DNA from: Lacinutrix sp. MedPE-SW
GTDB lineage: Bacteria > Bacteroidota > Bacteroidia > Flavobacteriales > Flavobacteriaceae
Direction: 5' to 3'
Length of the DNA: 64,000 nucleotides
NCBI RefSeq assembly: GCF_001874145.1
Contig: NZ_MPCX01000002.1
Span: 248,001-312,000, forward strand
The translations under genes and the position numbers were made by a program. Positions 1-64,000 of the stretch are shown piece after piece. Position 1 is the stretch's first letter. Each line of letters begins with the position of its first letter. The notes under the pieces were generated by a model, which worked only from the letters and a program-made list of their open reading frames with translations, did not search any database and was not told the origin of the DNA.

Positions 1-312
1 AAGATCTAAAACGTGAAATAAAGACGTCATATTTAAGTCCCAAGCTTTCATTGGGTACTTTTCTCCAGTAGCACTTAACATTGCAGCCATTAAATAAACG
101 GTATCTACATTGTGCTTTTCAATACAAACTTTAACAGATTTGTAATCCATAGCATCAACAATTTCAAAAATACCAGAGTTAACAATATCTAAATTATTGT
201 AGCTAATATCACTGGCAATAACATTATCATCACCATGAAGTGCTCTAAGTTTATAAGTAAGTTCAGATCCAATTTGGCCACAAGCGCCAATAATTAATAT
301 TTTTGAAGACAT
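1..312 (-). CDS. NAD-dependent epimerase/dehydratase, threonine 3-dehydrogenase-like (partial)
   Basis: The reverse strand reads open from an ATG at 310-312 to the left window edge, so about 104 N-terminal residues are visible and the C-terminus is outside. The protein starts MSSKILIIGACGQIGSEL, a Rossmann-fold nucleotide-binding start with a GxxGxxG-type loop. It continues with an Asp-containing stretch (VIASDIS) at the end of the second strand and then VYLMAAMLSATGE. This is typical of extended short-chain dehydrogenases, and the AAMLSATGE-like segment resembles the SDR-type L-threonine 3-dehydrogenase/epimerase branch of Bacteroidetes. That family oxidises L-threonine to 2-amino-3-ketobutyrate with NAD+, but catalytic Tyr-Lys residues lie outside the window, so the substrate is inferred only. 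A -7 promoter box lies upstream at 337-344. Confidence 0.75.
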   Translation of the reverse strand, partial: MSSKILIIGACGQIGSELTYKLRALHGDDNVIASDISYNNLDIVNSGIFEIVDAMDYKSVKVCIEKHNVDTVYLMAAMLSATGEKYPMKAWDLNMTSLFHVLDL

Positions 313-336
313 AAATTTTGTATTAAATAAGGGAAT

Positions 337-344
337 CAAAAATA
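337..344 (-). promoter_or_regulatory. Bacteroidetes -7 box for the epimerase gene
   Basis: On the minus strand this reads TATTTTTG, a full match to the Bacteroidetes -7 consensus TAnnTTTG, 25 bases upstream of the ATG at 312. No clear TTTG -33 box is seen at the usual spacing. Confidence 0.4.
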
Positions 345-419
345 ATTAAGATTTTCAAGATTTATAAGTAAATCAACTACTTTTATGATATAATTATTAA
401 ACCAAAATTATTAATACAA

Positions 420-427
420 TATATTTG
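420..427 (+). promoter_or_regulatory. Bacteroidetes -7 box for the lipoprotein pair
   Basis: TATATTTG is a full match to TAnnTTTG, 22 bases before the ATG at 450. A -33 TTTG is not evident. Confidence 0.45.
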
Positions 428-449
428 TGTTTCTATAGCTTACAATAAC

Positions 450-974
450 ATGAAAAAATTATTTCTTGCCATTACATTATTATTTTTTTTATCGTCATGT
501 AATAACAATCAAAATGCTCAAACAGTAGAGACTGTTGTAAAAAAAGATACCACACTACTAACAAAAAAAGACATCGATAAAATAAACTATATAGATTATG
601 GTGTCGATAAAAAAGCTAAAAATACTTTAGATTCTTGGCAATCTTACAACACTATTGCAATGGCAATTAGTAGGTTAAAATCTGCAGATTTTAGCTTTTT
701 TAAAGAAGATAATACAGTATTTGTTTCGAGTGTAAATGACTTAGAAACTACTATACCAGAAAACATTAATACAGAACCAATTCAAGCACGATTGTTAATT
801 TTAAGAACTAAACTCTTAAAATTAGAAGAAGTTTTAAATTTATCTACTACAGAAAAAAAAGAGCAATTGTTAGTGATTAAAGAAGTGTTTGAGGCTTTTT
901 CAAACGTAACTTTACAGATTAATAAAAAGTTTGAAAAGGAAGCTCAAAACATTATAAAACCAAACGAAATATGA
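450..974 (+). CDS. lipoprotein of unknown function
   Basis: 174 residues. The N-terminus MKKLFLAITLLFFLSSC is a lipoprotein signal peptide with lipobox Cys at about residue 17, followed by a polar NNNQNAQ linker. The mature part is mostly helical by composition, with many Lys, Glu, Leu and Asn; no catalytic motif or known family was recognised. Its stop overlaps the next start as ATGA (971-974), so the two genes are almost certainly translationally coupled and their lipoproteins may work together. A -7 box lies at 420-427. Confidence 0.8.
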   Translation: MKKLFLAITLLFFLSSCNNNQNAQTVETVVKKDTTLLTKKDIDKINYIDYGVDKKAKNTLDSWQSYNTIAMAISRLKSADFSFFKEDNTVFVSSVNDLETTIPENINTEPIQARLLILRTKLLKLEEVLNLSTTEKKEQLLVIKEVFEAFSNVTLQINKKFEKEAQNIIKPNEI

Positions 975-1516
975 AACTAGTTAAGTACATTGTTATATTA
1001 TTTGTTTTAGTCTCTTGTAATGATGCTTCTAAAAATGAATCTAAAAATTTAGCCGAAGCACAAATTGTAAATCCAGAAGAAATAAAAAATCTAATAAACA
1101 AGTCTTTAGACAATTGGCATAAAGCAGCAGCAGAAGCAAATTTTAACGAGTATTTTGATTTAATGACTAAAAAAGGCGTTTTTTTAGGAACCGATGCGAC
1201 AGAGAATTGGCAAAATGAAGCATTTAGAGCATTTTCAAAACCCTATTTTGATAATGGTAAAGCATGGAGTTTTACAAGTGTAGAAAGAAATATTTATCTT
1301 TATAAGGATAATAAAATAGCTTGGTTTGATGAGTTGTTAGATACTCAAATGAAATTATGTCGAGGCTCTGGAGTTATGAAATTAGAAGGTGGAAAATGGA
1401 AAATTGCACATTATGTATTGTCTATAACCATACCAAATAAAAACGTAGGTGAAGTTGTTAAGTTAAAATCTGCCACAGATAGTATATATACAAGAGAACT
1501 TAAAAACAAGCTATAA
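971..1516 (+). CDS. lipoprotein with SnoaL/NTF2-like fold
   Basis: 181 residues with a lipoprotein signal peptide (MKLVKYIVILFVLVSC, Cys at about 16). Residues about 45-165 look like a SnoaL/DUF4440-type NTF2-like cone: an N-terminal helix (LDNWHKAAAEANFNEYFDLM), a GVFLGTDATENW turn, then strands ending in a VMKLEGGKWKIAHYVLS hairpin, a typical end for this fold. Such domains bind small ligands or act as accessory enzymes; no catalytic residue can be assigned. The gene overlaps the preceding lipoprotein gene by 4 bases, so both are probably one transcript. Confidence 0.8.
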   Translation: MKLVKYIVILFVLVSCNDASKNESKNLAEAQIVNPEEIKNLINKSLDNWHKAAAEANFNEYFDLMTKKGVFLGTDATENWQNEAFRAFSKPYFDNGKAWSFTSVERNIYLYKDNKIAWFDELLDTQMKLCRGSGVMKLEGGKWKIAHYVLSITIPNKNVGEVVKLKSATDSIYTRELKNKL

Positions 1517-1596
1517 AATGTTCTCTATCAGTTGTTAGAAGCGTTAATTTTTTTATAGTAACAACTTTTTGCTTTATTTTAGCACACCCAAATAAA

Positions 1597-4500
1597 ATGA
1601 ATATGAAAAAATTACTTGTAATTTTAAGTTTTTTCACCTGCGTGCTATCTCAAGCACAATATATCGAGAATACTCCTTGGATGAAGAACATAGATGTTAA
1701 ATCTAGAGCAGCATCCAGCAATCCTGTAACCTTTCAAGAAGTAGTAGATGCCTTTAATAATTATTGGAAATCTAATAATGCCAATGTAAAAGGAAGTGGT
1801 TATAAACCTTTTAAAAGATGGGAAACATATTGGGAAAATTTTGTAAAAGAAGACGGAACATTACCTACGCAAAAAGAGTTGTGGCAGTCTTACTTAAGTA
1901 CTAAAAATATATCATCTCAAAAAAACTTTTTAACAGATTTAAGCGATTGGCAACCCGTTGGTCCATTTTCGCATACAAATACTGGTAGTTGGTCTTCTGG
2001 ACAAGGAAGAGTTAATATTATTGTTAAAGATACTGCATTAGCAAATACATACTACGCAGGAGCACCAGCAGGTGGTTTTTGGAAATCTATAGATAATGGA
2101 ACAACATGGGAAACATCTACAGATTTTTTACCTCAAATTGGAGTTTCTGGAATTGCTATAGATTATAATAATCCTGGAACAATTTATATCGCTACAGGAG
2201 ATGACGATGGCGGAGATTCTTATAGCATTGGTGTTTTAAAATCTATTGATGGTGGAGAAACTTGGAATACTACAGGTTTAAACGCTACAAATTCGCCAAA
2301 CTCAATGAACGAAATTTATATACATCCAACAAATAGTAATATACTTTGGGTAGCAACTAGTAGTGGCGTATATAAATCTTTAGATGCTGGTGCTACTTGG
2401 TCTAATGCAAATGGAACACAAAATTTAAATATAAAAGATTTAAAAGTTAAACCCAACGACCCAAGTGTAGTTTATGCAGTTTCATCAAATAGATTTTTTA
2501 AATCTTCAAATGGAGGAGACGTATTTGGAGCAATTTTAACAAATACTCAAGGCTTTCCGCTATCAGATATTTCAAGATTAGTAATAGATGTAACACCAGC
2601 AAACCCTAATGTTGTTTATGTATTAGCGGCAACAGGCTCGTATACTTTTAAAGGTGTTTATAAATCTTCAGATTCTGGAAATAACTTTACTACAGTTGCG
2701 TCTCCAGCAACTGTAGGTGATATTTTTGAATCTACACAAACATGGTTTGATATGGCATTAGCAATATCAGACACTAATGAAAATGAAATTTACACAGGAG
2801 TATTAAATATTTGGAAAGGTTTAGTAAATAATAACCAAGCAAGTTTTACTAAAATTAATAATTGGAGTTCGCCATTTAGTTCAACATACACTCATGCAGA
2901 TATTCATTACTTGAGATATTTTAATGGCGAATTACTTGTTGGATCAGATGGAGGTTTTTATAAATCTACCAATAATGCTGTTAGTTTTACAGACTTAACT
3001 GCAGGTATGCAAATAAGCCAATTTTATCGTATTTCTGTGTCTAAAAACTCTTCAAACAAAATGGTTGGAGGTTTGCAAGATAATGGAGGTCATGCTTTTA
3101 GTAACAATCAATGGTATAATTATTATGGAGCAGATGGAATGGATACAGCAATAGATCCAAATAATTCAAATCTATATTATGGTTTTATACAAAATGGAAG
3201 TGGATTATATATTTCAAATTCTGCGGGAGCTACAGCCAGTAGCAGTGTGGCAGGTCCAGAAAGCGGAAATTGGATAACACCACTTACAATGAATAGTGAT
3301 AGTGAACTTTTTGCAGGATATTCAGCGTTATATAAATTAGAAAACGGCGCATTTAATCAGATATCTCAAACTTTTACTAATAACATTAATGTTGTTGAAA
3401 TCGATAAAATAAATCCAGACTTAATTTATATTGTTACAAATAACGGTACTAATCAAGGAACATTAAGAAAAAGTACAGATAGAGGTGTTACTTTTAATAC
3501 TATGCAAGTTTTTAACTCTGCAATAACATCTGTTGAAATAAATGAAGCTAATAGCGATATTGTATACGTTACAACCTCTGGTTTAAGCGGTCAGGTTTTA
3601 AAATCTATTGATGCTGGAGTTACTTTTACAAATATATCTTCAGGTTTGCCAAATGTAACCAAAAATAGTATTAAACATCAAAACTTACATTCAAAAAACC
3701 CTTTATATTTAGGCACAAGCCTTGGGGTTTATAGATACGATGATGATACTTTAACTTGGGAATTATTTAATATTGGGCTACCTAATGTAACTGTTAGAGA
3801 TATAGAAATTAATGTAATAGATAATAAAATTACAGCAGCAACTTATGGAAGAGGTATTTGGCAATCACCTATTCCTGTAGAATTAGCTCCAACAGATGTT
3901 AAATTATTATCTGTAAGCGGTATAAGTGATGCTATAGATTGTAATTCTACAATTTCGCCACAAGTTACAATTGCAAATAATGGACTTTCTACCATTACAT
4001 CTGTAGATGTTACATATACAGTAGATGGTGTTGATTCTGTCTACACTTGGACAGGAACTTTAAATACTGAAAGTAGTACAATAATAAATATTCCTTCTAT
4101 TAATCTAACAAAAGGAACACATACTTTTAAAAGCACCGTAACTACAACTAACGATGCATATGACGTAAATAATGATTCAGAACAAAAAACAATTTACACT
4201 AACGGTTTAGGTACCGTTAATGTTACCAATACTTTTACAACTGAATCTGAAAATTTATTAGTACAAGATGAAGCATCTGCAACTCAATACTGGCAAAGAG
4301 GCATCCCTAATGGACTATTACTAAACGATAGTGCAAACCCATCAAATCAAGTTTATGCTACTAATTTAAATGGTGAATACGCAAATAATGTTAAAAGCTA
4401 CCTTATTAGTGAATGCTATGATTTATCACAATTAGAAAACCCAGAATTAAAATTTGATATGGCTTTCGATTTAGAAACAGATTGGGATATTGTATATATG

Positions 4501-5037
4501 GAGTATTCAACAAATCAAGGATTAAACTGGAATATTTTAGGTTCTGCAACAAACACTAATTGGTACAATAGTGATACTTTACCAAGTACAAACTGTTACA
4601 ATTGTCCTGGTGCGCAATGGACAGGACAAAACACAACATTATCCCAGTACAGTTATGACTTAGCTGCATTTGCGAGCGAGCAAAATATTATGTTTAGGTT
4701 TGTATTCCATTCAGACCAAGCTGTAACTCAAGAAGGTGTAATAATAGATAATTTTTTAATTACAGGAAGCGTTTTAAGTGTAGATACATTTAAGGCAAGT
4801 ACTTTTAGTGTTTACCCAAATCCATCGAAAGGTGTTTTTAAAATAAATACAAATACAGCCAATGTATTTAACTTTAATATTTTCGATGTAACAGGAAAAC
4901 TAATTCTTCAAAAACAAAATGTAAAACCTGTTAATAAAGAATATGAAATTAATTTAGAAGGGTATGCTACAGGAGTTTATTTTCTTCATTTAAAAAGTGG
5001 AAGTAATACTGTTGTAAAAAAATTAATTCTTAAATAA
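1597..5037 (+). CDS. secreted BNR/sialidase-type propeller protein with T9SS type A sorting domain
   Basis: 1146 residues. A signal peptide (ending near SQAQ) precedes a long region with at least eight Asp-box/BNR-like motifs, for example KSIDNGTTW, KSIDGGETW, KSLDAGATW, KSTDRGVTF and KSIDAGVTF, between about residues 160 and 750; these form beta-propellers as in sialidases and VPS10 domains. Next come an Ig-like CARDB-type module (about 765-870), a jelly-roll-like segment (about 885-1050) and a C-terminal type A sorting domain beginning near FSVYPNPSKG and ending in VKKLILK. The protein is therefore expected to cross the outer membrane by the type IX system and to be released or surface-attached. 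No sialidase catalytic residues are claimed; the ligand is unknown. An in-frame ATG six bases downstream (1603) is an equally good start. A strong terminator follows. Confidence 0.9.
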   Translation: MNMKKLLVILSFFTCVLSQAQYIENTPWMKNIDVKSRAASSNPVTFQEVVDAFNNYWKSNNANVKGSGYKPFKRWETYWENFVKEDGTLPTQKELWQSYLSTKNISSQKNFLTDLSDWQPVGPFSHTNTGSWSSGQGRVNIIVKDTALANTYYAGAPAGGFWKSIDNGTTWETSTDFLPQIGVSGIAIDYNNPGTIYIATGDDDGGDSYSIGVLKSIDGGETWNTTGLNATNSPNSMNEIYIHPTNSNILWVATSSGVYKSLDAGATWSNANGTQNLNIKDLKVKPNDPSVVYAVSSNRFFKSSNGGDVFGAILTNTQGFPLSDISRLVIDVTPANPNVVYVLAATGSYTFKGVYKSSDSGNNFTTVASPATVGDIFESTQTWFDMALAISDTNENEIYTGVLNIWKGLVNNNQASFTKINNWSSPFSSTYTHADIHYLRYFNGELLVGSDGGFYKSTNNAVSFTDLTAGMQISQFYRISVSKNSSNKMVGGLQDNGGHAFSNNQWYNYYGADGMDTAIDPNNSNLYYGFIQNGSGLYISNSAGATASSSVAGPESGNWITPLTMNSDSELFAGYSALYKLENGAFNQISQTFTNNINVVEIDKINPDLIYIVTNNGTNQGTLRKSTDRGVTFNTMQVFNSAITSVEINEANSDIVYVTTSGLSGQVLKSIDAGVTFTNISSGLPNVTKNSIKHQNLHSKNPLYLGTSLGVYRYDDDTLTWELFNIGLPNVTVRDIEINVIDNKITAATYGRGIWQSPIPVELAPTDVKLLSVSGISDAIDCNSTISPQVTIANNGLSTITSVDVTYTVDGVDSVYTWTGTLNTESSTIINIPSINLTKGTHTFKSTVTTTNDAYDVNNDSEQKTIYTNGLGTVNVTNTFTTESENLLVQDEASATQYWQRGIPNGLLLNDSANPSNQVYATNLNGEYANNVKSYLISECYDLSQLENPELKFDMAFDLETDWDIVYMEYSTNQGLNWNILGSATNTNWYNSDTLPSTNCYNCPGAQWTGQNTTLSQYSYDLAAFASEQNIMFRFVFHSDQAVTQEGVIIDNFLITGSVLSVDTFKASTFSVYPNPSKGVFKINTNTANVFNFNIFDVTGKLILQKQNVKPVNKEYEINLEGYATGVYFLHLKSGSNTVVKKLILK

Positions 5038-5060
5038 AGACTTATAAATAAGATGATACA

Positions 5061-5093
5061 ATGGTGTTTTTATACAAAAACACCATTTTTTTT
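5061..5093 (+). terminator. intrinsic terminator after the BNR protein gene
   Basis: An 11-bp stem (5061-5071 pairs with 5076-5086) with a 4-base loop is followed by a run of T to 5093. Confidence 0.85.
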
Positions 5094-5184
5094 GCGAAAT
5101 TAATACCTCAGTAGTGTTAATTATTTTTTAGCTAACAAATATCTAATTAACTTAGTCGTTTATAACCAAAATAACACCAATACA

Positions 5185-7266
5185 ATGAAAAAAATAACAG
5201 CAATAGGTGCTTTTGCTCTATTATGTGTTTTTGCATGTAAAGATGATGCAAAAAAAGAAACAGCACAACTAGAAGTAACACCAGGTATCAACCTTGATTA
5301 CATGGATACTAATGTAAATCCTAATGAGGATTTCTTTAAGTATGTAAATGGAAAATGGTTAGAGAATAATGAAATACCAGACGATCAATCTACTTGGGGA
5401 AGTTTTCAAGAATTAAGAAAAAATACAGATGCAGATGCACTAAGTATTTTAAAAGCTGCAATGTCAGACAATAAAGACTTAGAAAAAATTCAAGTCTTAC
5501 CAGGATCAGATCAAGAAAAAGCAGTACATTATTTTCAAACAATAATGGATACTATTGGTAGAGATAAACAAGGTATCGAGCCATTAAAACCATATTTAGC
5601 AAAAATTGACGCTATTAAAAACATTGAAGACCTTCAAGCCTACATGATAGAAATGGAGCCTCAAGGTGGCGGCGGATTGTATGGGTTTGGTGTACGTCCA
5701 GATCCTAAAGATAGTAACAGAAATGTTGCATATTTAGGAGGAGGAAGCACAGGTTTACCAGATAGAGATTACTACGTAAAAGACGATGAAGACTCAAAAG
5801 AAAAAAGAGCATTATATGTAGCGCACATTACAAGAATGTTACAAGAATTAGGTAGTACAGAAGCAGAAGCTAAGGAAGAAGCAGAAAGAATTTTAGTGTT
5901 CGAAACACAACTTGAAGAAGCTAAAATGGATAAAGTAGATAGACGTGATGCACGTAAAAGGTATAACCCGAGATCAATTGAGCAAGTACAAAAAATGGTG
6001 CCAGCTGTAAATTGGAAAAACTTTTTAGAAGGAATTGGTGTTAAAGATCTTGATACAGTAATTGTTGGTGATTTAGGATACTTTAATAGATTACAAGAAG
6101 TATTAGCAAAAAATAATGTAGAAAATTGGAAATCGTATTTAAAATGGAACACATTTAATAGTGCAGCAGGATTTTTAACTACAGACTTAGAAACTGCTAA
6201 TTGGGAGTTTTATGGTAGAGATTTAAACGGATCTAAAAAACAAAGAGCTAGAGATGAAAGAGCTTTAGGTTCTTTAAATAGAACTATTGGTGAAGCGTTA
6301 GGAAAACTTTATGTAGATAAAAAATTCCCGCCAGAAGCAAAAGAAAAGGCCGAAAAAATGATTCAAAATGTAATTCTTGCTTTCGAAGGTAGAATTAATA
6401 ACTTGGATTGGATGAGCGATGAAACTAAGAAAAAAGCTATTGAAAAATTAAAAGCAACTAAAATTAAAATTGCATATCCAGACAAATGGAAAGATTATAG
6501 CGCTTTAGAAATTAAAAGTGTAGAAGATGGAGGTTCATACCTTCAAAACGCTTTAAATGCAAGAGCCTGGAATTTTAAAAAAAATATAGACAAATTAGGT
6601 AAGCCTGTAGATAAAAGCGAATGGTTTATGGCACCACAAATTGTTAATGCCTACTTTAATCCAGCTTATAACGAAATCGTATTTCCAGCAGCCATATTAC
6701 AACCACCATTTTATAATTATACTGCAGACGATGCTGTAAATTATGGAGGAATTGGAGCTGTAATTGGACATGAAATATCGCATAGTTTTGATGATTCTGG
6801 TTCTCGTTATGACAAAGACGGAAACTTAAACAATTGGTGGACAGACGAAGATTTAAAACAATTTGAGGATTTAGGAGAAGCTTTAGCTAACCAATACAGC
6901 GCAATAGAAGTATTACCAGAAACAAACATTAATGGTAAATTTACTTTAGGAGAAAACATTGGCGATTTAGGAGGTGTTTTAGCAGCTTACGATGCATTAC
7001 AATTAAGTTACAAAGAAAACGGAAGACCAGAACCTATAGATGGTTTCACACCAGAACAACGTTTCTTTATGAGTTGGGCTACTGTATGGAGAACTAAAAT
7101 GAGAGATGACGCATTAAAAACAAAAATTAAAACAGATCCTCATTCACCAGGAATGAATAGAGCTGTTCAACCTTTATTAAATATTGATGCATTTTATAAA
7201 GCATTTGATATTAAAGAAGGAGATAAAATGTATATAGCACCAGAGGATCGTGTGAGAATTTGGTAG
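5185..7266 (+). CDS. pepO: M13 family zinc metallopeptidase (neprilysin/PepO-like) lipoprotein
   Basis: 693 residues, the usual length for the family. The N-terminus MKKITAIGAFALLCVFAC is a lipoprotein signal with Cys at about 18. The mature part begins with the M13 hallmark region MDTNVNPNEDFFKYVNGKW. The zinc site is complete: HEISH at about 529-533 and ENIGD at about 590-594 supply the two His and Glu ligands, the catalytic Glu and the supporting Asp. The substrate-binding NAYFNP motif lies at about 488. M13 enzymes cut oligopeptides of up to about 40 residues, here probably in the periplasm or on the outer membrane. The gene sits alone between two terminators. The symbol is used in the family sense. 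Confidence 0.95.
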   Translation: MKKITAIGAFALLCVFACKDDAKKETAQLEVTPGINLDYMDTNVNPNEDFFKYVNGKWLENNEIPDDQSTWGSFQELRKNTDADALSILKAAMSDNKDLEKIQVLPGSDQEKAVHYFQTIMDTIGRDKQGIEPLKPYLAKIDAIKNIEDLQAYMIEMEPQGGGGLYGFGVRPDPKDSNRNVAYLGGGSTGLPDRDYYVKDDEDSKEKRALYVAHITRMLQELGSTEAEAKEEAERILVFETQLEEAKMDKVDRRDARKRYNPRSIEQVQKMVPAVNWKNFLEGIGVKDLDTVIVGDLGYFNRLQEVLAKNNVENWKSYLKWNTFNSAAGFLTTDLETANWEFYGRDLNGSKKQRARDERALGSLNRTIGEALGKLYVDKKFPPEAKEKAEKMIQNVILAFEGRINNLDWMSDETKKKAIEKLKATKIKIAYPDKWKDYSALEIKSVEDGGSYLQNALNARAWNFKKNIDKLGKPVDKSEWFMAPQIVNAYFNPAYNEIVFPAAILQPPFYNYTADDAVNYGGIGAVIGHEISHSFDDSGSRYDKDGNLNNWWTDEDLKQFEDLGEALANQYSAIEVLPETNINGKFTLGENIGDLGGVLAAYDALQLSYKENGRPEPIDGFTPEQRFFMSWATVWRTKMRDDALKTKIKTDPHSPGMNRAVQPLLNIDAFYKAFDIKEGDKMYIAPEDRVRIW

Positions 7267-7281
7267 TAAAACAATTATTTT

Positions 7282-7318
7282 AAAAAAAAAGGACAACAAT
7301 CAAGTTGTCCTTTTTTTT
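7282..7318 (+). terminator. intrinsic terminator after the M13 peptidase gene
   Basis: GGACAAC (7291-7297) pairs with GTTGTCC (7304-7310), extended by flanking A and T runs, with a T tract ending at 7318. Confidence 0.9.
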
Positions 7319-7423
7319 ATTAAACCAAGTTTTAAACAAATTTAGTTGTTTGTTAATTTTCTATATTTTTAGGATAAATGCCTTAAAATAAGTAACTTTA
7401 GTTAAAACTTAAATAATTATATC

Positions 7424-7897
7424 ATGGGAATAAAAAGTTTTCAAGGAGCTAGAAAAGCCACACAGCAAAACAATAATAGCATTCAATCTAACTTTAAAGT
7501 TAGTGATTTTATGACACGTGATTTAATAACATTTAAAGCAACACAATCTGTAGAAGATGTTGTTAATACATTAATTAAGCATAAAATTTCTGGTGGTCCT
7601 GTTGTTAACGAGAATAATGAATTAATAGGTATAATTTCTGAAGGAGATTGTATTAAACAAATAAGCGATAGTAGATATTATAATATGCCTATGGAAAATG
7701 ATTCTATAGAAAAACACATGGTAACTAATGTTGAAACCATAGATGGTAATTTAAATGTTTTTGATGCAGCAAAACAGTTTTTAGATTCTAAAAGAAGGCG
7801 TTTTCCAATAGTTGAAGATGGTAAACTGGTAGGTCAAATAAGCCAAAAAGACATATTAAAAGCAGCTATGCAATTAAAACAGCAAAACTGGAAATAG
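7424..7897 (+). CDS. tandem CBS-domain protein
   Basis: 157 residues with two CBS domains, at about 27-85 (starting VSDFMTRDLITF and ending ISEGDCIK) and about 93-152 (starting IEKHMVTNV and ending ISQKDILKAAM). No other domain is attached. CBS pairs bind adenosine nucleotides (AMP, ATP or S-adenosylmethionine) and regulate partner proteins, so this is probably a cytoplasmic energy sensor with an unknown target. The N-terminal 25 residues are Gln- and Asn-rich and probably disordered. The gene is convergent with the GIDE-domain gene; stop codons lie one base apart. Confidence 0.9.
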   Translation: MGIKSFQGARKATQQNNNSIQSNFKVSDFMTRDLITFKATQSVEDVVNTLIKHKISGGPVVNENNELIGIISEGDCIKQISDSRYYNMPMENDSIEKHMVTNVETIDGNLNVFDAAKQFLDSKRRRFPIVEDGKLVGQISQKDILKAAMQLKQQNWK

Positions 7898-7898
7898 T

Positions 7899-8588
7899 TT
7901 ATAATTTACGTTTTGGTTTATGTGCCTCAGGAGTATCTGTAATAATAATTTTACTTTTTGCATTTCCAATTATTGAGGCTATACTAGAATAATTATAATC
8001 TGCTATAGGGTTTTCTAAATCCATCCATTTAATATTTCCAGCAACTACAATTCTTTCTCCTACTTCTACAATGGCTTCAGTATATCGAAAGCTTTTTGTA
8101 AAACCAAATACGCCTTTAGCTTCTATATTATAAGCATTTAATAGCTCTATAAACTCCGGGCTCGATGTGCCAAAAGTGCCAATACGTACCGTTTTATCTG
8201 TAATTAAATATTCGTTATAATTCTGTGGTACTTTTTTAGGAAATACAACTACACGTTCACCATTTTGTTCAATAAAAAAATCTTGAATTTCTTCTTCGTA
8301 AACTAAAGTTTTCCAATGTGAAGACTTTCCTCTTTTTACCTTTTTTTCAATTTTCATTTTATAAAAAACACAAGGACGTTTGCTTAGTGGAGCAATTAAA
8401 GGCGATTCTATATTTAAAGCTTTTCCTTCAATTTTAGAAAAACTATGCGTTCTTAAACTACCAACGCGCTGGTATGGTAGTTTTTTTAGCGTTCTTAAAA
8501 TAATAGTACTAGCGCTATAATAGTAAATTAAATAAATAATTGCAGCTACAATGCTAATACCTATTCCAATTAGTATAAGTTGGTGCAT
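7899..8588 (-). CDS. GIDE-domain membrane protein
   Basis: 229 residues. One N-terminal membrane segment (about residues 4-25, rich in Ile and Leu) is followed by a domain resembling the GIDE/MULAN domain: a segment ending in PLSKRPCVFYKMKIEK, a strand-rich middle with FFIEQNGERVVVFPK, and a second half with YTEAIVEVGERIVVAGNI. In eukaryotic MUL1 this domain precedes a RING finger; there is no RING here and bacterial versions have no assigned function. It is probably anchored in the inner membrane. It lies 50 bases after the DUF2891 gene and may be the last gene of the 10636-to-7899 unit. Confidence 0.75.
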   Translation of the reverse strand: MHQLILIGIGISIVAAIIYLIYYYSASTIILRTLKKLPYQRVGSLRTHSFSKIEGKALNIESPLIAPLSKRPCVFYKMKIEKKVKRGKSSHWKTLVYEEEIQDFFIEQNGERVVVFPKKVPQNYNEYLITDKTVRIGTFGTSSPEFIELLNAYNIEAKGVFGFTKSFRYTEAIVEVGERIVVAGNIKWMDLENPIADYNYSSIASIIGNAKSKIIITDTPEAHKPKRKL

Positions 8589-8637
8589 TTGGTTAAGGTT
8601 TTATTTATATGTAGTGTTTTTTTATAATAAGTTACAC

Positions 8638-9753
8638 TTACTCTTTTCCTGCTTTTAAAGCGTAAGCAGCAAATGAGGCTAACCAATGTGAGCCAGCATA
8701 AGCTCCAGAATCCATTTTATTATAACTTGCATTAAAATGTGTGTTTGCAAGCGCAATCATTTTATTATTATTTAGTGCTTTTCCTATTTCGAATAAACAC
8801 CAAGCACGACTAAAATTTAAACCATCAAGATGTGCCATTTTACCATCGGTTTTATCTACAACTTCAACAGGAAATATATGCTGCGAAGGATTTGTAGTGA
8901 ATCCAGGCATAAATTTACTTAGCCAAATATTATATTCTTCTTCAGGTAAAACATTTAGCATTAAAGCAGCTTCTTGCAAACAAGGAGATAAAAAGTCAAA
9001 ACCACCAGGCTCCCAACTTAGCGGGCAATTTTCATCTGTATAATAAAAATCTTTTGCTTTCTTTTTAATAACTGTTTCTAAGGTTTTATTATATTTTTTT
9101 GCATAATCTAAAGCAAAAGACATCCCAAATGCTGTATTTGGATGTTCTCCAACTCTTATAGGGTAATTAAGTTTTTCTAAAAAAATAATAAATTTATCTT
9201 CAATAAGTTTTGTTAATGGCGCTAAATCTTTCGCCATTTTTTTACCGTTTTCAGTTTCATACTCGTTTAAGCTTTCGGCAAGTTTTAATAACCAGGCCCA
9301 ACCGTAAGTACGTTCAAAAGTTTTATTATGTATATCGTTAAAATAAGCGACTTCTTTTTCAATGTTTTCTTTAGTAATATTAGCGTTTAGTTTTTTTAAA
9401 ATGGCTTCTTTATGTTTAAATTCGGGAAACTCAATTAATAAGTTTACTAAAGTCCAATGGCCATGTACAGACGAGTGCCAATCAAAACAACCATAAAAAG
9501 CAGGATGTAACTCTCGAGGTGTTTTTAAATAAGAAGCATCACCAATTACTTGGTTTAGTTTATTTGGGTATTCCTGGTCAATGCAATTATAGGCAAAGTG
9601 ATAGAGATAATTAGCTTTGTCCTCTGTAAAATTTATAGCTTTGGTTGTTATATTTTTAGTACTAACAGGTTTCGTTTTTATTGGTTTGTTTTTTGCTTTA
9701 TCACAGCTAAAAACTGTAATTAAAAAACATAATAATATTAGAGTATTTTTCAT
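8638..9753 (-). CDS. DUF2891 lipoprotein, probable alpha/alpha-toroid protein
   Basis: 371 residues. The signal MKNTLILLCFLITVFSC is a lipobox with Cys at 17. The mature protein matches the DUF2891 pattern: an N-terminal ELHPAFYGCFDWHSSVHGHW motif, a central RTYGWAWLLKLAESL helix, NTAFGMSFALDYA, a CPLSWEPGGFDFLSPCLQEA segment and a C-terminal SHWLASFAAYAL. The repeated Trp/His-rich helices suggest an alpha/alpha barrel like those of glycan-acting enzymes, but no activity is established for DUF2891. It follows the Zn-ribbon gene by three bases. Confidence 0.85.
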   Translation of the reverse strand: MKNTLILLCFLITVFSCDKAKNKPIKTKPVSTKNITTKAINFTEDKANYLYHFAYNCIDQEYPNKLNQVIGDASYLKTPRELHPAFYGCFDWHSSVHGHWTLVNLLIEFPEFKHKEAILKKLNANITKENIEKEVAYFNDIHNKTFERTYGWAWLLKLAESLNEYETENGKKMAKDLAPLTKLIEDKFIIFLEKLNYPIRVGEHPNTAFGMSFALDYAKKYNKTLETVIKKKAKDFYYTDENCPLSWEPGGFDFLSPCLQEAALMLNVLPEEEYNIWLSKFMPGFTTNPSQHIFPVEVVDKTDGKMAHLDGLNFSRAWCLFEIGKALNNNKMIALANTHFNASYNKMDSGAYAGSHWLASFAAYALKAGKE

Positions 9754-9756
9754 GAG

Positions 9757-10104
9757 TTATTTTCGTTTTACTAAAGCAAAAAAATCGTTTTCTAATGGTA
9801 AATAACCTTGATCATAAACAAAGTAGTAAACAGTACCAGCTTTGGTAGTATAAATACTTGTAAAGTAATTAAAATCGAACCCTTTTTCTATAAGTTTCGT
9901 TTTTGTGGTTTTGGTTTTTTGCTCTGGATTCAAGTTTTCTAATATTCTCCAGTTTTTTCTTAAACGGTTATTAATATTTCTTATTAAGTTTTTTCCATCT
10001 TTATTAATTTTATTATTAAATGCATTTCGACAGCCATCACTACAGAATTTTTTATCGATTCTGCCAACAATTTTGTCACCACATTCAGGGCATTTTTTTT
10101 GCAT
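9757..10104 (-). CDS. small zinc-ribbon protein (DUF2116-like)
   Basis: 115 residues. The N-terminus carries two Cys pairs, CPECGDK and FCSDGCRNAF, a four-Cys treble-clef or zinc-ribbon pattern like DUF2116 proteins. The rest is basic and helical, then strand-rich (about 70-110). No signal peptide, so cytoplasmic; a nucleic-acid or protein contact role is only a guess. Its start overlaps the GNAT gene by 20 bases, showing tight coupling. Confidence 0.8.
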   Translation of the reverse strand: MQKKCPECGDKIVGRIDKKFCSDGCRNAFNNKINKDGKNLIRNINNRLRKNWRILENLNPEQKTKTTKTKLIEKGFDFNYFTSIYTTKAGTVYYFVYDQGYLPLENDFFALVKRK

Positions 10105-10636
10105 AATTGTTTTTATTTAGTTCGTACCAATTAATCATCTCGTTTTCAAAAGGAAATTGCTCAATATAATTTAAGCCTATTTTTTTTAGTATTTTATTAG
10201 ATGCTATATTTCCTGTTTCTGCAGCACCTACTATGGTGTCTAAATTCATTGTGTTGAATCCATATTCTAATGATGCGATTGCAGTTTCAAAGGCATAACC
10301 TTTGTTCCAGAAACGTTCTATTAATCTATAGCCAACATCGTAAAAGTCTCTTTTATCACCTAATGTTTCTTGCTCTCCTGTATTAAATTTTAATCCAGAC
10401 CAACCAATAAATTCATTTGAAGCTTTTTCTATAACAGCAAATCTTCCAATACCACGAGTTTGATATTGATTTATAATTTTATTTATATTTTCTTGTGCCT
10501 CTGCTTTAGTTTTAATAGGTTTTTTACCTAAGTATACATGTACATTTGGGTTGGAGTCCAACTCAAACATACCATCTAAATCTGTAGCTCTTATTTCTCT
10601 TAAAATTAGCCTTTGGGTTTCTATGTGTGTACTCAT
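10085..10636 (-). CDS. GNAT family N-acetyltransferase (RimJ/RimL type)
   Basis: 183 residues covering a whole GNAT domain. It starts with the RimJ-like IETQRLILREIRATDLDGM segment. It carries FIGWSGLKF, VGYRLIERFWNKGYAFETA (the acetyl-CoA pyrophosphate loop region with RFWNKGYA) and a C-terminal NIASNKILKKIGL helix. RimJ/L-like enzymes transfer acetyl from acetyl-CoA to protein N-termini or small amines; the acceptor cannot be named here. It is the first gene of a four-gene minus-strand unit. Confidence 0.88.
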   Translation of the reverse strand: MSTHIETQRLILREIRATDLDGMFELDSNPNVHVYLGKKPIKTKAEAQENINKIINQYQTRGIGRFAVIEKASNEFIGWSGLKFNTGEQETLGDKRDFYDVGYRLIERFWNKGYAFETAIASLEYGFNTMNLDTIVGAAETGNIASNKILKKIGLNYIEQFPFENEMINWYELNKNNYAKKMP

Positions 10637-10695
10637 TTTATTTGTGTTTGTTTAAACAGTGTTTTGAAAATCAGTAGTGTAAGATACTAATTAAT

Positions 10696-10730
10696 CGTTT
10701 ACAAACGACAACAAACGCTTACAATCGACA
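10696..10730. repeat. two 15-base direct repeats, 20-base period, upstream of ssb
   Basis: CGTTTACAAACGACA (10696-10710) and CGCTTACAATCGACA (10716-10730) match at 13 of 15 positions and are spaced by exactly 20 bases, about two helical turns. The first contains the palindrome CGTTT-AC-AAACG. They lie in the divergent space between the GNAT gene and ssb and could be a binding site for a regulator; this is inference. Confidence 0.45.
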
Positions 10731-10836
10731 TTAAATACGTAAATACCGAATAACTTTTTACTTCTACAAGATCTTTGCAGTGTCGAAACATAAGAACTCG
10801 ATGGTATTAACTGTTTAACACGAAAAATTAAAAATT

Positions 10837-11172
10837 ATGAACACGCTTAAAAACAAAGTACAGTTAATTGGTAACTTAGGTCAAGATCCAGAAATTATCA
10901 ATTTAGAATCAGGAAAAATGTTAGCTAAATTTTCTATCGCAACAAACGATAGCTATAAAAATGCTAATGGTGAAAAAATCACCGATACGCAATGGCACAA
11001 TGTTGTTGCTTGGGGAAAAACAGCACAAATTATAGAGAAGTATGTAACAAAAGGAAAAGAAGTTGCTATAGAAGGAAAACTTACAACAAGAAGTTGGGAA
11101 GATAAAGATGGAATGAAACGCTACATAACAGAGGTTGTATGTAACGAGCTATTAATGCTTGGAAATAAATAA
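10837..11172 (+). CDS. ssb: short single-stranded DNA-binding protein
   Basis: 111 residues. The whole protein is one OB-fold: LKNKVQLIGNLGQDPEI at the start, then KFSIATND, the signature TQWHNVVAWGKTAQII, VTKGKEVAIEGKL and YITEVVCNELLML at the end. Bacterial Ssb normally has 150-180 residues and a disordered C-tail ending in an acidic tip (DDDIPF-like) that recruits repair and replication proteins. This one stops right after the OB-fold at LMLGNK and has no such tip. It is therefore probably an auxiliary Ssb rather than the main replication protein. The gene stands alone, with direct repeats upstream and a strong terminator downstream. Confidence 0.92.
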   Translation: MNTLKNKVQLIGNLGQDPEIINLESGKMLAKFSIATNDSYKNANGEKITDTQWHNVVAWGKTAQIIEKYVTKGKEVAIEGKLTTRSWEDKDGMKRYITEVVCNELLMLGNK

Positions 11173-11188
11173 GCATATAAAACATAAT

Positions 11189-11220
11189 AAAAAAAGGCTC
11201 ACTTAAGTGAGCCTTTTTTT
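11189..11220. terminator. bidirectional intrinsic terminator between ssb and the EEP gene
   Basis: A perfect palindrome (GGCTCACTT/AAGTGAGCC, 11196-11213) flanked by A and T runs serves both convergent genes. Confidence 0.9.
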
Positions 11221-12217
11221 ATTTTTTAGAGAGTATTAAATACACAGGGAAATGGTCACTATAACCACCTTTGTAGCGTTTGCCAACATACGTTCTATAA
11301 GGAGAACCTTTATATTTGCCGTCGCGTTCTTTTAAAAAATCTTCATCAAAAATATTAGCATTCACAAATCTTAAGGCATTTTTTTTACGTTCAAAAAAAT
11401 TGTGAGTAATTAAAACTTGATCAAATAAATTCCATCTTTGGTTATGGCTAGTTGTACCGCGATCTCGAGACAAAAGTGTTCGCATTGGGTTAAACAAGCC
11501 ATGACTAAGCTCTAGAGATTTTATACTTTTACTAAAAGGATCATCGTTAAAATCACCCATTACAATTATTTTAGCTTCACTGTTTTTTTCTTTTAATTCT
11601 GTTATTATTTCGGTTACTTTTTGCGAAGCTTTCATACGTTTATATTCAGTTTCCACATCACCAGATCGTCGAGATGGCCAATGGTTAACAAGCACATGTA
11701 GCTCTAAGCCTTCAAATAAACCACTAACTAATAATATATCTCTTGTTAAATCTACTACACCCAAATCGTCTACTAAATCTAGAGTATAAGATTTAGAATA
11801 GGCAACTTTAAACACAGACTCATCGTAAAGTAAAGCAACATCAATGCCTCGCTCATCTGGAGAATCATAATGTACAAAATCGTAGTTATATTCCTTAAGG
11901 TGTTTAGAGTTTACTAAATCTTTTAAAACAGCTTCGTTTTCAATTTCAGCTAAACCAACAATTGCAGGATGTCTATTAACATCTTTTTTTCCAATATTAG
12001 AAATAACGTAACCAATTTTTCGTAGTTTATTATTGTAACGTTTTATACTCCATTTTTTTTCAGAATTAGGAGTCATATCACTGTCTCGTGTTAATTCATC
12101 ATCATAAACATCAAATAGGTTTTCAATATTATAAAAAGCGATACAGTGTCTTTTTCTTTTAGATTTAAAGAAGTTTAATTTCAATTTTTTTAGATTTGAT
12201 AGAGTTAAAAATAGCAA
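11219..12217 (-). CDS. endonuclease/exonuclease/phosphatase (EEP) family protein
   Basis: Up to 332 residues. EEP-fold motifs occur in order: FYNIENLFD (metal-binding Asn and Glu of the first strand), VGLAEIEN, IVMGDFNDDP (catalytic Asp and Asn), WNLFDQVLIT, and the C-terminal GYSDHFPVYL (catalytic His). The catalytic set is complete. The family includes nucleases, phosphodiesterases and lipid phosphatases, so the substrate is open. No clear signal peptide is seen. A -7 promoter box overlaps the assigned ATG (12215-12217), so translation may instead begin at an in-frame TTG near 12184, about 11 codons in, which keeps the whole domain. Confidence 0.88.
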   Translation of the reverse strand: MLFLTLSNLKKLKLNFFKSKRKRHCIAFYNIENLFDVYDDELTRDSDMTPNSEKKWSIKRYNNKLRKIGYVISNIGKKDVNRHPAIVGLAEIENEAVLKDLVNSKHLKEYNYDFVHYDSPDERGIDVALLYDESVFKVAYSKSYTLDLVDDLGVVDLTRDILLVSGLFEGLELHVLVNHWPSRRSGDVETEYKRMKASQKVTEIITELKEKNSEAKIIVMGDFNDDPFSKSIKSLELSHGLFNPMRTLLSRDRGTTSHNQRWNLFDQVLITHNFFERKKNALRFVNANIFDEDFLKERDGKYKGSPYRTYVGKRYKGGYSDHFPVYLILSKK

Positions 12218-12221
12218 ATTT
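12214..12221 (-). promoter_or_regulatory. -7 box overlapping the EEP gene start
   Basis: On the minus strand the sequence is TAAATTTG, a match to TAnnTTTG, lying over the first ATG of the gene. If used, transcription would begin inside the assigned coding region. Confidence 0.35.
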
Positions 12222-12239
12222 AATCTGCTTTCAATTGAT

Positions 12240-12247
12240 TAACTTTG
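12240..12247 (+). promoter_or_regulatory. -7 box for hflX
   Basis: TAACTTTG matches TAnnTTTG and lies 17 bases before the hflX ATG. The -33 element is not clear. Confidence 0.4.
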
Positions 12248-12264
12248 TGTTTTAAAATAAATTT

Positions 12265-13494
12265 ATGTTAGAAAAGAAAGATGTAGAATTAGAAAGTGCT
12301 GTTCTAATAGGAATTATTACTAAAGATCAGGACGAAGAACGCTCTAAAGAATATTTAGATGAGTTGGAGTTTTTAACTTACACAGCCGGTGGAGATGTAA
12401 AAAAGCGTTTTACACAAAAAATGGATATGCCTAATCCTAAAACCTTTATTGGTACAGGAAAAATGGAAGATGTTCGCCAGTATATTGAAGCTAATAATAT
12501 TAGTACTGCAATTTTTGATGATGAGTTGTCTGCAGCTCAAGAACGTAATATCTCTAAAATATTAAACTGTAAAGTATTAGACAGAACAAATTTAATATTA
12601 GATATTTTTGCACAACGAGCACAAACCAGTGCGGCAAGAACACAAGTAGAATTAGCACAATTTGAATATTTATTACCGCGACTAAAAGGAATGTGGACAC
12701 ACCTTGAAAGACAAAAAGGTGGTATAGGTATGCGTGGACCTGGAGAAACAGAAATTGAAACAGATAGACGTATAGTTCGTGACCGTATTGCATTATTAAA
12801 AGCAAAAATTAAAACAATAGACAAACAAATGTCTGTGCAACGCGGTAATCGAGGTAAAATGGTTCGTGTCGCTTTAGTTGGGTATACCAACGTAGGTAAA
12901 TCTACCTTAATGAATACCATTAGTAAAAGTAAAGTATTTGCAGAAAACAAGCTTTTTGCAACTTTAGATACTACAGTTAGAAAAGTAGTAATACAAAACC
13001 TACCATTTTTATTAAGCGATACAGTAGGTTTTATACGTAAACTACCTACGCAATTAGTAGAGAGTTTTAAAAGTACATTAGACGAGGTTCGTGAGGCAGA
13101 TTTATTACTACATGTTGTAGATATTTCTCACCCTAATTTTGAAGACCATATAGCATCTGTAAACAAAATTCTTGGTGAAATAGATAGTAGCAATAAGCCA
13201 ACAATAATGGTTTTTAATAAAATTGATGCTTATCAAGCCAAACCATACGATGAAACCGATTTAATTGCAGAAAGAACCGAAGAACATTACAGTCTTGCCG
13301 AGTGGAAAAGAACTTGGATGAATCGAGTTGGTGAGGATAATGCATTATTTATTTCGGCATTAAACAAGAAAAACTTAGAAGACTTTAAAAAACGTGTTTA
13401 CGATGAGGTAAGACAAATACACATTACACGTTTCCCATATAATCATTTTCTATATCCAGATTACGATTATGAAAACATGGGAGAAGAAGAATAA
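12265..13494 (+). CDS. hflX: ribosome-associated GTPase HflX
   Basis: 409 residues. The N-terminal HflX domain (about 10-195) includes the glycine-rich RLKGMWTHLERQKGGIGMRG segment and the GPGETEIETDRR motif diagnostic of HflX. The G domain follows: P-loop GYTNVGKST at about 206-214, DTVGF (G3), FNKID (G4) and SALNKKN (G5). HflX splits and rescues stalled or heat-damaged ribosomes and binds the 50S subunit. The C-terminal extension after the G domain is short and ends with acidic residues. A structured repeat and a strong terminator follow. Confidence 0.96.
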   Translation: MLEKKDVELESAVLIGIITKDQDEERSKEYLDELEFLTYTAGGDVKKRFTQKMDMPNPKTFIGTGKMEDVRQYIEANNISTAIFDDELSAAQERNISKILNCKVLDRTNLILDIFAQRAQTSAARTQVELAQFEYLLPRLKGMWTHLERQKGGIGMRGPGETEIETDRRIVRDRIALLKAKIKTIDKQMSVQRGNRGKMVRVALVGYTNVGKSTLMNTISKSKVFAENKLFATLDTTVRKVVIQNLPFLLSDTVGFIRKLPTQLVESFKSTLDEVREADLLLHVVDISHPNFEDHIASVNKILGEIDSSNKPTIMVFNKIDAYQAKPYDETDLIAERTEEHYSLAEWKRTWMNRVGEDNALFISALNKKNLEDFKKRVYDEVRQIHITRFPYNHFLYPDYDYENMGEEE

Positions 13495-13504
13495 ATTAAT
13501 AAGG

Positions 13505-13592
13505 GCGTTACCTAAAGGTCAGGCTATACGTTATATCTTTTTTTTGCCATATATGGCAGCAAAAAAAAGGATGCCACTACTATCCTTAACGC
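13505..13592. repeat. structured intergenic repeat, copy A
   Basis: An 88-base element bounded by a 6-bp terminal inverted repeat (GCGTTA at 13505-13510, TAACGC at 13587-13592). Inside is a poly-T/poly-A hairpin around the palindrome GCCATATATGGC. The core after the left end (from GGTCAGGCT to ATGCCACT and on to ATCC) is shared almost base for base with the copy at 39628-39732. It encodes no protein. It lies between hflX and the hflX terminator. I recall similar elements between genes in other Flavobacteriaceae genomes, but could not check this here. Confidence 0.75.
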
Positions 13593-13628
13593 AAAAAAAG
13601 CACTTCTTTTATTAGAAGTGCTTTTTTT
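13593..13628 (+). terminator. intrinsic terminator after hflX
   Basis: GCACTTCT (13600-13607) pairs with AGAAGTGC (13614-13621) around a 6-base loop, flanked by A and T runs, so it could act in both directions. Confidence 0.88.
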
Positions 13629-13702
13629 AATATAATTAGAACCAACATTATATATAATACCGTATCTAAATAAAGCAAGATATTTTCACGTTATAAATAT
13701 TC

Positions 13703-15964
13703 ATGATAAAACAAAAAATAAATTCAGTACTAAAAAATAAATGGGTAAAAAAATGCTTAGCAGCAGGTGTAATAGCCTTAATTTTAGCTATTATTTTTTA
13801 CCTAAGCATCTATTTTGGAGCCTTTGGAAAATTACCAAATACAGCAGCGCTAACAAATTTAAAGCAAGCCGAAGCAACCCAAGTTTTAGATAAAGACAGC
13901 ACACTTATTGGTAAATATTATATTTACGATAGGCAGCCACTAACATACCAAGAATTCCCTAAACACCTTCTAAATGCCTTAATAGCAACAGAAGATGTAA
14001 GATTTTATGAGCATGATGGTGTAGATAATGTTAGTTTATTACGCGTATTTTTTAAAACAATATTATTTCAAGACCAATCCTCAGGTGGCGGTAGTACAAT
14101 AACTTTACAATTAGCAAAAAATCTATTTGGAAGAGATAATCACTTTGTATTTAGTACAGTAATTAATAAAATAAAAGAATCTATTGTTGCAAAACGAATA
14201 GAAGAAATTTACTCTAAAAAAGAAATACTTACACTGTATCTTAATACTGTACCATTTCCAGACAACACATATGGAATAGAAAGCGCATCGCGCAAATTTT
14301 TTAATGTATCTACAAGTAATTTAACAGTGTCGCAAGCGGCAACATTAGTAGGTAGTTTAAAAGCAAACAGCTATTATAATCCCAGGCGAAATTTAGAAAA
14401 TAGCCAAAAACGGCGTGATGTAGTACTACATCAAATGTTTAAATACAATTTTTTAAAAGAAGCAGAATTAAACAAAGCAAAGCAAGATTCTTTAATTTTA
14501 GACTATCAGTCTTTTAATCACGATTTAGGTTTAGCACCTTATTTTAGAGCACAATTAAAAAAAGAATTAAGCATAATTTTAGCCAATTATAAAAAGCCAA
14601 ATGGCGAACCTTACGATTTGTATAACGATGGTTTAATAGTGCACACAACATTAGACCAACAAATGCAAAAGTATGCGGAAGAAGCTATGCAATCTCACTT
14701 AACAAAACTGCAAAAAGCTTACGAAGCTTCATACGGTAATAATGCACCTTGGAAAACAAATAAAACAATAATTGAGAGCGCTTTAAAAACGTTGCCAGAA
14801 TATAAAAAATATGAAGCATTAGGTTTAGAAAAAAATCAAATTATAGACTCACTTTCTGTAAAACATGAAGTAGAATTATTTAGTTGGGATGGTGTTACAA
14901 AAAAACAAGTATCTACAATAGATAGTTTACAACATTATTTAAAATTTTTAAATACAGGTATGATTGCTTTAGACCCTAAAACTGGAGCAGTAAGAACCTA
15001 TGTTGGTGGTACAGATTATAGATTTTTTAAATACGATCATGTGTCGCAAAGTGAACGTCAAGTAGGTTCAACCTTTAAGCCATTTGTATACACTGCAGCT
15101 ATAGAAAACGGTATGAAACCGTGTACTTATTTTTCGCCAAAAGCCATTACTTATACAGATTATAAAAACTGGACACCAACCAATTCTGGAAGTAAAGCCG
15201 AAGATCCACATATTAACTACAACTTAGAAACTGCCTTAAGCCAGTCTATGAATACCATTGCAGTTAAGGTTTTAAATGAAGTAGGAATAGATAATGTTTT
15301 GCAGCAAGCTAAAAAATTAGGTATTACAAAAGACTTACCTAAAGAACCATCTTTAGCTTTGGGTGTAGCAGAAATTAATATAAAAGAACTTGCCGGCGCT
15401 TATGCCAGTTATGTAAACAATAGTAAACCGGTTAAGCCTTATTTTATTACTAAAATTGAAGATAAAAACGGAGTAGAAATTGTGTCTTTTAAACCAGAAG
15501 AAAACACAACAAAAGCTTATAGTGATAATACAAGGCAAGTTATGTTACAAATAATGAAATCTACTGTAAACTCAGGAACAGCAGCAAGACTTCGTTCCAC
15601 ATATAACTTAAAAAATAATATTGCAGGTAAAACAGGAACTACTCAAGATAATAAAGATGGTTGGTTTGTAGGTATAACACCAAATTTGATTACTGTAAAT
15701 TGGGTTGGTAACGATAATTATAATATTGGTTTTAAAACCACAGGATTAGGGCAAGGTGCAAATTCAGCATTGCCAATTTTTGCTAAATTTTATCAGAAAT
15801 TAAATTTAGATTCAAATTATAATTCAATAACAAAAAGTAATTTTGAAAATCCTTCACCAGATGTTATTGATGCTTTAAACTGTGAAGATGAAAAACGTGA
15901 TGGTTTCTTAAAACGTTTATTTGGTAAAAAGAAAAACGAACGAAAATTTAATAAAAGAGATTAA
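13703..15964 (+). CDS. class A penicillin-binding protein (PBP1A type)
   Basis: 753 residues. A short cytoplasmic tail and one membrane segment (about 19-40) precede a GT51 glycosyltransferase domain. Its catalytic Glu is in ATEDVRFYEHDGVD (about 95), followed by GGSTITLQLAKNL and the YSKKEILTLYLNTVPF motif. The transpeptidase domain has the full active site: S456-TFK (SxxK), S515-MN (SxN) and KTGTT at 643-647. The enzyme polymerises and cross-links peptidoglycan at the inner membrane. The C-terminal tail is basic (KRLFGKKKNERKFNKRD). The gene is alone on its strand and converges with the DUF6265 gene. Confidence 0.95.
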   Translation: MIKQKINSVLKNKWVKKCLAAGVIALILAIIFYLSIYFGAFGKLPNTAALTNLKQAEATQVLDKDSTLIGKYYIYDRQPLTYQEFPKHLLNALIATEDVRFYEHDGVDNVSLLRVFFKTILFQDQSSGGGSTITLQLAKNLFGRDNHFVFSTVINKIKESIVAKRIEEIYSKKEILTLYLNTVPFPDNTYGIESASRKFFNVSTSNLTVSQAATLVGSLKANSYYNPRRNLENSQKRRDVVLHQMFKYNFLKEAELNKAKQDSLILDYQSFNHDLGLAPYFRAQLKKELSIILANYKKPNGEPYDLYNDGLIVHTTLDQQMQKYAEEAMQSHLTKLQKAYEASYGNNAPWKTNKTIIESALKTLPEYKKYEALGLEKNQIIDSLSVKHEVELFSWDGVTKKQVSTIDSLQHYLKFLNTGMIALDPKTGAVRTYVGGTDYRFFKYDHVSQSERQVGSTFKPFVYTAAIENGMKPCTYFSPKAITYTDYKNWTPTNSGSKAEDPHINYNLETALSQSMNTIAVKVLNEVGIDNVLQQAKKLGITKDLPKEPSLALGVAEINIKELAGAYASYVNNSKPVKPYFITKIEDKNGVEIVSFKPEENTTKAYSDNTRQVMLQIMKSTVNSGTAARLRSTYNLKNNIAGKTGTTQDNKDGWFVGITPNLITVNWVGNDNYNIGFKTTGLGQGANSALPIFAKFYQKLNLDSNYNSITKSNFENPSPDVIDALNCEDEKRDGFLKRLFGKKKNERKFNKRD

Positions 15965-15982
15965 TTTTATTATTTATAAACT

Positions 15983-16477
15983 TTATTTCGCTCTTTTGTA
16001 ATAAAAATCTACGGTTATAGGTTCTTTATCCATTTTACCTTCAATCCAAGCATGTATAGAATCTTTTACAGGATTTGAGTAAGATATTTTTGAAGGAAAA
16101 TCATGTTTTAAATTCTCGAAAGTAAAAACACCATTATTAGTAGGTTTCAGCCTAAAAGTTACAGGTTTGTTATCATTTTGGTTATACGCTACAACTGTAA
16201 ATGTTACAGCGTTATCAACTTGTTGTAGTGTTACACGCTCGGCAAAAACGGTATCGTTTTCTACAATAGTATAGCTGTGCGCTTTTAAAGTACTATCGTT
16301 TGTTTTGTGCCAATTTTCAAAAGATTGTTTTTCTTCAGTAATATTTGTCCAACTTCCAACTAACCATTGTAGTTGTTCAATTTTTTCGTAATTCTTTTTT
16401 GATATTTCTGCTTGTTTTTCTTCTTTTTTACAAGAAATAAAAACTAGAATTAAACATAGTAGCGATAATTTTTTCAT
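15983..16477 (-). CDS. DUF6265 lipoprotein
   Basis: 164 residues, signal MKKLSLLCLILVFISC with Cys at 16. The mature part starts with a Lys/Glu linker and then WLVGSWTNITEEKQSFENWHK, followed by strands including TFENLKHDFPSKISY. This GxW and FENxxHDFP pattern fits DUF6265, a lipocalin-like beta-barrel family of unknown ligand. It lies downstream of the DUF3078 terminator and is probably transcribed alone. Confidence 0.82.
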   Translation of the reverse strand: MKKLSLLCLILVFISCKKEEKQAEISKKNYEKIEQLQWLVGSWTNITEEKQSFENWHKTNDSTLKAHSYTIVENDTVFAERVTLQQVDNAVTFTVVAYNQNDNKPVTFRLKPTNNGVFTFENLKHDFPSKISYSNPVKDSIHAWIEGKMDKEPITVDFYYKRAK

Positions 16478-16505
16478 TTTAAACGCCTATAAAACAGTAA
16501 GGTAC

Positions 16506-16540
16506 AAAAAAACGCGTCTCTAAAAAGAAACGCGTTTTAT
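16506..16540 (-). terminator. intrinsic terminator at the end of the suf-linked gene run
   Basis: On the minus strand AAAACGCGTTTC pairs with GAGACGCGTTTT (one G-T pair), followed by a run of T. It lies just after the DUF3078 stop at 16560. Confidence 0.8.
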
Positions 16541-16559
16541 ATTTAAGTATTTTAAAGGT

Positions 16560-17504
16560 TTATAGGTTATAGCTTAAACCTATTAACCAGTAAGATTGTA
16601 ATTTGTTATCTACATTATCAAATGTAGGAATTGCTTGAAGCGGTGTAGCTAAAGGATCGTGTTGCCCTAAAGCATAGTTAAGCGCTTCTTGTTTGTTGCT
16701 TCTTAAACCAAAATCGAAACCAACACCAATCATTTTCCATAATGTGTAGCTAAAAGAGTTTGTCCAAGTTATGTTAGATAAATCTCCACTTTTATAGCTT
16801 TGAAAAGTAGATAAGTTAGATTTAAAGCTAACAGCTCCAATTTGTCTTGTGTAATCTGCAACAATTTTAGCACCTAAAGACGATTCAAAAACAGAATCAC
16901 CATCAGCAAATACAAAATTGTAGTTTAATGGGTGCACAACAACTATTAAGTTTTCTAAAGGTGTCCAAGTACCACCAACACCAACATCTAAGTATCCTGG
17001 ATCATTAAAGTTGTCTAGTAAAGTAGTTCTGTATTCTGCTAAACCAGAAACAGCAAAGTTTTTAGTAAGGTTTCTTCCGTATAAAGAAGAAATGTTAAAA
17101 ACATCTGTAGTTGGGTTAAAACTATCATCATCAGTTGGATCGTTTTTATCATCTAACTTAACCCAGTTTAAATTAGTTGTTAACGCGTTTCTCCAGAAAA
17201 ACTTTTCTTCAATTAAATTAGCAAAACCATTAATAGAAACACCAATGTTACCAGAAGAGTTATCTGGTGTACCTTGAGCATACCAATTGCTAAAGTTAGA
17301 AATGGTTCCACCTATAGTACCAAAAAGACCTTTTCTCCATCCTGGAAGTGCGTCTATTTGAGCTTGTAATGCATTTGCTTCAGCTTGAAATTTATCTGCT
17401 TCGGCTTGTTTTTCTGCTTTTTGAGCTTGAAGCTCTTCTTTAGTCTGTGCGTTAATTGTAAATGTTCCAATTGATAACGCTAGTAATAATAAAAGTTTTT
17501 TCAT
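16560..17504 (-). CDS. DUF3078 outer-membrane protein
   Basis: 314 residues from the ATG at 17502-17504. The frame extends open to 17657, but that extension overlaps the DUF2480 gene and puts about 50 residues before the obvious signal peptide MKKLLLLLALSIGTFTINAQ, so the internal start is chosen. After the signal there is a short coiled coil (about 21-50, Ala/Gln/Glu-rich). Alternating strands follow, with FSNWYAQGTPDNSSG, LTTNLNWVKLDD and a C-terminus ending in SYWLIGLSYNL, consistent with a DUF3078 beta-barrel in the outer membrane. Its function is unknown; I recall the gene next to suf in other Flavobacteriaceae. A terminator follows. Confidence 0.85.
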   Translation of the reverse strand: MKKLLLLLALSIGTFTINAQTKEELQAQKAEKQAEADKFQAEANALQAQIDALPGWRKGLFGTIGGTISNFSNWYAQGTPDNSSGNIGVSINGFANLIEEKFFWRNALTTNLNWVKLDDKNDPTDDDSFNPTTDVFNISSLYGRNLTKNFAVSGLAEYRTTLLDNFNDPGYLDVGVGGTWTPLENLIVVVHPLNYNFVFADGDSVFESSLGAKIVADYTRQIGAVSFKSNLSTFQSYKSGDLSNITWTNSFSYTLWKMIGVGFDFGLRSNKQEALNYALGQHDPLATPLQAIPTFDNVDNKLQSYWLIGLSYNL

Positions 17505-17616
17505 TTTAAATCTTAAAAATTTTATGTTGTAAAAGTAGTAGAAATAGAAATAATAGCTAAAATTACTGTAGCTATTTAGTATAAAATATAGATTAAGTGT
17601 GCTTTTTAAACGATTA

Positions 17617-18120
17617 TTAGCGCTTATAAAGTGGCACAGAAGAACAGGCTTCACCAAATAATATAGATTTTACTACTGGCTTTAATTTGTTACTTAACAT
17701 AATTAATGCACTATTTGGTACTGGCTTTTTAGAGCATCCTTTTATAATAACAGGTTTATCTTTGTAAGTACTAGTGTCTAAATTAGCGATTATTTCTTGA
17801 TATATTTCTGTTTCTAACGCTTCTAAACTCCCTAAAACTGTTTTTTTAGTATATGGTTGAAGCTGTAACGTAATTAACATAAATGCCCAAGCTGGTACAA
17901 TAGCATCGGTAGAGCAGGTAAGTGCAACGTATTGGTTTTCATGTTGTGACCAATTATAGTTTTTTACGCTTTCGCGGAAGTCTTTCTCACGTAAAACAAA
18001 ACCTTCGTACAACCAGTCTTTAATATCAAAAACGACACGTTTTCCTTCAGGATAAAAATCCTCAAGATCAAAAACAACTAATTTACTATTTGCAACGCGA
18101 TTTATAATTTCTTCTGCCAT
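17617..18120 (-). CDS. DUF2480 protein
   Basis: 167 residues, cytoplasmic (no signal). It matches DUF2480: MAEEIINRVANSKLVVFDLEDF at the start, LREKDFRESVKNYNW, an ALTCSTDAIVPAWAFM segment and a C-terminal VIIKGCSKKPVPNSALIML. Three Cys residues are present, one in KGCSKK. The family occurs in Bacteroidetes and its function is unknown; its place at the end of the suf gene run suggests a link to iron-sulfur metabolism (inference). A -7 box at 18125-18132 may give it a separate promoter. Confidence 0.85.
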   Translation of the reverse strand: MAEEIINRVANSKLVVFDLEDFYPEGKRVVFDIKDWLYEGFVLREKDFRESVKNYNWSQHENQYVALTCSTDAIVPAWAFMLITLQLQPYTKKTVLGSLEALETEIYQEIIANLDTSTYKDKPVIIKGCSKKPVPNSALIMLSNKLKPVVKSILFGEACSSVPLYKR

Positions 18121-18124
18121 AATA

Positions 18125-18132
18125 CAAATTTA
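18125..18132 (-). promoter_or_regulatory. -7 box for the DUF2480 gene
   Basis: On the minus strand the box reads TAAATTTG, matching TAnnTTTG, 5 bases from the start codon, which would make a very short or absent leader. Confidence 0.3.
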
Positions 18133-18137
18133 AATAT

Positions 18138-19973
18138 TTATTGGTATCCTTCTGCCTGTAGTGTAAATAAATCGGCATATAATAATTTGTTTTCCATTAA
18201 CTCTTCATGTGTTCCTATTTCTAAAACACGACCTTCTTCTAAAACTAAAATTCTATCTGCTTGCCTAACGGTACTAAATCTATGAGAAATAATAATACTT
18301 GTTTTTCCTTGTGTTAAGCCAATAAAACGCTCAAAAACTTCACTTTCTGCTTTGGCGTCTAATGCTGAGGTTGGCTCATCTAATATCATAACCTTTGCAT
18401 CTTTCATGTAAGCTCTTGCTAATGCTACTTTTTGCCATTGACCTCCAGAGAGTTCTTGTCCTTTAGCAAAACGTTTTCCTAGCTGTTGGTTATAACCAAA
18501 CTTTAAATCTTGCACGACTTCGTTAGCTAAACTTAATTGTGCTGCGTTTTCAATTTTAATTTGGTTATCTATTTCTTCTATATCGCCAATGGCAATGTTT
18601 TCTTTAACGGTAAATTCGTATTTAAAGAAATCTTGAAAAATAACGCCAAAATATTCTTGATAGTTTGCTTTATTAAACCTATTAATATTAATGCCATCTA
18701 GTAATATTTCACCAGATGTTGGCTCGTAAAACCGTAATATAAGTTTGGTTAAGGTTGTTTTTCCTGCTCCATTTTGTCCTACAAAAGCAAGCTTTTCGCC
18801 AGCTTTCATGGTAAAACTAATGCCTTTTAATATTTCATTATCGGATCCTGGATAAGCAAAACGAACGTTTTTAAATTCGAATCCTTTTTTAATGGTTTTA
18901 GGAAGTGGCGTGTCTTCCTTATGGTTAGGTTCTATAGAAATGTCTAAAAAATCGAAATAATCTTTTAAGTACAAGGCACTTTCTGTAATTCTAGTAAATT
19001 TTGAGAAGAAGTCTTGTAAATTTTTAGTAAGCCTGTTAAACGATCCTGAGAGAAAAGTTAGTTCACCTAAAGTAATGGCTCCAGAAATTACTCTGTAAAT
19101 TATAAATACATAAGCGCCATAATAGCTTAATGTACCTAAAACATTAAATAGGAAGCCTAAAGCTGATCGTTTTACTGCTAGCTTTTTATTTAAATCATAA
19201 TACTCATGAGAAAGGTTTTTAAACCTGTTAACCACAAAATCTGTTAGCCCAAAAAGTTTTATTTCTTTTGCTGTTTTATCGTTAGCACCAATAAAACGCA
19301 AATAATCGAGTTCTCTGCGCTCTGCAGTCCAACCTCTAGCTAAAGAGTATTGCTGTTGGCTAAACCAAATTTCGTTTATAAACGATGGTATAATGCTTAA
19401 TACTAAAAGGATAATTAAGTAAGGTTCAAAATAAACTAAACCGGCAACTAAAGTTAGTATAGATATAAGGCTTTGTACTTCTCCTAAAGCGTTAGACATT
19501 AATCCAACGCGGCCAGTTGTTTGTGTTCTGGCGCGCTCTAATTTATCATAAAACTCTGAGTTTTCTAACAGACTTATGTTTATTTGATTTGTTTTTTTTA
19601 TGATTCTTACAGAAGAACCTATAGAATAAGAATCGCCTAATAAACCATCTGTTAATGATATGGCTCTACTTATTAAATCTGAAAGTATTATTAACCCAAA
19701 CTCTATGGCAACATAGGTCCAGAGTTGTGTTAAATCTGAAACATCTGCTTTAGTTTGTAAAATAATTTCATCTATAATTATTTTACCAATCCAAAGTATT
19801 ACTACAGGTAAAACTGCACCAACAAGCCTACAAAAAGCAGAAAGTAAAAACAGTTTTTTATTGGTTTTCCAAATTTCTTTAAAAAACCTAGGAATGAAAA
19901 CCAGTGCACTAAAAGACTGTTTTAAACTGGTTTTTTTATTGTCTTTAAGTGATGTTAGTTTACGTCTTGGCAT
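18138..19973 (-). CDS. ABC exporter, fused permease and ATPase
   Basis: 611 residues. About 20-330 is a type-1 exporter membrane domain with hydrophobic spans, and about 360-600 is the ATPase: Walker A VGQNGAGKTT, Q-loop FQDFFKYEF, signature LSGGQWQKVALARA, Walker B VMILDEPTSALD and H-loop IIISHRFST. It works as a dimer at the inner membrane; cargo may be lipid, peptide or drug. It is inserted between the DUF59 gene (11-base gap) and DUF2480 in an otherwise suf-related run, so it could export something for that system, or simply be a neighbour. Confidence 0.93.
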   Translation of the reverse strand: MPRRKLTSLKDNKKTSLKQSFSALVFIPRFFKEIWKTNKKLFLLSAFCRLVGAVLPVVILWIGKIIIDEIILQTKADVSDLTQLWTYVAIEFGLIILSDLISRAISLTDGLLGDSYSIGSSVRIIKKTNQINISLLENSEFYDKLERARTQTTGRVGLMSNALGEVQSLISILTLVAGLVYFEPYLIILLVLSIIPSFINEIWFSQQQYSLARGWTAERRELDYLRFIGANDKTAKEIKLFGLTDFVVNRFKNLSHEYYDLNKKLAVKRSALGFLFNVLGTLSYYGAYVFIIYRVISGAITLGELTFLSGSFNRLTKNLQDFFSKFTRITESALYLKDYFDFLDISIEPNHKEDTPLPKTIKKGFEFKNVRFAYPGSDNEILKGISFTMKAGEKLAFVGQNGAGKTTLTKLILRFYEPTSGEILLDGININRFNKANYQEYFGVIFQDFFKYEFTVKENIAIGDIEEIDNQIKIENAAQLSLANEVVQDLKFGYNQQLGKRFAKGQELSGGQWQKVALARAYMKDAKVMILDEPTSALDAKAESEVFERFIGLTQGKTSIIISHRFSTVRQADRILVLEEGRVLEIGTHEELMENKLLYADLFTLQAEGYQ

Positions 19974-19983
19974 TCAATAGTAT

Positions 19984-20310
19984 TTATAACATACCAAGTT
20001 CCAGCTTAGCTTCTTCACTCATTAAGTCTTGAGTCCAAGGCGGATCGAAAGTAATTTCTACTTCGGCATCTTTAACTGCTTTAAGAGATTTTACTTTTTC
20101 TTCAACCTCTAAAGGCAATGTTTCGGCTACAGGACAATTAGGAGTTGTTAAAGTCATTAAAATTTTAACGTCGTAGTCTTCATTTACAAAAACGTCGTAA
20201 ATTAATCCTAATTCATATATATCAACAGGAATTTCTGGATCGTAAATTGTTTTTAATACAGCTACTATTTTTTCGCCTAATTCTGTAGTGTCTATTGTTG
20301 TTTCGCTCAT
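19984..20310 (-). CDS. DUF59/MIP18 family Fe-S assembly protein (SufT/PaaD-like)
   Basis: 108 residues, all one DUF59 domain: VLKTIYDPEIPVDIYELGLI, then LMTLTTPNCPVAETLP with the conserved Cys, and ITFDPPWTQDLMSEEA at the C-terminus. Proteins of this family (SufT, the PaaD group, eukaryotic CIA2) help mature iron-sulfur proteins. Here it follows sufE by 40 bases in a suf gene run, which supports that role. It is the short stand-alone form. Confidence 0.9.
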   Translation of the reverse strand: MSETTIDTTELGEKIVAVLKTIYDPEIPVDIYELGLIYDVFVNEDYDVKILMTLTTPNCPVAETLPLEVEEKVKSLKAVKDAEVEITFDPPWTQDLMSEEAKLELGML

Positions 20311-20350
20311 GGAAAATATATTTTGTTTTTCTTTTTAAAAAAGAAAGGTA

Positions 20351-20776
20351 TTATTTTAATTGCGTTTGGTAGGCAATAGCATACATTTTAAGTTGCTTAA
20401 TCATGCTTACTAAACCATTTGCTCTTGTTGGCGATAAATGTTCTTTTAAACCAATTTTATCTATAAAATCTGTATTAGCATCAATTATATCTTTTGGGTG
20501 CTGGTTAGAGAATGCTCTAATTAAAATAGCAATTATACCTTTTGTAATTATAGCATCACTATCTGCTGTAAAAGCAACTTTATCGTCGTTCATTTCTGCA
20601 TGAACCCAAACCTTACTTTGGCAGCCTTTTATAATATTATTATCGGTTTTAAATTGGTCGTCTATAAGTGGTAATTCTTTACCTAAATCTATCATGTATT
20701 GATAGCGTTCTTCCCAATCTTCAAACATTGAAAACTCGTCTATTATTTCGTCTTGTATTTCTTGAATACTTTGCAT
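20351..20776 (-). CDS. sufE: SufE family sulfur acceptor protein
   Basis: 141 residues. It has the SufE layout: an N-terminal helix (EFSMFEDWEERYQYMIDLGKE), the active-site Cys at about 52 in KGCQSKVW, and a C-terminal FIDKIGLKEHLSPTRANGL helix. SufE takes persulfide from SufS and passes it to the SufBCD scaffold. It lies downstream of sufS and the META gene. A -7 box at 20799-20806 could give extra transcription. Confidence 0.95.
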   Translation of the reverse strand: MQSIQEIQDEIIDEFSMFEDWEERYQYMIDLGKELPLIDDQFKTDNNIIKGCQSKVWVHAEMNDDKVAFTADSDAIITKGIIAILIRAFSNQHPKDIIDANTDFIDKIGLKEHLSPTRANGLVSMIKQLKMYAIAYQTQLK

Positions 20777-20798
20777 TTTTAATTTTAATTTTCTATTG

Positions 20799-20806
20799 CA
20801 AAATTA
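20799..20806 (-). promoter_or_regulatory. -7 box before sufE
   Basis: On the minus strand the box reads TAATTTTG (TAnnTTTG), 23 bases before the sufE ATG. Confidence 0.35.
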
Positions 20807-20815
20807 CGCAAATCT

Positions 20816-21628
20816 TTAATTCTTTTCTTCACTTTGGTTTGCAATCTTTAAAAGTAAAGTGACTAAAGGCTCTATTTCTTTATTTGGTTTTCCAGCATCA
20901 AAAACCGGAACATTAAATGTTTCTCCGTTTTTGGTTATAGAAAAATTTGCCATGGCTGCACCATCGTATTGATGTGCTTTTGTTGGTGGCTGTAAGTTTG
21001 AAAGTGCTTTAAGGTTTAAATTCTCAACTAAGTTTTTAGCTGTCGACCAATTTTCGTTAGAACAAACTTTAGCAACTGGTTCTGCGCCATGACCTTTTTG
21101 AATACTTACCGCTTTGTTATCTAGTACAATTTTATTAAAACTTCCTCTAGACTGTGTTTTATATTCAATTTTAAAAGTCTCTTGAGAAACTTTTTGATTT
21201 ATAGTATTTGTTGCAGTTAGTAATGTACTATCATTATAGCTTAGCGTTAACTTTCCCTTTTCAATTTTATAACTATTAGCTTTACTTAAATGATTTAGTA
21301 ATTGTCTTTCAATAGAATTTACAGCATTATCTGCACACATTTTTTTTGTAGATGCAAGTTTACTGAACTCAATGGTATTATTTAGTGTTGAAAAGCTTCC
21401 AGAAAAATTATTACATCCAGAAAAACCTGATACTATATTACTTTTGCTATCAAAATTAAGTGTAAGTTTTTGATCAATATTATTAGTATCAATAGATGAA
21501 ATAAAAAACTCACCACTTGGTGTATTTTGAGAAGTAGTATTATTATCGTTTGTAAGATTTGAAGCTGCTTGATTGGCGCCACAAGCGTTTAAAATAACAG
21601 TAAAAAAAAGCATTGTAATTGTTTTCAT
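20816..21628 (-). CDS. META-domain lipoprotein in the suf run
   Basis: 270 residues, lipoprotein signal MKTITMLFFTVILNAC (Cys at 16). A META (HslJ-like) domain at about 40-145 has the typical FSGCNNFSGSF and STKKMCADN segments. A second domain (about 150-260) starts near FKIEYKTQSRGSFNKIVLD and contains ICS-type Cys and the QYDGAAMANFSI stretch; I do not recognise it. META proteins are small beta-folds of unclear function. The gene lies between sufS and sufE (both gaps under 60 bases). Confidence 0.85.
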   Translation of the reverse strand: MKTITMLFFTVILNACGANQAASNLTNDNNTTSQNTPSGEFFISSIDTNNIDQKLTLNFDSKSNIVSGFSGCNNFSGSFSTLNNTIEFSKLASTKKMCADNAVNSIERQLLNHLSKANSYKIEKGKLTLSYNDSTLLTATNTINQKVSQETFKIEYKTQSRGSFNKIVLDNKAVSIQKGHGAEPVAKVCSNENWSTAKNLVENLNLKALSNLQPPTKAHQYDGAAMANFSITKNGETFNVPVFDAGKPNKEIEPLVTLLLKIANQSEEKN

Positions 21629-21680
21629 TTTGTAATAGTTGTTTGTTGTGATATAATATTACAAAAAAGAAGCCAAAGTT

Positions 21681-22895
21681 TTACGATAACATCATTTTTG
21701 CTTTTTTTATGCCTTCTACTAAAGCATCAATCTCTTGTTTTGTATTATAAAATGCGAATGATGCACGAATAGTTCCTGGGATTTTAAAGTAATCCATTAT
21801 TGGTTGAGCGCAATGGTGACCTGTTCTAACAGCGATTCCCATTTTGTCTAATAATGTACCAACATCGTAAGGATGAATACCATCTAAATTAAAAGAAATA
21901 ACAGATGTTTTATTTTTGGCAGTACCATAAATTTTTAAACCGTCTATTTCTAATAGTTTTTCTGTACCGTATTTTAATAATTCGTTTTCGTAATTAGCTA
22001 TAGTTTCAAAACCTACAGTATTCATATAATCTATGGCTGCACCAAAAGCAATACCGCCACAAATATTTGGTGTTCCTGCTTCAAATTTATGAGGTAATCC
22101 TGCGTAAGTTGTTTTTTCGAAAGATACTTGATCTATCATTTCGCCACCACCTTGATATGGAGGAAGTTTTTCTAACCATTCTTGTTTTCCATATAACATT
22201 CCAACGCCTGTTGGTCCACACATTTTGTGTGCAGATGTTACATAAAAATCTACGTTTAATGCTTGAACATCTGGTTTTACATGCGGACAAGCTTGTGCGC
22301 CATCTATTAATACAGCTGCGCCAACATTATGCGCTTGTTTTATAATAGATTCTATAGGGTTTATAGTCCCTAATGCATTTGATATATGGTTTACAAATAC
22401 CAGTTTTGTTTTATTAGAAAGTAATTGAGCATAAACAACCATATCTAATTCACCTTCTTGGTTCATAGGTATGACTTTTAAAGTAGCTCCTGTTTTTTCA
22501 CATAACATTTGCCAAGGTACAATGTTACTGTGATGCTCTAATGCAGAAACTATAACCTCATCACTTTTATTAAGTAATGCAGCAAAACCATGTGCTACTA
22601 GATTTATACTTTCTGTTGTTCCTGAAGTATATATAATCTCGTAAGCATGTTTTGCGTTAAAATGGTTTTGTATGGTTAGTCTAGCAGCCTCGTATTTATC
22701 TGTAGCTTCTTGGCTTAATGCATGAACGCCTCTATGTATATTTGCATTATAATTACTGTAGTAATCTACAATAACATCTATAACCTGTTGTGGTGTTTGC
22801 GATGTTGCTGCGTTATCAAAATACACCAAAGGTTTGCCGTTTACTTTGCGGTTAAGTATTGGAAAATCTTTTCTTATTTTATCTATGTCTAACAT
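21681..22895 (-). CDS. sufS: cysteine desulfurase SufS
   Basis: 404 residues, standard SufS length. The PLP-binding Lys is at about 224 in SAHKMCGPTG and the catalytic Cys at about 362 in RTGHHCAQP. The short, rigid catalytic loop marks the SufS/CsdA type rather than the IscS type. It converts L-cysteine to alanine and a persulfide that is taken by SufE. It starts four bases after the unknown 413-codon gene ends, so these two are co-transcribed, while a terminator separates them from sufBCD. Confidence 0.96.
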   Translation of the reverse strand: MLDIDKIRKDFPILNRKVNGKPLVYFDNAATSQTPQQVIDVIVDYYSNYNANIHRGVHALSQEATDKYEAARLTIQNHFNAKHAYEIIYTSGTTESINLVAHGFAALLNKSDEVIVSALEHHSNIVPWQMLCEKTGATLKVIPMNQEGELDMVVYAQLLSNKTKLVFVNHISNALGTINPIESIIKQAHNVGAAVLIDGAQACPHVKPDVQALNVDFYVTSAHKMCGPTGVGMLYGKQEWLEKLPPYQGGGEMIDQVSFEKTTYAGLPHKFEAGTPNICGGIAFGAAIDYMNTVGFETIANYENELLKYGTEKLLEIDGLKIYGTAKNKTSVISFNLDGIHPYDVGTLLDKMGIAVRTGHHCAQPIMDYFKIPGTIRASFAFYNTKQEIDALVEGIKKAKMMLS

Positions 22896-22898
22896 CTG

Positions 22899-24137
22899 TT
22901 ATCTGTAATATTTTATTTTATGACCATTATAATAACCAAGACCATTTAAGTTTGTCAAAAATACGAAACGTTTTTCATCTATAAACTCAAATTTTTTAAC
23001 TGCCATTTGTGAACCAACTGAATGAGGCAAGCCACCTTTCCAGAATAATATTGGTTTAAAAATTAATTCTTTTGAAAACTTTTTACCTTTTTCAATTATC
23101 TTGAAAAAACCTTTGTTAGAATAATAATACATTGAATCATTATATGGGTTATAGGTTACTGGTCCTAAGTATTCAACTAATTTTTTAACTGTTACCTTTT
23201 TATTGTTTCTAACTATTTCTCTTTCAGTGTGTTCTAAAATATAATCTATTGATATACTGTTGTAAAAATCTAAAAATTTTGTTTTAGAATAAATTGATAT
23301 GCCTCCGCTAATAAAAAAGTGATGCGTGCTTTGGGAGATGAAAATTTTTCCATTTTTATCTTCAGCTATACCTTTAACTCCATTATGTATTGGTATTTGT
23401 GCAGGGAATTTATAAATCAACTCGTTATGTATTAGTTTAATTTTGGTTGGAAAAGTATCAATAACTGCTTTTTTATAGTCATGCTCTTTGTTCCATTTCT
23501 TTTCCTCTTTATAAGTTAAATGAGAATTAATATCTAAATATTCTTCTTCAAAAAATGTTTTTTTATTAATGTCAAAAAACCATGTGTATTGACCAAATTC
23601 GCCTCTGTCGTATGTTAACCAAAGTCTATTTTCTTTATCTAAATATGAAAGACTAGGTTTTCTTAAGTATTTAGTTATGGTATCAGTACTTCTGTGTCTA
23701 GAATTATATATTCTATTTCTTCCTTTTGGATAAAATAGTTTTTTGTCTAAATAAATTCCTCTATTGGATAGTATTAATGTTTTATTTTTCGAAGTAATAA
23801 AAGTTGAAAACGCTTCTCCTTTAAAAGTGTCTTTTTGTTTCCAATTATTGTCATTTATAAATTCAAGAACTTGACCTTTTGTTGTAGTAGCTACTAATCT
23901 GTTTTTATGTGACTTTGCAATTGTATTAATATTTGATTTTATTCCATTTATCGTGTTTGTTTTAATATCCCAAATAACTAAACTATCACCTTTTGTAATT
24001 GAATAAATTTCATTATCAATAATTATAAAATCTTTATAATTGGTTTTTAAAGCTTCGAATTTTATTGAAGGAATACTGTCTTGTGCTATTAATAAAAATG
24101 GAATTAGAATAAAATAAAGTAACTGTACTTTTTTCAT
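22899..24137 (-). CDS. exported protein of unknown function, probable propeller
   Basis: 412 residues with a signal peptide (MKKVQLLYFILIPFLLIAQ). The sequence shows propeller-like repeats: LVIWDIKTNTINGI, VATTTKGQVLEFI, ENRLWLTYDRGEFG, VKGIAEDKNGKIFISQ and a final FVFLTNLNGLGYYNG, similar to sensor-type or WD-like blades. No catalytic motif or sorting domain is present. Function is unknown. It sits between sufD and sufS, directly before sufS (three-base gap), and is preceded by the terminator at 24234-24268, so it needs its own promoter. Its Lys/Asn-rich codons look like its neighbours. Confidence 0.78.
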   Translation of the reverse strand: MKKVQLLYFILIPFLLIAQDSIPSIKFEALKTNYKDFIIIDNEIYSITKGDSLVIWDIKTNTINGIKSNINTIAKSHKNRLVATTTKGQVLEFINDNNWKQKDTFKGEAFSTFITSKNKTLILSNRGIYLDKKLFYPKGRNRIYNSRHRSTDTITKYLRKPSLSYLDKENRLWLTYDRGEFGQYTWFFDINKKTFFEEEYLDINSHLTYKEEKKWNKEHDYKKAVIDTFPTKIKLIHNELIYKFPAQIPIHNGVKGIAEDKNGKIFISQSTHHFFISGGISIYSKTKFLDFYNSISIDYILEHTEREIVRNNKKVTVKKLVEYLGPVTYNPYNDSMYYYSNKGFFKIIEKGKKFSKELIFKPILFWKGGLPHSVGSQMAVKKFEFIDEKRFVFLTNLNGLGYYNGHKIKYYR

Positions 24138-24233
24138 AATAGCTGGTTTTAAATTATAATTTAAAACTATAACAAATTAATCATTTTAAAAGCATTAATG
24201 AGTAAATATGCTCTTTGATTGAGTGAAAGGCAT

Positions 24234-24268
24234 AAAAAAACTGTTTCTAAATATTAGAAACAGTTTTT
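24234..24268 (-). terminator. intrinsic terminator after sufD
   Basis: CTGTTTCTA (24241-24249) pairs with TAGAAACAG (24255-24263), loop of 5; on the minus strand it is followed by a run of T. It separates sufABCD from the sufS half of the locus. Confidence 0.82.
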
Positions 24269-24308
24269 AATTATTTTCAGAATTATATAATTTCTGTTTT
24301 TCAGAATT

Positions 24309-25622
24309 TTATAAATCAAAACCAATATTAACACCTAATTTATTGGCAATTAATTTAGTTATACGTTGTTTAAGTTCTGGAATTTTTACTGAGTCTAATA
24401 CATTATTACTAAAGGCAAACATTAATAATGCTCTAGCTTCTTTTTCTGGAATACCACGTTGTTTCATGTAAAACAATGCACTATCATCTAATTGTCCAAT
24501 AGTACAACCATGAGAACATTTAACATCGTCTGCAAAAATCTCAAGTTGTGGTTTTGTATTTATGGTAGCTTTGTCGCTTAATAATATGTTGTTATTAGCT
24601 TGAAATGCATTTGTTTTTTGTGCTTCTTTATTTACAACTACTTTTCCATTAAAAACACCTATTGCATTATCACTAAAAATACCTTTATAATCTTGATGAC
24701 TTTCACAGTTTGGCTCGATATGGTGTACTAATGTGTTATGGTCTACATGTTGTTTATCTCCAATAATAGTAATACCTTTCATTGTAGAATCTATACGCTC
24801 ACCGTTTTGATAAAAATTTAGATTATTACGTGTAATTTTTCCACCAAAACTAAAAGTATGAACTAAACAATGACTTTGCTCTTTTTGGTCTACGTAAGTA
24901 TTATCTATTAATGAGGCATTTTTATTATCGTTTTGAATTTTATAATAATCTACTATTGCTCGTTTATTACCATAAATTTCTGTAACGCTATTAGTAAATA
25001 CAGGGTTTTCTGTTAAACTTTGGTGACGTTCTATAATTTGCACATGTGAGTTTTCGTCTACAACAATTAAGTTTCTAGGCTGAAGCATTAATGCTGCTTC
25101 ATTTCCTGTAGAGAAATGTATAATTTGTATTGGTTTTTCTACCAATTTATTTTTTGGAATGTGTATGTATGCTCCTTCGTTTGAAAATGCAGTGTTTAAA
25201 GAGGTTAAACTTTCTTTAGGTGCAATTTTATTAAAATAATTTTCTATTACAGGTCTATATTTTGGCTTATTTAAAGCCGAAGACATTAAGCAAACATCTA
25301 TACCATCATGTGTTACATGAGATAGGTGAGATGAATATTTACCATCAATAAAAATAATTTTATAAGTATCTATATCGTGTATAAAGTATTTTTGTATTTC
25401 TTTATAGTCTAATGCATTTTGCTGTTTAGGAAAAACACTATAGTCTTCTTTTAAAATACTTTTTAAAGATGTGTATTTCCAAGCTTCATCTTTTTTTGAA
25501 GGAAAGCCTGTAGTCTCAAAAGTTTTTATTGCCTCTGTTCTTATATCATGAACAGGTGAGTCTACATCGATTGTGTTTTCGAATGCTAAAAAAGATGATA
25601 CTAATTTTTCTTTTAAATCCAT
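24309..25622 (-). CDS. sufD: Fe-S cluster assembly protein SufD
   Basis: 437 residues. It has the SufB/SufD beta-helix core, with the N-terminal TTGFPSKKDEAWKYTSLKSI segment typical of SufD. The core runs through YKGIFSDNAIGVFNGKVVV to the family motif VKCSHGCTIGQLDD. The RGIPEKEARALLMFAF helix lies at the C-terminus. SufD pairs with SufB in the SufBC2D scaffold in the cytoplasm. It follows sufC by 77 bases and is followed by a terminator. Confidence 0.95.
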   Translation of the reverse strand: MDLKEKLVSSFLAFENTIDVDSPVHDIRTEAIKTFETTGFPSKKDEAWKYTSLKSILKEDYSVFPKQQNALDYKEIQKYFIHDIDTYKIIFIDGKYSSHLSHVTHDGIDVCLMSSALNKPKYRPVIENYFNKIAPKESLTSLNTAFSNEGAYIHIPKNKLVEKPIQIIHFSTGNEAALMLQPRNLIVVDENSHVQIIERHQSLTENPVFTNSVTEIYGNKRAIVDYYKIQNDNKNASLIDNTYVDQKEQSHCLVHTFSFGGKITRNNLNFYQNGERIDSTMKGITIIGDKQHVDHNTLVHHIEPNCESHQDYKGIFSDNAIGVFNGKVVVNKEAQKTNAFQANNNILLSDKATINTKPQLEIFADDVKCSHGCTIGQLDDSALFYMKQRGIPEKEARALLMFAFSNNVLDSVKIPELKQRITKLIANKLGVNIGFDL

Positions 25623-25699
25623 GTTGTTAAGTCTTCAGTTTTTAGTTTTTTATTACAGTTAAACAACTGCTTAGTGTAACTATTAACTGGTTACTAATT

Positions 25700-26452
25700 T
25701 TACGAGTTCACTTCTTCTTTGATCCAGTCGTATCCTTTTTCTTCTAATTCGTGTGCTAATTCTTTACCACCAGATTTAACTATACGCCCATTGTATAAAA
25801 CATGTACAAAATCTGGTACGATATAATCTAATAAACGTTGGTAATGTGTTATAACAACAACAGCATTATCTTTAGATTTTAGTTTATTAACACCATTTGC
25901 TACAATACGTAAAGCATCAATATCTAAACCAGAATCTGTTTCATCTAAGATTGCTAGTTTTGGTTCTAGCATTGCCATTTGAAAAATTTCATTACGTTTC
26001 TTTTCTCCTCCAGAAAATCCTTCGTTTAAAGAACGTGATAAAAACTTACGGTCTATTTCTAATAATTCAGATTTTTCACGAATCATTTTAAGCATGTCTT
26101 TAGCAGGCATGTCTTCTAAACCTTTTGCTTTACGTGTTTCGTTAATTGCAGTCTTCATGAAATTTGTAACAGAAACACCTGGAATTTCTACAGGATACTG
26201 AAACGATAAGAAAATACCTTTATGTGCACGCTCTTCGGCAGCTAAATCTTCAAGGTCTTCACCATCTAGTAAAATTTCACCTTTTTCAACTTCGTATTCT
26301 TCTTTTCCAGCAATAACTGAAGCTAAGGTACTTTTTCCTGAACCATTTGGTCCCATTATAGCATGTACTTCTCCTGGTTTTACTTCAAGGTTAATGCCTT
26401 TTAAAATCGATTTGTCTTCAACACTTGCGTGCAAATCTTTTATTTGTAACAT
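25700..26452 (-). CDS. sufC: Fe-S cluster assembly ATPase SufC
   Basis: 250 residues, an ABC ATPase without membrane domain: Walker [10 protein letters not shown], the SufC-type signature [11 protein letters not shown], Walker [13 protein letters not shown] and the H-loop [13 protein letters not shown]. SufC drives the scaffold complex with SufB and SufD. The gene starts 4 bases after the small lipoprotein gene ends. Confidence 0.97.
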
Positions 26453-26456
26453 AGTC

Positions 26457-26870
26457 TTATTTTCCTATTTTAATCACTTCTTTTTTAGCGTCTTGTTTTT
26501 TAACGCTAATAATTTCTTTAATATCTATACTGTATGGCCAAGCTTCTTCGCCTTCTTTTTTAGGTATTAACTTACCTCTAACTTGTACTAAAACACCATC
26601 TGTAGCTTCTTCTTTAAAAGGTTCGCTCATTTTGTTTAGTTCCTTTGATTTATTATTAATAACTACGCCGTAAATAGAGCTATTTCCTACTTGTAAAACA
26701 GCGGCATCTCCATAAAATGAAAACTCTCCACTTAGAGTTGTTAAGCCGTCTTTTGCTTGAGATCTATCTACACCATCTGCATCTATAGTTGTTGTTTCAA
26801 CTTGTTTTGCATCTGTTTTACAGTTTGTAAACACTGTAACACATAAAAGGAGTATTAAAACTTTTTTCAT
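26457..26870 (-). CDS. small lipoprotein between sufB and sufC, OB-fold-like
   Basis: 137 residues, signal [17 protein letters not shown] with Cys at 17. The mature part begins with a linker, then [23 protein letters not shown], a Lys-rich stretch and [23 protein letters not shown]. The strand pattern with a VRGKL turn looks like an OB-type barrel of periplasmic proteins; this is a guess from pattern. It lies inside the sufB-sufC gap with 4 and 33 base spacings, so it is part of the operon, although the other products are cytoplasmic. Confidence 0.8.
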
Positions 26871-26903
26871 ATTTAAAAAATAATAAATCTGGTTAGTTTT
26901 TAA

Positions 26904-28352
26904 TTATCCTACAGAACCTTCTAAGCTAATTTCTAAAAGCTTTTGTGCTTCTACTGCAAATTCCATTGGTAATTTATTTAACACTTCTTTACTAAAACCA
27001 TTTACTATTAATGCAATAGCTTTTTCTGTGTCTATACCACGTTGGTTACAGTAAAATATTTGGTCTTCACCAATTTTACTTGTAGTAGCTTCGTGCTCTA
27101 TCATGGCGCTTTTATTTTTTGCTTCTATATATGGAAACGTATGTGCGCCACACTCGTTACCCATAAGTAAACTATCACATTGTGAAAAGTTACGTGCATT
27201 TTCTGCGCGAGAACTTACTTGTACTAATCCACGGTATGAGTTTTGTGATTTACCTGCAGAAATACCTTTTGATATAATGGTTGATTTAGTGTTTTTACCT
27301 AAATGAATCATTTTAGTACCTGTATCTGCTTGTTGGTAATTGTTTGTTACTGCTATAGAGTAAAATTCACCTACAGAGTTATCACCTTTTAATACGCATG
27401 AAGGATATTTCCAGGTTACTGCACTTCCAGTTTCAACTTGAGTCCAAGAAATTTTTGCGTTTTTCTCACATAAACCTCTTTTTGTAACAAAGTTAAAAAC
27501 ACCACCTTTTCCTTCTGCATTTCCAGGATACCAGTTTTGTACTGTACTGTATTTAATTTCTGCATCGTCAAGAGCAATAAGCTCTACAACCGCTGCGTGT
27601 AATTGGTTTTCATCACGGCTTGGTGCTGTACAACCTTCTAAATATGATACATAACTACCTTCGTCTGCAACTACAAGTGTTCTTTCAAACTGTCCTGTTC
27701 CTGCTTGATTAATTCTAAAGTATGTAGATAGTTCCATTGGGCAACGTACACCTTTAGGTATGTAACAGAAAGAACCGTCACTAAATACTGCAGAGTTTAA
27801 TGCTGCATAAAAGTTGTCTTTAGTTGGTACAACTGTTCCTAAGTGTTTTCTTACAAGTTCTGGATGCTCTTTAATGGCTTCAGAAATACTCATAAAAATT
27901 ATACCTTTTTCACCTAATGTTTTTTTAAAGGTTGTTGCTACAGAAACTGAGTCTACAACAACATCCATTGCTACATTGGCTAGCTTTTTTTGTTCGTCTA
28001 TAGAAATTCCAAGCTTTTCAAAAGTTGCTAGTAATTCTGGATCAACCTCATCTAAACTATCGTATTTAGGTTTACTGTTGGGAGCAGAGTAATAAGAAAT
28101 TGCTTGAAAATCTGGTTTTTGGTAGTTTACATTAGCCCAATCTGGTTCTTCCATTTCTTTCCAAACCTTGAAGGCTTCTAGTCTCCATTCTGTCATCCAT
28201 TCTGGTTCTTCTTTTTTCTTAGAAATTGCTCTAACAATATCTTCGTTTAAACCAACAGGAAATGTTTCAGATTCTATATCTGTATAAAAACCGTATTCGT
28301 ATTCTTTGGTTTTAAGTTCTTCTCTTAAATCGTCTTCTGTGTACTTCGACAT
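26904..28352 (-). CDS. sufB: Fe-S cluster assembly scaffold SufB
   Basis: 482 residues from the ATG at 28350-28352 ([13 protein letters not shown]). The frame is open up to 28400, but that would overlap the sufA-like gene, so the later start is preferred. Family motifs are present: [37 protein letters not shown] with the conserved Cys, [10 protein letters not shown], and [17 protein letters not shown] near the C-terminus. SufB is the main scaffold on which the cluster forms. It is the second gene of the minus-strand suf operon. Confidence 0.96.
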
Positions 28353-28369
28353 AATTCGCTCTTTCAATT

Positions 28370-28699
28370 TTATAATGAGAAACTTTCTCCACAACCGCAA
28401 GTTCGGTTTGCATTAGGGTTATTAAACACAAAACCAGTGCCGTTTAATCCACCAGAATATTCTAGTGTTGTACCAATTAGGTACAAGAAACTTTTTTTAT
28501 CAACTATGATTTTTACACCATTATCTTCAAAAACTTTATCGTCTTGTTCTTGTGCTTTATCAAACTTTAAATCATAAGATAAACCAGAGCAGCCGCCACT
28601 TTTTACGCCAACGCGTACAAAGTCTGTGGTTGCATTGTAGCCCTCGTCGCTCATTAGCTCAACGACTTTCTTTTTAGCTGTATCAGAAACTTTTATCAT
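28370..28699 (-). CDS. A-type Fe-S carrier (SufA/IscA/HesB family)
   Basis: 109 residues. The three conserved Cys residues are present: one in [13 protein letters not shown] (about residue 38) and two in [10 protein letters not shown] at the C-terminus (about 102 and 104). A-type proteins receive clusters from the scaffold and hand them to target enzymes. It is the first gene of the suf operon, 17 bases before sufB, with a -7 box at 28731-28738. Confidence 0.94.
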
Positions 28700-28730
28700 A
28701 TTCGTATATAGACTTTATCTAAATAGGTTG

Positions 28731-28738
28731 CAAATATA
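28731..28738 (-). promoter_or_regulatory. -7 box of the suf operon promoter
   Basis: On the minus strand the box reads TATATTTG, a full match to TAnnTTTG, 32 bases before the sufA-like ATG. No TTTG is found at -33. Confidence 0.5.
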
Positions 28739-28828
28739 CAATTTAAGTCCCTTTTTACCATATAACCTAACATTATATTAGCATATGGTTTTATAGTAAT
28801 TTTTTATTGCAGTTTTTTTTTAAAAAAA

Positions 28829-29887
28829 TTAGTCCTGAAAATCTGTGTTGGTAAGAAAAGATGGGTCTGAAAGTGATAGTAAAAAAGCTTTTAAATCTGC
28901 CTTATCTTGTGTGGTTAAATTTACGCCACCTTGATCAAGTTTTTTCATTAATGAATCTACTGTTGGAGAATCTTGCAAGCCTGTACTGTAAAATTCTATG
29001 ACCTCATCTAATGTGTTAAATCTACCATCATGCATATAAGGTGCTGTGTAGGCTAAATTTCTTAGAGATGGACTTCTAAATTTACCATTATCATTTGAGT
29101 CTCCAGTTACTGCTCCCAAACCAAGGTCTGTAAAGTTAGCATCTAAGCCATTGTTATGGAAAATATTATCTGTCCATAATGGATTGTTAGGGCTGCCATG
29201 ACAATGAAAACAATCGCCACGAGTTTCGTCCATAAACACATTTAAACCATTTTGTTCTTGAGGTGTAAGTGTTGCTTGACCTAATAAGAATTTATCAAAC
29301 TTTGAATTGGCAGAAATTAATGTACGTTCAAATTGTGCAATAGCCATTGTTACAAGTTCTTTTGTAATTGTTGAAGTTTTAAAGGCTAGACGAAAAAGCT
29401 CTGGGTAGTCTGGGTCGTTTTGAAGTTTTAAAACAACATCTTCCCAATTAGCATGCATTTCTATTGGGTTTTGTACTGGTTCTAATGCTTGTCTTTCTAA
29501 ACTTAATGCTTGGCCATCCCAATTGAAACGTTCACCATAATTCCATGCTAAATTAAATAAAGGCATGGCGTTTCTGGTTCCAAAAATACCATCTATACCA
29601 TCGCTAGTTGCTGTGTTATCTGTAAATGCTAATTGTGGTGAGTGGCATGAAGCACAAGACATGGTTTCGTCTCCAGAGAGTTTGTTGTCGAAAAATAATT
29701 TTTTACCTAAGGCAACACCTTCAACTGTTTGTGGATTATTGTTAGGTATTACTGGAGAAATAATGTTTTGCTCAAAAATTTCGGGAATATTTAAAGCTAA
29801 TGGTGTTGGCTCATAAGTTTCGGTTTTGTCGTCACTTGAACAAGCAAAGACAAGAACTAAAATTAAAAATAGGAGCCAATTTTTCAT
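28829..29887 (-). CDS. di-haem cytochrome c peroxidase / MbnH-like lipoprotein
   Basis: 352 residues, lipoprotein signal MKNWLLFLILVLVFAC (Cys at 16) followed by SSDD, a surface-export-like acidic stretch. Two haem c sites are visible: CASCH at 78-82 and CFHCH at 226-230. Between and after them are the family segments GKKLFFDNKLS, NYGERFNWDG, and YMHDGRFNTLDEVIEFY, whose Met is a likely axial ligand. This is the bacterial CcP/MauG superfamily, which reduces H2O2 or oxidises residues of a protein partner. The preceding gene encodes an MbnP-family protein, and MbnH enzymes are exactly this type, so an MbnH-like role is more likely than simple peroxide removal (inference). It is the last gene of a five-gene operon. 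Confidence 0.92.
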   Translation of the reverse strand: MKNWLLFLILVLVFACSSDDKTETYEPTPLALNIPEIFEQNIISPVIPNNNPQTVEGVALGKKLFFDNKLSGDETMSCASCHSPQLAFTDNTATSDGIDGIFGTRNAMPLFNLAWNYGERFNWDGQALSLERQALEPVQNPIEMHANWEDVVLKLQNDPDYPELFRLAFKTSTITKELVTMAIAQFERTLISANSKFDKFLLGQATLTPQEQNGLNVFMDETRGDCFHCHGSPNNPLWTDNIFHNNGLDANFTDLGLGAVTGDSNDNGKFRSPSLRNLAYTAPYMHDGRFNTLDEVIEFYSTGLQDSPTVDSLMKKLDQGGVNLTTQDKADLKAFLLSLSDPSFLTNTDFQD

Positions 29888-29893
29888 TTTTGC

Positions 29894-30676
29894 TTATTGT
29901 ATTATGTTTTCTAAACTAAATACTGAAGCTCCATTTTCATACATCATTATTTGTGCTGTAGAATTTGGCATTAGCATTTGGTTGTATTGGTTTAAATCCC
30001 ATAAGTTTGGGCTTTTAAACCATTCGGCAATATTCATTTGGACTTGAAAAGTGGCATTGTTTGTAATTGTTACTGCACCTAGGTTGACTTCAAAAAAAGT
30101 GTCTTGAGGAAATGTTGGGTTCATTCCTGGATTATCTACTGCACGAATAGCGTGGTAATTAAATCCTTGTTCTGCGTCGCTTGAGTTTATAAACTTACCA
30201 TCAAATTGCATATAATGATAGCCACCACCAAGCATTTCTGGTACATTAAAATTTTCGGTATTTAAATCTATATAATTTTCGGCGTTATCTTCATTATCTA
30301 AACCAAACGTAAATGAAACATTGGTATACACACCGGTAGGAATATTTTCATCTAAACTTAATGTCGTATTATTATTGTTTGTAACATCTACTAGATTATA
30401 GATATCAAAAACAATATCATCTTGACCATCTCGAGAAAATGTAATGTCTGATATTACGTATCGAAGTCTTTCTATACTTAACATTTCGCCATTTTCATTT
30501 GTATATTGAATCGTGTTGAAATCTGCACTTGTAACTTCGGTATCATTCCAGGTGTGCTTAAAACTAAATGTTGTTTGTGCTTCGGTATTTAATGTGATAT
30601 TATCATCGTTATCATCACTACAAGATGAGAATGTTAAAGCAGCTATTATTGCTAGTAAAGAAAAGATTTTTTTCAT
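29894..30676 (-). CDS. MbnP-family lipoprotein
   Basis: 260 residues, signal MKKIFSLLAIIAALTFSSC (Cys at 19) followed by SDDNDDN. The mature domain matches MbnP: TFSFKHTWNDTEVTSADF, then LSIERLRYVISDITFSRDG, TLSLDENIPTGVYTNVSFTFGLDN and GGGYHYMQFDGKFIN. The C-terminal half has NYHAIRAV and NIAEWFKSPNLWDL. In methanotrophs MbnP is a secreted copper-linked protein in which MbnH is reported to convert a Trp to kynurenine; candidate Trp residues here are in HTWND, AEWFK and NLWDL. The start overlaps the previous stop as TAATG, and a di-haem protein gene follows by 6 bases. Confidence 0.88.
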   Translation of the reverse strand: MKKIFSLLAIIAALTFSSCSDDNDDNITLNTEAQTTFSFKHTWNDTEVTSADFNTIQYTNENGEMLSIERLRYVISDITFSRDGQDDIVFDIYNLVDVTNNNNTTLSLDENIPTGVYTNVSFTFGLDNEDNAENYIDLNTENFNVPEMLGGGYHYMQFDGKFINSSDAEQGFNYHAIRAVDNPGMNPTFPQDTFFEVNLGAVTITNNATFQVQMNIAEWFKSPNLWDLNQYNQMLMPNSTAQIMMYENGASVFSLENIIQ

Positions 30677-32025
30677 TATTTTATTTTAATTAAAAGTAGG
30701 TCTGAAAACCCTTTGTTTTCTGTAATGTCGCCATCGTCACTTGTTGTGTCTCCAACTGCTACAATTGTTTTGTCGTTTAATTGGGCTACACCATACGAGA
30801 AATCTATGTTAGAACCTCCAACGGTTTGTTGCCATTCTATATTGCCTTCACTATCTACTTTTACAACCCAAGCATCATTTTGACCTTGGTTGATTGTAAC
30901 GTCGCCATCTGAGCTTCGCGAACTTCCAGAAAGTAAAAAGCCATTATCTTGAGTTTTTACTATATCTCTAGCAACATCAAAGCTTGTGCCTCCTAAGGTT
31001 TTTTCCCAAAGTAATTGACCTTCTGGAGAAATTTTGATTAACCATAAATCTGCGGCTCCGTTATTGTTAGTTACATCAATATCACTACTTCTGGTATCTC
31101 CAGCTATAATATAATTGCCGTCATTAGATGTTGTTATTGCTCTAGCTTCATCTATTTCGCTGCCTCCAAAAGATTTTTCCCATATTAAATCTCCTGTATT
31201 TGAGATTTTAATAACCCAAAAATCATAAGAACCTTTGTTGTTTGAAATGTCTGTGTCATCACTATCTGAACCTCCCGCAATAATATATGCATTGTCATTA
31301 GTTTCTACAATTCCTTCTGGAGTGTCTGTAAATAGGCCTCCAAAATATTTGCTCCATTGTAATTCTCCTAAAGCGTTAAGTTTTATTGTCCAGTAATCTC
31401 CACCTGCATGTCTGTTATTGTTCCTTGATGTGTTTCCTTCGCCATTAGAGGCTGTTACGTCTAAAACACCAGAAATTAAATAACCGTTGTCGTTTGTTTG
31501 AATTAAGGTTATACCAGAGTCTGTTCCAGAAAAACCAAAAGATTTTTGCCAGATTATATTTCCAGAGTTATCAAGTTTTGCTAACCAATAATCTTCCTGA
31601 CCTGCGTTTTGAGTTACATCTAAATCACTACTAAAGCTAGAGCCTAAAATGGCAAAACCACCATCTTGGGTTTGAATGATACTTTTTCCTCTATCGTCTT
31701 GTGAACCGCCGTAAGTTTTGTTCCATTGTATTTGGCTTTCGCTATCAAATTTTAACACCCAGAAATCAAAATTATCATCAGTTTTATCTATAATATCGCC
31801 ATCTGTACTTTGTGTATAGCCTAATATTGCATAACCACCATCTAAGGTGTTAGTAACAGATTGGGCGCTTTCATTTTTAGAACCTCCGTAATTTTTAATA
31901 AAATCTATTTCTCCAGTAATGGTATTAGTACTTGTTGGAATTGCGTTGTCGTCGTCATTTTTGCAATTAAAAAAAGTGATAGTAAGTACTAATATTAAAG
32001 ATGTTTTGATGAATTTAAAATTCAT
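30676..32025 (-). CDS. seven-repeat beta-propeller lipoprotein
   Basis: 449 residues. The signal MNFKFIKTSLILVLTITFFNC (Cys at 21) is followed by KNDDDN, an acidic lipoprotein stretch. Seven units of about 55-60 residues follow, each of the form (W)xKxxGGSxxDxAxxIxxTxDGGYIIxGxSxSxDGDV. Examples are WNKTYGGSQDDRG, WEKSFGGSEIDEA and WEKTLGGTSFDVA. A seven-bladed propeller is the natural reading. There is no T9SS tail and no enzyme motif, so it may be a binding platform at the cell surface. It lies 2 bases from the upstream gene and overlaps the MbnP gene by one base. Confidence 0.85.
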   Translation of the reverse strand: MNFKFIKTSLILVLTITFFNCKNDDDNAIPTSTNTITGEIDFIKNYGGSKNESAQSVTNTLDGGYAILGYTQSTDGDIIDKTDDNFDFWVLKFDSESQIQWNKTYGGSQDDRGKSIIQTQDGGFAILGSSFSSDLDVTQNAGQEDYWLAKLDNSGNIIWQKSFGFSGTDSGITLIQTNDNGYLISGVLDVTASNGEGNTSRNNNRHAGGDYWTIKLNALGELQWSKYFGGLFTDTPEGIVETNDNAYIIAGGSDSDDTDISNNKGSYDFWVIKISNTGDLIWEKSFGGSEIDEARAITTSNDGNYIIAGDTRSSDIDVTNNNGAADLWLIKISPEGQLLWEKTLGGTSFDVARDIVKTQDNGFLLSGSSRSSDGDVTINQGQNDAWVVKVDSEGNIEWQQTVGGSNIDFSYGVAQLNDKTIVAVGDTTSDDGDITENKGFSDLLLIKIK

Positions 32026-32027
32026 AA

Positions 32028-33509
32028 TTAGTTGCTCTTTTTAATAATAAATAAACCTCTATCAATATCACTAATAAGTATATTGCCACTTTCAAAATAT
32101 GGGTACACATTCCACGCACCATTAAAATTAGCGCTATTGCTACCTGGATAAGTATCAAAAAAACCAACTTCTGTCATAGTGTTAGAGCCTATGTTTGTAA
32201 TATCTATCATACGAACACCAGCTCGATAATTTGCCTGGTAGTAAATATTATCTTTTACATAACCATTGTGGTCTATGGCTAAGGTTGGGCCAAAATATTC
32301 CATTTGAAAAGTTGGGTTGTCTAAGTCTGAAAAATCAAATACTAAAGACCTAGTGTTTCCTCCAAAATTTTGTTCATCTAACTCATCTCCTAAAATAAAA
32401 TATTGCTGATTTTCTGTAAACCAACCTTGATGCGTGTACCCTACGTTATTATAACTTATAGTAGATATTTCTATTGGGTTTGCTTTATCTGTTATATCTA
32501 CTAAAACAATTTCTGTTTCATTACTGCCAATTAAAATTTCTCTACCTATGTAAGAACTAACACCTGGAATTTCGGCGTTATTATCTGGGCCATTATAAGT
32601 AACTACTTGTGCATCGTGCGAATAGCCTCCATTTGCATATCCACCAGCAGCGACTGGATTTGTTGGATTTTGAATATTTACAAAGTGTGGTCCGCCGTTA
32701 AATGTTGTTGTACCAACACCATAGGCATAACCACTATCTTCGTTAATTACAATGTTGTGTGCGCTACCAAAACCGGTATAATGAGCATCTGGTGTAAAAG
32801 TTTCTGGAGCATTAGTTACATTGCGTAAGCGTGTTAAATCAAAAACTTGCATTCCATGATTTGAAGCTTCGCTAACTATAAAAGCATGATTATTATAAAC
32901 TTTAATATCTCTCCAGCTACTATTACTTGTAGCTGTTGGTAATATGCCTACAACTGTTAATTGAGAAGTGTTTGAAATGTCTACAAAAACAGAGCCTGAA
33001 GAGGTGCCAACTAAAGCATATTCTTTTCCGTTTAATGGATCTGTCCATCCCCAAGAATCGTTTCCAGAACCTGCAGCTCCCATTTCAGCAATAGAAAGGG
33101 TTGCCATTAAATCGTAATCATTACATGGAAACTCTCCTGCCATACCATTAATACATGGAAATAATGGTTGTATATTATCTTCACAAGCGTCACCAATTCC
33201 ATTATTATTACTGTCTAATTGATCTGGATTAGGCTCGTTTGGGCAATTATCTTCACTGTCTACAATACCATCGCCATCACGGTCATCACAAACATCACCT
33301 ATACCATTATCATCACTATCTAGTTGGTTTGGATTACTTGTTTCTGGACAATTGTCTAATGTGTCACTAACTCCATCGCCGTCTTGGTCACTAAATGCTT
33401 GTGTAGTATTATCATCATCACTAGAGCAACTTGATGCTATTGCTATAAAAAAAGTTAGTGTAAAACATAGTATGGCAAGTTTTGAAATGTAATTTATTTG
33501 TTTTTTCAT
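32028..33509 (-). CDS. choice-of-anchor B propeller lipoprotein with thrombospondin type 3 repeats
   Basis: 493 residues from the ATG at 33507-33509; a longer frame to 33548 adds 13 residues before the signal peptide and is less likely. The signal ends at ASSC, then SSDDDN. Next, about residues 40-110 carry TSP3-type calcium loops, with DQDGDGVSDTLDNCP and DRDGDGIVDSEDNCP. The rest is a choice-of-anchor B domain with WGWTDPLNGKEYALVG near its start. It has conserved His-containing motifs in NHAFIV, SAHNIVINE, YSHDAQVVTYNG, YTHQGWFT and IDHNGYVK, and it ends with DIDRGLFIIKKSN. It is a paralogue of the neighbouring T9SS version, and LVIVD-like repeats build the propeller. Ligand unknown. Confidence 0.88.
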   Translation of the reverse strand: MKKQINYISKLAILCFTLTFFIAIASSCSSDDDNTTQAFSDQDGDGVSDTLDNCPETSNPNQLDSDDNGIGDVCDDRDGDGIVDSEDNCPNEPNPDQLDSNNNGIGDACEDNIQPLFPCINGMAGEFPCNDYDLMATLSIAEMGAAGSGNDSWGWTDPLNGKEYALVGTSSGSVFVDISNTSQLTVVGILPTATSNSSWRDIKVYNNHAFIVSEASNHGMQVFDLTRLRNVTNAPETFTPDAHYTGFGSAHNIVINEDSGYAYGVGTTTFNGGPHFVNIQNPTNPVAAGGYANGGYSHDAQVVTYNGPDNNAEIPGVSSYIGREILIGSNETEIVLVDITDKANPIEISTISYNNVGYTHQGWFTENQQYFILGDELDEQNFGGNTRSLVFDFSDLDNPTFQMEYFGPTLAIDHNGYVKDNIYYQANYRAGVRMIDITNIGSNTMTEVGFFDTYPGSNSANFNGAWNVYPYFESGNILISDIDRGLFIIKKSN

Positions 33510-33551
33510 AGTTGTTGATAACAGATAATTTTTTTTATAAAACAACAAGGC

Positions 33552-35117
33552 TTATTTTACAATAAGTTTTTTTGTTATTCTACTATTTATTTTAATTAAA
33601 TAAACTCCAGAACGGTAGTTTTTTACTGGTAGAACGAATGTTTCATTATTAATATTGTTCTTATTAAATACTTTTTGACCTAGTATATTGTAGATCTCTA
33701 CACTGTTGATTATGTTTTTTTTGGTTCCTTTAATTATTGAATTTGAGGTTGTTGGGTTTGGAGAAATTGTAAAGTTGTTAGCCAGTTGAAAGTTTGGGTT
33801 GCTTAAAGTATTACTTTCTCTAACTACAAAAAGTCCACTTTCAATGTCACTTATAATAATATTTCCACTTTGAAAATAAGGGTAAATACTCCAAGCGCCA
33901 TTAAAAGCTGTGCTGTTGCTACTTGGGTATGTGTCAAAATACCCAATCTCTGTCATAGAATTATTGTTGTCTGCTGTAGTCGATGGATTTGCATCGTTAG
34001 TGTTTGAGATGTTAGTAATATCAAAAACTCTCATGCCTGCACGATAGTTTGCTAAATAAAATTCGTTTCCTTTAACATAGCCATTATGATCTATAGCATC
34101 AAATGGAGCGACATAGGTAGAAGATAAAACAGGATTGTCTAGATCTAGCATATCAAAAACAAAAGTAGTTGTATTAGATCCTAAACCAGATTCGTCTAAT
34201 TCATCTCCCATTATAAAATATCTATGGTCATCTGTAAACCAGCCTTGATGAGCATATCCTGCTTGTGGATACACTACTTCTTGTATAAATTTAGGGTCGT
34301 TTTTATCTGTTACATCTATTAAAACAATTTTATCTGTTCCTCCACCGGTTGCACCGTTTGCAGCAACTAATATTTCTCGACCTACATAGCTGCTTACTCC
34401 TGCAATTTCTGCATTGGTATCTTGACCATTATAAGTAATTACTTGAGCGTCGTGAGTATAACCGCTAGCAGAATAACTTCCTGTAGTTATTGGTGATAGC
34501 GGATTTGAAATATCTATAAAAATTGGTCCGCCATTTGCAGCACCACAACCTACTAAATATGCTGTAGCAGCAGTTTCATTAATAACAATATTATGACAAC
34601 TACCAATGTTTAATCCACCATTATCACCTGTATAGGTTATTACATTACCATCTAAAGGATCTGAGGTGTAGGTTAAATCGGGATTTGGTCCATCTCTTAG
34701 TATAGTTAAATCAAATATTTGCATACCATGGTTGCCAACGCCATCTGCAACAATAAATGCATGGTTGTCGTAAACTTTTACATCCCTCCAAAAATTATTA
34801 GCGTTATTAGTAGATTCTATTCTGCCTAAAAAAATAGGGTTAACAGGGTTGGTTATATCAACAAAAGCTGTACTATTTGTTGTTGCCATAATAGCATACT
34901 CATTATTGTTTAATGGATCTGTCCAGCCCCAAATATCACTTCCTTCTGGAGTGCCGTCTGTAGTAGCTAAAATGGAAATAGGAATATTAGACATTAAATC
35001 ATAATTATCACAAGGATAAATGCCAGCCATTCCTGTTGTAGCATCGCATGGAGTTTGGGCTAAAAAAAGAGAATGGAAACTAATAAACAATAGTGTTAAA
35101 ATGTAGCTTTTTTGCAT
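33552..35117 (-). CDS. choice-of-anchor B propeller protein with T9SS type A sorting domain
   Basis: 521 residues. A signal peptide ends near FLAQ. The domain starts with GMAGIYPCDNYDLMSNIPIS and WGWTDPLNNNEYAIM, and continues with the same His motifs as its downstream paralogue: NHAFIVADGVGNHGMQIFDL, SCHNIVINE, YTHDAQVITYNG, YAHQGWFTDDHRYFIMGDEL and IDHNGYVKG. The C-terminus (about 440-521) is a type A sorting domain, with NNFTISPNPTTSNS and a final KKLIVK. Unlike the paralogue it goes out through T9SS rather than as a lipoprotein. It is the first gene of the operon; the upstream space is divergent with thiL. Confidence 0.9.
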   Translation of the reverse strand: MQKSYILTLLFISFHSLFLAQTPCDATTGMAGIYPCDNYDLMSNIPISILATTDGTPEGSDIWGWTDPLNNNEYAIMATTNSTAFVDITNPVNPIFLGRIESTNNANNFWRDVKVYDNHAFIVADGVGNHGMQIFDLTILRDGPNPDLTYTSDPLDGNVITYTGDNGGLNIGSCHNIVINETAATAYLVGCGAANGGPIFIDISNPLSPITTGSYSASGYTHDAQVITYNGQDTNAEIAGVSSYVGREILVAANGATGGGTDKIVLIDVTDKNDPKFIQEVVYPQAGYAHQGWFTDDHRYFIMGDELDESGLGSNTTTFVFDMLDLDNPVLSSTYVAPFDAIDHNGYVKGNEFYLANYRAGMRVFDITNISNTNDANPSTTADNNNSMTEIGYFDTYPSSNSTAFNGAWSIYPYFQSGNIIISDIESGLFVVRESNTLSNPNFQLANNFTISPNPTTSNSIIKGTKKNIINSVEIYNILGQKVFNKNNINNETFVLPVKNYRSGVYLIKINSRITKKLIVK

Positions 35118-35281
35118 TAGAATTTTTTTAAATTTGCTAAGCGAAATTAGTATAAAAAAACGATAAAACGCACTTTTTGAGTGTTAAATAGCATGTGTGT
35201 CAAGTGTATATAATAGTTTTTAAGTTTTAAAATTGATTTTTATAAACTTTAAAATCTATCGTTTTTCACTACTTCTTTTTA

Positions 35282-35289
35282 TATTTTTG
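35282..35289 (+). promoter_or_regulatory. -7 box for thiL
   Basis: TATTTTTG matches TAnnTTTG, 4 bases before the ATG at 35294, which suggests a very short leader. Confidence 0.35.
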
Positions 35290-35293
35290 CATT

Positions 35294-36340
35294 ATGATAG
35301 AAGATAAAAATCAACAGCTAACACCTTTAAGCGAATTAGGTGAGTTTAAATTAATTGAACATTTAACTCAACAATTTGAAATTAAACATAATTCCACAAT
35401 AAAAGGTATTGGAGATGATGCCGCTGTATTAGATGCTAAGAATAAACAAACTGTTGTTACAACAGATATGTTGGTGGAAGGTGTACATTTCGATTTGAGT
35501 TATGTACCATTAAAGCATTTAGGTTACAAGGCTATTGTTGTTAATCTATCTGATGTTTTTGCTATGAATGCAGAAGCAAAACAAGTTACTGTATCTGTTG
35601 CGGTTTCTAATAGATTTCCTTTGGAGGCATTAGAAGAATTATATGAAGGAATAGCTTTAGCTGCAAAAATTTATAATGTAGATGTTGTTGGCGGAGATAC
35701 TACGTCTTCAACCTCTGGTTTGTTAATTTCTGTTACAGCAATTGGTGAAGTTAAACCAGAAGATGTAGTATATAGAAGTGGTGCAAAACCAAATGATTTA
35801 CTTGTAGTTTCGGGAGATTTAGGAGGTGCTTATATGGGACTTCAAATTCTTGAAAGAGAGAAAGAGGTTTTTAAAGTTAACCCAAATAATCAACCAGATT
35901 TAGATGCTTATACTTATATAATGGAGCGTCAATTAAAACCTGAAGCGAGAAAAGATATTATTAAGCTTTTAAAAGATTTAGATGTTAAACCAACTTCTAT
36001 GATTGATTTAAGTGATGGTTTATCCTCTGAAATTTTACATATATGTAAAGCCAGTAAAGTAGGTTGCGATTTATATGAAGATAAAATACCTTTAGATCCA
36101 CAAGTAATTTCTACTTGCGAAGAATTTAACATAGATAGTACTACCGTAGCTTTAAATGGAGGAGAAGATTATGAGTTATTAATGACTATTTCTCAAAAAG
36201 ATTTCCCTAAAATTAAAGCAAATCCAAATCTTACTGTTATAGGTTTTATGACAGAAGAAAATATAGGTGCTAATTTAGTGACAAGAGCAGAAACAAAAAT
36301 TCCTATAACTGCTCAAGGTTGGAAAAATTTTGATAGTTAA
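35294..36340 (+). CDS. thiL: thiamine-monophosphate kinase
   Basis: 348 residues, usual length. Family motifs: an N-terminal GEFKLIEHL, IKGIGDDAAVLD with the metal-binding Asp pair, TTDMLVEGVHF, the LSDVFAMNAE segment, DVVGGDTTSS, MIDLSDGLSSE and LNGGEDYELLMTI. ThiL phosphorylates thiamine monophosphate to the active diphosphate cofactor using ATP. It is a single gene; its stop codon overlaps the stop of the convergent small-protein gene. Confidence 0.95.
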   Translation: MIEDKNQQLTPLSELGEFKLIEHLTQQFEIKHNSTIKGIGDDAAVLDAKNKQTVVTTDMLVEGVHFDLSYVPLKHLGYKAIVVNLSDVFAMNAEAKQVTVSVAVSNRFPLEALEELYEGIALAAKIYNVDVVGGDTTSSTSGLLISVTAIGEVKPEDVVYRSGAKPNDLLVVSGDLGGAYMGLQILEREKEVFKVNPNNQPDLDAYTYIMERQLKPEARKDIIKLLKDLDVKPTSMIDLSDGLSSEILHICKASKVGCDLYEDKIPLDPQVISTCEEFNIDSTTVALNGGEDYELLMTISQKDFPKIKANPNLTVIGFMTEENIGANLVTRAETKIPITAQGWKNFDS

Positions 36341-36615
36341 GAACTCATTTTATAAGCAGTAAGTAATTCTTCTCTTCTAATTCTTGCTTGTCGCTTTAAA
36401 TGAATTCTTGATAAAATAGAATTGATTTCTCTATACTTAGGTGTTAATTCTATTAAATCTCCATTACAATCTGTAGTAAGCTCTTTGCTGCATTTTTTAC
36501 ATTTGTACTCCTTTACGTGGTAGGTAACTTGTCTTGAAACCTCATATTTGTGTCCTAATACACTGCAAAGAAAATGAGGAATAATCGCTGTTTTTTGGTT
36601 TGTTTGTTTCATCAT
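36337..36615 (-). CDS. small Cys-rich protein, possible zinc ribbon
   Basis: 92 residues. A FLCSVLGHKYEV segment and a CKKCSKEL knuckle (with a further Cys at TDCNG) suggest a metal-bound fold, similar in spirit to DUF1660-type small proteins. The C-terminal half is basic (RIHLKRQARIRREEL), which would suit nucleic-acid contact. No signal peptide. Function not recognised. Its stop overlaps the thiL stop by three bases, in opposite orientation. I am confident it is a gene; less so about the fold. Confidence 0.72.
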   Translation of the reverse strand: MMKQTNQKTAIIPHFLCSVLGHKYEVSRQVTYHVKEYKCKKCSKELTTDCNGDLIELTPKYREINSILSRIHLKRQARIRREELLTAYKMSS

Positions 36616-36669
36616 TTTAAATTCTGATGTTTAAACTTAAATAAAAAAACCGATATATCCGACCAATAG

Positions 36670-37449
36670 CTATTTTTTTTCGACGAAATGCACTAATTGT
36701 TTGATAAAATCTACTTTATTCTCGATATAGCTCATATGTCCTTCAGAAAATAGGTGTAATTCAATATTTTGATTTTCAGCATATTTAGCAATTGAATTAA
36801 TATCAATTAATGTATCTTTTTTTCCTAATAAAATTAATTTTTTAAACGATGCATTTGCAAAGAAATCTGAAAAATCTTCTCGTTGTCTCATGCCTTCATT
36901 AGCAGCCATATAACCTTGTAAAGATGTTTTTAATGCAATGTCTAATGCTTTAATGTAGTCTTCTTTATATTTAATTTTACTTTGGGCACTAAATAAGTTG
37001 GCAAAACTCATTTTCACTAAATTTTCAAAATTATTTTGTGCCATTTTGTTGGCTCTTAATCTTAGTTCTTTTCTTTCGTTAGTATCACTTTTAAAAGTAG
37101 AATTAAGCAAGCATAGTCCTGTTACATGTTTTGGAAATAGCTTAGAAAATGAAAGCGCGACATAGCCGCCCATAGAGTGCCCAATAAATATTAATTTTTT
37201 TAGGTTTAAATATTTTATAACCGCATGAACAGCTACTGCCATATCTTCCATAGTATGTATGTAACCTAAAGAATTTGTGTTTCCGTGTCCTAAAAGATCT
37301 ATTGAAATAACTCTATTTTTTTTAGAGAGTTGTGGTGTTAAGTCGTTCCACATAGTGAGGTCTTCCAAAAAACCGTGAAGTAATATTACTGCAGGTCCAT
37401 TACCTGTATCCGTATAAAAAATATTAATGCCTTTATATTCTAAAATCAT
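36670..37449 (-). CDS. alpha/beta hydrolase
   Basis: 259 residues. It has the hydrolase fold: the oxyanion segment ILLHGFLEDLTMW, VISIDLLGHGNTN, the nucleophile elbow GHSMGG (Ser at about 93), an Asp near GKKDTLI and a C-terminal His in LFSEGHMSYIENK. The family covers esterases, haloperoxidases and cofactor-pathway hydrolases; the substrate cannot be inferred. It is divergent from brnQ across 35 bases, with a -7 box at 37466-37473. Confidence 0.9.
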   Translation of the reverse strand: MILEYKGINIFYTDTGNGPAVILLHGFLEDLTMWNDLTPQLSKKNRVISIDLLGHGNTNSLGYIHTMEDMAVAVHAVIKYLNLKKLIFIGHSMGGYVALSFSKLFPKHVTGLCLLNSTFKSDTNERKELRLRANKMAQNNFENLVKMSFANLFSAQSKIKYKEDYIKALDIALKTSLQGYMAANEGMRQREDFSDFFANASFKKLILLGKKDTLIDINSIAKYAENQNIELHLFSEGHMSYIENKVDFIKQLVHFVEKK

Positions 37450-37465
37450 AATTAACTATATTCGA

Positions 37466-37473
37466 CAAAAATA
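37466..37473 (-). promoter_or_regulatory. -7 box for the alpha/beta hydrolase gene
   Basis: On the minus strand the box reads TATTTTTG (TAnnTTTG), 17 bases before the ATG. Confidence 0.45.
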
Positions 37474-37484
37474 CATGTTAACTT

Positions 37485-38771
37485 TTGAATAAAACGAAAG
37501 AAATATTAGTTGTTGGTTTTGCCTTATTTTCAATGTTTTTTGGAGCAGGTAACCTTATTTTGCCTCCTTTTTTAGGAGTACAGGCAGGAGAGCAGTGGCT
37601 ACTTGTTGCTTTGGGTTTTGTAATTACGGCAGTTATAATCCCAATATTTGGTATACTTGCACATGCGAGATTGCAAGGTACAATGTACGATTTTGGTAAA
37701 AAAGTATCTCCAGTTTTTAGTACTGTATACTGTATTATTGTTTACGCAATATCTATTTCTTTACCAGCGCCACGTACAGCTTCTGTTGTTCATGAAATGG
37801 CGATAGCTCCTTTTTTTAATACCAGTACTTTGCTTACCAGTGGTCTTTATTTTTCGTTGGTATTCTTATTTGTAATTAATCGCTCAAAAGTTATAAATTT
37901 ATTAGGTAAATTTTTAACGCCATTAATAATAATAATTTTACTATCTATTATTGTAGTAGGTGTTGTTTCTGCTCCAGTAGTTGTAAACCCATCATCTTTT
38001 AAAACACCAATAATTAGTGGTTTGTTAGAAGGTTACCAAACATTCGATGCTATTGGTGCTGTAGTTATTGGGAGTGTTGTTGTTATTTCTTTAAAATTAA
38101 AAGGTTATAGTGCTTTCGAGGCGAAAAAAGAACTCATTAAAAAGTCCGGATTTGTGGCAGGATTAGGTTTATTTATAATATATACAGGACTAATTTTATG
38201 CGGCTCACTATATAATACTACATTTGCTGAGGCATCTTCAAGAACACAAATATTGTCTAGTTTAAGCACTCAAACACTGGGTCATGTAGGTACTATATTT
38301 TTAAGTGTTTTAGTGTCTTTAGCATGTTTTACTACTGCAATAGGTATTGTAACAGGAACTGCAGATTATGTTAAAAGCTTATTTAAAGAATCTCAAACAG
38401 CATATTATATTACAGCCTTTTTAGGTTGTATTCTTGGTGTTATTGTTGGTAAATTTAATGTTGGTTTTATAATTGATATTGCTCTTCCTGCATTAATGTT
38501 TATATACCCAATAACTATAATTTTAATTTTATTAAATGTTCTATCAGTAAAATATACATCTAAGCTAGTATTTAGAGGTGTTGTTTTGGTAACTTTTTTA
38601 TTCTCTATACCAGACTTTTTAAAGTTTATTGTATCATCTCCGCAAAAATTAGAACAAATAACAAACCTAATACCTATGGCGAAATATAGCTTGGGTTGGG
38701 TTATGCCTGCAGTAATTATATTTTTAGTGTTAAATATTAAAAATTTTTCGACTAAGTCACTAACTAATTAA
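37485..38771 (+). CDS. brnQ: branched-chain amino acid carrier BrnQ (TTG start)
   Basis: 428 residues with about 12 membrane segments and the family opening MFFGAGNLILPPFLG. The protein imports leucine, isoleucine and valine, usually with Na+. Translation appears to begin at a TTG (37485): an in-frame stop (37479-37481) lies just upstream, the nearest ATG (37475) is out of frame, and the next in-frame Met would cut into the first membrane span. An AraC-type regulator gene follows after 7 bases, probably in the same transcript. Confidence 0.92.
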   Translation: MNKTKEILVVGFALFSMFFGAGNLILPPFLGVQAGEQWLLVALGFVITAVIIPIFGILAHARLQGTMYDFGKKVSPVFSTVYCIIVYAISISLPAPRTASVVHEMAIAPFFNTSTLLTSGLYFSLVFLFVINRSKVINLLGKFLTPLIIIILLSIIVVGVVSAPVVVNPSSFKTPIISGLLEGYQTFDAIGAVVIGSVVVISLKLKGYSAFEAKKELIKKSGFVAGLGLFIIYTGLILCGSLYNTTFAEASSRTQILSSLSTQTLGHVGTIFLSVLVSLACFTTAIGIVTGTADYVKSLFKESQTAYYITAFLGCILGVIVGKFNVGFIIDIALPALMFIYPITIILILLNVLSVKYTSKLVFRGVVLVTFLFSIPDFLKFIVSSPQKLEQITNLIPMAKYSLGWVMPAVIIFLVLNIKNFSTKSLTN

Positions 38772-38778
38772 AAGTCAA

Positions 38779-39618
38779 GTGGCATTACAAGATATAGAAA
38801 CATATACATTTAAAGATATTTTTTCATTAAGTGTGGTCCAGTTTGATAAAGCTTGTGTTGTAAATAAACCAGAACAAGTAGATGTTTATAGTATTTATTG
38901 GATAAAAAAAGGAAAAGGACTTTATAATATAGATTTTAAAAGTTTTGAGTTTAGTGAAAATGTACTGTTTTTTCTGTCTCCAGGACAAGTGTTTTCTGTA
39001 GAAAACGAAAGTATAAAAGAAGCCTATAAAATTACCTTTATAAAAGATTTTTATTGCATACAAACACATGATAAAGAAGTATCATGTAATGGTGTACTTT
39101 TTAACAATGTATATAAGGTGCCTTTTATTAAACCATGTAAAAGCGATACTCAAAAACTAAGTTTTATACTCGATAGTTTAATAGAAGAATTTAAAAACGT
39201 TAACACTGCTCAACATGATATGCTGCAAAGCTATTTAAAGCAATTCATTATCCATTCAGTTCGCATACAAAGTGAAAACTATCCAGTAGATAAAAATATA
39301 GAAACCAGGCTTTTTAAAGATTTTAGTACAATCTTAGAACAAAATTATAAAACAATACACTCTGTAACAGAATATGCAAAACGCCTAGGAATATCACCAA
39401 AATCACTCACCAAAAATTTTCAAAAAATTGGCGCTCAAACACCAAGCGATATTATAAAAAACCGAATAATAATAGAAGCAAAACGTCAATTAATATACAC
39501 TAAGCAATCTGTAAAAGAAATAGCTTATAGTTTAGGTTTTAACGACTCTGCCTACTTTAGCAGGTACTTTAGTAAAGCCACATCAAAATCACCATTACAA
39601 TTTAGAAAAGACTATTAA
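38779..39618 (+). CDS. AraC-family regulator (GTG start)
   Basis: 279 residues. The N-terminal half is a cupin-like sensing domain (with QVDVYSIYWIKKGKGLYNI). The C-terminal part, about 178-279, holds the double HTH: VTEYAKRLGISPKSLTKNF and SVKEIAYSLGFNDSAYFSRYF, ending KSPLQFRKDY. The start codon is a GTG; no in-frame ATG precedes it and the next one is deep in the protein. It lies 7 bases after brnQ and may control transporter or neighbouring genes, its ligand unknown. Confidence 0.92.
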   Translation: MALQDIETYTFKDIFSLSVVQFDKACVVNKPEQVDVYSIYWIKKGKGLYNIDFKSFEFSENVLFFLSPGQVFSVENESIKEAYKITFIKDFYCIQTHDKEVSCNGVLFNNVYKVPFIKPCKSDTQKLSFILDSLIEEFKNVNTAQHDMLQSYLKQFIIHSVRIQSENYPVDKNIETRLFKDFSTILEQNYKTIHSVTEYAKRLGISPKSLTKNFQKIGAQTPSDIIKNRIIIEAKRQLIYTKQSVKEIAYSLGFNDSAYFSRYFSKATSKSPLQFRKDY

Positions 39619-39627
39619 TTTATAATG

Positions 39628-39732
39628 GCGTGTCCAAAATGAGCAGAAGCATCATTTAGGTCAGGCTGTACGTTATATCTTTTTTTGCCATATAGGCAAG
39701 CAAAAAAAGGATGCCACTGCCATCCTTCACGC
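39628..39732. repeat. structured intergenic repeat, copy B
   Basis: A 105-base element bounded by GCGTG (39628-39632) and CACGC (39728-39732). It shares the core of copy A (from GGTCAGGCT through the T-run, the GCC palindrome, the A-run, GGATGCCACT and ATCCTT) but has a longer segment, about 20 extra bases, between the left end and GGTCAGGCT. The outer stem differs from copy A on both sides in a pairing-preserving way (GCGTTA/TAACGC versus GCGTG/CACGC), which is evidence for a selected structure. Confidence 0.72.
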
Positions 39733-39860
39733 AAAATTACCGGTACCAAACTCTAGTAAAACGTAAATAATAATCACTGTCCAAGCATAAGGAACTTTTG
39801 TCCATTTTAACAAGCCTGTTTGTGTCGCACCTTTGTAGTGTAACAAAAAACAATGTAAAA
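39733..39860. other. intergenic stretch between repeat B and the CMD operon
   Basis: Gene-free bases, part of the 414-base gap 39619-40032. The only signal seen is CACCTTTG (39828-39835), a poor -7 box, before the short frame at 39861. Nothing else was recognised. Confidence 0.5.
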
Positions 39861-40007
39861 ATGAAACCACATACATCGCTATTTAGTTTAATAGCAACCT
39901 TTACAAAAGCAAAGCAAACCATATCAAAATTTGTAACAAAAAAAGAACACTGTCAATCTCAACAATTACATGACTTTTACTGTAATACAATTACCAACAA
40001 CAAATAA
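39861..40007 (+). CDS. possible 48-residue small protein
   Basis: ATG at 39861 to TAA at 40005-40007. The translation starts MKPHTSLFSLIATFTKAKQT, is basic and helical at the N-terminus and has two Cys near the end. It ends 25 bases before the CMD-domain gene and starts about 25 bases after a CACCTTTG -7-like box, so it could be the first gene of that operon. No family is recognised, and a short frame like this could be chance in A+T-rich DNA. Confidence 0.35.
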   Translation: MKPHTSLFSLIATFTKAKQTISKFVTKKEHCQSQQLHDFYCNTITNNK

Positions 40008-40032
40008 ATAAATCAATAAAATAAATAAAATT

Positions 40033-40569
40033 ATGAGCACATTTAATGTACCAACAAAAAACGAAGTCTCTCAAAAAAATCAGGAGATATTTAATCAATT
40101 AGAAAAAGGATTAGGATTTGTACCAAACCTATATGCAACAATGGCGTATAGTGAAAACGCGCTAAGTAATTTCTTGAATTTTTCAAATTCAAAAACATCC
40201 TTTTCAGTTAAAGAAAAAGAGGTTATAAACCTTGCAGTTAGTCAAGTAAATCAATGCGAATACTGTCTAGCAGCACATACAGCAATAGGAAAAATGAATG
40301 GCTTTTCAGATAGTGAAATAATAGAACTTCGTCAAGGAAAAGCAAGTTTCGATTCGAAACTAGAAAGTTTAGCAAAACTATCTAAAAACATAGCAGAAAA
40401 TAGAGGAGCTACAGAAGCGGTAATTGTAAATTCTTTTTTTAATGCAGGATATACAAAAGAGAATTTAGTAGATGCAATAACATTAGTAGGAGAAATAACA
40501 ATCACTAATTACTTGCATAAAACAACAGAGGTACCTGTAGATTTTCCACAAGCAGAAGCTTTAGTATAA
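40033..40569 (+). CDS. carboxymuconolactone decarboxylase (AhpD-like) family protein
   Basis: 178 residues. The AhpD/CMD core is clear: CEYCLAAH with C75, C78 and H82, preceded by SVKEKEVINLAVSQVNQ, the usual helix. The CxxC pair and nearby His fit a peroxidase-type thiol site (peroxidase core family). It lacks a signal peptide, so it acts in the cytoplasm, probably reducing peroxides or carrying thiol chemistry. The next gene, 31 bases downstream, encodes an exported cupredoxin-like protein. An upstream short frame may belong to the operon. Confidence 0.9.
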   Translation: MSTFNVPTKNEVSQKNQEIFNQLEKGLGFVPNLYATMAYSENALSNFLNFSNSKTSFSVKEKEVINLAVSQVNQCEYCLAAHTAIGKMNGFSDSEIIELRQGKASFDSKLESLAKLSKNIAENRGATEAVIVNSFFNAGYTKENLVDAITLVGEITITNYLHKTTEVPVDFPQAEALV

Positions 40570-40600
40570 ACAAGAAAATTATAAATTAAAACCAAAAACA

Positions 40601-40990
40601 ATGAAAAAAGTAGTAACCATTTTAGTATTTACAATAGTAGCAGCATTTAATGTAAATGCGCAAGATACAATGAGTAATAAACAAGCAGTAAAAACTGTAA
40701 ACTTAGAAGAAACAGCAGGAGCATTTACTCAAAAAAGTTTAACCTTAAGTGAAGGAACGTATGTTTTTAAAGTAACAAATAATAATGCATCTCCAGAAGT
40801 AGGACTAGTTTTAATTCAAGATGGAAAAGATGGTACAAACCCAGAAAACCATATAAAAGAAGCATATGTATCCCAATTAGTAAAACATGGTAAAACAGAA
40901 TCTTCACAACCAGTAACTTTAACAAAAGGTAAGTATAAATACTTTTGTCCTTATAATAACACACCACAATACACTTTAGTTGTGGAGTAA
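40601..40990 (+). CDS. exported cupredoxin-like protein without canonical Cu ligands
   Basis: 129 residues, signal peptide ending near NVNAQ (about 21). The remaining ~105 residues look like one cupredoxin sandwich: SEGTYVFKVTNNNASPEVGLVLI, then a helix-loop, and GKYKYFCPYNNTPQYTLVVE at the end. The Cys (C116) of the usual C-x-x-H motif is kept, but the His position holds Asn (N119). The first His is replaced too, in the NNNASPEVG loop. Type 1 copper binding is therefore unlikely, though H84 or H96 with Cys could bind metal in another way. It is followed by a terminator. Confidence 0.82.
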   Translation: MKKVVTILVFTIVAAFNVNAQDTMSNKQAVKTVNLEETAGAFTQKSLTLSEGTYVFKVTNNNASPEVGLVLIQDGKDGTNPENHIKEAYVSQLVKHGKTESSQPVTLTKGKYKYFCPYNNTPQYTLVVE

Positions 40991-41011
40991 TTAAACATAT
41001 AGTTTTTAAGT

Positions 41012-41044
41012 AAAAAAGCGAGCTCGTAGAGTCTCGCTTTTTTT
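41012..41044 (+). terminator. intrinsic terminator of the CMD operon
   Basis: GCGAG (41018-41022) pairs with CTCGC (41033-41037), extended by A and T runs, and the T tract runs to about 41044. Confidence 0.8.
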
Positions 41045-41250
41045 ATTTAAAATTTAGATTTTCATACGTTAATAGGTGCTTGTGTATCTTCTGTTAATGC
41101 ATGTAACTTTACTATTATTTCTATAGAATAAGTAGTAATTGCTTTAATTATGTTAATTATTTAACAAATTGTAAAAATGTAGTATATATTTTTCATTTTT
41201 ATTTTTAATTCACGCTAGCACAGTAGTTTCGTAACATAAAATAGAGAGAA

Positions 41251-42579
41251 ATGTTAGTATTAAAATTTGGAGGAACGTCTGTTGGGTCTATAGAGAACAT
41301 GATTCATGTAAAAGAAATAATTAATAATGAGCAAAAAAAAATAGTAGTATTATCTGCAATGTCTGGTACTACTAATTCATTAGTAAAAATTTCAGAGCAT
41401 ATAAAAAACAAAAATAAAGACGAGGCTTTAATTGTTGTTAACAATCTTAGAAATAATTATAATACAACTATTAAAAACCTAATAACAAACCAAAAACTTT
41501 ATAAAACAGTTTTTGTTTATGTAAACGATGTATTTAATACGTTAGAGGCATTGGTAAATAGTGAATTTACTAATTTATTATATAATCAAATTGTAGCTCA
41601 AGGCGAATTATTGTCTACCTATATATTTAGTAGATATTTAATGCAAGAAGGCATAAAAACAGCATTATTGCCTGCTTTAGATTTTATGAGAATTGATAAA
41701 ACCAATGAGCCAGACAACTTTTATATCCAGCAAAATTTAAGTAGAATAATGGGCGAAACTCCAAATGCAGATATTTATATTACGCAAGGATTTATTTGCC
41801 GAAATGCAGAAGGTGATATAAGTAACTTACAACGAGGAGGTAGTGATTATACGGCAACAATAATTGGTGCTGTACTTAATGCAAAAGAAGTGCAAATCTG
41901 GACAGATATTGATGGGTTTCATAATAACGATCCGCGATTTGTAGAAAATACAAATGCCATTTCTAATTTATCTTTTGATGAGTCTGCAGAGTTAGCATAT
42001 TTTGGAGCAAAAATATTACACCCACAAACCGTAATGCCTGTTAGAGCTTTAGATATTCCTGTACGTTTAAAAAACACAATGTCTCCTAAAGCACATGGTA
42101 CATTAATTACAAATCAAATTCATGGAGAAGGCATAAAAGCAATAGCAGCAAAAGATGGTATTACAGCGATAAAAATAAAATCTGCTAGAATGTTACTGGC
42201 ACACGGTTTTTTAAAGAAAGTATTCGAGATCTTTGAACGCTACGAAACAGCTATAGATATGATTACAACGTCTGAAATAGCTGTATCTTTAACAGTAGAT
42301 AATACTACGCATTTGTCTGCAATAGTAGAAGAGTTAGATCATTTTGCAACAGTTGAGGTAGACGATTATATGAGTATTGTGTGTTTAGTAGGGAATGCTA
42401 TTATTTACCATCCAGATACACCAAATTTATTTCAAGTATTACAAGATGTTAACGTGAGAATGATTTCTTATGGAGGTAGTAATAACAATATTTCACTATT
42501 AATTAAAACTAGTGATAAAATTGAAACGCTTCAAAAATTACAGCGTTACGTTTTTGAAAACGAAGGCGTTTTAGTTTAA
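41251..42579 (+). CDS. aspartate kinase
   Basis: 442 residues. The kinase domain starts with KFGGTSVGSIENM and carries VVLSAMSGTTNSL, the NLQRGGSDYTATIIGAVLNA motif and WTDIDGFHNNDPR. Two ACT domains follow (about 300-440), including IKIKSARMLLAHGFLKKVFEIF and a final NVRMISYGGSNNNISLLIK. It phosphorylates aspartate in the pathway to lysine, threonine and methionine. It is monofunctional, without a homoserine dehydrogenase fusion, and the ACT domains suggest feedback by an amino acid. The 206 bases between the upstream terminator and this gene show no clear riboswitch. Confidence 0.94.
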   Translation: MLVLKFGGTSVGSIENMIHVKEIINNEQKKIVVLSAMSGTTNSLVKISEHIKNKNKDEALIVVNNLRNNYNTTIKNLITNQKLYKTVFVYVNDVFNTLEALVNSEFTNLLYNQIVAQGELLSTYIFSRYLMQEGIKTALLPALDFMRIDKTNEPDNFYIQQNLSRIMGETPNADIYITQGFICRNAEGDISNLQRGGSDYTATIIGAVLNAKEVQIWTDIDGFHNNDPRFVENTNAISNLSFDESAELAYFGAKILHPQTVMPVRALDIPVRLKNTMSPKAHGTLITNQIHGEGIKAIAAKDGITAIKIKSARMLLAHGFLKKVFEIFERYETAIDMITTSEIAVSLTVDNTTHLSAIVEELDHFATVEVDDYMSIVCLVGNAIIYHPDTPNLFQVLQDVNVRMISYGGSNNNISLLIKTSDKIETLQKLQRYVFENEGVLV

Positions 42580-42611
42580 ACTTGTATTAAAATAGAAAAC
42601 GACATATAATA

Positions 42612-42652
42612 TATAAAACCTCATTTACATTTGTATTTGAGGTTTTATATAT
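42612..42652 (+). terminator. first terminator hairpin after the aspartate kinase gene
   Basis: A stem of ATATAAAACCTCA against TGAGGTTTTATAT spans the region, with a T-rich tail. Confidence 0.65.
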
Positions 42653-42673
42653 TTTGTAGCTAATATAAAGCAC

Positions 42674-42702
42674 AAAAAAACCTCTAAAAAGAGGTTTTTT
42701 TA
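42674..42702. terminator. bidirectional intrinsic terminator
   Basis: AAAAAACCTCT pairs with AGAGGTTTTTT around a 4-base loop; it serves the aspartate kinase gene and the convergent aminopeptidase gene. Confidence 0.85.
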
Positions 42703-42715
42703 AATAAGTTAGGCT

Positions 42716-44008
42716 TTATTTATTCATAAGCTCTTCAATTTCATCTGCTTCAATTGGAATATTTCTCATCAAATTAAAAGGTTCTCCACTTTTTTGTATT
42801 ACAACGTCATCTTCTAATCTAATACCAAAACCTTCATCTGGAATATAGATACCTGGTTCAACAGTAAAAACCATGTTTTCTTGCATAGGCTCTGTTAAAA
42901 TGCCATAATCATGCGTGTCTAAACCAATGTGGTGACTTGTACCGTGCATAAAGTATTTTTTATAAGCAGGCCAGTCTGGATTTTCGTTTTTAACATCAGC
43001 TTTATCAAGTAAACCTAACCCTAATAATTCGCTAGTCATTAATTTACCAACTTCAATATGGTATTCTGCCCATAAAGTTCCAGGGACTAGCATTTTAGTT
43101 GCGTCATTTTTTACACGATTAACGGCATTATAAACAGCCTTTTGTCTGTCTGTAAATTTTCCTGAAACAGGTATGGTACGTGTCATATCACTAGCGTAAT
43201 TTGCATATTCTGCGCCAGCATCAATTAAAATTAAATCACCAGCTTTACACTGTTGGTTGTTTTCTATATAATGTAAAACATTAGCGTTATTACCAGAGCC
43301 AATTATGGGTGTGTAGGCAAAACCTTTAGATCGGTTATTTAAAAACTCATGCATAAACTCAGCTTCAAGATTATACTCCCAAACATCTGGTTTTACAAAA
43401 TTTAATATTCTTCTAAAGCCTTTTTCTGTGATATCACAGGCTTGTTGCATTAAATCTAATTCAATTTGATCTTTAACAGAGCGTAAACGCTGTAATATTG
43501 GGTTGCTTTTGGCTACGCGGTGTGCAGGATATCTATCTTTAAGCCATTTAGTAAAACGGGCTTCGCGAGTTTCAGTTTCTACATTAGCTCTATAATGTTC
43601 GTTTGTATTTATATATACAGTGTCTGCCTGAGACATTATTTCGGCTAAAACTTTATGTAAATCTTGTAGCCAGTAAACTGTTTTTATTCCGCTAGTAGAA
43701 AAAGCAGCATCTTTAGTTAACTTTTCGCCTTCCCAAACAGCAATATGCTCATTTGTTTCTTTTAAAAATAAAATTTCACGGTTTTTAGGATTTGGACAAT
43801 CTGGAAAAATTACTAAAATACTTTCTTCTTGGTCAACGCCACTTAAATAAAATATATCTCTATGTTGTGCAAAAGGTAAAGTACTATCTGCGCTTACAGG
43901 ATATATGTCGTTAGAGTTAAAAATAGCAAGACTATTAGGCTGCATTTGTTGCGCAAAGTTTTTACGATTTTTAATAAAAAGGCTACTGTCTATTTTGTGG
44001 TATTTCAT
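42716..44008 (-). CDS. Xaa-Pro aminopeptidase (aminopeptidase P family)
   Basis: 430 residues. The N-terminal creatinase-like domain precedes a pita-bread catalytic domain. The metal ligands are visible: Asp in LILIDAGAEY and ASDMTRTIP, His in HGTSHHIGLDTHD, and Glu in FTVEPGIYIP and GIRLEDDVVI. The enzyme removes the residue before a proline at the N-terminus of peptides, usually with two Mn2+ ions. No signal peptide, so it is cytoplasmic. It is a single gene divergent from the BNR protein gene across about 195 bases. Confidence 0.95.
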   Translation of the reverse strand: MKYHKIDSSLFIKNRKNFAQQMQPNSLAIFNSNDIYPVSADSTLPFAQHRDIFYLSGVDQEESILVIFPDCPNPKNREILFLKETNEHIAVWEGEKLTKDAAFSTSGIKTVYWLQDLHKVLAEIMSQADTVYINTNEHYRANVETETREARFTKWLKDRYPAHRVAKSNPILQRLRSVKDQIELDLMQQACDITEKGFRRILNFVKPDVWEYNLEAEFMHEFLNNRSKGFAYTPIIGSGNNANVLHYIENNQQCKAGDLILIDAGAEYANYASDMTRTIPVSGKFTDRQKAVYNAVNRVKNDATKMLVPGTLWAEYHIEVGKLMTSELLGLGLLDKADVKNENPDWPAYKKYFMHGTSHHIGLDTHDYGILTEPMQENMVFTVEPGIYIPDEGFGIRLEDDVVIQKSGEPFNLMRNIPIEADEIEELMNK

Positions 44009-44064
44009 GAAAAAATAGTTTTCATTCCCTTGAAACCGGGAATTTAATTAGTGTTTTAATTTTT

Positions 44065-44111
44065 CTCCGTCAAGCGGAAAAACTAAGAAGCTTGAATTAA
44101 GCTTGCCGGAG
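44065..44111. repeat. imperfect inverted repeat with nested AAGCTT palindromes
   Basis: CTCCGTCAAGC (44065-44075) is almost the reverse complement of GCTTGCCGGAG (44101-44111), with one mismatch, and inside the loop AAGCTT occurs at 44088-44093 and 44099-44104. It lies between two divergent genes. It could be a transcript structure or a remnant of a dispersed repeat. No T tract follows, so it is not an obvious terminator. Confidence 0.5.
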
Positions 44112-44150
44112 TGTCAAAAATAACATTTTATTACCAAAAAGAGTTTCGGT

Positions 44151-44182
44151 TTTGTTCATATTTAACAGAATGATTACCTTCA
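44151..44182 (+). promoter_or_regulatory. Bacteroidetes promoter for the second BNR protein gene
   Basis: TTTG (44151-44154) is followed after exactly 20 bases by TACCTTCA (44175-44182), a -7 box with two changes from TAnnTTTG. The gene starts at 44204. Confidence 0.5.
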
Positions 44183-44203
44183 AGGTCTTAAAAAAACATC
44201 AAT

Positions 44204-47044
44204 ATGAAACTTAAATTATTTTTAACTGTCTTGCTTGCTTTCTTTTTAAAAGCGCAAGCGCAACAACCAGCAACAAATTCTAATACTGTAAAACAAGCGC
44301 TTGCCAAAAAGAAGCTAATGGCAGAATCGTCATTGGTTAAAAATGTAGCCTTTAAAAATATTGGGCCAACAGTAATGAGTGGTCGTGTGGTAGATATAGA
44401 TGTTAACCCAAATAATACTTCAGAGTTTTATGTAGGTTATGCTTCTGGAGGTTTGTGGTATACAAAAAATAACGGATCTTCTTTTACTCCTGTTTTAGAT
44501 AATGCTCAAACTCAAAATGTAGGTGATATTGTAGTAGATTGGCAGTCTGGAACTATTTGGGTTGGTACAGGAGAAAATAACAGCTCGCGTTCATCTTACG
44601 CAGGAATAGGTATTTTAAAATCTACAAATCATGGTGAAACTTGGGAACATGTTGGCTTGCCAGATTCTCACCATATTGGGCGTATTTTAATAAACCCAAA
44701 TAATGTAAATGAAGTTGTGGTTGGTGTAACGGGTCATTTATATTCTCCAAATAAAGAACGCGGCATTTATAAAACAAAAGATGGTGGTAAAACATGGCAG
44801 CAAACTTTGTTTGTAGATGAAAATAGTGGAATTATAGATGTGCAACAGTCGCCAAATAACTTTAATACTCTTTATGCTTCATCATGGACACGTGATAGAA
44901 AAGCTTGGAATTTTGATGGTAGCGGAAATAATTCAGCAATATTTAAAAGTATAGATGCTGGTGAAACTTGGCAGAGAATATCAACTAAAGAAAGTGGTTT
45001 TCCAACAGGAAATGGTGTTGGGCGAATAGGTTTGGCAGTTTCAAACGATAATGTATTATATGCTTTTCATGATAGTCAATTTAGAAGAAAAGAAAATAAT
45101 AAAAAAGAAGAAACTCGCGGACTTAAAAAAGAAGAGTTTAAAACCATGAGTACAGAAACCTTTTTAGCTTTAGATGATAAAAAGTTAAACGGATTTTTAA
45201 AAATGAATAATTTTCAGGAAAAGTATCGCGCTGAAAATGTAAAGCAAATGGTACGTAGTGGTAATGTAAAACCTGTAGATTTAGCCAACTATCTTGAAGA
45301 TGCTAATTCTATGTTATTTGATACGCCTGTAATTGGAGCCGAAGTTTATAAAAGTACAAATGGTGGAAAAACATGGAGTAAAACACACGACGATTATTTA
45401 GACGATGTATACTATTCGTATGGTTACTATTTTGGAGAAATTAGAGTCGATCCTCAAGATGAAAACGGTATCTATATAATGGGAGTTCCAATTTTAAAAT
45501 CTAAAGATGGCGGGAAATCTTTTACATCTATTAGTAAAGAAAACGTGCATGCAGATCATCAAGCATTATGGGTAAACCCAAAAGTATCTGGGCATTTAAT
45601 AAACGGTAACGATGGCGGTTTAAACATGTCTTACGATGATGGTGAAACATGGGAAAAACTAAACGTAAATAGTGTTGGGCAGTTTTATGCAATTAATGTA
45701 GACAACCAAGAGCTATATCGCGTGTACGGTGGTTTGCAAGATAACGGTGTTTGGGTTGGTGCACACAATGCGCCTCAAAATAGAGCTTGGCATCAAAACG
45801 GACAATATCCTTGGGAGTCAATAATGGGTGGCGACGGTATGCAAATAGAAATAGATAACCGTAATGCAAATATTGTTTACACAGGTTATCAATTTGGTAA
45901 CTATTATAGAATTAATAGAGAAACAGGAGAACAAAAATACATACAACCAAAACATGAGTTGGGCGAAAGTCCTTATAGGTTTAACTGGCAAACACCAATA
46001 CATTTATCGCGTCATAACCAAGATATATTATATTTAGGTGGTAACAAATTAATGAGGTCTCTAGATAAAGGAGAGCATTGGAAAGCAATTTCTAAAGATT
46101 TAACTAATGGTGGTAAAAAAGGAAACGTAGCTTATGGAACATTGACTTCTATTAGCGAATCGCCTTTTGAATTTGGTTTAATTTATGTTGGTAGTGATGA
46201 TGGTTTGGTGCATGTTACTAAAAATGGAGGCGGCAGTTGGGCAAATATTTCTGAGGGATTACCAAAAGATTTGTGGGTAAGTAGAGTAGTAGCATCAAAA
46301 CACAAAAAAGAACGTGTTTACTTAACACTAAACGGTTACCGTTGGGACGACTTTACAAGCTACGTTTATAAGTCTGAAGATTATGGAAAAACATGGTCGT
46401 CTATAGCTTCAAATATTCCAGCTTCTGCAGTAAATGTTGTTCGCGAAGATTTTAAAAACGAAAACATATTGTATTTAGGTACAGATAATGGTGCTTATGT
46501 ATCCTTTAATAAAGGAGAAATTTGGGAAGCATTTTCAAAAAACTTACCAGCAGTAGCAGTACACGATATAGTATTACATGAAAAGTCTAATGATTTGTTA
46601 TTGGGAACTCACGGTAGAAGCATTTACAAAACTAATGTAGAGCCGCTTCAGGAAATGAACGCATCGGTAAAAAACCAGTCGTTAACTATTTTTAATATTG
46701 AAAAAATTAGAAGTAGTCGCCGTTGGGGAAATAGCTGGAGTAAATGGATGCAACCTTACGAACCTTCAAATACTTTAACGTTTTATTCTAATGAAGAAGC
46801 TAAAAAAACTATCGAAATTAGAAGCGATAAAAATTCAGTATTGCAAACAATAGATGTAGACGTTAATAAAGGTTTTAATTATGTAGAATACGATCTTACT
46901 TTAACCGAAAAAGGACGTAAAAAATTATTAAAAGAAAACACAACAATAGATATTGAAAAAGCAAAAAATGGTAAATATTACTTGCCTAAAGGAAAATATA
47001 TAATTTCAATTAATGGTGTAACTAAAGGTTTTGAAATAGAATAG
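44204..47044 (+). CDS. secreted BNR/VPS10-type propeller protein
   Basis: 946 residues, signal peptide to about residue 20 (ending FLKAQAQ). About ten BNR-like motifs are spaced through residues 75-830, for example KSTNHGETW, KTKDGGKTW, KSIDAGETW, KSTNGGKTW, SYDDGETW, RSLDKGEHW, KSEDYGKTW and SFNKGEIW. Together they suggest two propellers. A helical insert with ETRGLKKEEFKTM interrupts one propeller at about 300-365. The C-terminal region after 830 is beta-rich. It has no T9SS sorting domain, unlike the gene at 1597. Such VPS10/xyloglucanase-like proteins bind or process glycans or proteins; no activity is assigned. A lipoprotein gene follows by 46 bases. Confidence 0.88.
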   Translation: MKLKLFLTVLLAFFLKAQAQQPATNSNTVKQALAKKKLMAESSLVKNVAFKNIGPTVMSGRVVDIDVNPNNTSEFYVGYASGGLWYTKNNGSSFTPVLDNAQTQNVGDIVVDWQSGTIWVGTGENNSSRSSYAGIGILKSTNHGETWEHVGLPDSHHIGRILINPNNVNEVVVGVTGHLYSPNKERGIYKTKDGGKTWQQTLFVDENSGIIDVQQSPNNFNTLYASSWTRDRKAWNFDGSGNNSAIFKSIDAGETWQRISTKESGFPTGNGVGRIGLAVSNDNVLYAFHDSQFRRKENNKKEETRGLKKEEFKTMSTETFLALDDKKLNGFLKMNNFQEKYRAENVKQMVRSGNVKPVDLANYLEDANSMLFDTPVIGAEVYKSTNGGKTWSKTHDDYLDDVYYSYGYYFGEIRVDPQDENGIYIMGVPILKSKDGGKSFTSISKENVHADHQALWVNPKVSGHLINGNDGGLNMSYDDGETWEKLNVNSVGQFYAINVDNQELYRVYGGLQDNGVWVGAHNAPQNRAWHQNGQYPWESIMGGDGMQIEIDNRNANIVYTGYQFGNYYRINRETGEQKYIQPKHELGESPYRFNWQTPIHLSRHNQDILYLGGNKLMRSLDKGEHWKAISKDLTNGGKKGNVAYGTLTSISESPFEFGLIYVGSDDGLVHVTKNGGGSWANISEGLPKDLWVSRVVASKHKKERVYLTLNGYRWDDFTSYVYKSEDYGKTWSSIASNIPASAVNVVREDFKNENILYLGTDNGAYVSFNKGEIWEAFSKNLPAVAVHDIVLHEKSNDLLLGTHGRSIYKTNVEPLQEMNASVKNQSLTIFNIEKIRSSRRWGNSWSKWMQPYEPSNTLTFYSNEEAKKTIEIRSDKNSVLQTIDVDVNKGFNYVEYDLTLTEKGRKKLLKENTTIDIEKAKNGKYYLPKGKYIISINGVTKGFEIE

Positions 47045-47090
47045 ATACTATTTCTTTTAAAATTGAGTTTTATATATAAACCAATCAATA

Positions 47091-47969
47091 ATGAGAAATT
47101 TATCAGTTTTAGTAGTAATAGTTACATTGTTTTATTCTTGTAGCAGTGACAATAATCAAGAAATAATTAATAATACTACAGAGCCTAATCTTATAATAAA
47201 ATTTAAATTTAATCCAACTCAAGAACGTTTAAATAACTTTGGGGAACCAGCTGTCATTCCAGCAGGAAATGCTGCGCAATCACCAAATTTTGAAAAAATG
47301 AGTGCTAATTATATTGAATTTGCACCAACGGAAAATACACTTTTAGGAGAAGGTGAAATTATTTTTACCGGAAATGAAACAACTCAAGGCGGCGAAGTTG
47401 CTATAGATTTTCAAAATGCAAAATTTGCAGGCGATAATGAGACATTTTTAAGTATTCCTTTAAGTCAAGTTGGCCAAGGGCATTACGAATGGGTTAGAGT
47501 ATCTTTAGCTTATCAAGAAGGAGTTATAAATTTTTTAGCTGAAAATGGTAACGAGTATCAAGGCACGCTAGCCAGTTTTGTTGGTTATAATAATTATATC
47601 TCAAGTTTTAACTTAAACGGAAGCAATATAATAGTAAACGAAAATAAATTACAAGGTTTTTGGGCTTTTGAAACTTTAGGGTTAACAACTCAAGGCCAAG
47701 CACCAGAAGGTGCAACAACAGTTCCAAACCCATTATTTAATTCTTCGCCAGTTCCTCAAGGTTCATGTGTCGTCACAGGATCTTTTGAAAATGGATTAAC
47801 GATTACTGGTAATGAAACAAGTGATGTTGTAGTTACGTTTTCATTTTCAACTAACAATAGCTTTGAGTGGGCCGAAGTTAATATAGATGGTAAATACGAA
47901 CCTAGTGCAGGAGAGCAAGTTGTAGATATGGGACTTCGAGGAATTATACCAAGTCTTTCAATAGAGTAA
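47091..47969 (+). CDS. lipoprotein of unknown function
   Basis: 292 residues. The signal MRNLSVLVVIVTLFYSC (Cys at about 17) is followed by SSDNNQ. The mature part begins with LIIKFKFNPTQERLNNFGEP and is strand-rich with many Asn, Gly and Glu. Segments such as GHYEWVRVSLAYQEGVINFL and FEWAEVNIDGKYEPSAGEQVVDMGLRG repeat a similar pattern, so it may hold two related domains. No family was recognised. It follows the BNR gene by 46 bases without an obvious terminator, so the two may be co-transcribed. Confidence 0.75.
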   Translation: MRNLSVLVVIVTLFYSCSSDNNQEIINNTTEPNLIIKFKFNPTQERLNNFGEPAVIPAGNAAQSPNFEKMSANYIEFAPTENTLLGEGEIIFTGNETTQGGEVAIDFQNAKFAGDNETFLSIPLSQVGQGHYEWVRVSLAYQEGVINFLAENGNEYQGTLASFVGYNNYISSFNLNGSNIIVNENKLQGFWAFETLGLTTQGQAPEGATTVPNPLFNSSPVPQGSCVVTGSFENGLTITGNETSDVVVTFSFSTNNSFEWAEVNIDGKYEPSAGEQVVDMGLRGIIPSLSIE

Positions 47970-48063
47970 AATGCGTGTATTATAAACGACCTGTTATATA
48001 GTTTTGGCTATAAAAACCTTCGTTAATTAAACCCATTCTAAATAGTACAAAAAAGTTTTAAAA

Positions 48064-48095
48064 TTTGTTGCGAAAGCGTTTGCGTTGTATCTTTG
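48064..48095 (+). promoter_or_regulatory. textbook Bacteroidetes promoter of sdhCAB
   Basis: TTTG (48064-48067), exactly 20 bases, then TATCTTTG (48088-48095). The -33 and -7 boxes both fit the consensus, and the sdhC ATG is at 48124. Confidence 0.85.
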
Positions 48096-48123
48096 TAGTA
48101 ACTATACTTTAACGACAAAAATA

Positions 48124-48810
48124 ATGAGCGGAATTTTAAATTCTTCAATAGGAAGAAAGTTTGCTATGGCACTTTCAGCACTCTTTCTTATGATTTTCTT
48201 ATTACAACACTTTACAATCAATTTGCTTTCTGTTTTTAGTGAAGACACATTTAATAATGTCTCTCATTTTATGGGAACGTTTTGGTTAATTCAATACGTG
48301 TTGCAACCTGTGTTAATATTAGGAGTGATTTTTCACTTTGTAATGGGTTTTGTGCTAGAAATTAGAAACAGAAATGCTAGACAAATTAGCTACGCTAAAA
48401 ACAATGGTTCTGCAAATTCATCGTGGATGAGTAGAAACATGATTTGGAGTGGATTAGCAATATTAGCATTTATAGGTTTACACTTTTACGATTTTTGGGC
48501 TCCAGAAATTAACGTAAAATACTTTAAAGGAGATATGAGTGGTCTTATAGACCCAGATAACGTAAATAGCGGGTTTAGATATTGGGAAGAGCTACACCAT
48601 AAATTTGTAGATATATGGAGAGTGGTTTTATACTGTATCGCATTTATTTTCCTGTCACTTCACCTTTTACATGGGTTTAGTTCTGCATTCCAATCTACAG
48701 GAATGAATAATAAATATACTAAAAGTTTACAAGGTTTTGGAAAAGCATATGCAATCATCATTCCATTAGGATTTGTTTTCATTGCATTATTTCATCACTT
48801 TACTCACTAA
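48124..48810 (+). CDS. sdhC: succinate dehydrogenase cytochrome b subunit
   Basis: 228 residues from the ATG at 48124 (MSGILNSSIGRKF). The frame is open from 48085, but that part lies over the promoter, so the later start is taken. Five membrane spans with conserved His residues (LQHFTINLL, FHFVMGFVLE, LHFYDFW, HKFVDIW, LHLLHGFSSAF) mark the Bacteroidetes-type, single-subunit cytochrome b558 that binds two haems and anchors the complex. It is the first gene of the sdhCAB operon. Confidence 0.93.
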   Translation: MSGILNSSIGRKFAMALSALFLMIFLLQHFTINLLSVFSEDTFNNVSHFMGTFWLIQYVLQPVLILGVIFHFVMGFVLEIRNRNARQISYAKNNGSANSSWMSRNMIWSGLAILAFIGLHFYDFWAPEINVKYFKGDMSGLIDPDNVNSGFRYWEELHHKFVDIWRVVLYCIAFIFLSLHLLHGFSSAFQSTGMNNKYTKSLQGFGKAYAIIIPLGFVFIALFHHFTH

Positions 48811-48825
48811 AAAACACATCTAAAT

Positions 48826-50823
48826 ATGGCTTTAGATTCTAAAATACCTCAAGGTCCAATTGCAGACAAATGGACTAATTATAAAAATCATATCGATTTA
48901 GTAAACCCTGCTAACAAACGTAACATTGATGTTATTGTTGTTGGTACAGGATTAGCTGGTGGATCTGCTGCTGCAACTTTAGCAGAGCTTGGTTATAACG
49001 TAAAAGCATTTTGCTTCCAAGATTCTCCAAGACGTGCGCACTCTATTGCAGCACAAGGAGGAATTAATGCAGCAAAAAACTATCAAGGAGATGGAGATTC
49101 AACTTACAGATTATTTTACGATACTGTAAAAGGTGGAGATTACCGTTCTCGTGAAGCTAATGTATATCGTCTAGCTGAGGTTTCAGCAAATATTATCGAC
49201 CAATGTGTTGCTCAAGGTGTTCCTTTTGCACGTGAATATGGTGGATTATTAGACAACCGTTCGTTTGGTGGTGTATTAGTATCTCGTACTTTTTACGCAG
49301 CAGGACAAACAGGACAACAATTATTATTAGGAGCTTATTCTGCTATGAACCGTCAAATAGGTCGTGGTAAAATTAAAATGTACAACCGTCATGAAATGCT
49401 TGACGTTGTAAAAGTTGATGGAAAAGCTCGAGGCATTATAACTCGTAATCTAATTACTGGAGAAATTGAAAGACACTCAGCTCACGCTGTAGTTTTAGGA
49501 ACTGGTGGTTATGGTAACGTTTTCTTCCTATCTACAAACGCGATGGGAAGTAATGTAACTGCGGCATGGAAAGCACACAAACGTGGTGCCTACTTTGCAA
49601 ACCCTTGTTACACGCAAATTCACCCAACTTGTATTCCAGTTTCTGGAGATCACCAGTCTAAACTAACGTTAATGTCTGAGTCTTTACGTAACGATGGAAG
49701 AATTTGGGTACCAAAGAAAATGGAAGATGTAAAGGCAATAAGAAATAAAACCTTAAAGCCAACAGAAATAGCAGAAGAGGATAGAGACTACTACTTAGAG
49801 CGTCGTTATCCAGCCTTTGGTAATTTAGTACCAAGAGATGTTGCTTCACGTGCAGCAAAAGAGCGATGTGATGCTGGTTATGGTGTAAATGCAACAGGAG
49901 AAGCTGTTTACTTAGATTTTGCATCTGCAATTACTCGCTACGGAAAAGAACAAGCAACAATTAAGGGATTAAACTTAAATGATGCTGCATTAGTAAAAAA
50001 ATTAGGTCAAGAAGTTGTTAAGAATAAGTATGGAAACTTATTCCAAATGTATGAGAAAATTGTAGATGAAGATCCATACAATACTCCAATGATGATTTAT
50101 CCAGCAGTACACTATACAATGGGTGGAATTTGGGTAGACTATAATTTAATGACTACTGTTCCTGGATTATACGCTATTGGTGAGGCTAATTTCTCAGATC
50201 ATGGTGCTAACCGTTTAGGAGCATCTGCATTAATGCAAGGTTTAGCAGATGGTTACTTTGTATTACCTTATACAATTGGTGATTACTTATCTAACGATAT
50301 TCGTACGGGTCCAATTCCTACAGATACTAAAGAGTTCGACGAAGCAGAAGCTGAAGTAAGAAAAAACATAGACCATTTAATTAATAATAATGGAACACAT
50401 TCTGTAGATTATTTCCATAAGCGTTTAGGAAAAATCATGTGGAATAAATGTGGTATGGCTAGAAACGCAGAAGATTTAAAATCTGCAATTACAGAAATTT
50501 CTGAGCTTAGAGCAGAATTTTGGAAAGATGTTAAAGTACCAGGAACTGCAAATGAATTTAATGAAGAATTAGCAAAAGCAGGTCGTGTAGCAGACTTTTT
50601 AGAATTAGGAGAATTATTTGCTAAAGATGCTTTACAACGTGAAGAATCTGCAGGAGGACACTTTAGAGAAGAATATCAAACTTCTGAAGGAGAAGCGATG
50701 CGTCGTAAAGAATTTCAATATGTATCTGCTTGGGAATATAAAGGAGAACCAAAAGATGCAGTGCTTCACAAAGAAGAATTAGAATACGAGAATATTCAAG
50801 TAAAAGAAAGAAGTTATAAATAA
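48826..50823 (+). CDS. sdhA: succinate dehydrogenase flavoprotein subunit
   Basis: 665 residues, the long SdhA/FrdA form found with a five-helix cytochrome b. Visible features are the FAD-binding [17 protein letters not shown] loop, the flavin-linked [15 protein letters not shown] motif with the His for covalent [23 protein letters not shown], and [16 protein letters not shown] near the substrate site. The enzyme oxidises succinate to fumarate in the inner membrane. It lies 15 bases after sdhC. Confidence 0.96.
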
Positions 50824-50832
50824 AGAAAAGCT

Positions 50833-51579
50833 ATGAATTTAACGTTAAAAATATGGCGTCAAGCAAACGCTAACGATAAAGGGAAAATGGTTGATTATAA
50901 AATCAGCGATGTGTCACCAGATATGTCTTTTCTTGAAATGTTAGATGTTTTAAATAACGAACTAATAGAAAAAGGAGAAGAGCCAGTAGCATTCGATCAC
51001 GACTGTCGTGAAGGTATATGCGGTTCTTGTTCATTATATATAAATGGAGAAGCACACGGTCCAGATCGTGGTGTTACAACATGTCAATTACACATGCGAA
51101 TGTTTAAAGATGGAGATACTATTTTTATAGAGCCATTTAGAGCAAAAGCATTTCCTGTAATAAAAGATTTAGTGGTAGATAGAACAGCTTTCGATCGTAT
51201 TCAACATGCAGGAGGATTTATTTCAGTAAATACTTCTGGTAATACTATTGATGCCAACGCAATACCAGTAAATAAAGAAAATGCAGATGATGCTTTTAGT
51301 GCAGCGACTTGTATAGGTTGTGGTGCTTGTGTAGCAAGTTGTAAAAACTCTTCGGCAATGTTATTTGTTGGAGCAAAAGTATCTCAATTTGCTTTACTAC
51401 CACAAGGTAGAGTAGAAGCTACAGACCGTGTATTAAATATGGTAAACCAAATGGATGCCGAAGGTTTTGGTAACTGTACTAATACTGGAGCTTGTGAAGT
51501 AGAATGTCCTAAAGGAATTTCTCTTGAAAATATTGCACGTATGAATCGTGAGTATTTAGCAGCAAGTTTAAAAGGATAA
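50833..51579 (+). CDS. sdhB: succinate dehydrogenase iron-sulfur subunit
   Basis: 248 residues. The [2Fe-2S] site is [13 protein letters not shown] with a further Cys in GVTTCQLHM. The [4Fe-4S]/[3Fe-4S] sites are [11 protein letters not shown] and [15 protein letters not shown]. All ligands for the three clusters are visible. It passes electrons from the SdhA flavin to quinone through SdhC. The gene starts 9 bases after sdhA and ends the operon. Confidence 0.96.
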
Positions 51580-51620
51580 GATTTTTAAAACACATTTACG
51601 TGTGTAATCTTTAATATATA

Positions 51621-51650
51621 GAAACCCAAGCATTAGGCTTGGGTTTTTTT
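51621..51650 (+). terminator. intrinsic terminator of sdhCAB
   Basis: AAACCCAAGC pairs with GCTTGGGTTT across a 5-base loop, with a T run to about 51650. A weaker hairpin precedes it at about 51580-51612. Confidence 0.88.
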
Positions 51651-51679
51651 AGTTTGTTTTATCTGTAATTAAAATTATA

Positions 51680-53449
51680 ATGCAAAATTCAATTTCATAT
51701 TATCAACAACAACTTAATACATTTAAAGCTGAAGTTTCAAAAACATATAAAAAGCTTACTGTTTTAAGCACTATAAGATTAGTGATTTTTATAGCAACAA
51801 CGGTTGTAATTTACTTCACGTTTAATAATTGGCAAATAGCAACAATTTTTGGGTTAATAGGTATAGTATTGTTTATATATTTCTTGTCTAAACATAGTAG
51901 CTTAAAAGCAACATATAAACTAAAAAAAGCCTTATTAAACATCAATGAAGAAGAATTAAAAATTGCTTCAGGGAAATTTCACCATAGAGATGAAGGTTTA
52001 GAATTTCAAGATGCAAATCATAATTACGCTTTAGATATAGATTTATTTGGTCGTGGTTCTTTTTTTCAGTTTATAAATAGAACAGCAACTAAGGTTGGTG
52101 CACAAACATTATCTGCAATTTTAAAAGCAAATAATATTACTGAAATAGAAAAAAGACAAAATGCTATTAAGGAGCTTTCTAAAATGCCTGAGTGGAGACA
52201 AAATTTTGAAGCTATCGCAGGATTAATTGTAGTAGAATCTAAGCCACACCATATTATTAATTGGTTAAAAAAGTATAATGCCTTTTTGCCAAATATATTA
52301 AAACGTTTACCACTATTATTTTCAATAGCAACTGTAGTAATTGTGGGTCTTAGTATAGCAAAATTAATACCTGTAGCTTTTGTAGGTTATTGGTTGTTAA
52401 TTGGATTGGCTATAACAGGAAAATATTTAAAAAAAATAAATGATTTAGCAACATATACAAGTAAAATTCGTGACACATTTAGACAATATGCTCAATTATT
52501 ACATACCATTGAAAACACATCATTTTCTTCAACTCTGTTACAAGAAAAGCAAAAGGAAATTCAATTAAAAGACAAAAAAGCCTCTGTAATATTAGCAGAA
52601 TTTTCTAAAGCTATGGATAGTTTAGATAATAGAAACAACCTTATTTCTGCAATTTTTGGTAATGGATTTTTTTTAACAGATATTAGAAATAGTTATGCAA
52701 TAGAACAATGGGTAAAAACATATAGTGCTAAAGTAGAACAATGGTTTAACGTCGTTACTTTTTTTGATGCATACAATAGCTTGGGAAATTACGCTTTTAA
52801 TCATGAGAATTATGTATACCCAAAAATTTTAGAAACAGGTAAACAGACTAAGGTTGCAAATTTAGGTCATCCATTATTAAAAACAGAAAAACGAGTAGAT
52901 AACAATTTTAATATAGAATTAGAACAGTTTTTTATAATTACGGGTGCTAATATGGCAGGAAAAAGTACTTTTCTGCGTACGGTTTCGCTACATATTGTAA
53001 TGGCAAATGTTGGCTTGCCTGTATGTGCCACTTCTAGTGAGTATGTGCCTGTTAAACTAATTACAAGTATGCGAACTAGCGATTCTTTAACAGATGATAG
53101 TTCTTATTTTTTCTCAGAATTAACGCGATTAAAATACATTGTAGACGCCATTAAAACAGATAAATATTTTATAATATTAGACGAAATTTTAAAAGGTACA
53201 AACAGTACAGATAAGGCAATAGGTTCTAAAAAATTTGTAGAAAAACTTGTAGCAAGTTATGCAACTGGTATTATAGCTACGCATGATTTAAGTTTATGTG
53301 AAATTGAAAAAGAACTTAGTGAAGTGAAAAATTATTATTTTGATGCACAAATTATTAATAACGAGTTGTATTTTGATTATACATTTAAAAAAGGCATTTG
53401 CGAAAATATGAATGCAAGTTTCCTTTTGAAGAAAATGGAAATTATATAA
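51680..53449 (+). CDS. membrane-associated MutS-like ATPase
   Basis: 589 residues. The N-terminal half contains hydrophobic spans at about 30-70 and 210-245. A helical linker follows, then a MutS-type C-terminal ATPase: Walker A GANMAGKSTFLRT at about 422-434, STxD region SDSLTDDSSYFFSELTRL, and Walker B FIILDEILKGTNSTDKAIG. The N-terminal mismatch-binding domain of true MutS is missing. It is a MutS-related protein; with its hydrophobic spans it probably sits at the membrane rather than in classical mismatch repair, and its role is unknown. It is followed by a perfect 16-bp hairpin terminator. Confidence 0.9.
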   Translation: MQNSISYYQQQLNTFKAEVSKTYKKLTVLSTIRLVIFIATTVVIYFTFNNWQIATIFGLIGIVLFIYFLSKHSSLKATYKLKKALLNINEEELKIASGKFHHRDEGLEFQDANHNYALDIDLFGRGSFFQFINRTATKVGAQTLSAILKANNITEIEKRQNAIKELSKMPEWRQNFEAIAGLIVVESKPHHIINWLKKYNAFLPNILKRLPLLFSIATVVIVGLSIAKLIPVAFVGYWLLIGLAITGKYLKKINDLATYTSKIRDTFRQYAQLLHTIENTSFSSTLLQEKQKEIQLKDKKASVILAEFSKAMDSLDNRNNLISAIFGNGFFLTDIRNSYAIEQWVKTYSAKVEQWFNVVTFFDAYNSLGNYAFNHENYVYPKILETGKQTKVANLGHPLLKTEKRVDNNFNIELEQFFIITGANMAGKSTFLRTVSLHIVMANVGLPVCATSSEYVPVKLITSMRTSDSLTDDSSYFFSELTRLKYIVDAIKTDKYFIILDEILKGTNSTDKAIGSKKFVEKLVASYATGIIATHDLSLCEIEKELSEVKNYYFDAQIINNELYFDYTFKKGICENMNASFLLKKMEII

Positions 53450-53452
53450 AAT

Positions 53453-53489
53453 AAAAAAGCCTTATAAAATATCTTTATAAGGCTTTTTT
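53453..53489. terminator. bidirectional intrinsic terminator, perfect 16-bp stem
   Basis: 53453-53468 pairs without mismatch with 53474-53489 around a 5-base loop, with A and T runs on both arms; convergent genes lie on both sides. Confidence 0.9.
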
Positions 53490-53507
53490 GTAATTTAATA
53501 TTCTAAG

Positions 53508-55595
53508 TTATTTTTTCGGGTGTACTAATTTCATCTCATCAATTAATCGTGTAGCGCCAGCAAACTTATCTACAATAAATAGTACATAACGAGCATCAAC
53601 CATAATGTTTCTACAAATTTCTGGATCGTAGTTCATATCACTCATTGTACCTTCCCAAACACGATCAAAATTTAGTCCAATTAAATTTCCATGAGCATCA
53701 ATAGCAGGACTTCCAGAGTTTCCTCCTGTTGTATGATTGGTTCCTAAAAAGCAAACCGGCACTTTTCCATTAGCATCTGCATATTGTCCATAATCTTTTG
53801 CTTCGTATAAATCAATTAGTTTTTTTGGTACATCAAATTCGTAATCTCCAGGCACATATTTTTCTATAACACCATCTAGATAACTTACAGGTTTATAGTA
53901 AACAGCATCTCTAGGAGAATAACCTCTAACTTGGCCATAGGTTACACGTAGTGTACTGTTGGCGTCTGGAAAATAACGCTCACCTGGTAATGCTTCCATT
54001 AAAGCTGTCATGTACTTAGTTTGTAAAGCAGTAATTACTTCGTTTTTTTGTTTAAACTCACTATCTATATTAGTGTAGTAATCTTCTATCATTGGCTTAG
54101 CATATTTGTAAGCAGCATCCTTATTTAGTTTCTTTAAAACGTCTTTTGGTTTACCTTCTAATAACTTTAAGGCAGCGTCTAAGTTTGTAAATGCTGTTTC
54201 TTCATAAATTAAAGCGTTTACATTTTTGGTATAGTATGGCATTACAGCTTCAAAAACACCTTTGTCTATATTTACATCGTAATTTTTGTGAATACCTTTT
54301 AATCTTGCTACTAAAGCTTTTTTTGCACGTTCAAAGTTAGCTTCGTCTGCTTCTGTAGCAGCTTCAAGTTGGTATGCTCTAAAAGTCATTTGCATTAGTT
54401 CGTTAGTAACAATAAAAACTTCTATAAAGTTTCTACGCTTAATGTTTACTGTAGAAAAATCTTTATAAAGTGCATCAAACTCTGGTAAAATGTTTCCGTA
54501 TTTTCCAGTTAAAGCTTTTTGTTTTAAAGCTTCTGTAAATTGAGCTTCAAACTTTCGTCTTTCGGCTACGGCGTTACTTTTTTCGATTCCTAAGTTTTCG
54601 CCAATCCATTTTTTCCATGCATTTGCAATTCTGGCTTGTTTAGAGGCGTATTTTATACGCACATTATCACTGGCTTTCATTCCTGCATCAATCACTTTTA
54701 AAGCGGCTTCACGAATAGCAATATTACTTGGGTTAAATTCTTTTGTAATATGCTCTATAGCTACAGCAGGTAAATATTCATTGGTACGGCCAGGAAAACC
54801 AAAAACTAATGTAAAATCACCTTCTTCAATACCATCTAAAGAGATTGGTAAAAAGTGTTTTGGTTTATATGGCTTATTATTTTTACTATATTTTGCAGGT
54901 CTGTTATTTTCATCGGCATAAATACGAAACATAGAAAAATCACCAGTATGTCTTGGGAAAACCCAGTTGTCTGTATCGCTACCAAATTTACCAATACTTG
55001 TTGGCGGAGCACCAACTAGACGAATATCTTCAAAACGTTCGGTAATAAATAAAAAGTATTGATTGCCTTTATAAAACGATTTTACTTTTGTGTCTTGCCA
55101 ATCTTCTTTTGCAGTAGCACTTTGTACTGCATTACTATTTTTATCTATTGTAGATTGCTTTTCTTTTTCAGACATAGTCTCTGTTATACCGGCTAAAACT
55201 TTAGAAGTAACATCTTCAATACTTACAATGAACTCAATGTATAATCCTTTATTTGGTAATTCGTCTTCTAAATTCATTGCCCAAAAACCATCTTTTAAAT
55301 AGTCATTTTCTAAAGAAGAATGTGATTGTATTTGGCTAAACCCACAGTGGTGATTTGTTAATATTAAACCTTGATCACTAATTACTTCACTAGTACAACC
55401 GCCATTAAAATGTCCAATAGCATCTTTTAGGCTGGAATTATTAACATCGTAAATGTCTTTTGCAGTTAATTTACTTCCAAGATTGGTCATTTCATCTTCA
55501 TTCATACCTTCTAAAAGTGAAGGTATCCACATGCCTCCTTGTTGGGCAGAAACGTTGATAGTTAGTAATACAATTAAGAGTTTTAAGAATTTCAT
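53508..55595 (-). CDS. S46 family dipeptidyl-peptidase, DPP11-like
   Basis: 695 residues, signal peptide ending near NVSAQ. It is a chymotrypsin-fold peptidase with a helical lid: catalytic His in LTNHHCGF (about 82-83), Asp in the DNWVFPRHTGDFSMFRIY region, and Ser at about 627 in TGGNSGSPA. At the specificity position, 18 residues after the Ser (about 645), FDRVWEG has Arg. In the S46 family this Arg marks DPP11-type enzymes that remove dipeptides with Asp or Glu in second place, while Gly marks DPP7. It acts in the periplasm on peptides for nutrition. The gene is divergent from the aminotransferase gene. Confidence 0.93.
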   Translation of the reverse strand: MKFLKLLIVLLTINVSAQQGGMWIPSLLEGMNEDEMTNLGSKLTAKDIYDVNNSSLKDAIGHFNGGCTSEVISDQGLILTNHHCGFSQIQSHSSLENDYLKDGFWAMNLEDELPNKGLYIEFIVSIEDVTSKVLAGITETMSEKEKQSTIDKNSNAVQSATAKEDWQDTKVKSFYKGNQYFLFITERFEDIRLVGAPPTSIGKFGSDTDNWVFPRHTGDFSMFRIYADENNRPAKYSKNNKPYKPKHFLPISLDGIEEGDFTLVFGFPGRTNEYLPAVAIEHITKEFNPSNIAIREAALKVIDAGMKASDNVRIKYASKQARIANAWKKWIGENLGIEKSNAVAERRKFEAQFTEALKQKALTGKYGNILPEFDALYKDFSTVNIKRRNFIEVFIVTNELMQMTFRAYQLEAATEADEANFERAKKALVARLKGIHKNYDVNIDKGVFEAVMPYYTKNVNALIYEETAFTNLDAALKLLEGKPKDVLKKLNKDAAYKYAKPMIEDYYTNIDSEFKQKNEVITALQTKYMTALMEALPGERYFPDANSTLRVTYGQVRGYSPRDAVYYKPVSYLDGVIEKYVPGDYEFDVPKKLIDLYEAKDYGQYADANGKVPVCFLGTNHTTGGNSGSPAIDAHGNLIGLNFDRVWEGTMSDMNYDPEICRNIMVDARYVLFIVDKFAGATRLIDEMKLVHPKK

Positions 55596-55680
55596 ATAGC
55601 AAATTTTTTATGATGGTCTAAAATATAAAAATTAGTTAAATGAATAATGAAATTACAATATTTAACTATATTTAATTTAT

Positions 55681-56823
55681 ATGAAACACCAATCTAAACT
55701 CCCAAATGTAGGCACCACTATTTTTTCTGTAATGAGTGCTTTAGCTAATAAACATGATGCAATAAATTTATCGCAAGGTTTTCCTAATTTTAATAGCGAT
55801 AATAAATTAAAAGAATTAGTAACAAAAGCAATGCATTCTGGTTATAACCAATACGCACCAATGCCTGGTAATTTAGACTTACGTGAAGCGATAGCAAATA
55901 AATTTGATTTATTGTATGGTACAAGTTACAAACCAGATACCGAAATTACAGTTACAGCAGGTGCAACACAGGCTATTTATACTATAATTTCTGCTTTTGT
56001 TAAACAAGATGATGAAGTTATAATATTTCGTCCTGCATATGATTGTTATGAGCCAGCAGTTAAAATTAATGGAGGTAAAACAGTTTCTATACAATTAGAG
56101 GCACCACATTATAATATTAATTGGAAGACAGTAGAGTCTGTTTTTACAAACAAAACAAAACTTATAATAATAAATACACCTCAAAATCCAAGCGGTTCTA
56201 TTTTTTCTGAAAAAGATATGGAAGCACTAGAGCGTATAACAAAAAACTCTAACTGTATAATTTTAAGTGACGAAGTATATGAGCATATTATTTTTGATGG
56301 TCTACAACACCAAAGTATTTGTAAGTTTCCTAATTTAAAATCTAGAAGTTTTATAACCGCATCTTTTGGTAAAACATTTCACAATACAGGTTGGAAACTT
56401 GGATATTGTTGTGCGCCAAAAGTGCTTATGGATGAGTTTAGAAAAGTACATCAATTTAATGTGTTTAGCGTAAACCACCCAATGCAAAAAGCATTAGCAG
56501 AATATTTAAAAACACCTAATCGTTATTTAGAACTCTCACAGTTTTATCAAGACAAACGCGATTTGTTTTTAAATTTAATTGCAGCATCAAGATTTAAATT
56601 TGTTCCTGCAAAAGGAACGTATTTTCAAGTGTTAGATTTTTCTAATATTACTACAGCGTATGATGTAGACTTTGCTAAAAGATTAACAATTGAAAATAAA
56701 ATAGCATCTATTCCATTATCTGTATTTAACGATAATAATAGAGATGATAAAGTATTGCGTTTTTGTTTTGCTAAAACCGAAGACACATTAAAACAAGCAG
56801 CAGAAATTTTAAATAAAATATAA
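55681..56823 (+). CDS. methionine-type PLP aminotransferase
   Basis: 380 residues of the class I fold. Motifs: NLSQGFPNF, a substrate-side GYNQYAPMPG, TVTAGATQAIY, NTPQNPSG, LSDEVYEHI and the PLP Lys in SFGKTFHNTGWKLGY. The GKTFHNTGWK motif and QYAPMPG are typical of the YbdL/kynurenine-type transaminases, which use methionine, glutamine or aromatic amino acids. The operon-like neighbour at 57349 resembles an omega-amidase, which would remove the amide of the ketoglutaramate or similar product, so a glutaminase II-like route is inferred. Confidence 0.92.
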   Translation: MKHQSKLPNVGTTIFSVMSALANKHDAINLSQGFPNFNSDNKLKELVTKAMHSGYNQYAPMPGNLDLREAIANKFDLLYGTSYKPDTEITVTAGATQAIYTIISAFVKQDDEVIIFRPAYDCYEPAVKINGGKTVSIQLEAPHYNINWKTVESVFTNKTKLIIINTPQNPSGSIFSEKDMEALERITKNSNCIILSDEVYEHIIFDGLQHQSICKFPNLKSRSFITASFGKTFHNTGWKLGYCCAPKVLMDEFRKVHQFNVFSVNHPMQKALAEYLKTPNRYLELSQFYQDKRDLFLNLIAASRFKFVPAKGTYFQVLDFSNITTAYDVDFAKRLTIENKIASIPLSVFNDNNRDDKVLRFCFAKTEDTLKQAAEILNKI

Positions 56824-56862
56824 ATTAGTATATTAGAAATAGAATTTTATAATAATTAATTA

Positions 56863-57345
56863 ATGAGAATATTAAAAATTACAGGCTTATTATTATGCCT
56901 TGGAATTAGTTTTGTAACCGCTCAAGAAGTAGATTATAATAACGAAATTTATACCGTAAAAAACAATAAGGTTTATAAAGCAGGAGAAGAGCAAACCGAG
57001 CAGTTAACCAATGCTGCAAAAGAAGAAATTATTACCCGTTTTAACAGGATTAAAGAACAAGAGAAAGCTGTAAAAAAAGCAGAAAGAGAAGAAGAAAAAG
57101 CTAAACGAAAACAAAAAAAAGTAGAAAAGGAGCTAAAAAAAGAGAAAGCCAAAGCAAAAAAAATAGCTAAAGCTAGAGCAAATCTAGCTAAAGCAGAGGC
57201 TAAGTTAAAGAAGGAGCAAGTTAAATTCACAAAACAAAAAGAAAAAGGAAAAATAGAACTTGATGATTTATCTAAGTGGGATGAGAAGCTACTTAAGTTA
57301 AAAGAAAAAGTAACCAAAGCGCAAAGACGTTTAAAACGCTTATAA
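56863..57345 (+). CDS. exported Lys/Glu-rich coiled-coil protein
   Basis: 160 residues. A signal peptide (ending near SFVTAQ) is followed by a YNNEIYTVKNNKVYKAGEEQ part and then a long highly charged coiled coil (about 60-155) with many KKxEK repeats. It is probably periplasmic or envelope-linked; a function was not recognised. It lies 39 bases after the aminotransferase and 3 bases before the nitrilase gene, so all three are probably one transcript although their products are in different compartments. Confidence 0.8.
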   Translation: MRILKITGLLLCLGISFVTAQEVDYNNEIYTVKNNKVYKAGEEQTEQLTNAAKEEIITRFNRIKEQEKAVKKAEREEEKAKRKQKKVEKELKKEKAKAKKIAKARANLAKAEAKLKKEQVKFTKQKEKGKIELDDLSKWDEKLLKLKEKVTKAQRRLKRL

Positions 57346-57348
57346 TTT

Positions 57349-58131
57349 ATGAGTACGAATTTAAATGTCGCAATAATACAATCTAATTTAGTATGGGAAA
57401 ACCCAGTGCAAAACCGTATTAATTTTGGTGATAAAATTGAAAATATAAATCATGCCGTAGATGTAATTGTTTTACCAGAAATGTTTACAACTGGTTTTAC
57501 TATGAATGCTAGTGTAGTTGCCGAGTCTATGCAAGGCGAAACAGTAAGCTGGATGAAAAATTTAGCAGCAAAAAAAAACGCAGCTATAACCGGTAGTGTG
57601 GTTATTAAAGAAAATAATAATTATTATAATAGATTACTTTTTGCTAAACCTAATGGAGATATAGAGTATTATAATAAACGCCATACGTTTACTTTAGCAG
57701 GTGAGCATAAAATATATACTGCAGGTCAAAAACAAAAAGTAATAGAATATAAGGGTTGGAAATTAGCTACATTAATTTGCTATGATTTGCGTTTTCCTGT
57801 TTGGGCAAGAAACACTCAGGACTATGATGTTATATTATATGTTGCTAATTGGCCAAAACGTCGTGTAGCTGCTTGGGATGCGCTTTTAAAAGCAAGAGCC
57901 ATAGAAAACATGAGTTATTGCATAGGCGTAAATAGAGTAGGCTTAGACGCAAATAATTACGACTATTCTGGACATTCTGCTGTGTACGATGTTTTAGGTG
58001 AAAAAATCACAAGTTTACCTGTTGAAAAAGAAGGTATCGAAATAGTAGAAATTACTAAAAATCACATTGAAAAAAACCGAAAACATTTAGGGTTTTTAAA
58101 CGATAAAGATAGTTTTAATCTAATAATGTAA
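57349..58131 (+). CDS. nitrilase-superfamily amidohydrolase, omega-amidase-like
   Basis: 260 residues. The Glu-Lys-Cys triad is visible: VLPEMFTTGF, YYNKRHTF and LICYDLRFPVW. The DLRFPVWARN and KARAIENMSYCIGVNRVG segments resemble YafV/NIT2-type omega-amidases, which hydrolyse alpha-ketoglutaramate or alpha-ketosuccinamate. The aminotransferase two genes upstream can make such a keto-amide from glutamine, so the pair fits a glutaminase II-like or methionine salvage-type route (inference). The 3' end overlaps the convergent Big_5-type lipoprotein gene by 17 bases. Confidence 0.92.
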   Translation: MSTNLNVAIIQSNLVWENPVQNRINFGDKIENINHAVDVIVLPEMFTTGFTMNASVVAESMQGETVSWMKNLAAKKNAAITGSVVIKENNNYYNRLLFAKPNGDIEYYNKRHTFTLAGEHKIYTAGQKQKVIEYKGWKLATLICYDLRFPVWARNTQDYDVILYVANWPKRRVAAWDALLKARAIENMSYCIGVNRVGLDANNYDYSGHSAVYDVLGEKITSLPVEKEGIEIVEITKNHIEKNRKHLGFLNDKDSFNLIM

Positions 58132-59725
58132 ACGTAATAATTTCATCAAACCCAGCAGTACCTTTAATGACATCACTGTAATAGCTTACGCGCTCTGGTT
58201 GTATACCTTTTAAGTAGTTTCCTGAATCGTAAACACCATTGCCATTAGTATCATAAATAACTCGTAAATAGTACTCCTTAGGGTCTAAAAATAAAAAGTT
58301 TAAAGGCTTAGCTTCAGTTAAATATTTAGAGTCTAAAACATCTCCTTCTTTATTTGTTAGTTCAACTATTAATGGAAATTTTCCGTTTTTAATATTTACT
58401 TGTGCGTTATAATAACTGTACTTTGTTTTTGTTCTTAGGCTAAAGTTTAAAGTATCGTTAGTGTTTTCAAAAAAGTCCACTAATGCATTTGGCAAAGCTT
58501 GAATTTTGTAATTGTTTTCTTCGGTTTTTTCAAATTTAAAACTATAGGTGTTTGAAAGACTATCATAAACAGTGGTGTAAGGAACTAAAGTAGAATCCTG
58601 TTGCATGATAGTAATTTTACTTTTATCTATAGATTTAAACGGAATGTTGCCAGAAAGTTTAAAATCTTCATTAAATTTAATACCATTACTAGGTTGCGAT
58701 TTAACTAAAAGTGAATCTTTTAAATTATCTTTAATTTTTACCGTAAACGTATCTATTGTTTTATTATTTGTAACCTTAAATATAAGAGAATCTACATCTA
58801 GTTTTGGAGAGTAGAAGTAATTTAAAGTATCGGTTTTAGCATCTTTAATAACTCGTGATTTATAATCTTCTGGAACTTGAGAAAGGACTTCGAATTTTAC
58901 ATCTTTATAATCGCCTTCAAAACCAAAAGCTATTTTTTCTCCGGCAACTAATTTTGGTCTTGTTGCTTTGTAGTCTAAAGTTTCTGTAAATAATTCTAAT
59001 TCATAAAAAGCAGAGTCTGTTGGTACAACTATTGGCTTTTCATAAAAAGCAATTTTATCAAGACCTTGTTGAAACTTATTATCGCTATTACCATCTTTTA
59101 AAGCGCGAAGCATATAGGTGCCAGCCTTTACGTTTTCAATAGTAAAGTTTGTTGTGCTATCTAATGTATTTGTAATGTAACTTGGTGACTGTTTGTATAT
59201 AGTAGAATCGTTGTATGTAGAATCTTTTTCATATAACATTACAGATACAAATTCGTCAGTTTTTAGCTCTAACGCATTTTTAATATTTCCTTTTACAGAA
59301 AGAGAATCTATATAATTTCCAGTAGAAAAAACATAACGATAATAAATAAATGGGTTTTCTTCATTATTGTCCACGATACTGTTTCCAAAATTAAAAGCAT
59401 AAGTTGTATTAGGCTTTAAAGTATCGAAAATTTTAATGGTAATATATTTACTTGCAGTACCAAGCGGCGTAATTTCTGCAGGAGTAGACATTGGTGGAGA
59501 AACAATAAGTTGTTTACTAATGTCTTTCATTTTAACATATTCATCAAAATAAATTTTAATTTCATTACCTGTAAAGTTAGTAGAGTAATTTTCTGGAATA
59601 GACTTAGTGATACTTGGTGGCGTAAGATCTTTTTCGCCTCCTGTAGGATTTCCTCTATTTGCGCAATTAGCAAATACAGCTAGTATAACAATAAAAAGTA
59701 ATAAATTTAAAAGTTTGTTACGCAT
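58115..59725 (-). CDS. large lipoprotein with Ig-like (Big_5-type) N-terminal domain
   Basis: 536 residues. Signal MRNKLLNLLLFIVILAVFANC (Cys at 21), followed by ANRGNPTGGEKDL. At about 35-135 is the LTPPSITKSIPENYSTNFTG start of a bacterial Ig-like domain with a IYFDEYVKMKD strand. The remaining 400 residues are strand-rich (YAFNFGNSIVDNNEEN, VENVKAGTYMLRALKDGNSD) and end with YDTNGNGVYDSGNYLKGIQPERV, a DxNxNGxxD Ca-binding-like loop. Such proteins are outer-membrane-facing and may be adhesive or structural. The convergent nitrilase gene overlaps by 17 bases. Confidence 0.82.
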   Translation of the reverse strand: MRNKLLNLLLFIVILAVFANCANRGNPTGGEKDLTPPSITKSIPENYSTNFTGNEIKIYFDEYVKMKDISKQLIVSPPMSTPAEITPLGTASKYITIKIFDTLKPNTTYAFNFGNSIVDNNEENPFIYYRYVFSTGNYIDSLSVKGNIKNALELKTDEFVSVMLYEKDSTYNDSTIYKQSPSYITNTLDSTTNFTIENVKAGTYMLRALKDGNSDNKFQQGLDKIAFYEKPIVVPTDSAFYELELFTETLDYKATRPKLVAGEKIAFGFEGDYKDVKFEVLSQVPEDYKSRVIKDAKTDTLNYFYSPKLDVDSLIFKVTNNKTIDTFTVKIKDNLKDSLLVKSQPSNGIKFNEDFKLSGNIPFKSIDKSKITIMQQDSTLVPYTTVYDSLSNTYSFKFEKTEENNYKIQALPNALVDFFENTNDTLNFSLRTKTKYSYYNAQVNIKNGKFPLIVELTNKEGDVLDSKYLTEAKPLNFLFLDPKEYYLRVIYDTNGNGVYDSGNYLKGIQPERVSYYSDVIKGTAGFDEIITFTLLD

Positions 59726-59823
59726 ATTTAATATCTATTAATAGGCAAATTAACAACTTATTTATAAACTAACATAAATAGATTTGTGTTAACCTTAAAG
59801 GTTTATAAAGAATTTAACGTAAA

Positions 59824-60501
59824 CTAGGCTATTGCCATTGTAGCAATACTTATTTTTATATTGTTAGCTTTGTTAAGTTCTGCTATGCAAGCCTCTAAAG
59901 TAGCGCCAGTTGTTATAATGTCGTCTACCAGTAAAATGTGTTTATTATTAAGTTTTTGTGTATTGGTAACTGCAAAAAGCTCTGTGTTGTTTTGCCAACG
60001 TGCAAAACGTTTTTTGTTAACCTGTGAGCTTGTATTTGTAATTTTTTGTAAAATTTTATCTTGGTATTCTGTATTTAGAGCTAGAGCAATCTCTTTTCCA
60101 AATTTTTCTACTTGGTTATAGCCTCTACTTCGTAATTTGGTTTTGTGAAGTGGTACCGGAATAACCATATCTATAGCGTTATAATTATTTGTTTCTTTTA
60201 ATTCTATACCAAGCCATTTACCTAAAAATGTTCCTATTTGTTGTTGCTCTCTATATTTTAAATCATGTAAAAGCTGTTGTACAATACCTTTTTTCTCAAA
60301 GCGGAGTAATGCTGTTGCTTGTTCTAATTTTGCTCGGCCATAAAATACTTTTTTTACAAAGTCATCATTTGTTTTATGGTAATTAGTAACAGGTAAATTG
60401 TGCCTGCAAATGGTGCAAATATATTTTTCGTTATCATGCAGTGTGTTTTTGCATGCGTTACAAACTTCTGGGAAAAAGAGATTTATAATAGGTTTTAGCA
60501 C
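59824..60501 (-). CDS. ComF-family phosphoribosyltransferase
   Basis: 225 residues. An N-terminal zinc-binding pair is seen (CNACKNT, YICTICRHNLP), followed by a PRTase domain with the PRPP loop ILLVDDIITTGATLEAC. ComF was named for DNA uptake and this family is also linked to purine or DNA recycling; the exact substrate is unknown. It is in the cytoplasm and is a single gene. The space to the next plus-strand gene is about 118 bases. Confidence 0.92.
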   Translation of the reverse strand: MLKPIINLFFPEVCNACKNTLHDNEKYICTICRHNLPVTNYHKTNDDFVKKVFYGRAKLEQATALLRFEKKGIVQQLLHDLKYREQQQIGTFLGKWLGIELKETNNYNAIDMVIPVPLHKTKLRSRGYNQVEKFGKEIALALNTEYQDKILQKITNTSSQVNKKRFARWQNNTELFAVTNTQKLNNKHILLVDDIITTGATLEACIAELNKANNIKISIATMAIA

Positions 60502-60590
60502 TTTGTCGAAATAATTAAACTATTAAGCACGGGATTTTACCACTTAAACGAAAAGCCCTTTGCTTTAGACTAAATTTAAGTTTTTAAATT

Positions 60591-60598
60591 TAAATTTG
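60591..60598 (+). promoter_or_regulatory. -7 box upstream of the small paralogue gene
   Basis: TAAATTTG fits TAnnTTTG, 20 bases before the ATG at 60619. No -33 TTTG at the usual place. Confidence 0.4.
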
Positions 60599-60618
60599 TA
60601 CCATAAATCACTGTTATA

Positions 60619-60873
60619 ATGATTATTTATCCCCAAATTAATAATCTTAGAATAATAATTGTGCCTTTTATAGCGCTTCTTAGTTTTCTGGGATATTACA
60701 GCATTAGTAGTTATTTTTCTATAGAAGAATACGAGGCTTTTTTTAGAAGAAGAAAACAAGATAATTGCTACAAAACTTTTGATAGGGTAGTATCATATCA
60801 CAATATTAATGTAGAAAACAAATATATTTTAAAGCAATTGCCGGCCTCAAAACAATACATTTTAAAATACTAG
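60619..60873 (+). CDS. 84-residue membrane protein, short paralogue of the next gene
   Basis: 84 residues with one N-terminal membrane segment (residues about 10-32). It can be aligned over its whole length with the first 85 residues of the next gene's product: MIIYPQINNLRIIIVP against MMVIPQISNFRIVIAI, then the shared ISSY start of the coil and the SYHNINVENK versus SYDTINVLND motif. It has no extended coil or beta domain. It looks like a truncated or degenerate tandem duplicate, but its frame is intact. Function unknown. Confidence 0.65.
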   Translation: MIIYPQINNLRIIIVPFIALLSFLGYYSISSYFSIEEYEAFFRRRKQDNCYKTFDRVVSYHNINVENKYILKQLPASKQYILKY

Positions 60874-61009
60874 ATTCTGTTTAAAATCTTTCAACAAAAC
60901 ACTTTTACTTGTAAGATTTAAAAACAACTTTTAGCCCAAAAAAACATACGTATTATAAAATTAATTAAAACACTAGAAGCTTTAATAAAAATTCGAAAAC
61001 TTAAATTAA

Positions 61010-61912
61010 ATGATGGTAATTCCCCAAATTTCCAATTTTAGAATAGTAATTGCTATTGGTGGTTGCTTAGTTTTTCTATTTAGCTTTTTTGCTATTTCTA
61101 GTTATTTAGAAGTACAAGAAAAAAGTAAATTATTAGCTCAAGAGAAAAAATTAATTCTCTATGAGTTATCTGAAATGATTGATAGTTACGATACTATTAA
61201 TGTTTTAAACGACTCTTTGTCTTTGCAGTTAAAATTATCTAAAGATAGATTAATAGCCACAAGAGATTCCGTTAGAGAACTAAAATTTGATAGAGATTTA
61301 ATATCAAGATTTAGAACCCAATTAAAAAATTTAAAAAATGATAGAGATAACATGATTCATGTTGTACAAAGTTTAGAAGCAGAAAATCAATTGCTTAAAA
61401 CCGAACAATTAGATTATGTAACAGCTATAAAAACAAGAGATTCACTAAACGCCTTAATAGAAAAAAAGTATAACCATTTACTTAATAAAAAAGAAGAACA
61501 ACCACCATTAAATATAAGAAGTTTATTTGTTAGTAACTTAAAAGTACAAGGCGCCAAACGAGTAAACTCAAAACAACGCGTAATAGATACTAGATTTGCA
61601 CGTAGAACAAAAAAATTTCATGTAGAATTTACAATTGTAAAAAACAAAACCTTAAGTAAAGGAAGCAAAACATTTTACATTCAAATTTTAGATAATAAAA
61701 TGAACGTAGTTGCAAATAAAGGCACTGTAGAGTTTGGTAAAAAATCATTAATCTACTCTGGAAAAACAACTGCAAATTATACGGGAAAAGAAACTAAAGT
61801 TTCTTGTATAGTTGAGAAAGACGATATAGAAAAACTAAAGCCAGGTAATTATAATGTGTCTATAATTTATCAAGGAGATGTAGTTTCGAGTACTTTAGTA
61901 GAATTAAAATAA
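61010..61912 (+). CDS. membrane-anchored coiled-coil protein of unknown function
   Basis: 300 residues. A membrane span (about 9-30) is followed by a coiled coil (about 35-165) rich in Leu, Lys and Glu and containing SLQLKLSKDRLIATRDSV. A beta-rich C-terminal domain (about 175-300) has RRTKKFHVEFTIVKNKTLSKG, YIQILDNKMNVVANKG and a final SIIYQGDVVSSTLVELK. The topology suggests that the coil and the domain lie in the periplasm. No close family is recognised; flavobacterial proteins like this are sometimes called ParA-like, but no ATPase motif is present. A terminator follows. The short paralogue lies 137 bases upstream. Confidence 0.8.
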   Translation: MMVIPQISNFRIVIAIGGCLVFLFSFFAISSYLEVQEKSKLLAQEKKLILYELSEMIDSYDTINVLNDSLSLQLKLSKDRLIATRDSVRELKFDRDLISRFRTQLKNLKNDRDNMIHVVQSLEAENQLLKTEQLDYVTAIKTRDSLNALIEKKYNHLLNKKEEQPPLNIRSLFVSNLKVQGAKRVNSKQRVIDTRFARRTKKFHVEFTIVKNKTLSKGSKTFYIQILDNKMNVVANKGTVEFGKKSLIYSGKTTANYTGKETKVSCIVEKDDIEKLKPGNYNVSIIYQGDVVSSTLVELK

Positions 61913-61934
61913 ATATTACCCTCAATATTTTTGT

Positions 61935-61965
61935 AAAAACCGTTCCAAATATGGAGCGGTTTTTT
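61935..61965 (+). terminator. intrinsic terminator before glyS
   Basis: AAAAACCGTTCC pairs with GGAGCGGTTTTT (one G-T pair) around AAATAT, followed by a T run. It ends only 13 bases before the glyS ATG at 61978, so a glyS promoter -7 box (TATTTTTG at 61965-61972) may overlap its tail. Confidence 0.78.
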
Positions 61966-61977
61966 ATTTTTGTAGCT

Positions 61978-63522
61978 ATGGCAAATCAAGACGATCAATT
62001 TAAAAAAGTAATCTCTCACGCAAAAGAATACGGTTACGTATTTCAAAGCAGTGAAATTTACGACGGCCTAAGTGCTGTTTACGATTACGCACAAAACGGA
62101 GTAGAGTTAAAAAAGAACATTCGCGACTATTGGTGGAAAGCCATGGTACAAATGCATGATAATATTGTTGGTATAGATGCAGCAATATTTATGCATCCAA
62201 CCACATGGAAAGCCTCTGGTCACGTAGATGCCTTTAGCGATCCATTAATAGATAATAAAGACTCTAAAAAACGTTACAGAGCAGATGTTTTAGTAGAAGA
62301 TTATTGCCTTAAAATTGAAAACAAAATAGAAAAGGAAGTAAAAAAAGCAAGCAAACGCTTTGGCGACGCCTTTAATAAAGAAGAGTTTTTAAGCACTAAT
62401 CCACGTGTTTTAGGATACCAAGAAAAAATAGATAGCATATTATCCCGTTTAGGAAAATCTTTAGAAAAAGAAGATTTAGCAGATGTTAAGTTGCTAATTG
62501 AAGAATTAGAAATTAATTGCCCAGTTAGCGGTAGTAGAAACTGGACAGATGTTAAGCAATTTAATTTAATGTTTGGTACTAAACTTGGAGCCAGCGCAGA
62601 AAGTGCAATGGATTTGTATTTAAGACCAGAAACAGCACAAGGTATTTTTGTAAACTTTTTAAACGTACAAAAAACTGGGCGCATGAAAATTCCTTTTGGT
62701 ATTGCACAAACAGGAAAAGCCTTTAGAAACGAAATTGTAGCAAGACAATTTATTTTTAGAATGCGTGAGTTTGAGCAAATGGAAATGCAATTTTTTATAA
62801 AACCAGGAACTCAAGGCGAATGGTATGAGCACTGGAAAGAAACCAGAATGAAATGGCATTTATCTCTTGGTATGGGAGCAGAAAACTACCGTTTTCATGA
62901 CCATGAAAAATTAGCACACTATGCAGATGCCGCAGCAGATATTGAGTTTAAATTTCCGTTTGGCTTTAAAGAATTAGAAGGTATTCACTCACGAACAGAT
63001 TTCGATTTAAAAGCTCACGAAGAACACTCTGGGAAAAAATTACAATATTTCGATCACGAAGATAATGCAAGTTATACACCGTACGTTTTAGAAACATCTA
63101 TAGGTTTAGACCGTATGTTTTTAGCAGTATTCTCTAACGCTTTAGTAGAAGAAGAATTAGAAAATAATACAACCAGAACTGTTTTAAAATTACCAGCAGT
63201 ATTAGCACCATTTAAAGCAGCTATTTTACCATTAGTAAAAAAGGATGGATTGCCAGATGTGGCTAAAAAAATAGTTGAAGATTTAAAATGGGACTTTAAT
63301 GTTACTTACGACGAGAAAGATGCCGTAGGAAGACGTTACAGAAGGCAAGATGCCAACGGAACACCGTTTTGTATTACTGTAGATCACGATACTTTAGAAG
63401 ACAATACTGTAACCATAAGACATAGAGACACAATGGAACAATCTCGTGTTAAAATTGAAGATTTAAAAAGTATTATTAAAAAAGAAGTTGACGTTAAAAC
63501 GTGGTTAATGAAAATGAAGTAA
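61978..63522 (+). CDS. glyS: glycyl-tRNA synthetase (alpha2 type)
   Basis: 514 residues from the ATG at 61978 (MANQDDQFKKVISHAK). The frame runs upstream to 61951, but that is inside the terminator stem. It is the dimeric, eukaryote/archaeal-like class II enzyme rather than the alpha2beta2 type. It has FQSSEIYDGLSAVYDY and WWKAMVQMHDNIVGIDA at the N-terminus, the motif 2 region FRNEIVARQFIFRMREFEQ, ETAQGIFVNF, the GIHSRTDFDL region and motif 3 ETSIGLDRMF. The C-terminal anticodon domain starts near LAPFKAAILPLVKKDG. It charges tRNA-Gly. The symbol is used in the functional sense. Confidence 0.95.
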   Translation: MANQDDQFKKVISHAKEYGYVFQSSEIYDGLSAVYDYAQNGVELKKNIRDYWWKAMVQMHDNIVGIDAAIFMHPTTWKASGHVDAFSDPLIDNKDSKKRYRADVLVEDYCLKIENKIEKEVKKASKRFGDAFNKEEFLSTNPRVLGYQEKIDSILSRLGKSLEKEDLADVKLLIEELEINCPVSGSRNWTDVKQFNLMFGTKLGASAESAMDLYLRPETAQGIFVNFLNVQKTGRMKIPFGIAQTGKAFRNEIVARQFIFRMREFEQMEMQFFIKPGTQGEWYEHWKETRMKWHLSLGMGAENYRFHDHEKLAHYADAAADIEFKFPFGFKELEGIHSRTDFDLKAHEEHSGKKLQYFDHEDNASYTPYVLETSIGLDRMFLAVFSNALVEEELENNTTRTVLKLPAVLAPFKAAILPLVKKDGLPDVAKKIVEDLKWDFNVTYDEKDAVGRRYRRQDANGTPFCITVDHDTLEDNTVTIRHRDTMEQSRVKIEDLKSIIKKEVDVKTWLMKMK

Positions 63523-63570
63523 TAAATTCCTGCGTAGGTAGGAAATCTAAGATTCAGCATAGCTAATCTC

Positions 63571-63614
63571 AAAAAAAGAACTCTCAAACATATATCTGTT
63601 TGGGAGTTTTTTTT
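63571..63614. terminator. bidirectional intrinsic terminator after glyS
   Basis: AACTCTCAAAC (63579-63589) pairs with GTTTGGGAGTT (63598-63608) with one G-T pair, and flanking A and T runs; it is between convergent genes. Confidence 0.85.
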
Positions 63615-63618
63615 AGCT

Positions 63619-64000
63619 CTAAAAATAAGCCTTCAATTGTACAGTACCAGTATGTATGGTATTACTAGTTTCGGTTTTACGTCCAAAATAATTAAGATTT
63701 AAATCTAGATACTTTGTTATTTTTTGTTGTGCAAGTAAAGTCCAAGTTAGGTTTTTACCAGGTTGTAAACCTTCTAGCATTTGGTAGCCAACAGGTGAGT
63801 TAGCGTTACCTTCAAACGTATTAGAAAACACATTAAATTCTCCAGAGATTGCAGATTTTACATTGGCGTTTATAGAAAAAGATAACCCATATTTTTGTTG
63901 CTCCAAAGTTTCTAATCCACCAATAGTATTTGCTTTGTTACTGTATTGGTAGAACACATCAAATCTAATTTTATCGTTTAGTAAATATGAGAGTTTTGGG
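63619..64000 (-). CDS. C-terminus of a probable outer-membrane beta-barrel protein (partial)
   Basis: The minus-strand frame is open from the right window edge to a TAG at 63619-63621, giving about 126 visible residues; the start is outside. The sequence alternates polar and aromatic residues (LSYLLNDKIRFDVFYQYS, YGLSFSINANVKSAISGEFNVF, LTWTLLAQQKITKYLDLNLNYFGRK) and ends in VQLKAYF. The C-terminal aromatic residue and strand spacing fit an outer-membrane barrel. Which family it is cannot be told from this part. The GTG at 63957 is internal and not a start. Confidence 0.72.
   Translation of the reverse strand, partial: PKLSYLLNDKIRFDVFYQYSNKANTIGGLETLEQQKYGLSFSINANVKSAISGEFNVFSNTFEGNANSPVGYQMLEGLQPGKNLTWTLLAQQKITKYLDLNLNYFGRKTETSNTIHTGTVQLKAYF

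Follow-up and report, generated by a model that had tools for sequence, protein, structure and literature searches.

What does an operon that joins two kinds of propeller protein to an MbnP-MbnH pair do in a flavobacterium? Such pairs are known far beyond the methanotrophs. The window, the whole stretch of 64,000 nucleotides analysed here, carries five same-strand genes at 28829-35117 on its minus strand in the ORF listing, transcribed in the order 33552-35117, 32028-33548 (an ORF with a TTG start), 30676-32025, 29894-30676, and 28829-29887. The products in that order are CAB1, CAB2, PROP, MbnP*, and MbnH*, where CAB denotes a choice-of-anchor B propeller, PROP a seven-repeat propeller, and MbnP* and MbnH* the window-type pair. 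The genes, with the matches or repeats by which they were recognised, are as follows:
33552-35117, minus strand: CAB1, a choice-of-anchor B seven-bladed propeller with a signal peptide and a C-terminal T9SS sorting domain at about 33555-33767 (TIGR04312, TIGR04183)
32028-33509, minus strand: CAB2, a lipoprotein of the choice-of-anchor B family, its propeller preceded by two thrombospondin-3 repeats (TIGR04312, TSP_3)
30676-32025, minus strand: PROP, a seven-repeat propeller lipoprotein (sequence repeats)
29894-30676, minus strand: MbnP*, an MbnP-fold lipoprotein without WxW (PF20243, Foldseek)
28829-29887, minus strand: MbnH*, a di-haem MbnH/MauG-like lipoprotein (TIGR04039, PDB search)
The gaps are 42, 2, -1 (TAATG), and 6 bases, just as the initial annotation had given them for a five-gene operon on one strand; the 42 bases between CAB1 and CAB2 presume that CAB2 starts at the ATG at 33509, not at the TTG at 33548. 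The export signals that it had listed were also all seen, with a T9SS tail on one product and acidic residues after the lipoprotein Cys on the other four (CSSDDD, CKNDDD, CSDDND, and CSSDDK). Among relatives, the acidic lipoprotein signal was uneven in a crude count (MbnP 48/58, MbnH 34/59, PROP 29/58, and CAB 17/56). The system is probably exported, with the outer-membrane surface as its likely location.

The order CAB(1-5)-PROP-MbnP-MbnH was found in 59 of 60 Flavobacteriaceae loci with MbnP* and in 79 of 80 loci of a second set of named relatives, seven of which came from the same genomes as seven of the first set. The initial annotation had made its case hang on co-occurrence in other genomes, and the genes do belong together; because the order recurs in both sets, the arrangement is not due to chance. 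The one exception in the first set is a contig end of 5.4 kb without CAB and PROP (L090); CAB and an MbnP fragment lie on another contig of that genome. The 61 MbnP* loci represent 60 genera, the genus of the window being present twice; one MbnP-fold protein (L043) was left out of the set as too distant (27 bits). Counts over 141 rows contain the seven repeats, without which 134 remain. PROP occurred with CAB in 59/60 loci, and CAB was present in all 61 genomes with MbnP*. According to the tally of 199 genomes searched, 110 had CAB, MbnP lay inside the CAB locus in 67 of these 110, and 39 of them had no MbnP at all. Within the family sample, no MbnP*-type pair was seen away from CAB, and no CAB or PROP occurred within the fetched stretch around 20 MbnP loci of phylum-level genomes. 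In two genomes of another family, a TonB-linked receptor gene followed an MbnP*-like pair. All CAB-linked MbnP found belong to one bacterial family, so the genomes are not independent.

The fourth gene had been assigned to the MbnP family and the fifth to MbnH-like di-haem enzymes, and both assignments stood. MbnP* scored 99.2 bits on PF20243 (cut-off 27), and its best Foldseek match was 7l6g, the MbnP of Methylosinus trichosporium (E 3.1e-6, TM 0.55/0.51, 10% identity); every match at E 0.001 or lower, six in number, was a chain of 7l6g. It gave no match at E 0.01 to NCBIfam TIGR04052 (MbnP_like_WxW), a family on which WxW-type flavobacterial MbnP also scored only 55-57 bits (cut-off 140). 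MbnH* scored 199 bits on CCP_MauG and 269.1 bits on TIGR04039, below the cut-off of 362.85, as did three MbnH partners of WxW-type flavobacterial MbnP (226-229 bits). Its best PDB match was 6e1c (E 2.3e-56), and adjacency to MbnP is accompanied by two CxxCH motifs, located at the residues first reported. The residues discussed below lie as follows:
30215-30250, minus strand: MbnP* residues 143-154, FNVPEMLGGGYH, with Phe143 where the oxidised Trp would stand and GGGYH with invariant H154 (alignment)
29969-30154, minus strand: MbnP* H175 (30152-30154), W226 (29999-30001), and M236 (29969-29971), kept in 141/141 rows
29642-29656, minus strand: first CxxCH haem motif, MbnH* residues 78-82 (C, C, H in 140/140 rows)
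29198-29212, minus strand: second CxxCH haem motif, MbnH* residues 226-230 (C, C, H in 140/140 rows)

Compared with the MbnP-MbnH pair of the methanobactin operon of Methylosinus trichosporium (7l6g, 6e1c), the window pair has the same MbnP fold and an adjacent di-haem enzyme, and the conserved His of MbnP* aligns with the HMG/HVG His; in WxW-type MbnP, the residue that corresponds to H175 is the His of HMG. Unlike the methanobactin pair, it is partnered with two kinds of propeller, lacks WxW, has Phe at the oxidised Trp, and has new invariant residues H154 (141/141 rows), W226, and M236. Methanobactin synthesis is not indicated, because the genome has no MbnB-family gene: PF05114 gave 0 matches in it, in line with the earlier statement that a methanobactin gene is missing, and a control search gave matches in 2 of 14 genomes.

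Manesis et al. (2021) reportedly found the first Trp of WxW to be oxidised, which is the work of MbnH in methanotrophs. In the window MbnP*, this site reads FNV. The proposal that MbnH converts a Trp of MbnP to kynurenine thus fails for the WxW position of this protein: the known maturation is impossible there in the window lineage, because the residue is Phe. The first Trp was retained in 54/61 MbnP* loci and replaced by Phe in 7/61, or in 52/134 once the named relatives were added and repeats removed. Most MbnP* have lost the second Trp, and the full WxW was found in 12/60. The Trp/Phe trait takes four changes on the 140-row tree, where well-supported branches force three of them, and on a smaller tree the seven Phe rows need three changes with only one forced; several origins of Phe are likely but not certain. 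The di-haem enzyme has been retained all the while, since all 53 MbnH* rows of Phe-type loci were intact, and sampled pairs of these MbnH* were under purifying selection. In the pair from the genus of the window itself, dN/dS was 0.28 for MbnP and 0.22 for MbnH, above the 0.07-0.10 of the propellers.

The window genome also has a second MbnP-MbnH pair on another contig, a pair shared with relatives (L001/L107). It consists of the same two genes in the same order as the window pair; WxW is kept, and instead of CAB or PROP it is flanked by genes for small, Cys-rich exported proteins. Moreover, in six genera a WxW-bearing MbnP-MbnH pair fills the operon slot of MbnP*-MbnH*. The MbnH of these six genera form one clade (support 98) in the other half of the MbnH tree (100), and the 61 MbnH* form a separate group (100). 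Two different MbnP-MbnH versions thus occur at one propeller locus, a swapped slot that is new here. Since the WxW pair in this slot comes from a separate MbnH branch, an MbnP-MbnH partner joined the propellers on at least two occasions, and such repeated acquisition by a propeller core points to a real working link.

Similar pairs of a copper protein and a di-haem enzyme are CorA-CorB and MopE-SACCP, for which the excerpted text of PMC3912023 and PMC3621798 places CorA and MopE at the cell surface and describes no propellers, the likeness being one of description, not sequence. As excerpted, PMC3912023 describes kynurenine at the copper site of CorA and MopE and a co-transcribed di-haem partner. 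By analogy with these proteins and methanotroph MbnP, MbnH* might oxidise a Trp of MbnP* to kynurenine and thereby enable it to bind copper. The MbnP fold, the kinship of MbnH, the first Trp kept in most loci, and the WxW pairs in the same slot agree with such a reading. However, it is contradicted for the window protein by Phe143 and the missing WxW, and the loss of the second Trp and the intact MbnH* of Phe-type loci speak against it more widely, making it very unlikely overall.

The boundaries of the genomic site are as follows:
35294-36340, plus strand: divergent upstream neighbour, presumably a thiL-like gene (the family name does not come from a library match)
25700-28699, minus strand: downstream neighbour outside the system, the start of the suf operon (sufA-like gene at 28370-28699, sufB, a gene for an NlpE_C-like lipoprotein, and sufC)
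The operon lay between thiL and suf in 52-58 of 59 loci. The suf genes follow directly downstream in the same orientation, which could suggest an oxidative-stress or Fe-S protection unit with MbnH* as a peroxidase. This site was examined in 20 relatives, chosen, except for one, for the absence of MbnP*. In 14 of them thiL and sufA adjoined within about 600 bases with no operon gene between, and the other six showed a gap of about 1.2 kb (one), a gap of about 1.9 kb (one), no thiL (one), CAB-PROP only (two), or the WxW version (one). The thiL-suf neighbourhood is therefore old and independent of the operon, and a functional tie drawn from proximity was rejected because the two genes adjoin without it. 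Furthermore, MbnH* has Tyr (Y300, in 140/140 rows) putatively at the place of the axial Met of peroxidases, as in MauG. A role as a suf-linked peroxidase is highly improbable.

The genes may also have inherited a stable place in the chromosome together and not work together, as the restriction to one family and one site with clean presence or absence would allow. Nevertheless, the presence in six genera of a distantly related pair that fills this slot in the same order, the tight spacing with overlapping reading frames, and the lack of any MbnP*-type pair apart from CAB in the family sample render mere co-location quite unlikely.

Among the propellers, PROP showed the seven repeat marks expected of it when counted by eye. 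No Pfam family was named for it; it gave a weak match to a LipL53-type SBBP propeller lipoprotein, and of the solved proteins in the PDB, CylK came closest to it in sequence. Both CABs are full members of TIGR04312 (CAB1 447 bits and CAB2 561 bits, cut-off 100), a family for which the axial His/acid site and the link to MbnP-MbnH are new; the phrase "choice-of-anchor B" turned up in none of the papers searched. CAB1 has the motifs CHN, THD, AHQ, DHN, GDELDE, and WGWTD, and its T9SS tail scored 38.9 bits on TIGR04183 (cut-off 23). CAB2 scored 65 bits on TSP_3, and its AlphaFold2 model was a propeller with a mean pLDDT of 93.5. The site residues of CAB2, numbered along the TTG ORF, are as follows:
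32268-32759, minus strand: axial-register His H264 (32757-32759), H311 (32616-32618), H373 (32430-32432), and H427 (32268-32270), from conservation and the model
near 32382-32387, minus strand: D388/E389, acidic residues near the axial His, from conservation

The axial His belong to four successive blades, and each lies at most one residue from where the innermost strand of its blade begins, as judged by strand register and not by distances. The four His and E389 were kept in 91/91 operon CAB rows and in 22/22 CABs elsewhere, from loci without MbnP-MbnH. With the conserved Asp/Glu, the four His would form a putative metal site for binding or catalysis. They give no evidence of depending on MbnH, because they are intrinsic to the choice-of-anchor B family. 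The many conserved His noted for the propellers in the initial annotation accordingly hold for CAB and not for PROP, in which H206 alone among the His reaches 90% conservation. The WGW of CAB was rejected as a sign of a modified CAB Trp, being equally kept in genomes without any MbnP match, and kinship with methanethiol oxidase was dropped, as a weak NCBIfam match (E 5.5e-6) was not repeated in PDB searches.

The best Foldseek match of CAB2 was 5hrm (E 2.6e-10), a Sphingobium haloalkylphosphorus hydrolase, i.e., a propeller phosphotriesterase (5hrm, 5ioj), and further fold matches were mostly ordinary propellers. LVIVD-type repeats are common to both proteins, and the His are in the same per-blade register as judged by eye; unlike the phosphotriesterase, CAB has them in four successive blades. 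The phosphotriesterase has a binuclear site, and its presumed ligands fall on Glu/His in a close homologue, at least two sharing the axial register. The CABs could thus be exported metal-dependent hydrolases of phosphoesters or similar compounds, which MbnP-MbnH would mature or protect oxidatively with no role in metal acquisition. In addition to the fold match and these ligands, 23 CAB positions are enzyme-like in their invariance, none of the 23 differing in 18 of the 22 CABs from elsewhere, and many genomes have CAB without MbnP. On the other hand, no sequence homology between CAB and the phosphotriesterase was found (hhalign probability 3.6, profile E 1.2), and no substrate-related genes were found next to the operon. 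To our knowledge, no activity has been described for CAB, and we consider the hydrolase role rather unlikely.

Metal handling is the likeliest theme of the operon, and copper would be the likeliest metal by the kinship of MbnP-MbnH. No copper gene was found next to the operon and no shared regulatory motif; an upstream motif search gave no motif, and the words standing out resembled the start of thiL. We tentatively favour, at a little less than an even chance, an exported metal-handling system in which an accessory MbnP-MbnH pair was recruited at least twice by a metal-site CAB-PROP core. In such a system, CAB would hold the metal site, PROP may be its partner or scaffold propeller, and MbnP with its di-haem oxidase MbnH would bind metal in an oxidatively matured site. 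The pair may help load or service the CAB propellers, the direction of transfer, like the metal at CAB, the choice of copper, and the surface location, being conjecture. In favour of a core that can stand alone, CAB-PROP occupied the site without the pair in six examined loci (L191, L193, L194, L195, L228, and L229). Against the reading stand the 39 CAB genomes without MbnP, the higher dN/dS of MbnP and MbnH in the genus of the window, the lack of sequence homology between CAB and the phosphotriesterase, and the confinement of CAB-linked MbnP to one family. Since Phe occupies the Trp position in the lineage of the window, MbnH* would there have to act on another residue or partner, or in some other manner. 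It is possible, if on balance doubtful, that MbnH* is a MauG-type enzyme with a changed target, for instance the newly invariant W226 in MbnP* or else one of the axial Trp residues in CAB, and builds a new protein-derived metal site at the surface.

The operon could show what MbnH-type enzymes really act on. Its natural lineages, in which the oxidised Trp is kept with or without WxW, is replaced by Phe, or the pair is absent, form a ready comparison set for the target of MbnH and for whether kynurenine is needed. Moreover, the choice-of-anchor B proteins, abundant but without a named function, gain a first structural hypothesis from the putative axial site.

The operon consisted of five minus-strand genes running from 35117 to 28829, separated by gaps of 42, 2, −1, and 6 bases, in the following order:

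CAB1, minus strand, gene 1: choice-of-anchor B (CAB) propeller with a T9SS tail
CAB2, minus strand, gene 2: choice-of-anchor B lipoprotein that carries thrombospondin-3 repeats
PROP, minus strand, gene 3: lipoprotein, seven-repeat propeller
MbnP*, minus strand, gene 4: MbnP-fold lipoprotein
MbnH*, minus strand, gene 5: di-haem MbnH-like lipoprotein

The coordinates, gaps, and families of this tightly spaced set of propeller, MbnP, and di-haem genes, described in the initial annotation, were all recovered. The asterisks were used because the pair in the window differs from the better-known kind. In profile searches of the genome, PF20243 matched two genes, and the CAB family likewise had two; the second MbnP gene lies on contig 17, adjoins its own MbnH-like gene, and encodes the WxW motif in the alignment. 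No MbnB-family gene was found in the genome, in line with the earlier statement that a methanobactin gene was absent.

The recurrence of the gene order was analyzed in 199 Flavobacteriaceae genomes from 198 genera. PF20243 was found in 99 of them and TIGR04312 in 110 (106 above the cut-off). Among 77 stretches fetched around MbnP genes, 60 had an MbnP close to that of the window (>100 bits), and 59 of these 60 carried CAB-PROP-MbnP*-MbnH* on one strand in this order, the remaining locus being at a contig end. CAB was single-copy in 41 of the 59 loci and double in 11; 3 loci had three copies, and four and five copies each occurred in 2. In a second set of named genomes, the order was the same in 79 of the best 80 of 471 coding stretches; the last lacked only the CAB, at a contig end, and 7 of the 80 loci were from genomes already in the first set. 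Thus, the order that had been proposed for a search in other Bacteroidetes was present in both sets. By hand tally, all 61 MbnP* genomes had a CAB, and the 110 CAB genomes comprised 61 with MbnP*, 6 whose CAB locus holds a WxW-type MbnP, 4 with MbnP only elsewhere, and 39 without any MbnP. Fisher's test on this tally, in which related genomes are not independent, gave p ~5e-21 for MbnP* versus CAB and p 4e-6 for any MbnP versus CAB.

The operon also occupied a constant site. In the 59 complete loci, the downstream neighbours were the sufB cluster (58), sufC (57), and a sufA-like gene (54), and the upstream divergent neighbour was thiL in 52. Furthermore, 20 sufA loci were inspected, 19 of them from genomes without MbnP*. 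thiL directly adjoined sufA in 14, the interval was about 1.2 kb in one and about 1.9 kb in another, one showed no thiL, and two had CAB-PROP only; the twentieth genome (G118), with a WxW-type MbnP nearby, had CAB-CAB-PROP and a WxW-type pair. The thiL-suf junction is therefore old, and the operon is cleanly present or absent there, so its nearness to suf tells little of its function. An NlpE_C-like lipoprotein gene (26457-26870, minus strand) lies between sufB and sufC, within the Fe-S assembly operon; relatives were found in 49 of the 59 operon loci and in 8 operon-less loci among the 20.

The place after PROP was not always filled by the same pair. In six genera (L232, L233, L234, L235, L240, and L247) it held MbnH and an MbnP with the WxW motif (6/6), the two genes being about 4 kb apart in L240. 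Five of these loci were flanked by thiL and suf, and L233 showed neither within its stretch. In an MbnH tree of 96 rows, a fully supported split placed the 61 MbnH* opposite the 35 others, and the rows from the six genera grouped as a single clade (SH-aLRT 98) within those of the WxW type. Moreover, L191, L193, L194, L195, L228, and L229 had CAB-PROP without the pair, L192 had CAB alone adjoining thiL, and PF20243 had no match in the genomes of L191-L195. The simplest reading is that the same propeller core acquired the MbnP-MbnH pair in two separate recruitments, or that one pair replaced the other. In L191, CAB and thiL are separated by the gene for a 974-residue exported protein (9700-12624, minus strand) that weakly resembles PVC-type haem-binding CxxCH proteins.

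According to Manesis et al. in 2021, copper binding by MbnP reportedly needs kynurenine formed from the first Trp of WxW. The initial annotation had pointed to the oxidation of an MbnP Trp to kynurenine in methanotrophs and proposed to look for it here; at the WxW position, the window MbnP reads FNV. The first Trp was kept in 54 of 61 loci (60 genera, that of the window counted twice) and was Phe in 7; the full WxW occurred in 12 of 60 MbnP* loci. With the named loci (best 80 of 471) included, the first Trp was absent in 54 of 141 rows, or 52 of 134 without repeats. MbnP* H154, H175, W226, and M236 were kept in 141/141 rows, and H175 aligned with a conserved His of WxW-type MbnP. None of the 140 MbnH* rows, Phe-type loci included, had lost W123, Y300, or either of the two CxxCH motifs. 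In the named set, the median dN/dS of MbnH* was 0.059 in 20 Phe-type pairs versus 0.073 in 20 Trp-type pairs; accordingly, its sequences give no sign of relaxed selection in Phe-type loci. Between the window and its congener, dN/dS was higher for MbnP (0.28) and MbnH (0.22) than for the propellers (0.07-0.10), on few changes. PMC3912023 describes kynurenine at the copper site of CorA, and PMC3621798 covers the spread of the MbnP-MbnH pair.

The CAB2 model was a seven-bladed propeller (mean pLDDT 93.5). In it, four successive blades each placed one His at most one residue from where the innermost strand begins; Arg-Asp, Trp, and the acidic motif GDELDE occupied corresponding positions. The four His, D388, and E389 were identical in 91/91 operon CAB rows. 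Among 22 CABs taken from 20 loci that lack MbnP-MbnH, all had these four His and E389, and 18 matched at each of the 23 chosen positions. In the fold search, a propeller phosphotriesterase (5hrm) ranked first, at E 2.6e-10, and ordinary propellers came below it. We take the metal ligands of 5hrm to be E201, H258, H389, E407, and H475; these positions are Glu, His, His, Glu, and His in a plasmid homologue, and two of the ligands, H258 and H389, were judged by eye to be in the axial register as well. Because sequence and profile comparisons did not show homology between CAB and 5hrm, and the placing was by strand register, we infer from the model only a putative metal site. CAB is an expanding exported family. 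Up to nine CAB genes occurred per genome (G156 with L035, G078, G090, G198, and others), and some CABs away from the operon had about 1030-1080 residues.

A search for a copper-responsive regulator or TonB transporter near homologous loci had been suggested. No copper gene was found among the neighbours of the 59 complete loci, nor a shared regulatory motif upstream of the operon; in two genomes that belong to another family of the phylum (L263 and L264), the MbnP*-like gene and MbnH* are followed by a gene for a TonB-linked outer-membrane receptor. Their MbnP*-like protein lacked the first Trp and W226 by eye, and no CAB or PROP was found in the fetched stretches. For contrast, 36 loci of other MbnP-MbnH pairs were examined, the six with a WxW-type pair after PROP included. 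When proteins were grouped by loose single-linkage clustering, a family of small, exported, Cys-rich proteins was near 26 of the 36, and 19 had another Cys-rich protein nearby; a receptor occurred in 8, and the one scanned matched a TonB copper receptor model weakly (78 bits versus 472). A member of the former family, with CNGKCH, precedes the WxW pair on contig 17 (L001/L107).

The open-access literature in PubMed Central on MbnP/MbnH and choice-of-anchor B yielded no account of this operon, although subscription papers may hold an earlier notice. The phrase choice-of-anchor B had no match there, and none of the open-access choice-of-anchor literature was evidently on the function of this family. 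The work of Manesis et al. is said to have included a genome-neighbourhood analysis. Copper may be the metal of the operon, a choice favoured only by kinship. In the best-supported reading, the operon encodes an exported system for handling a metal, in which CAB-PROP forms the core and the MbnP-MbnH pair is accessory.
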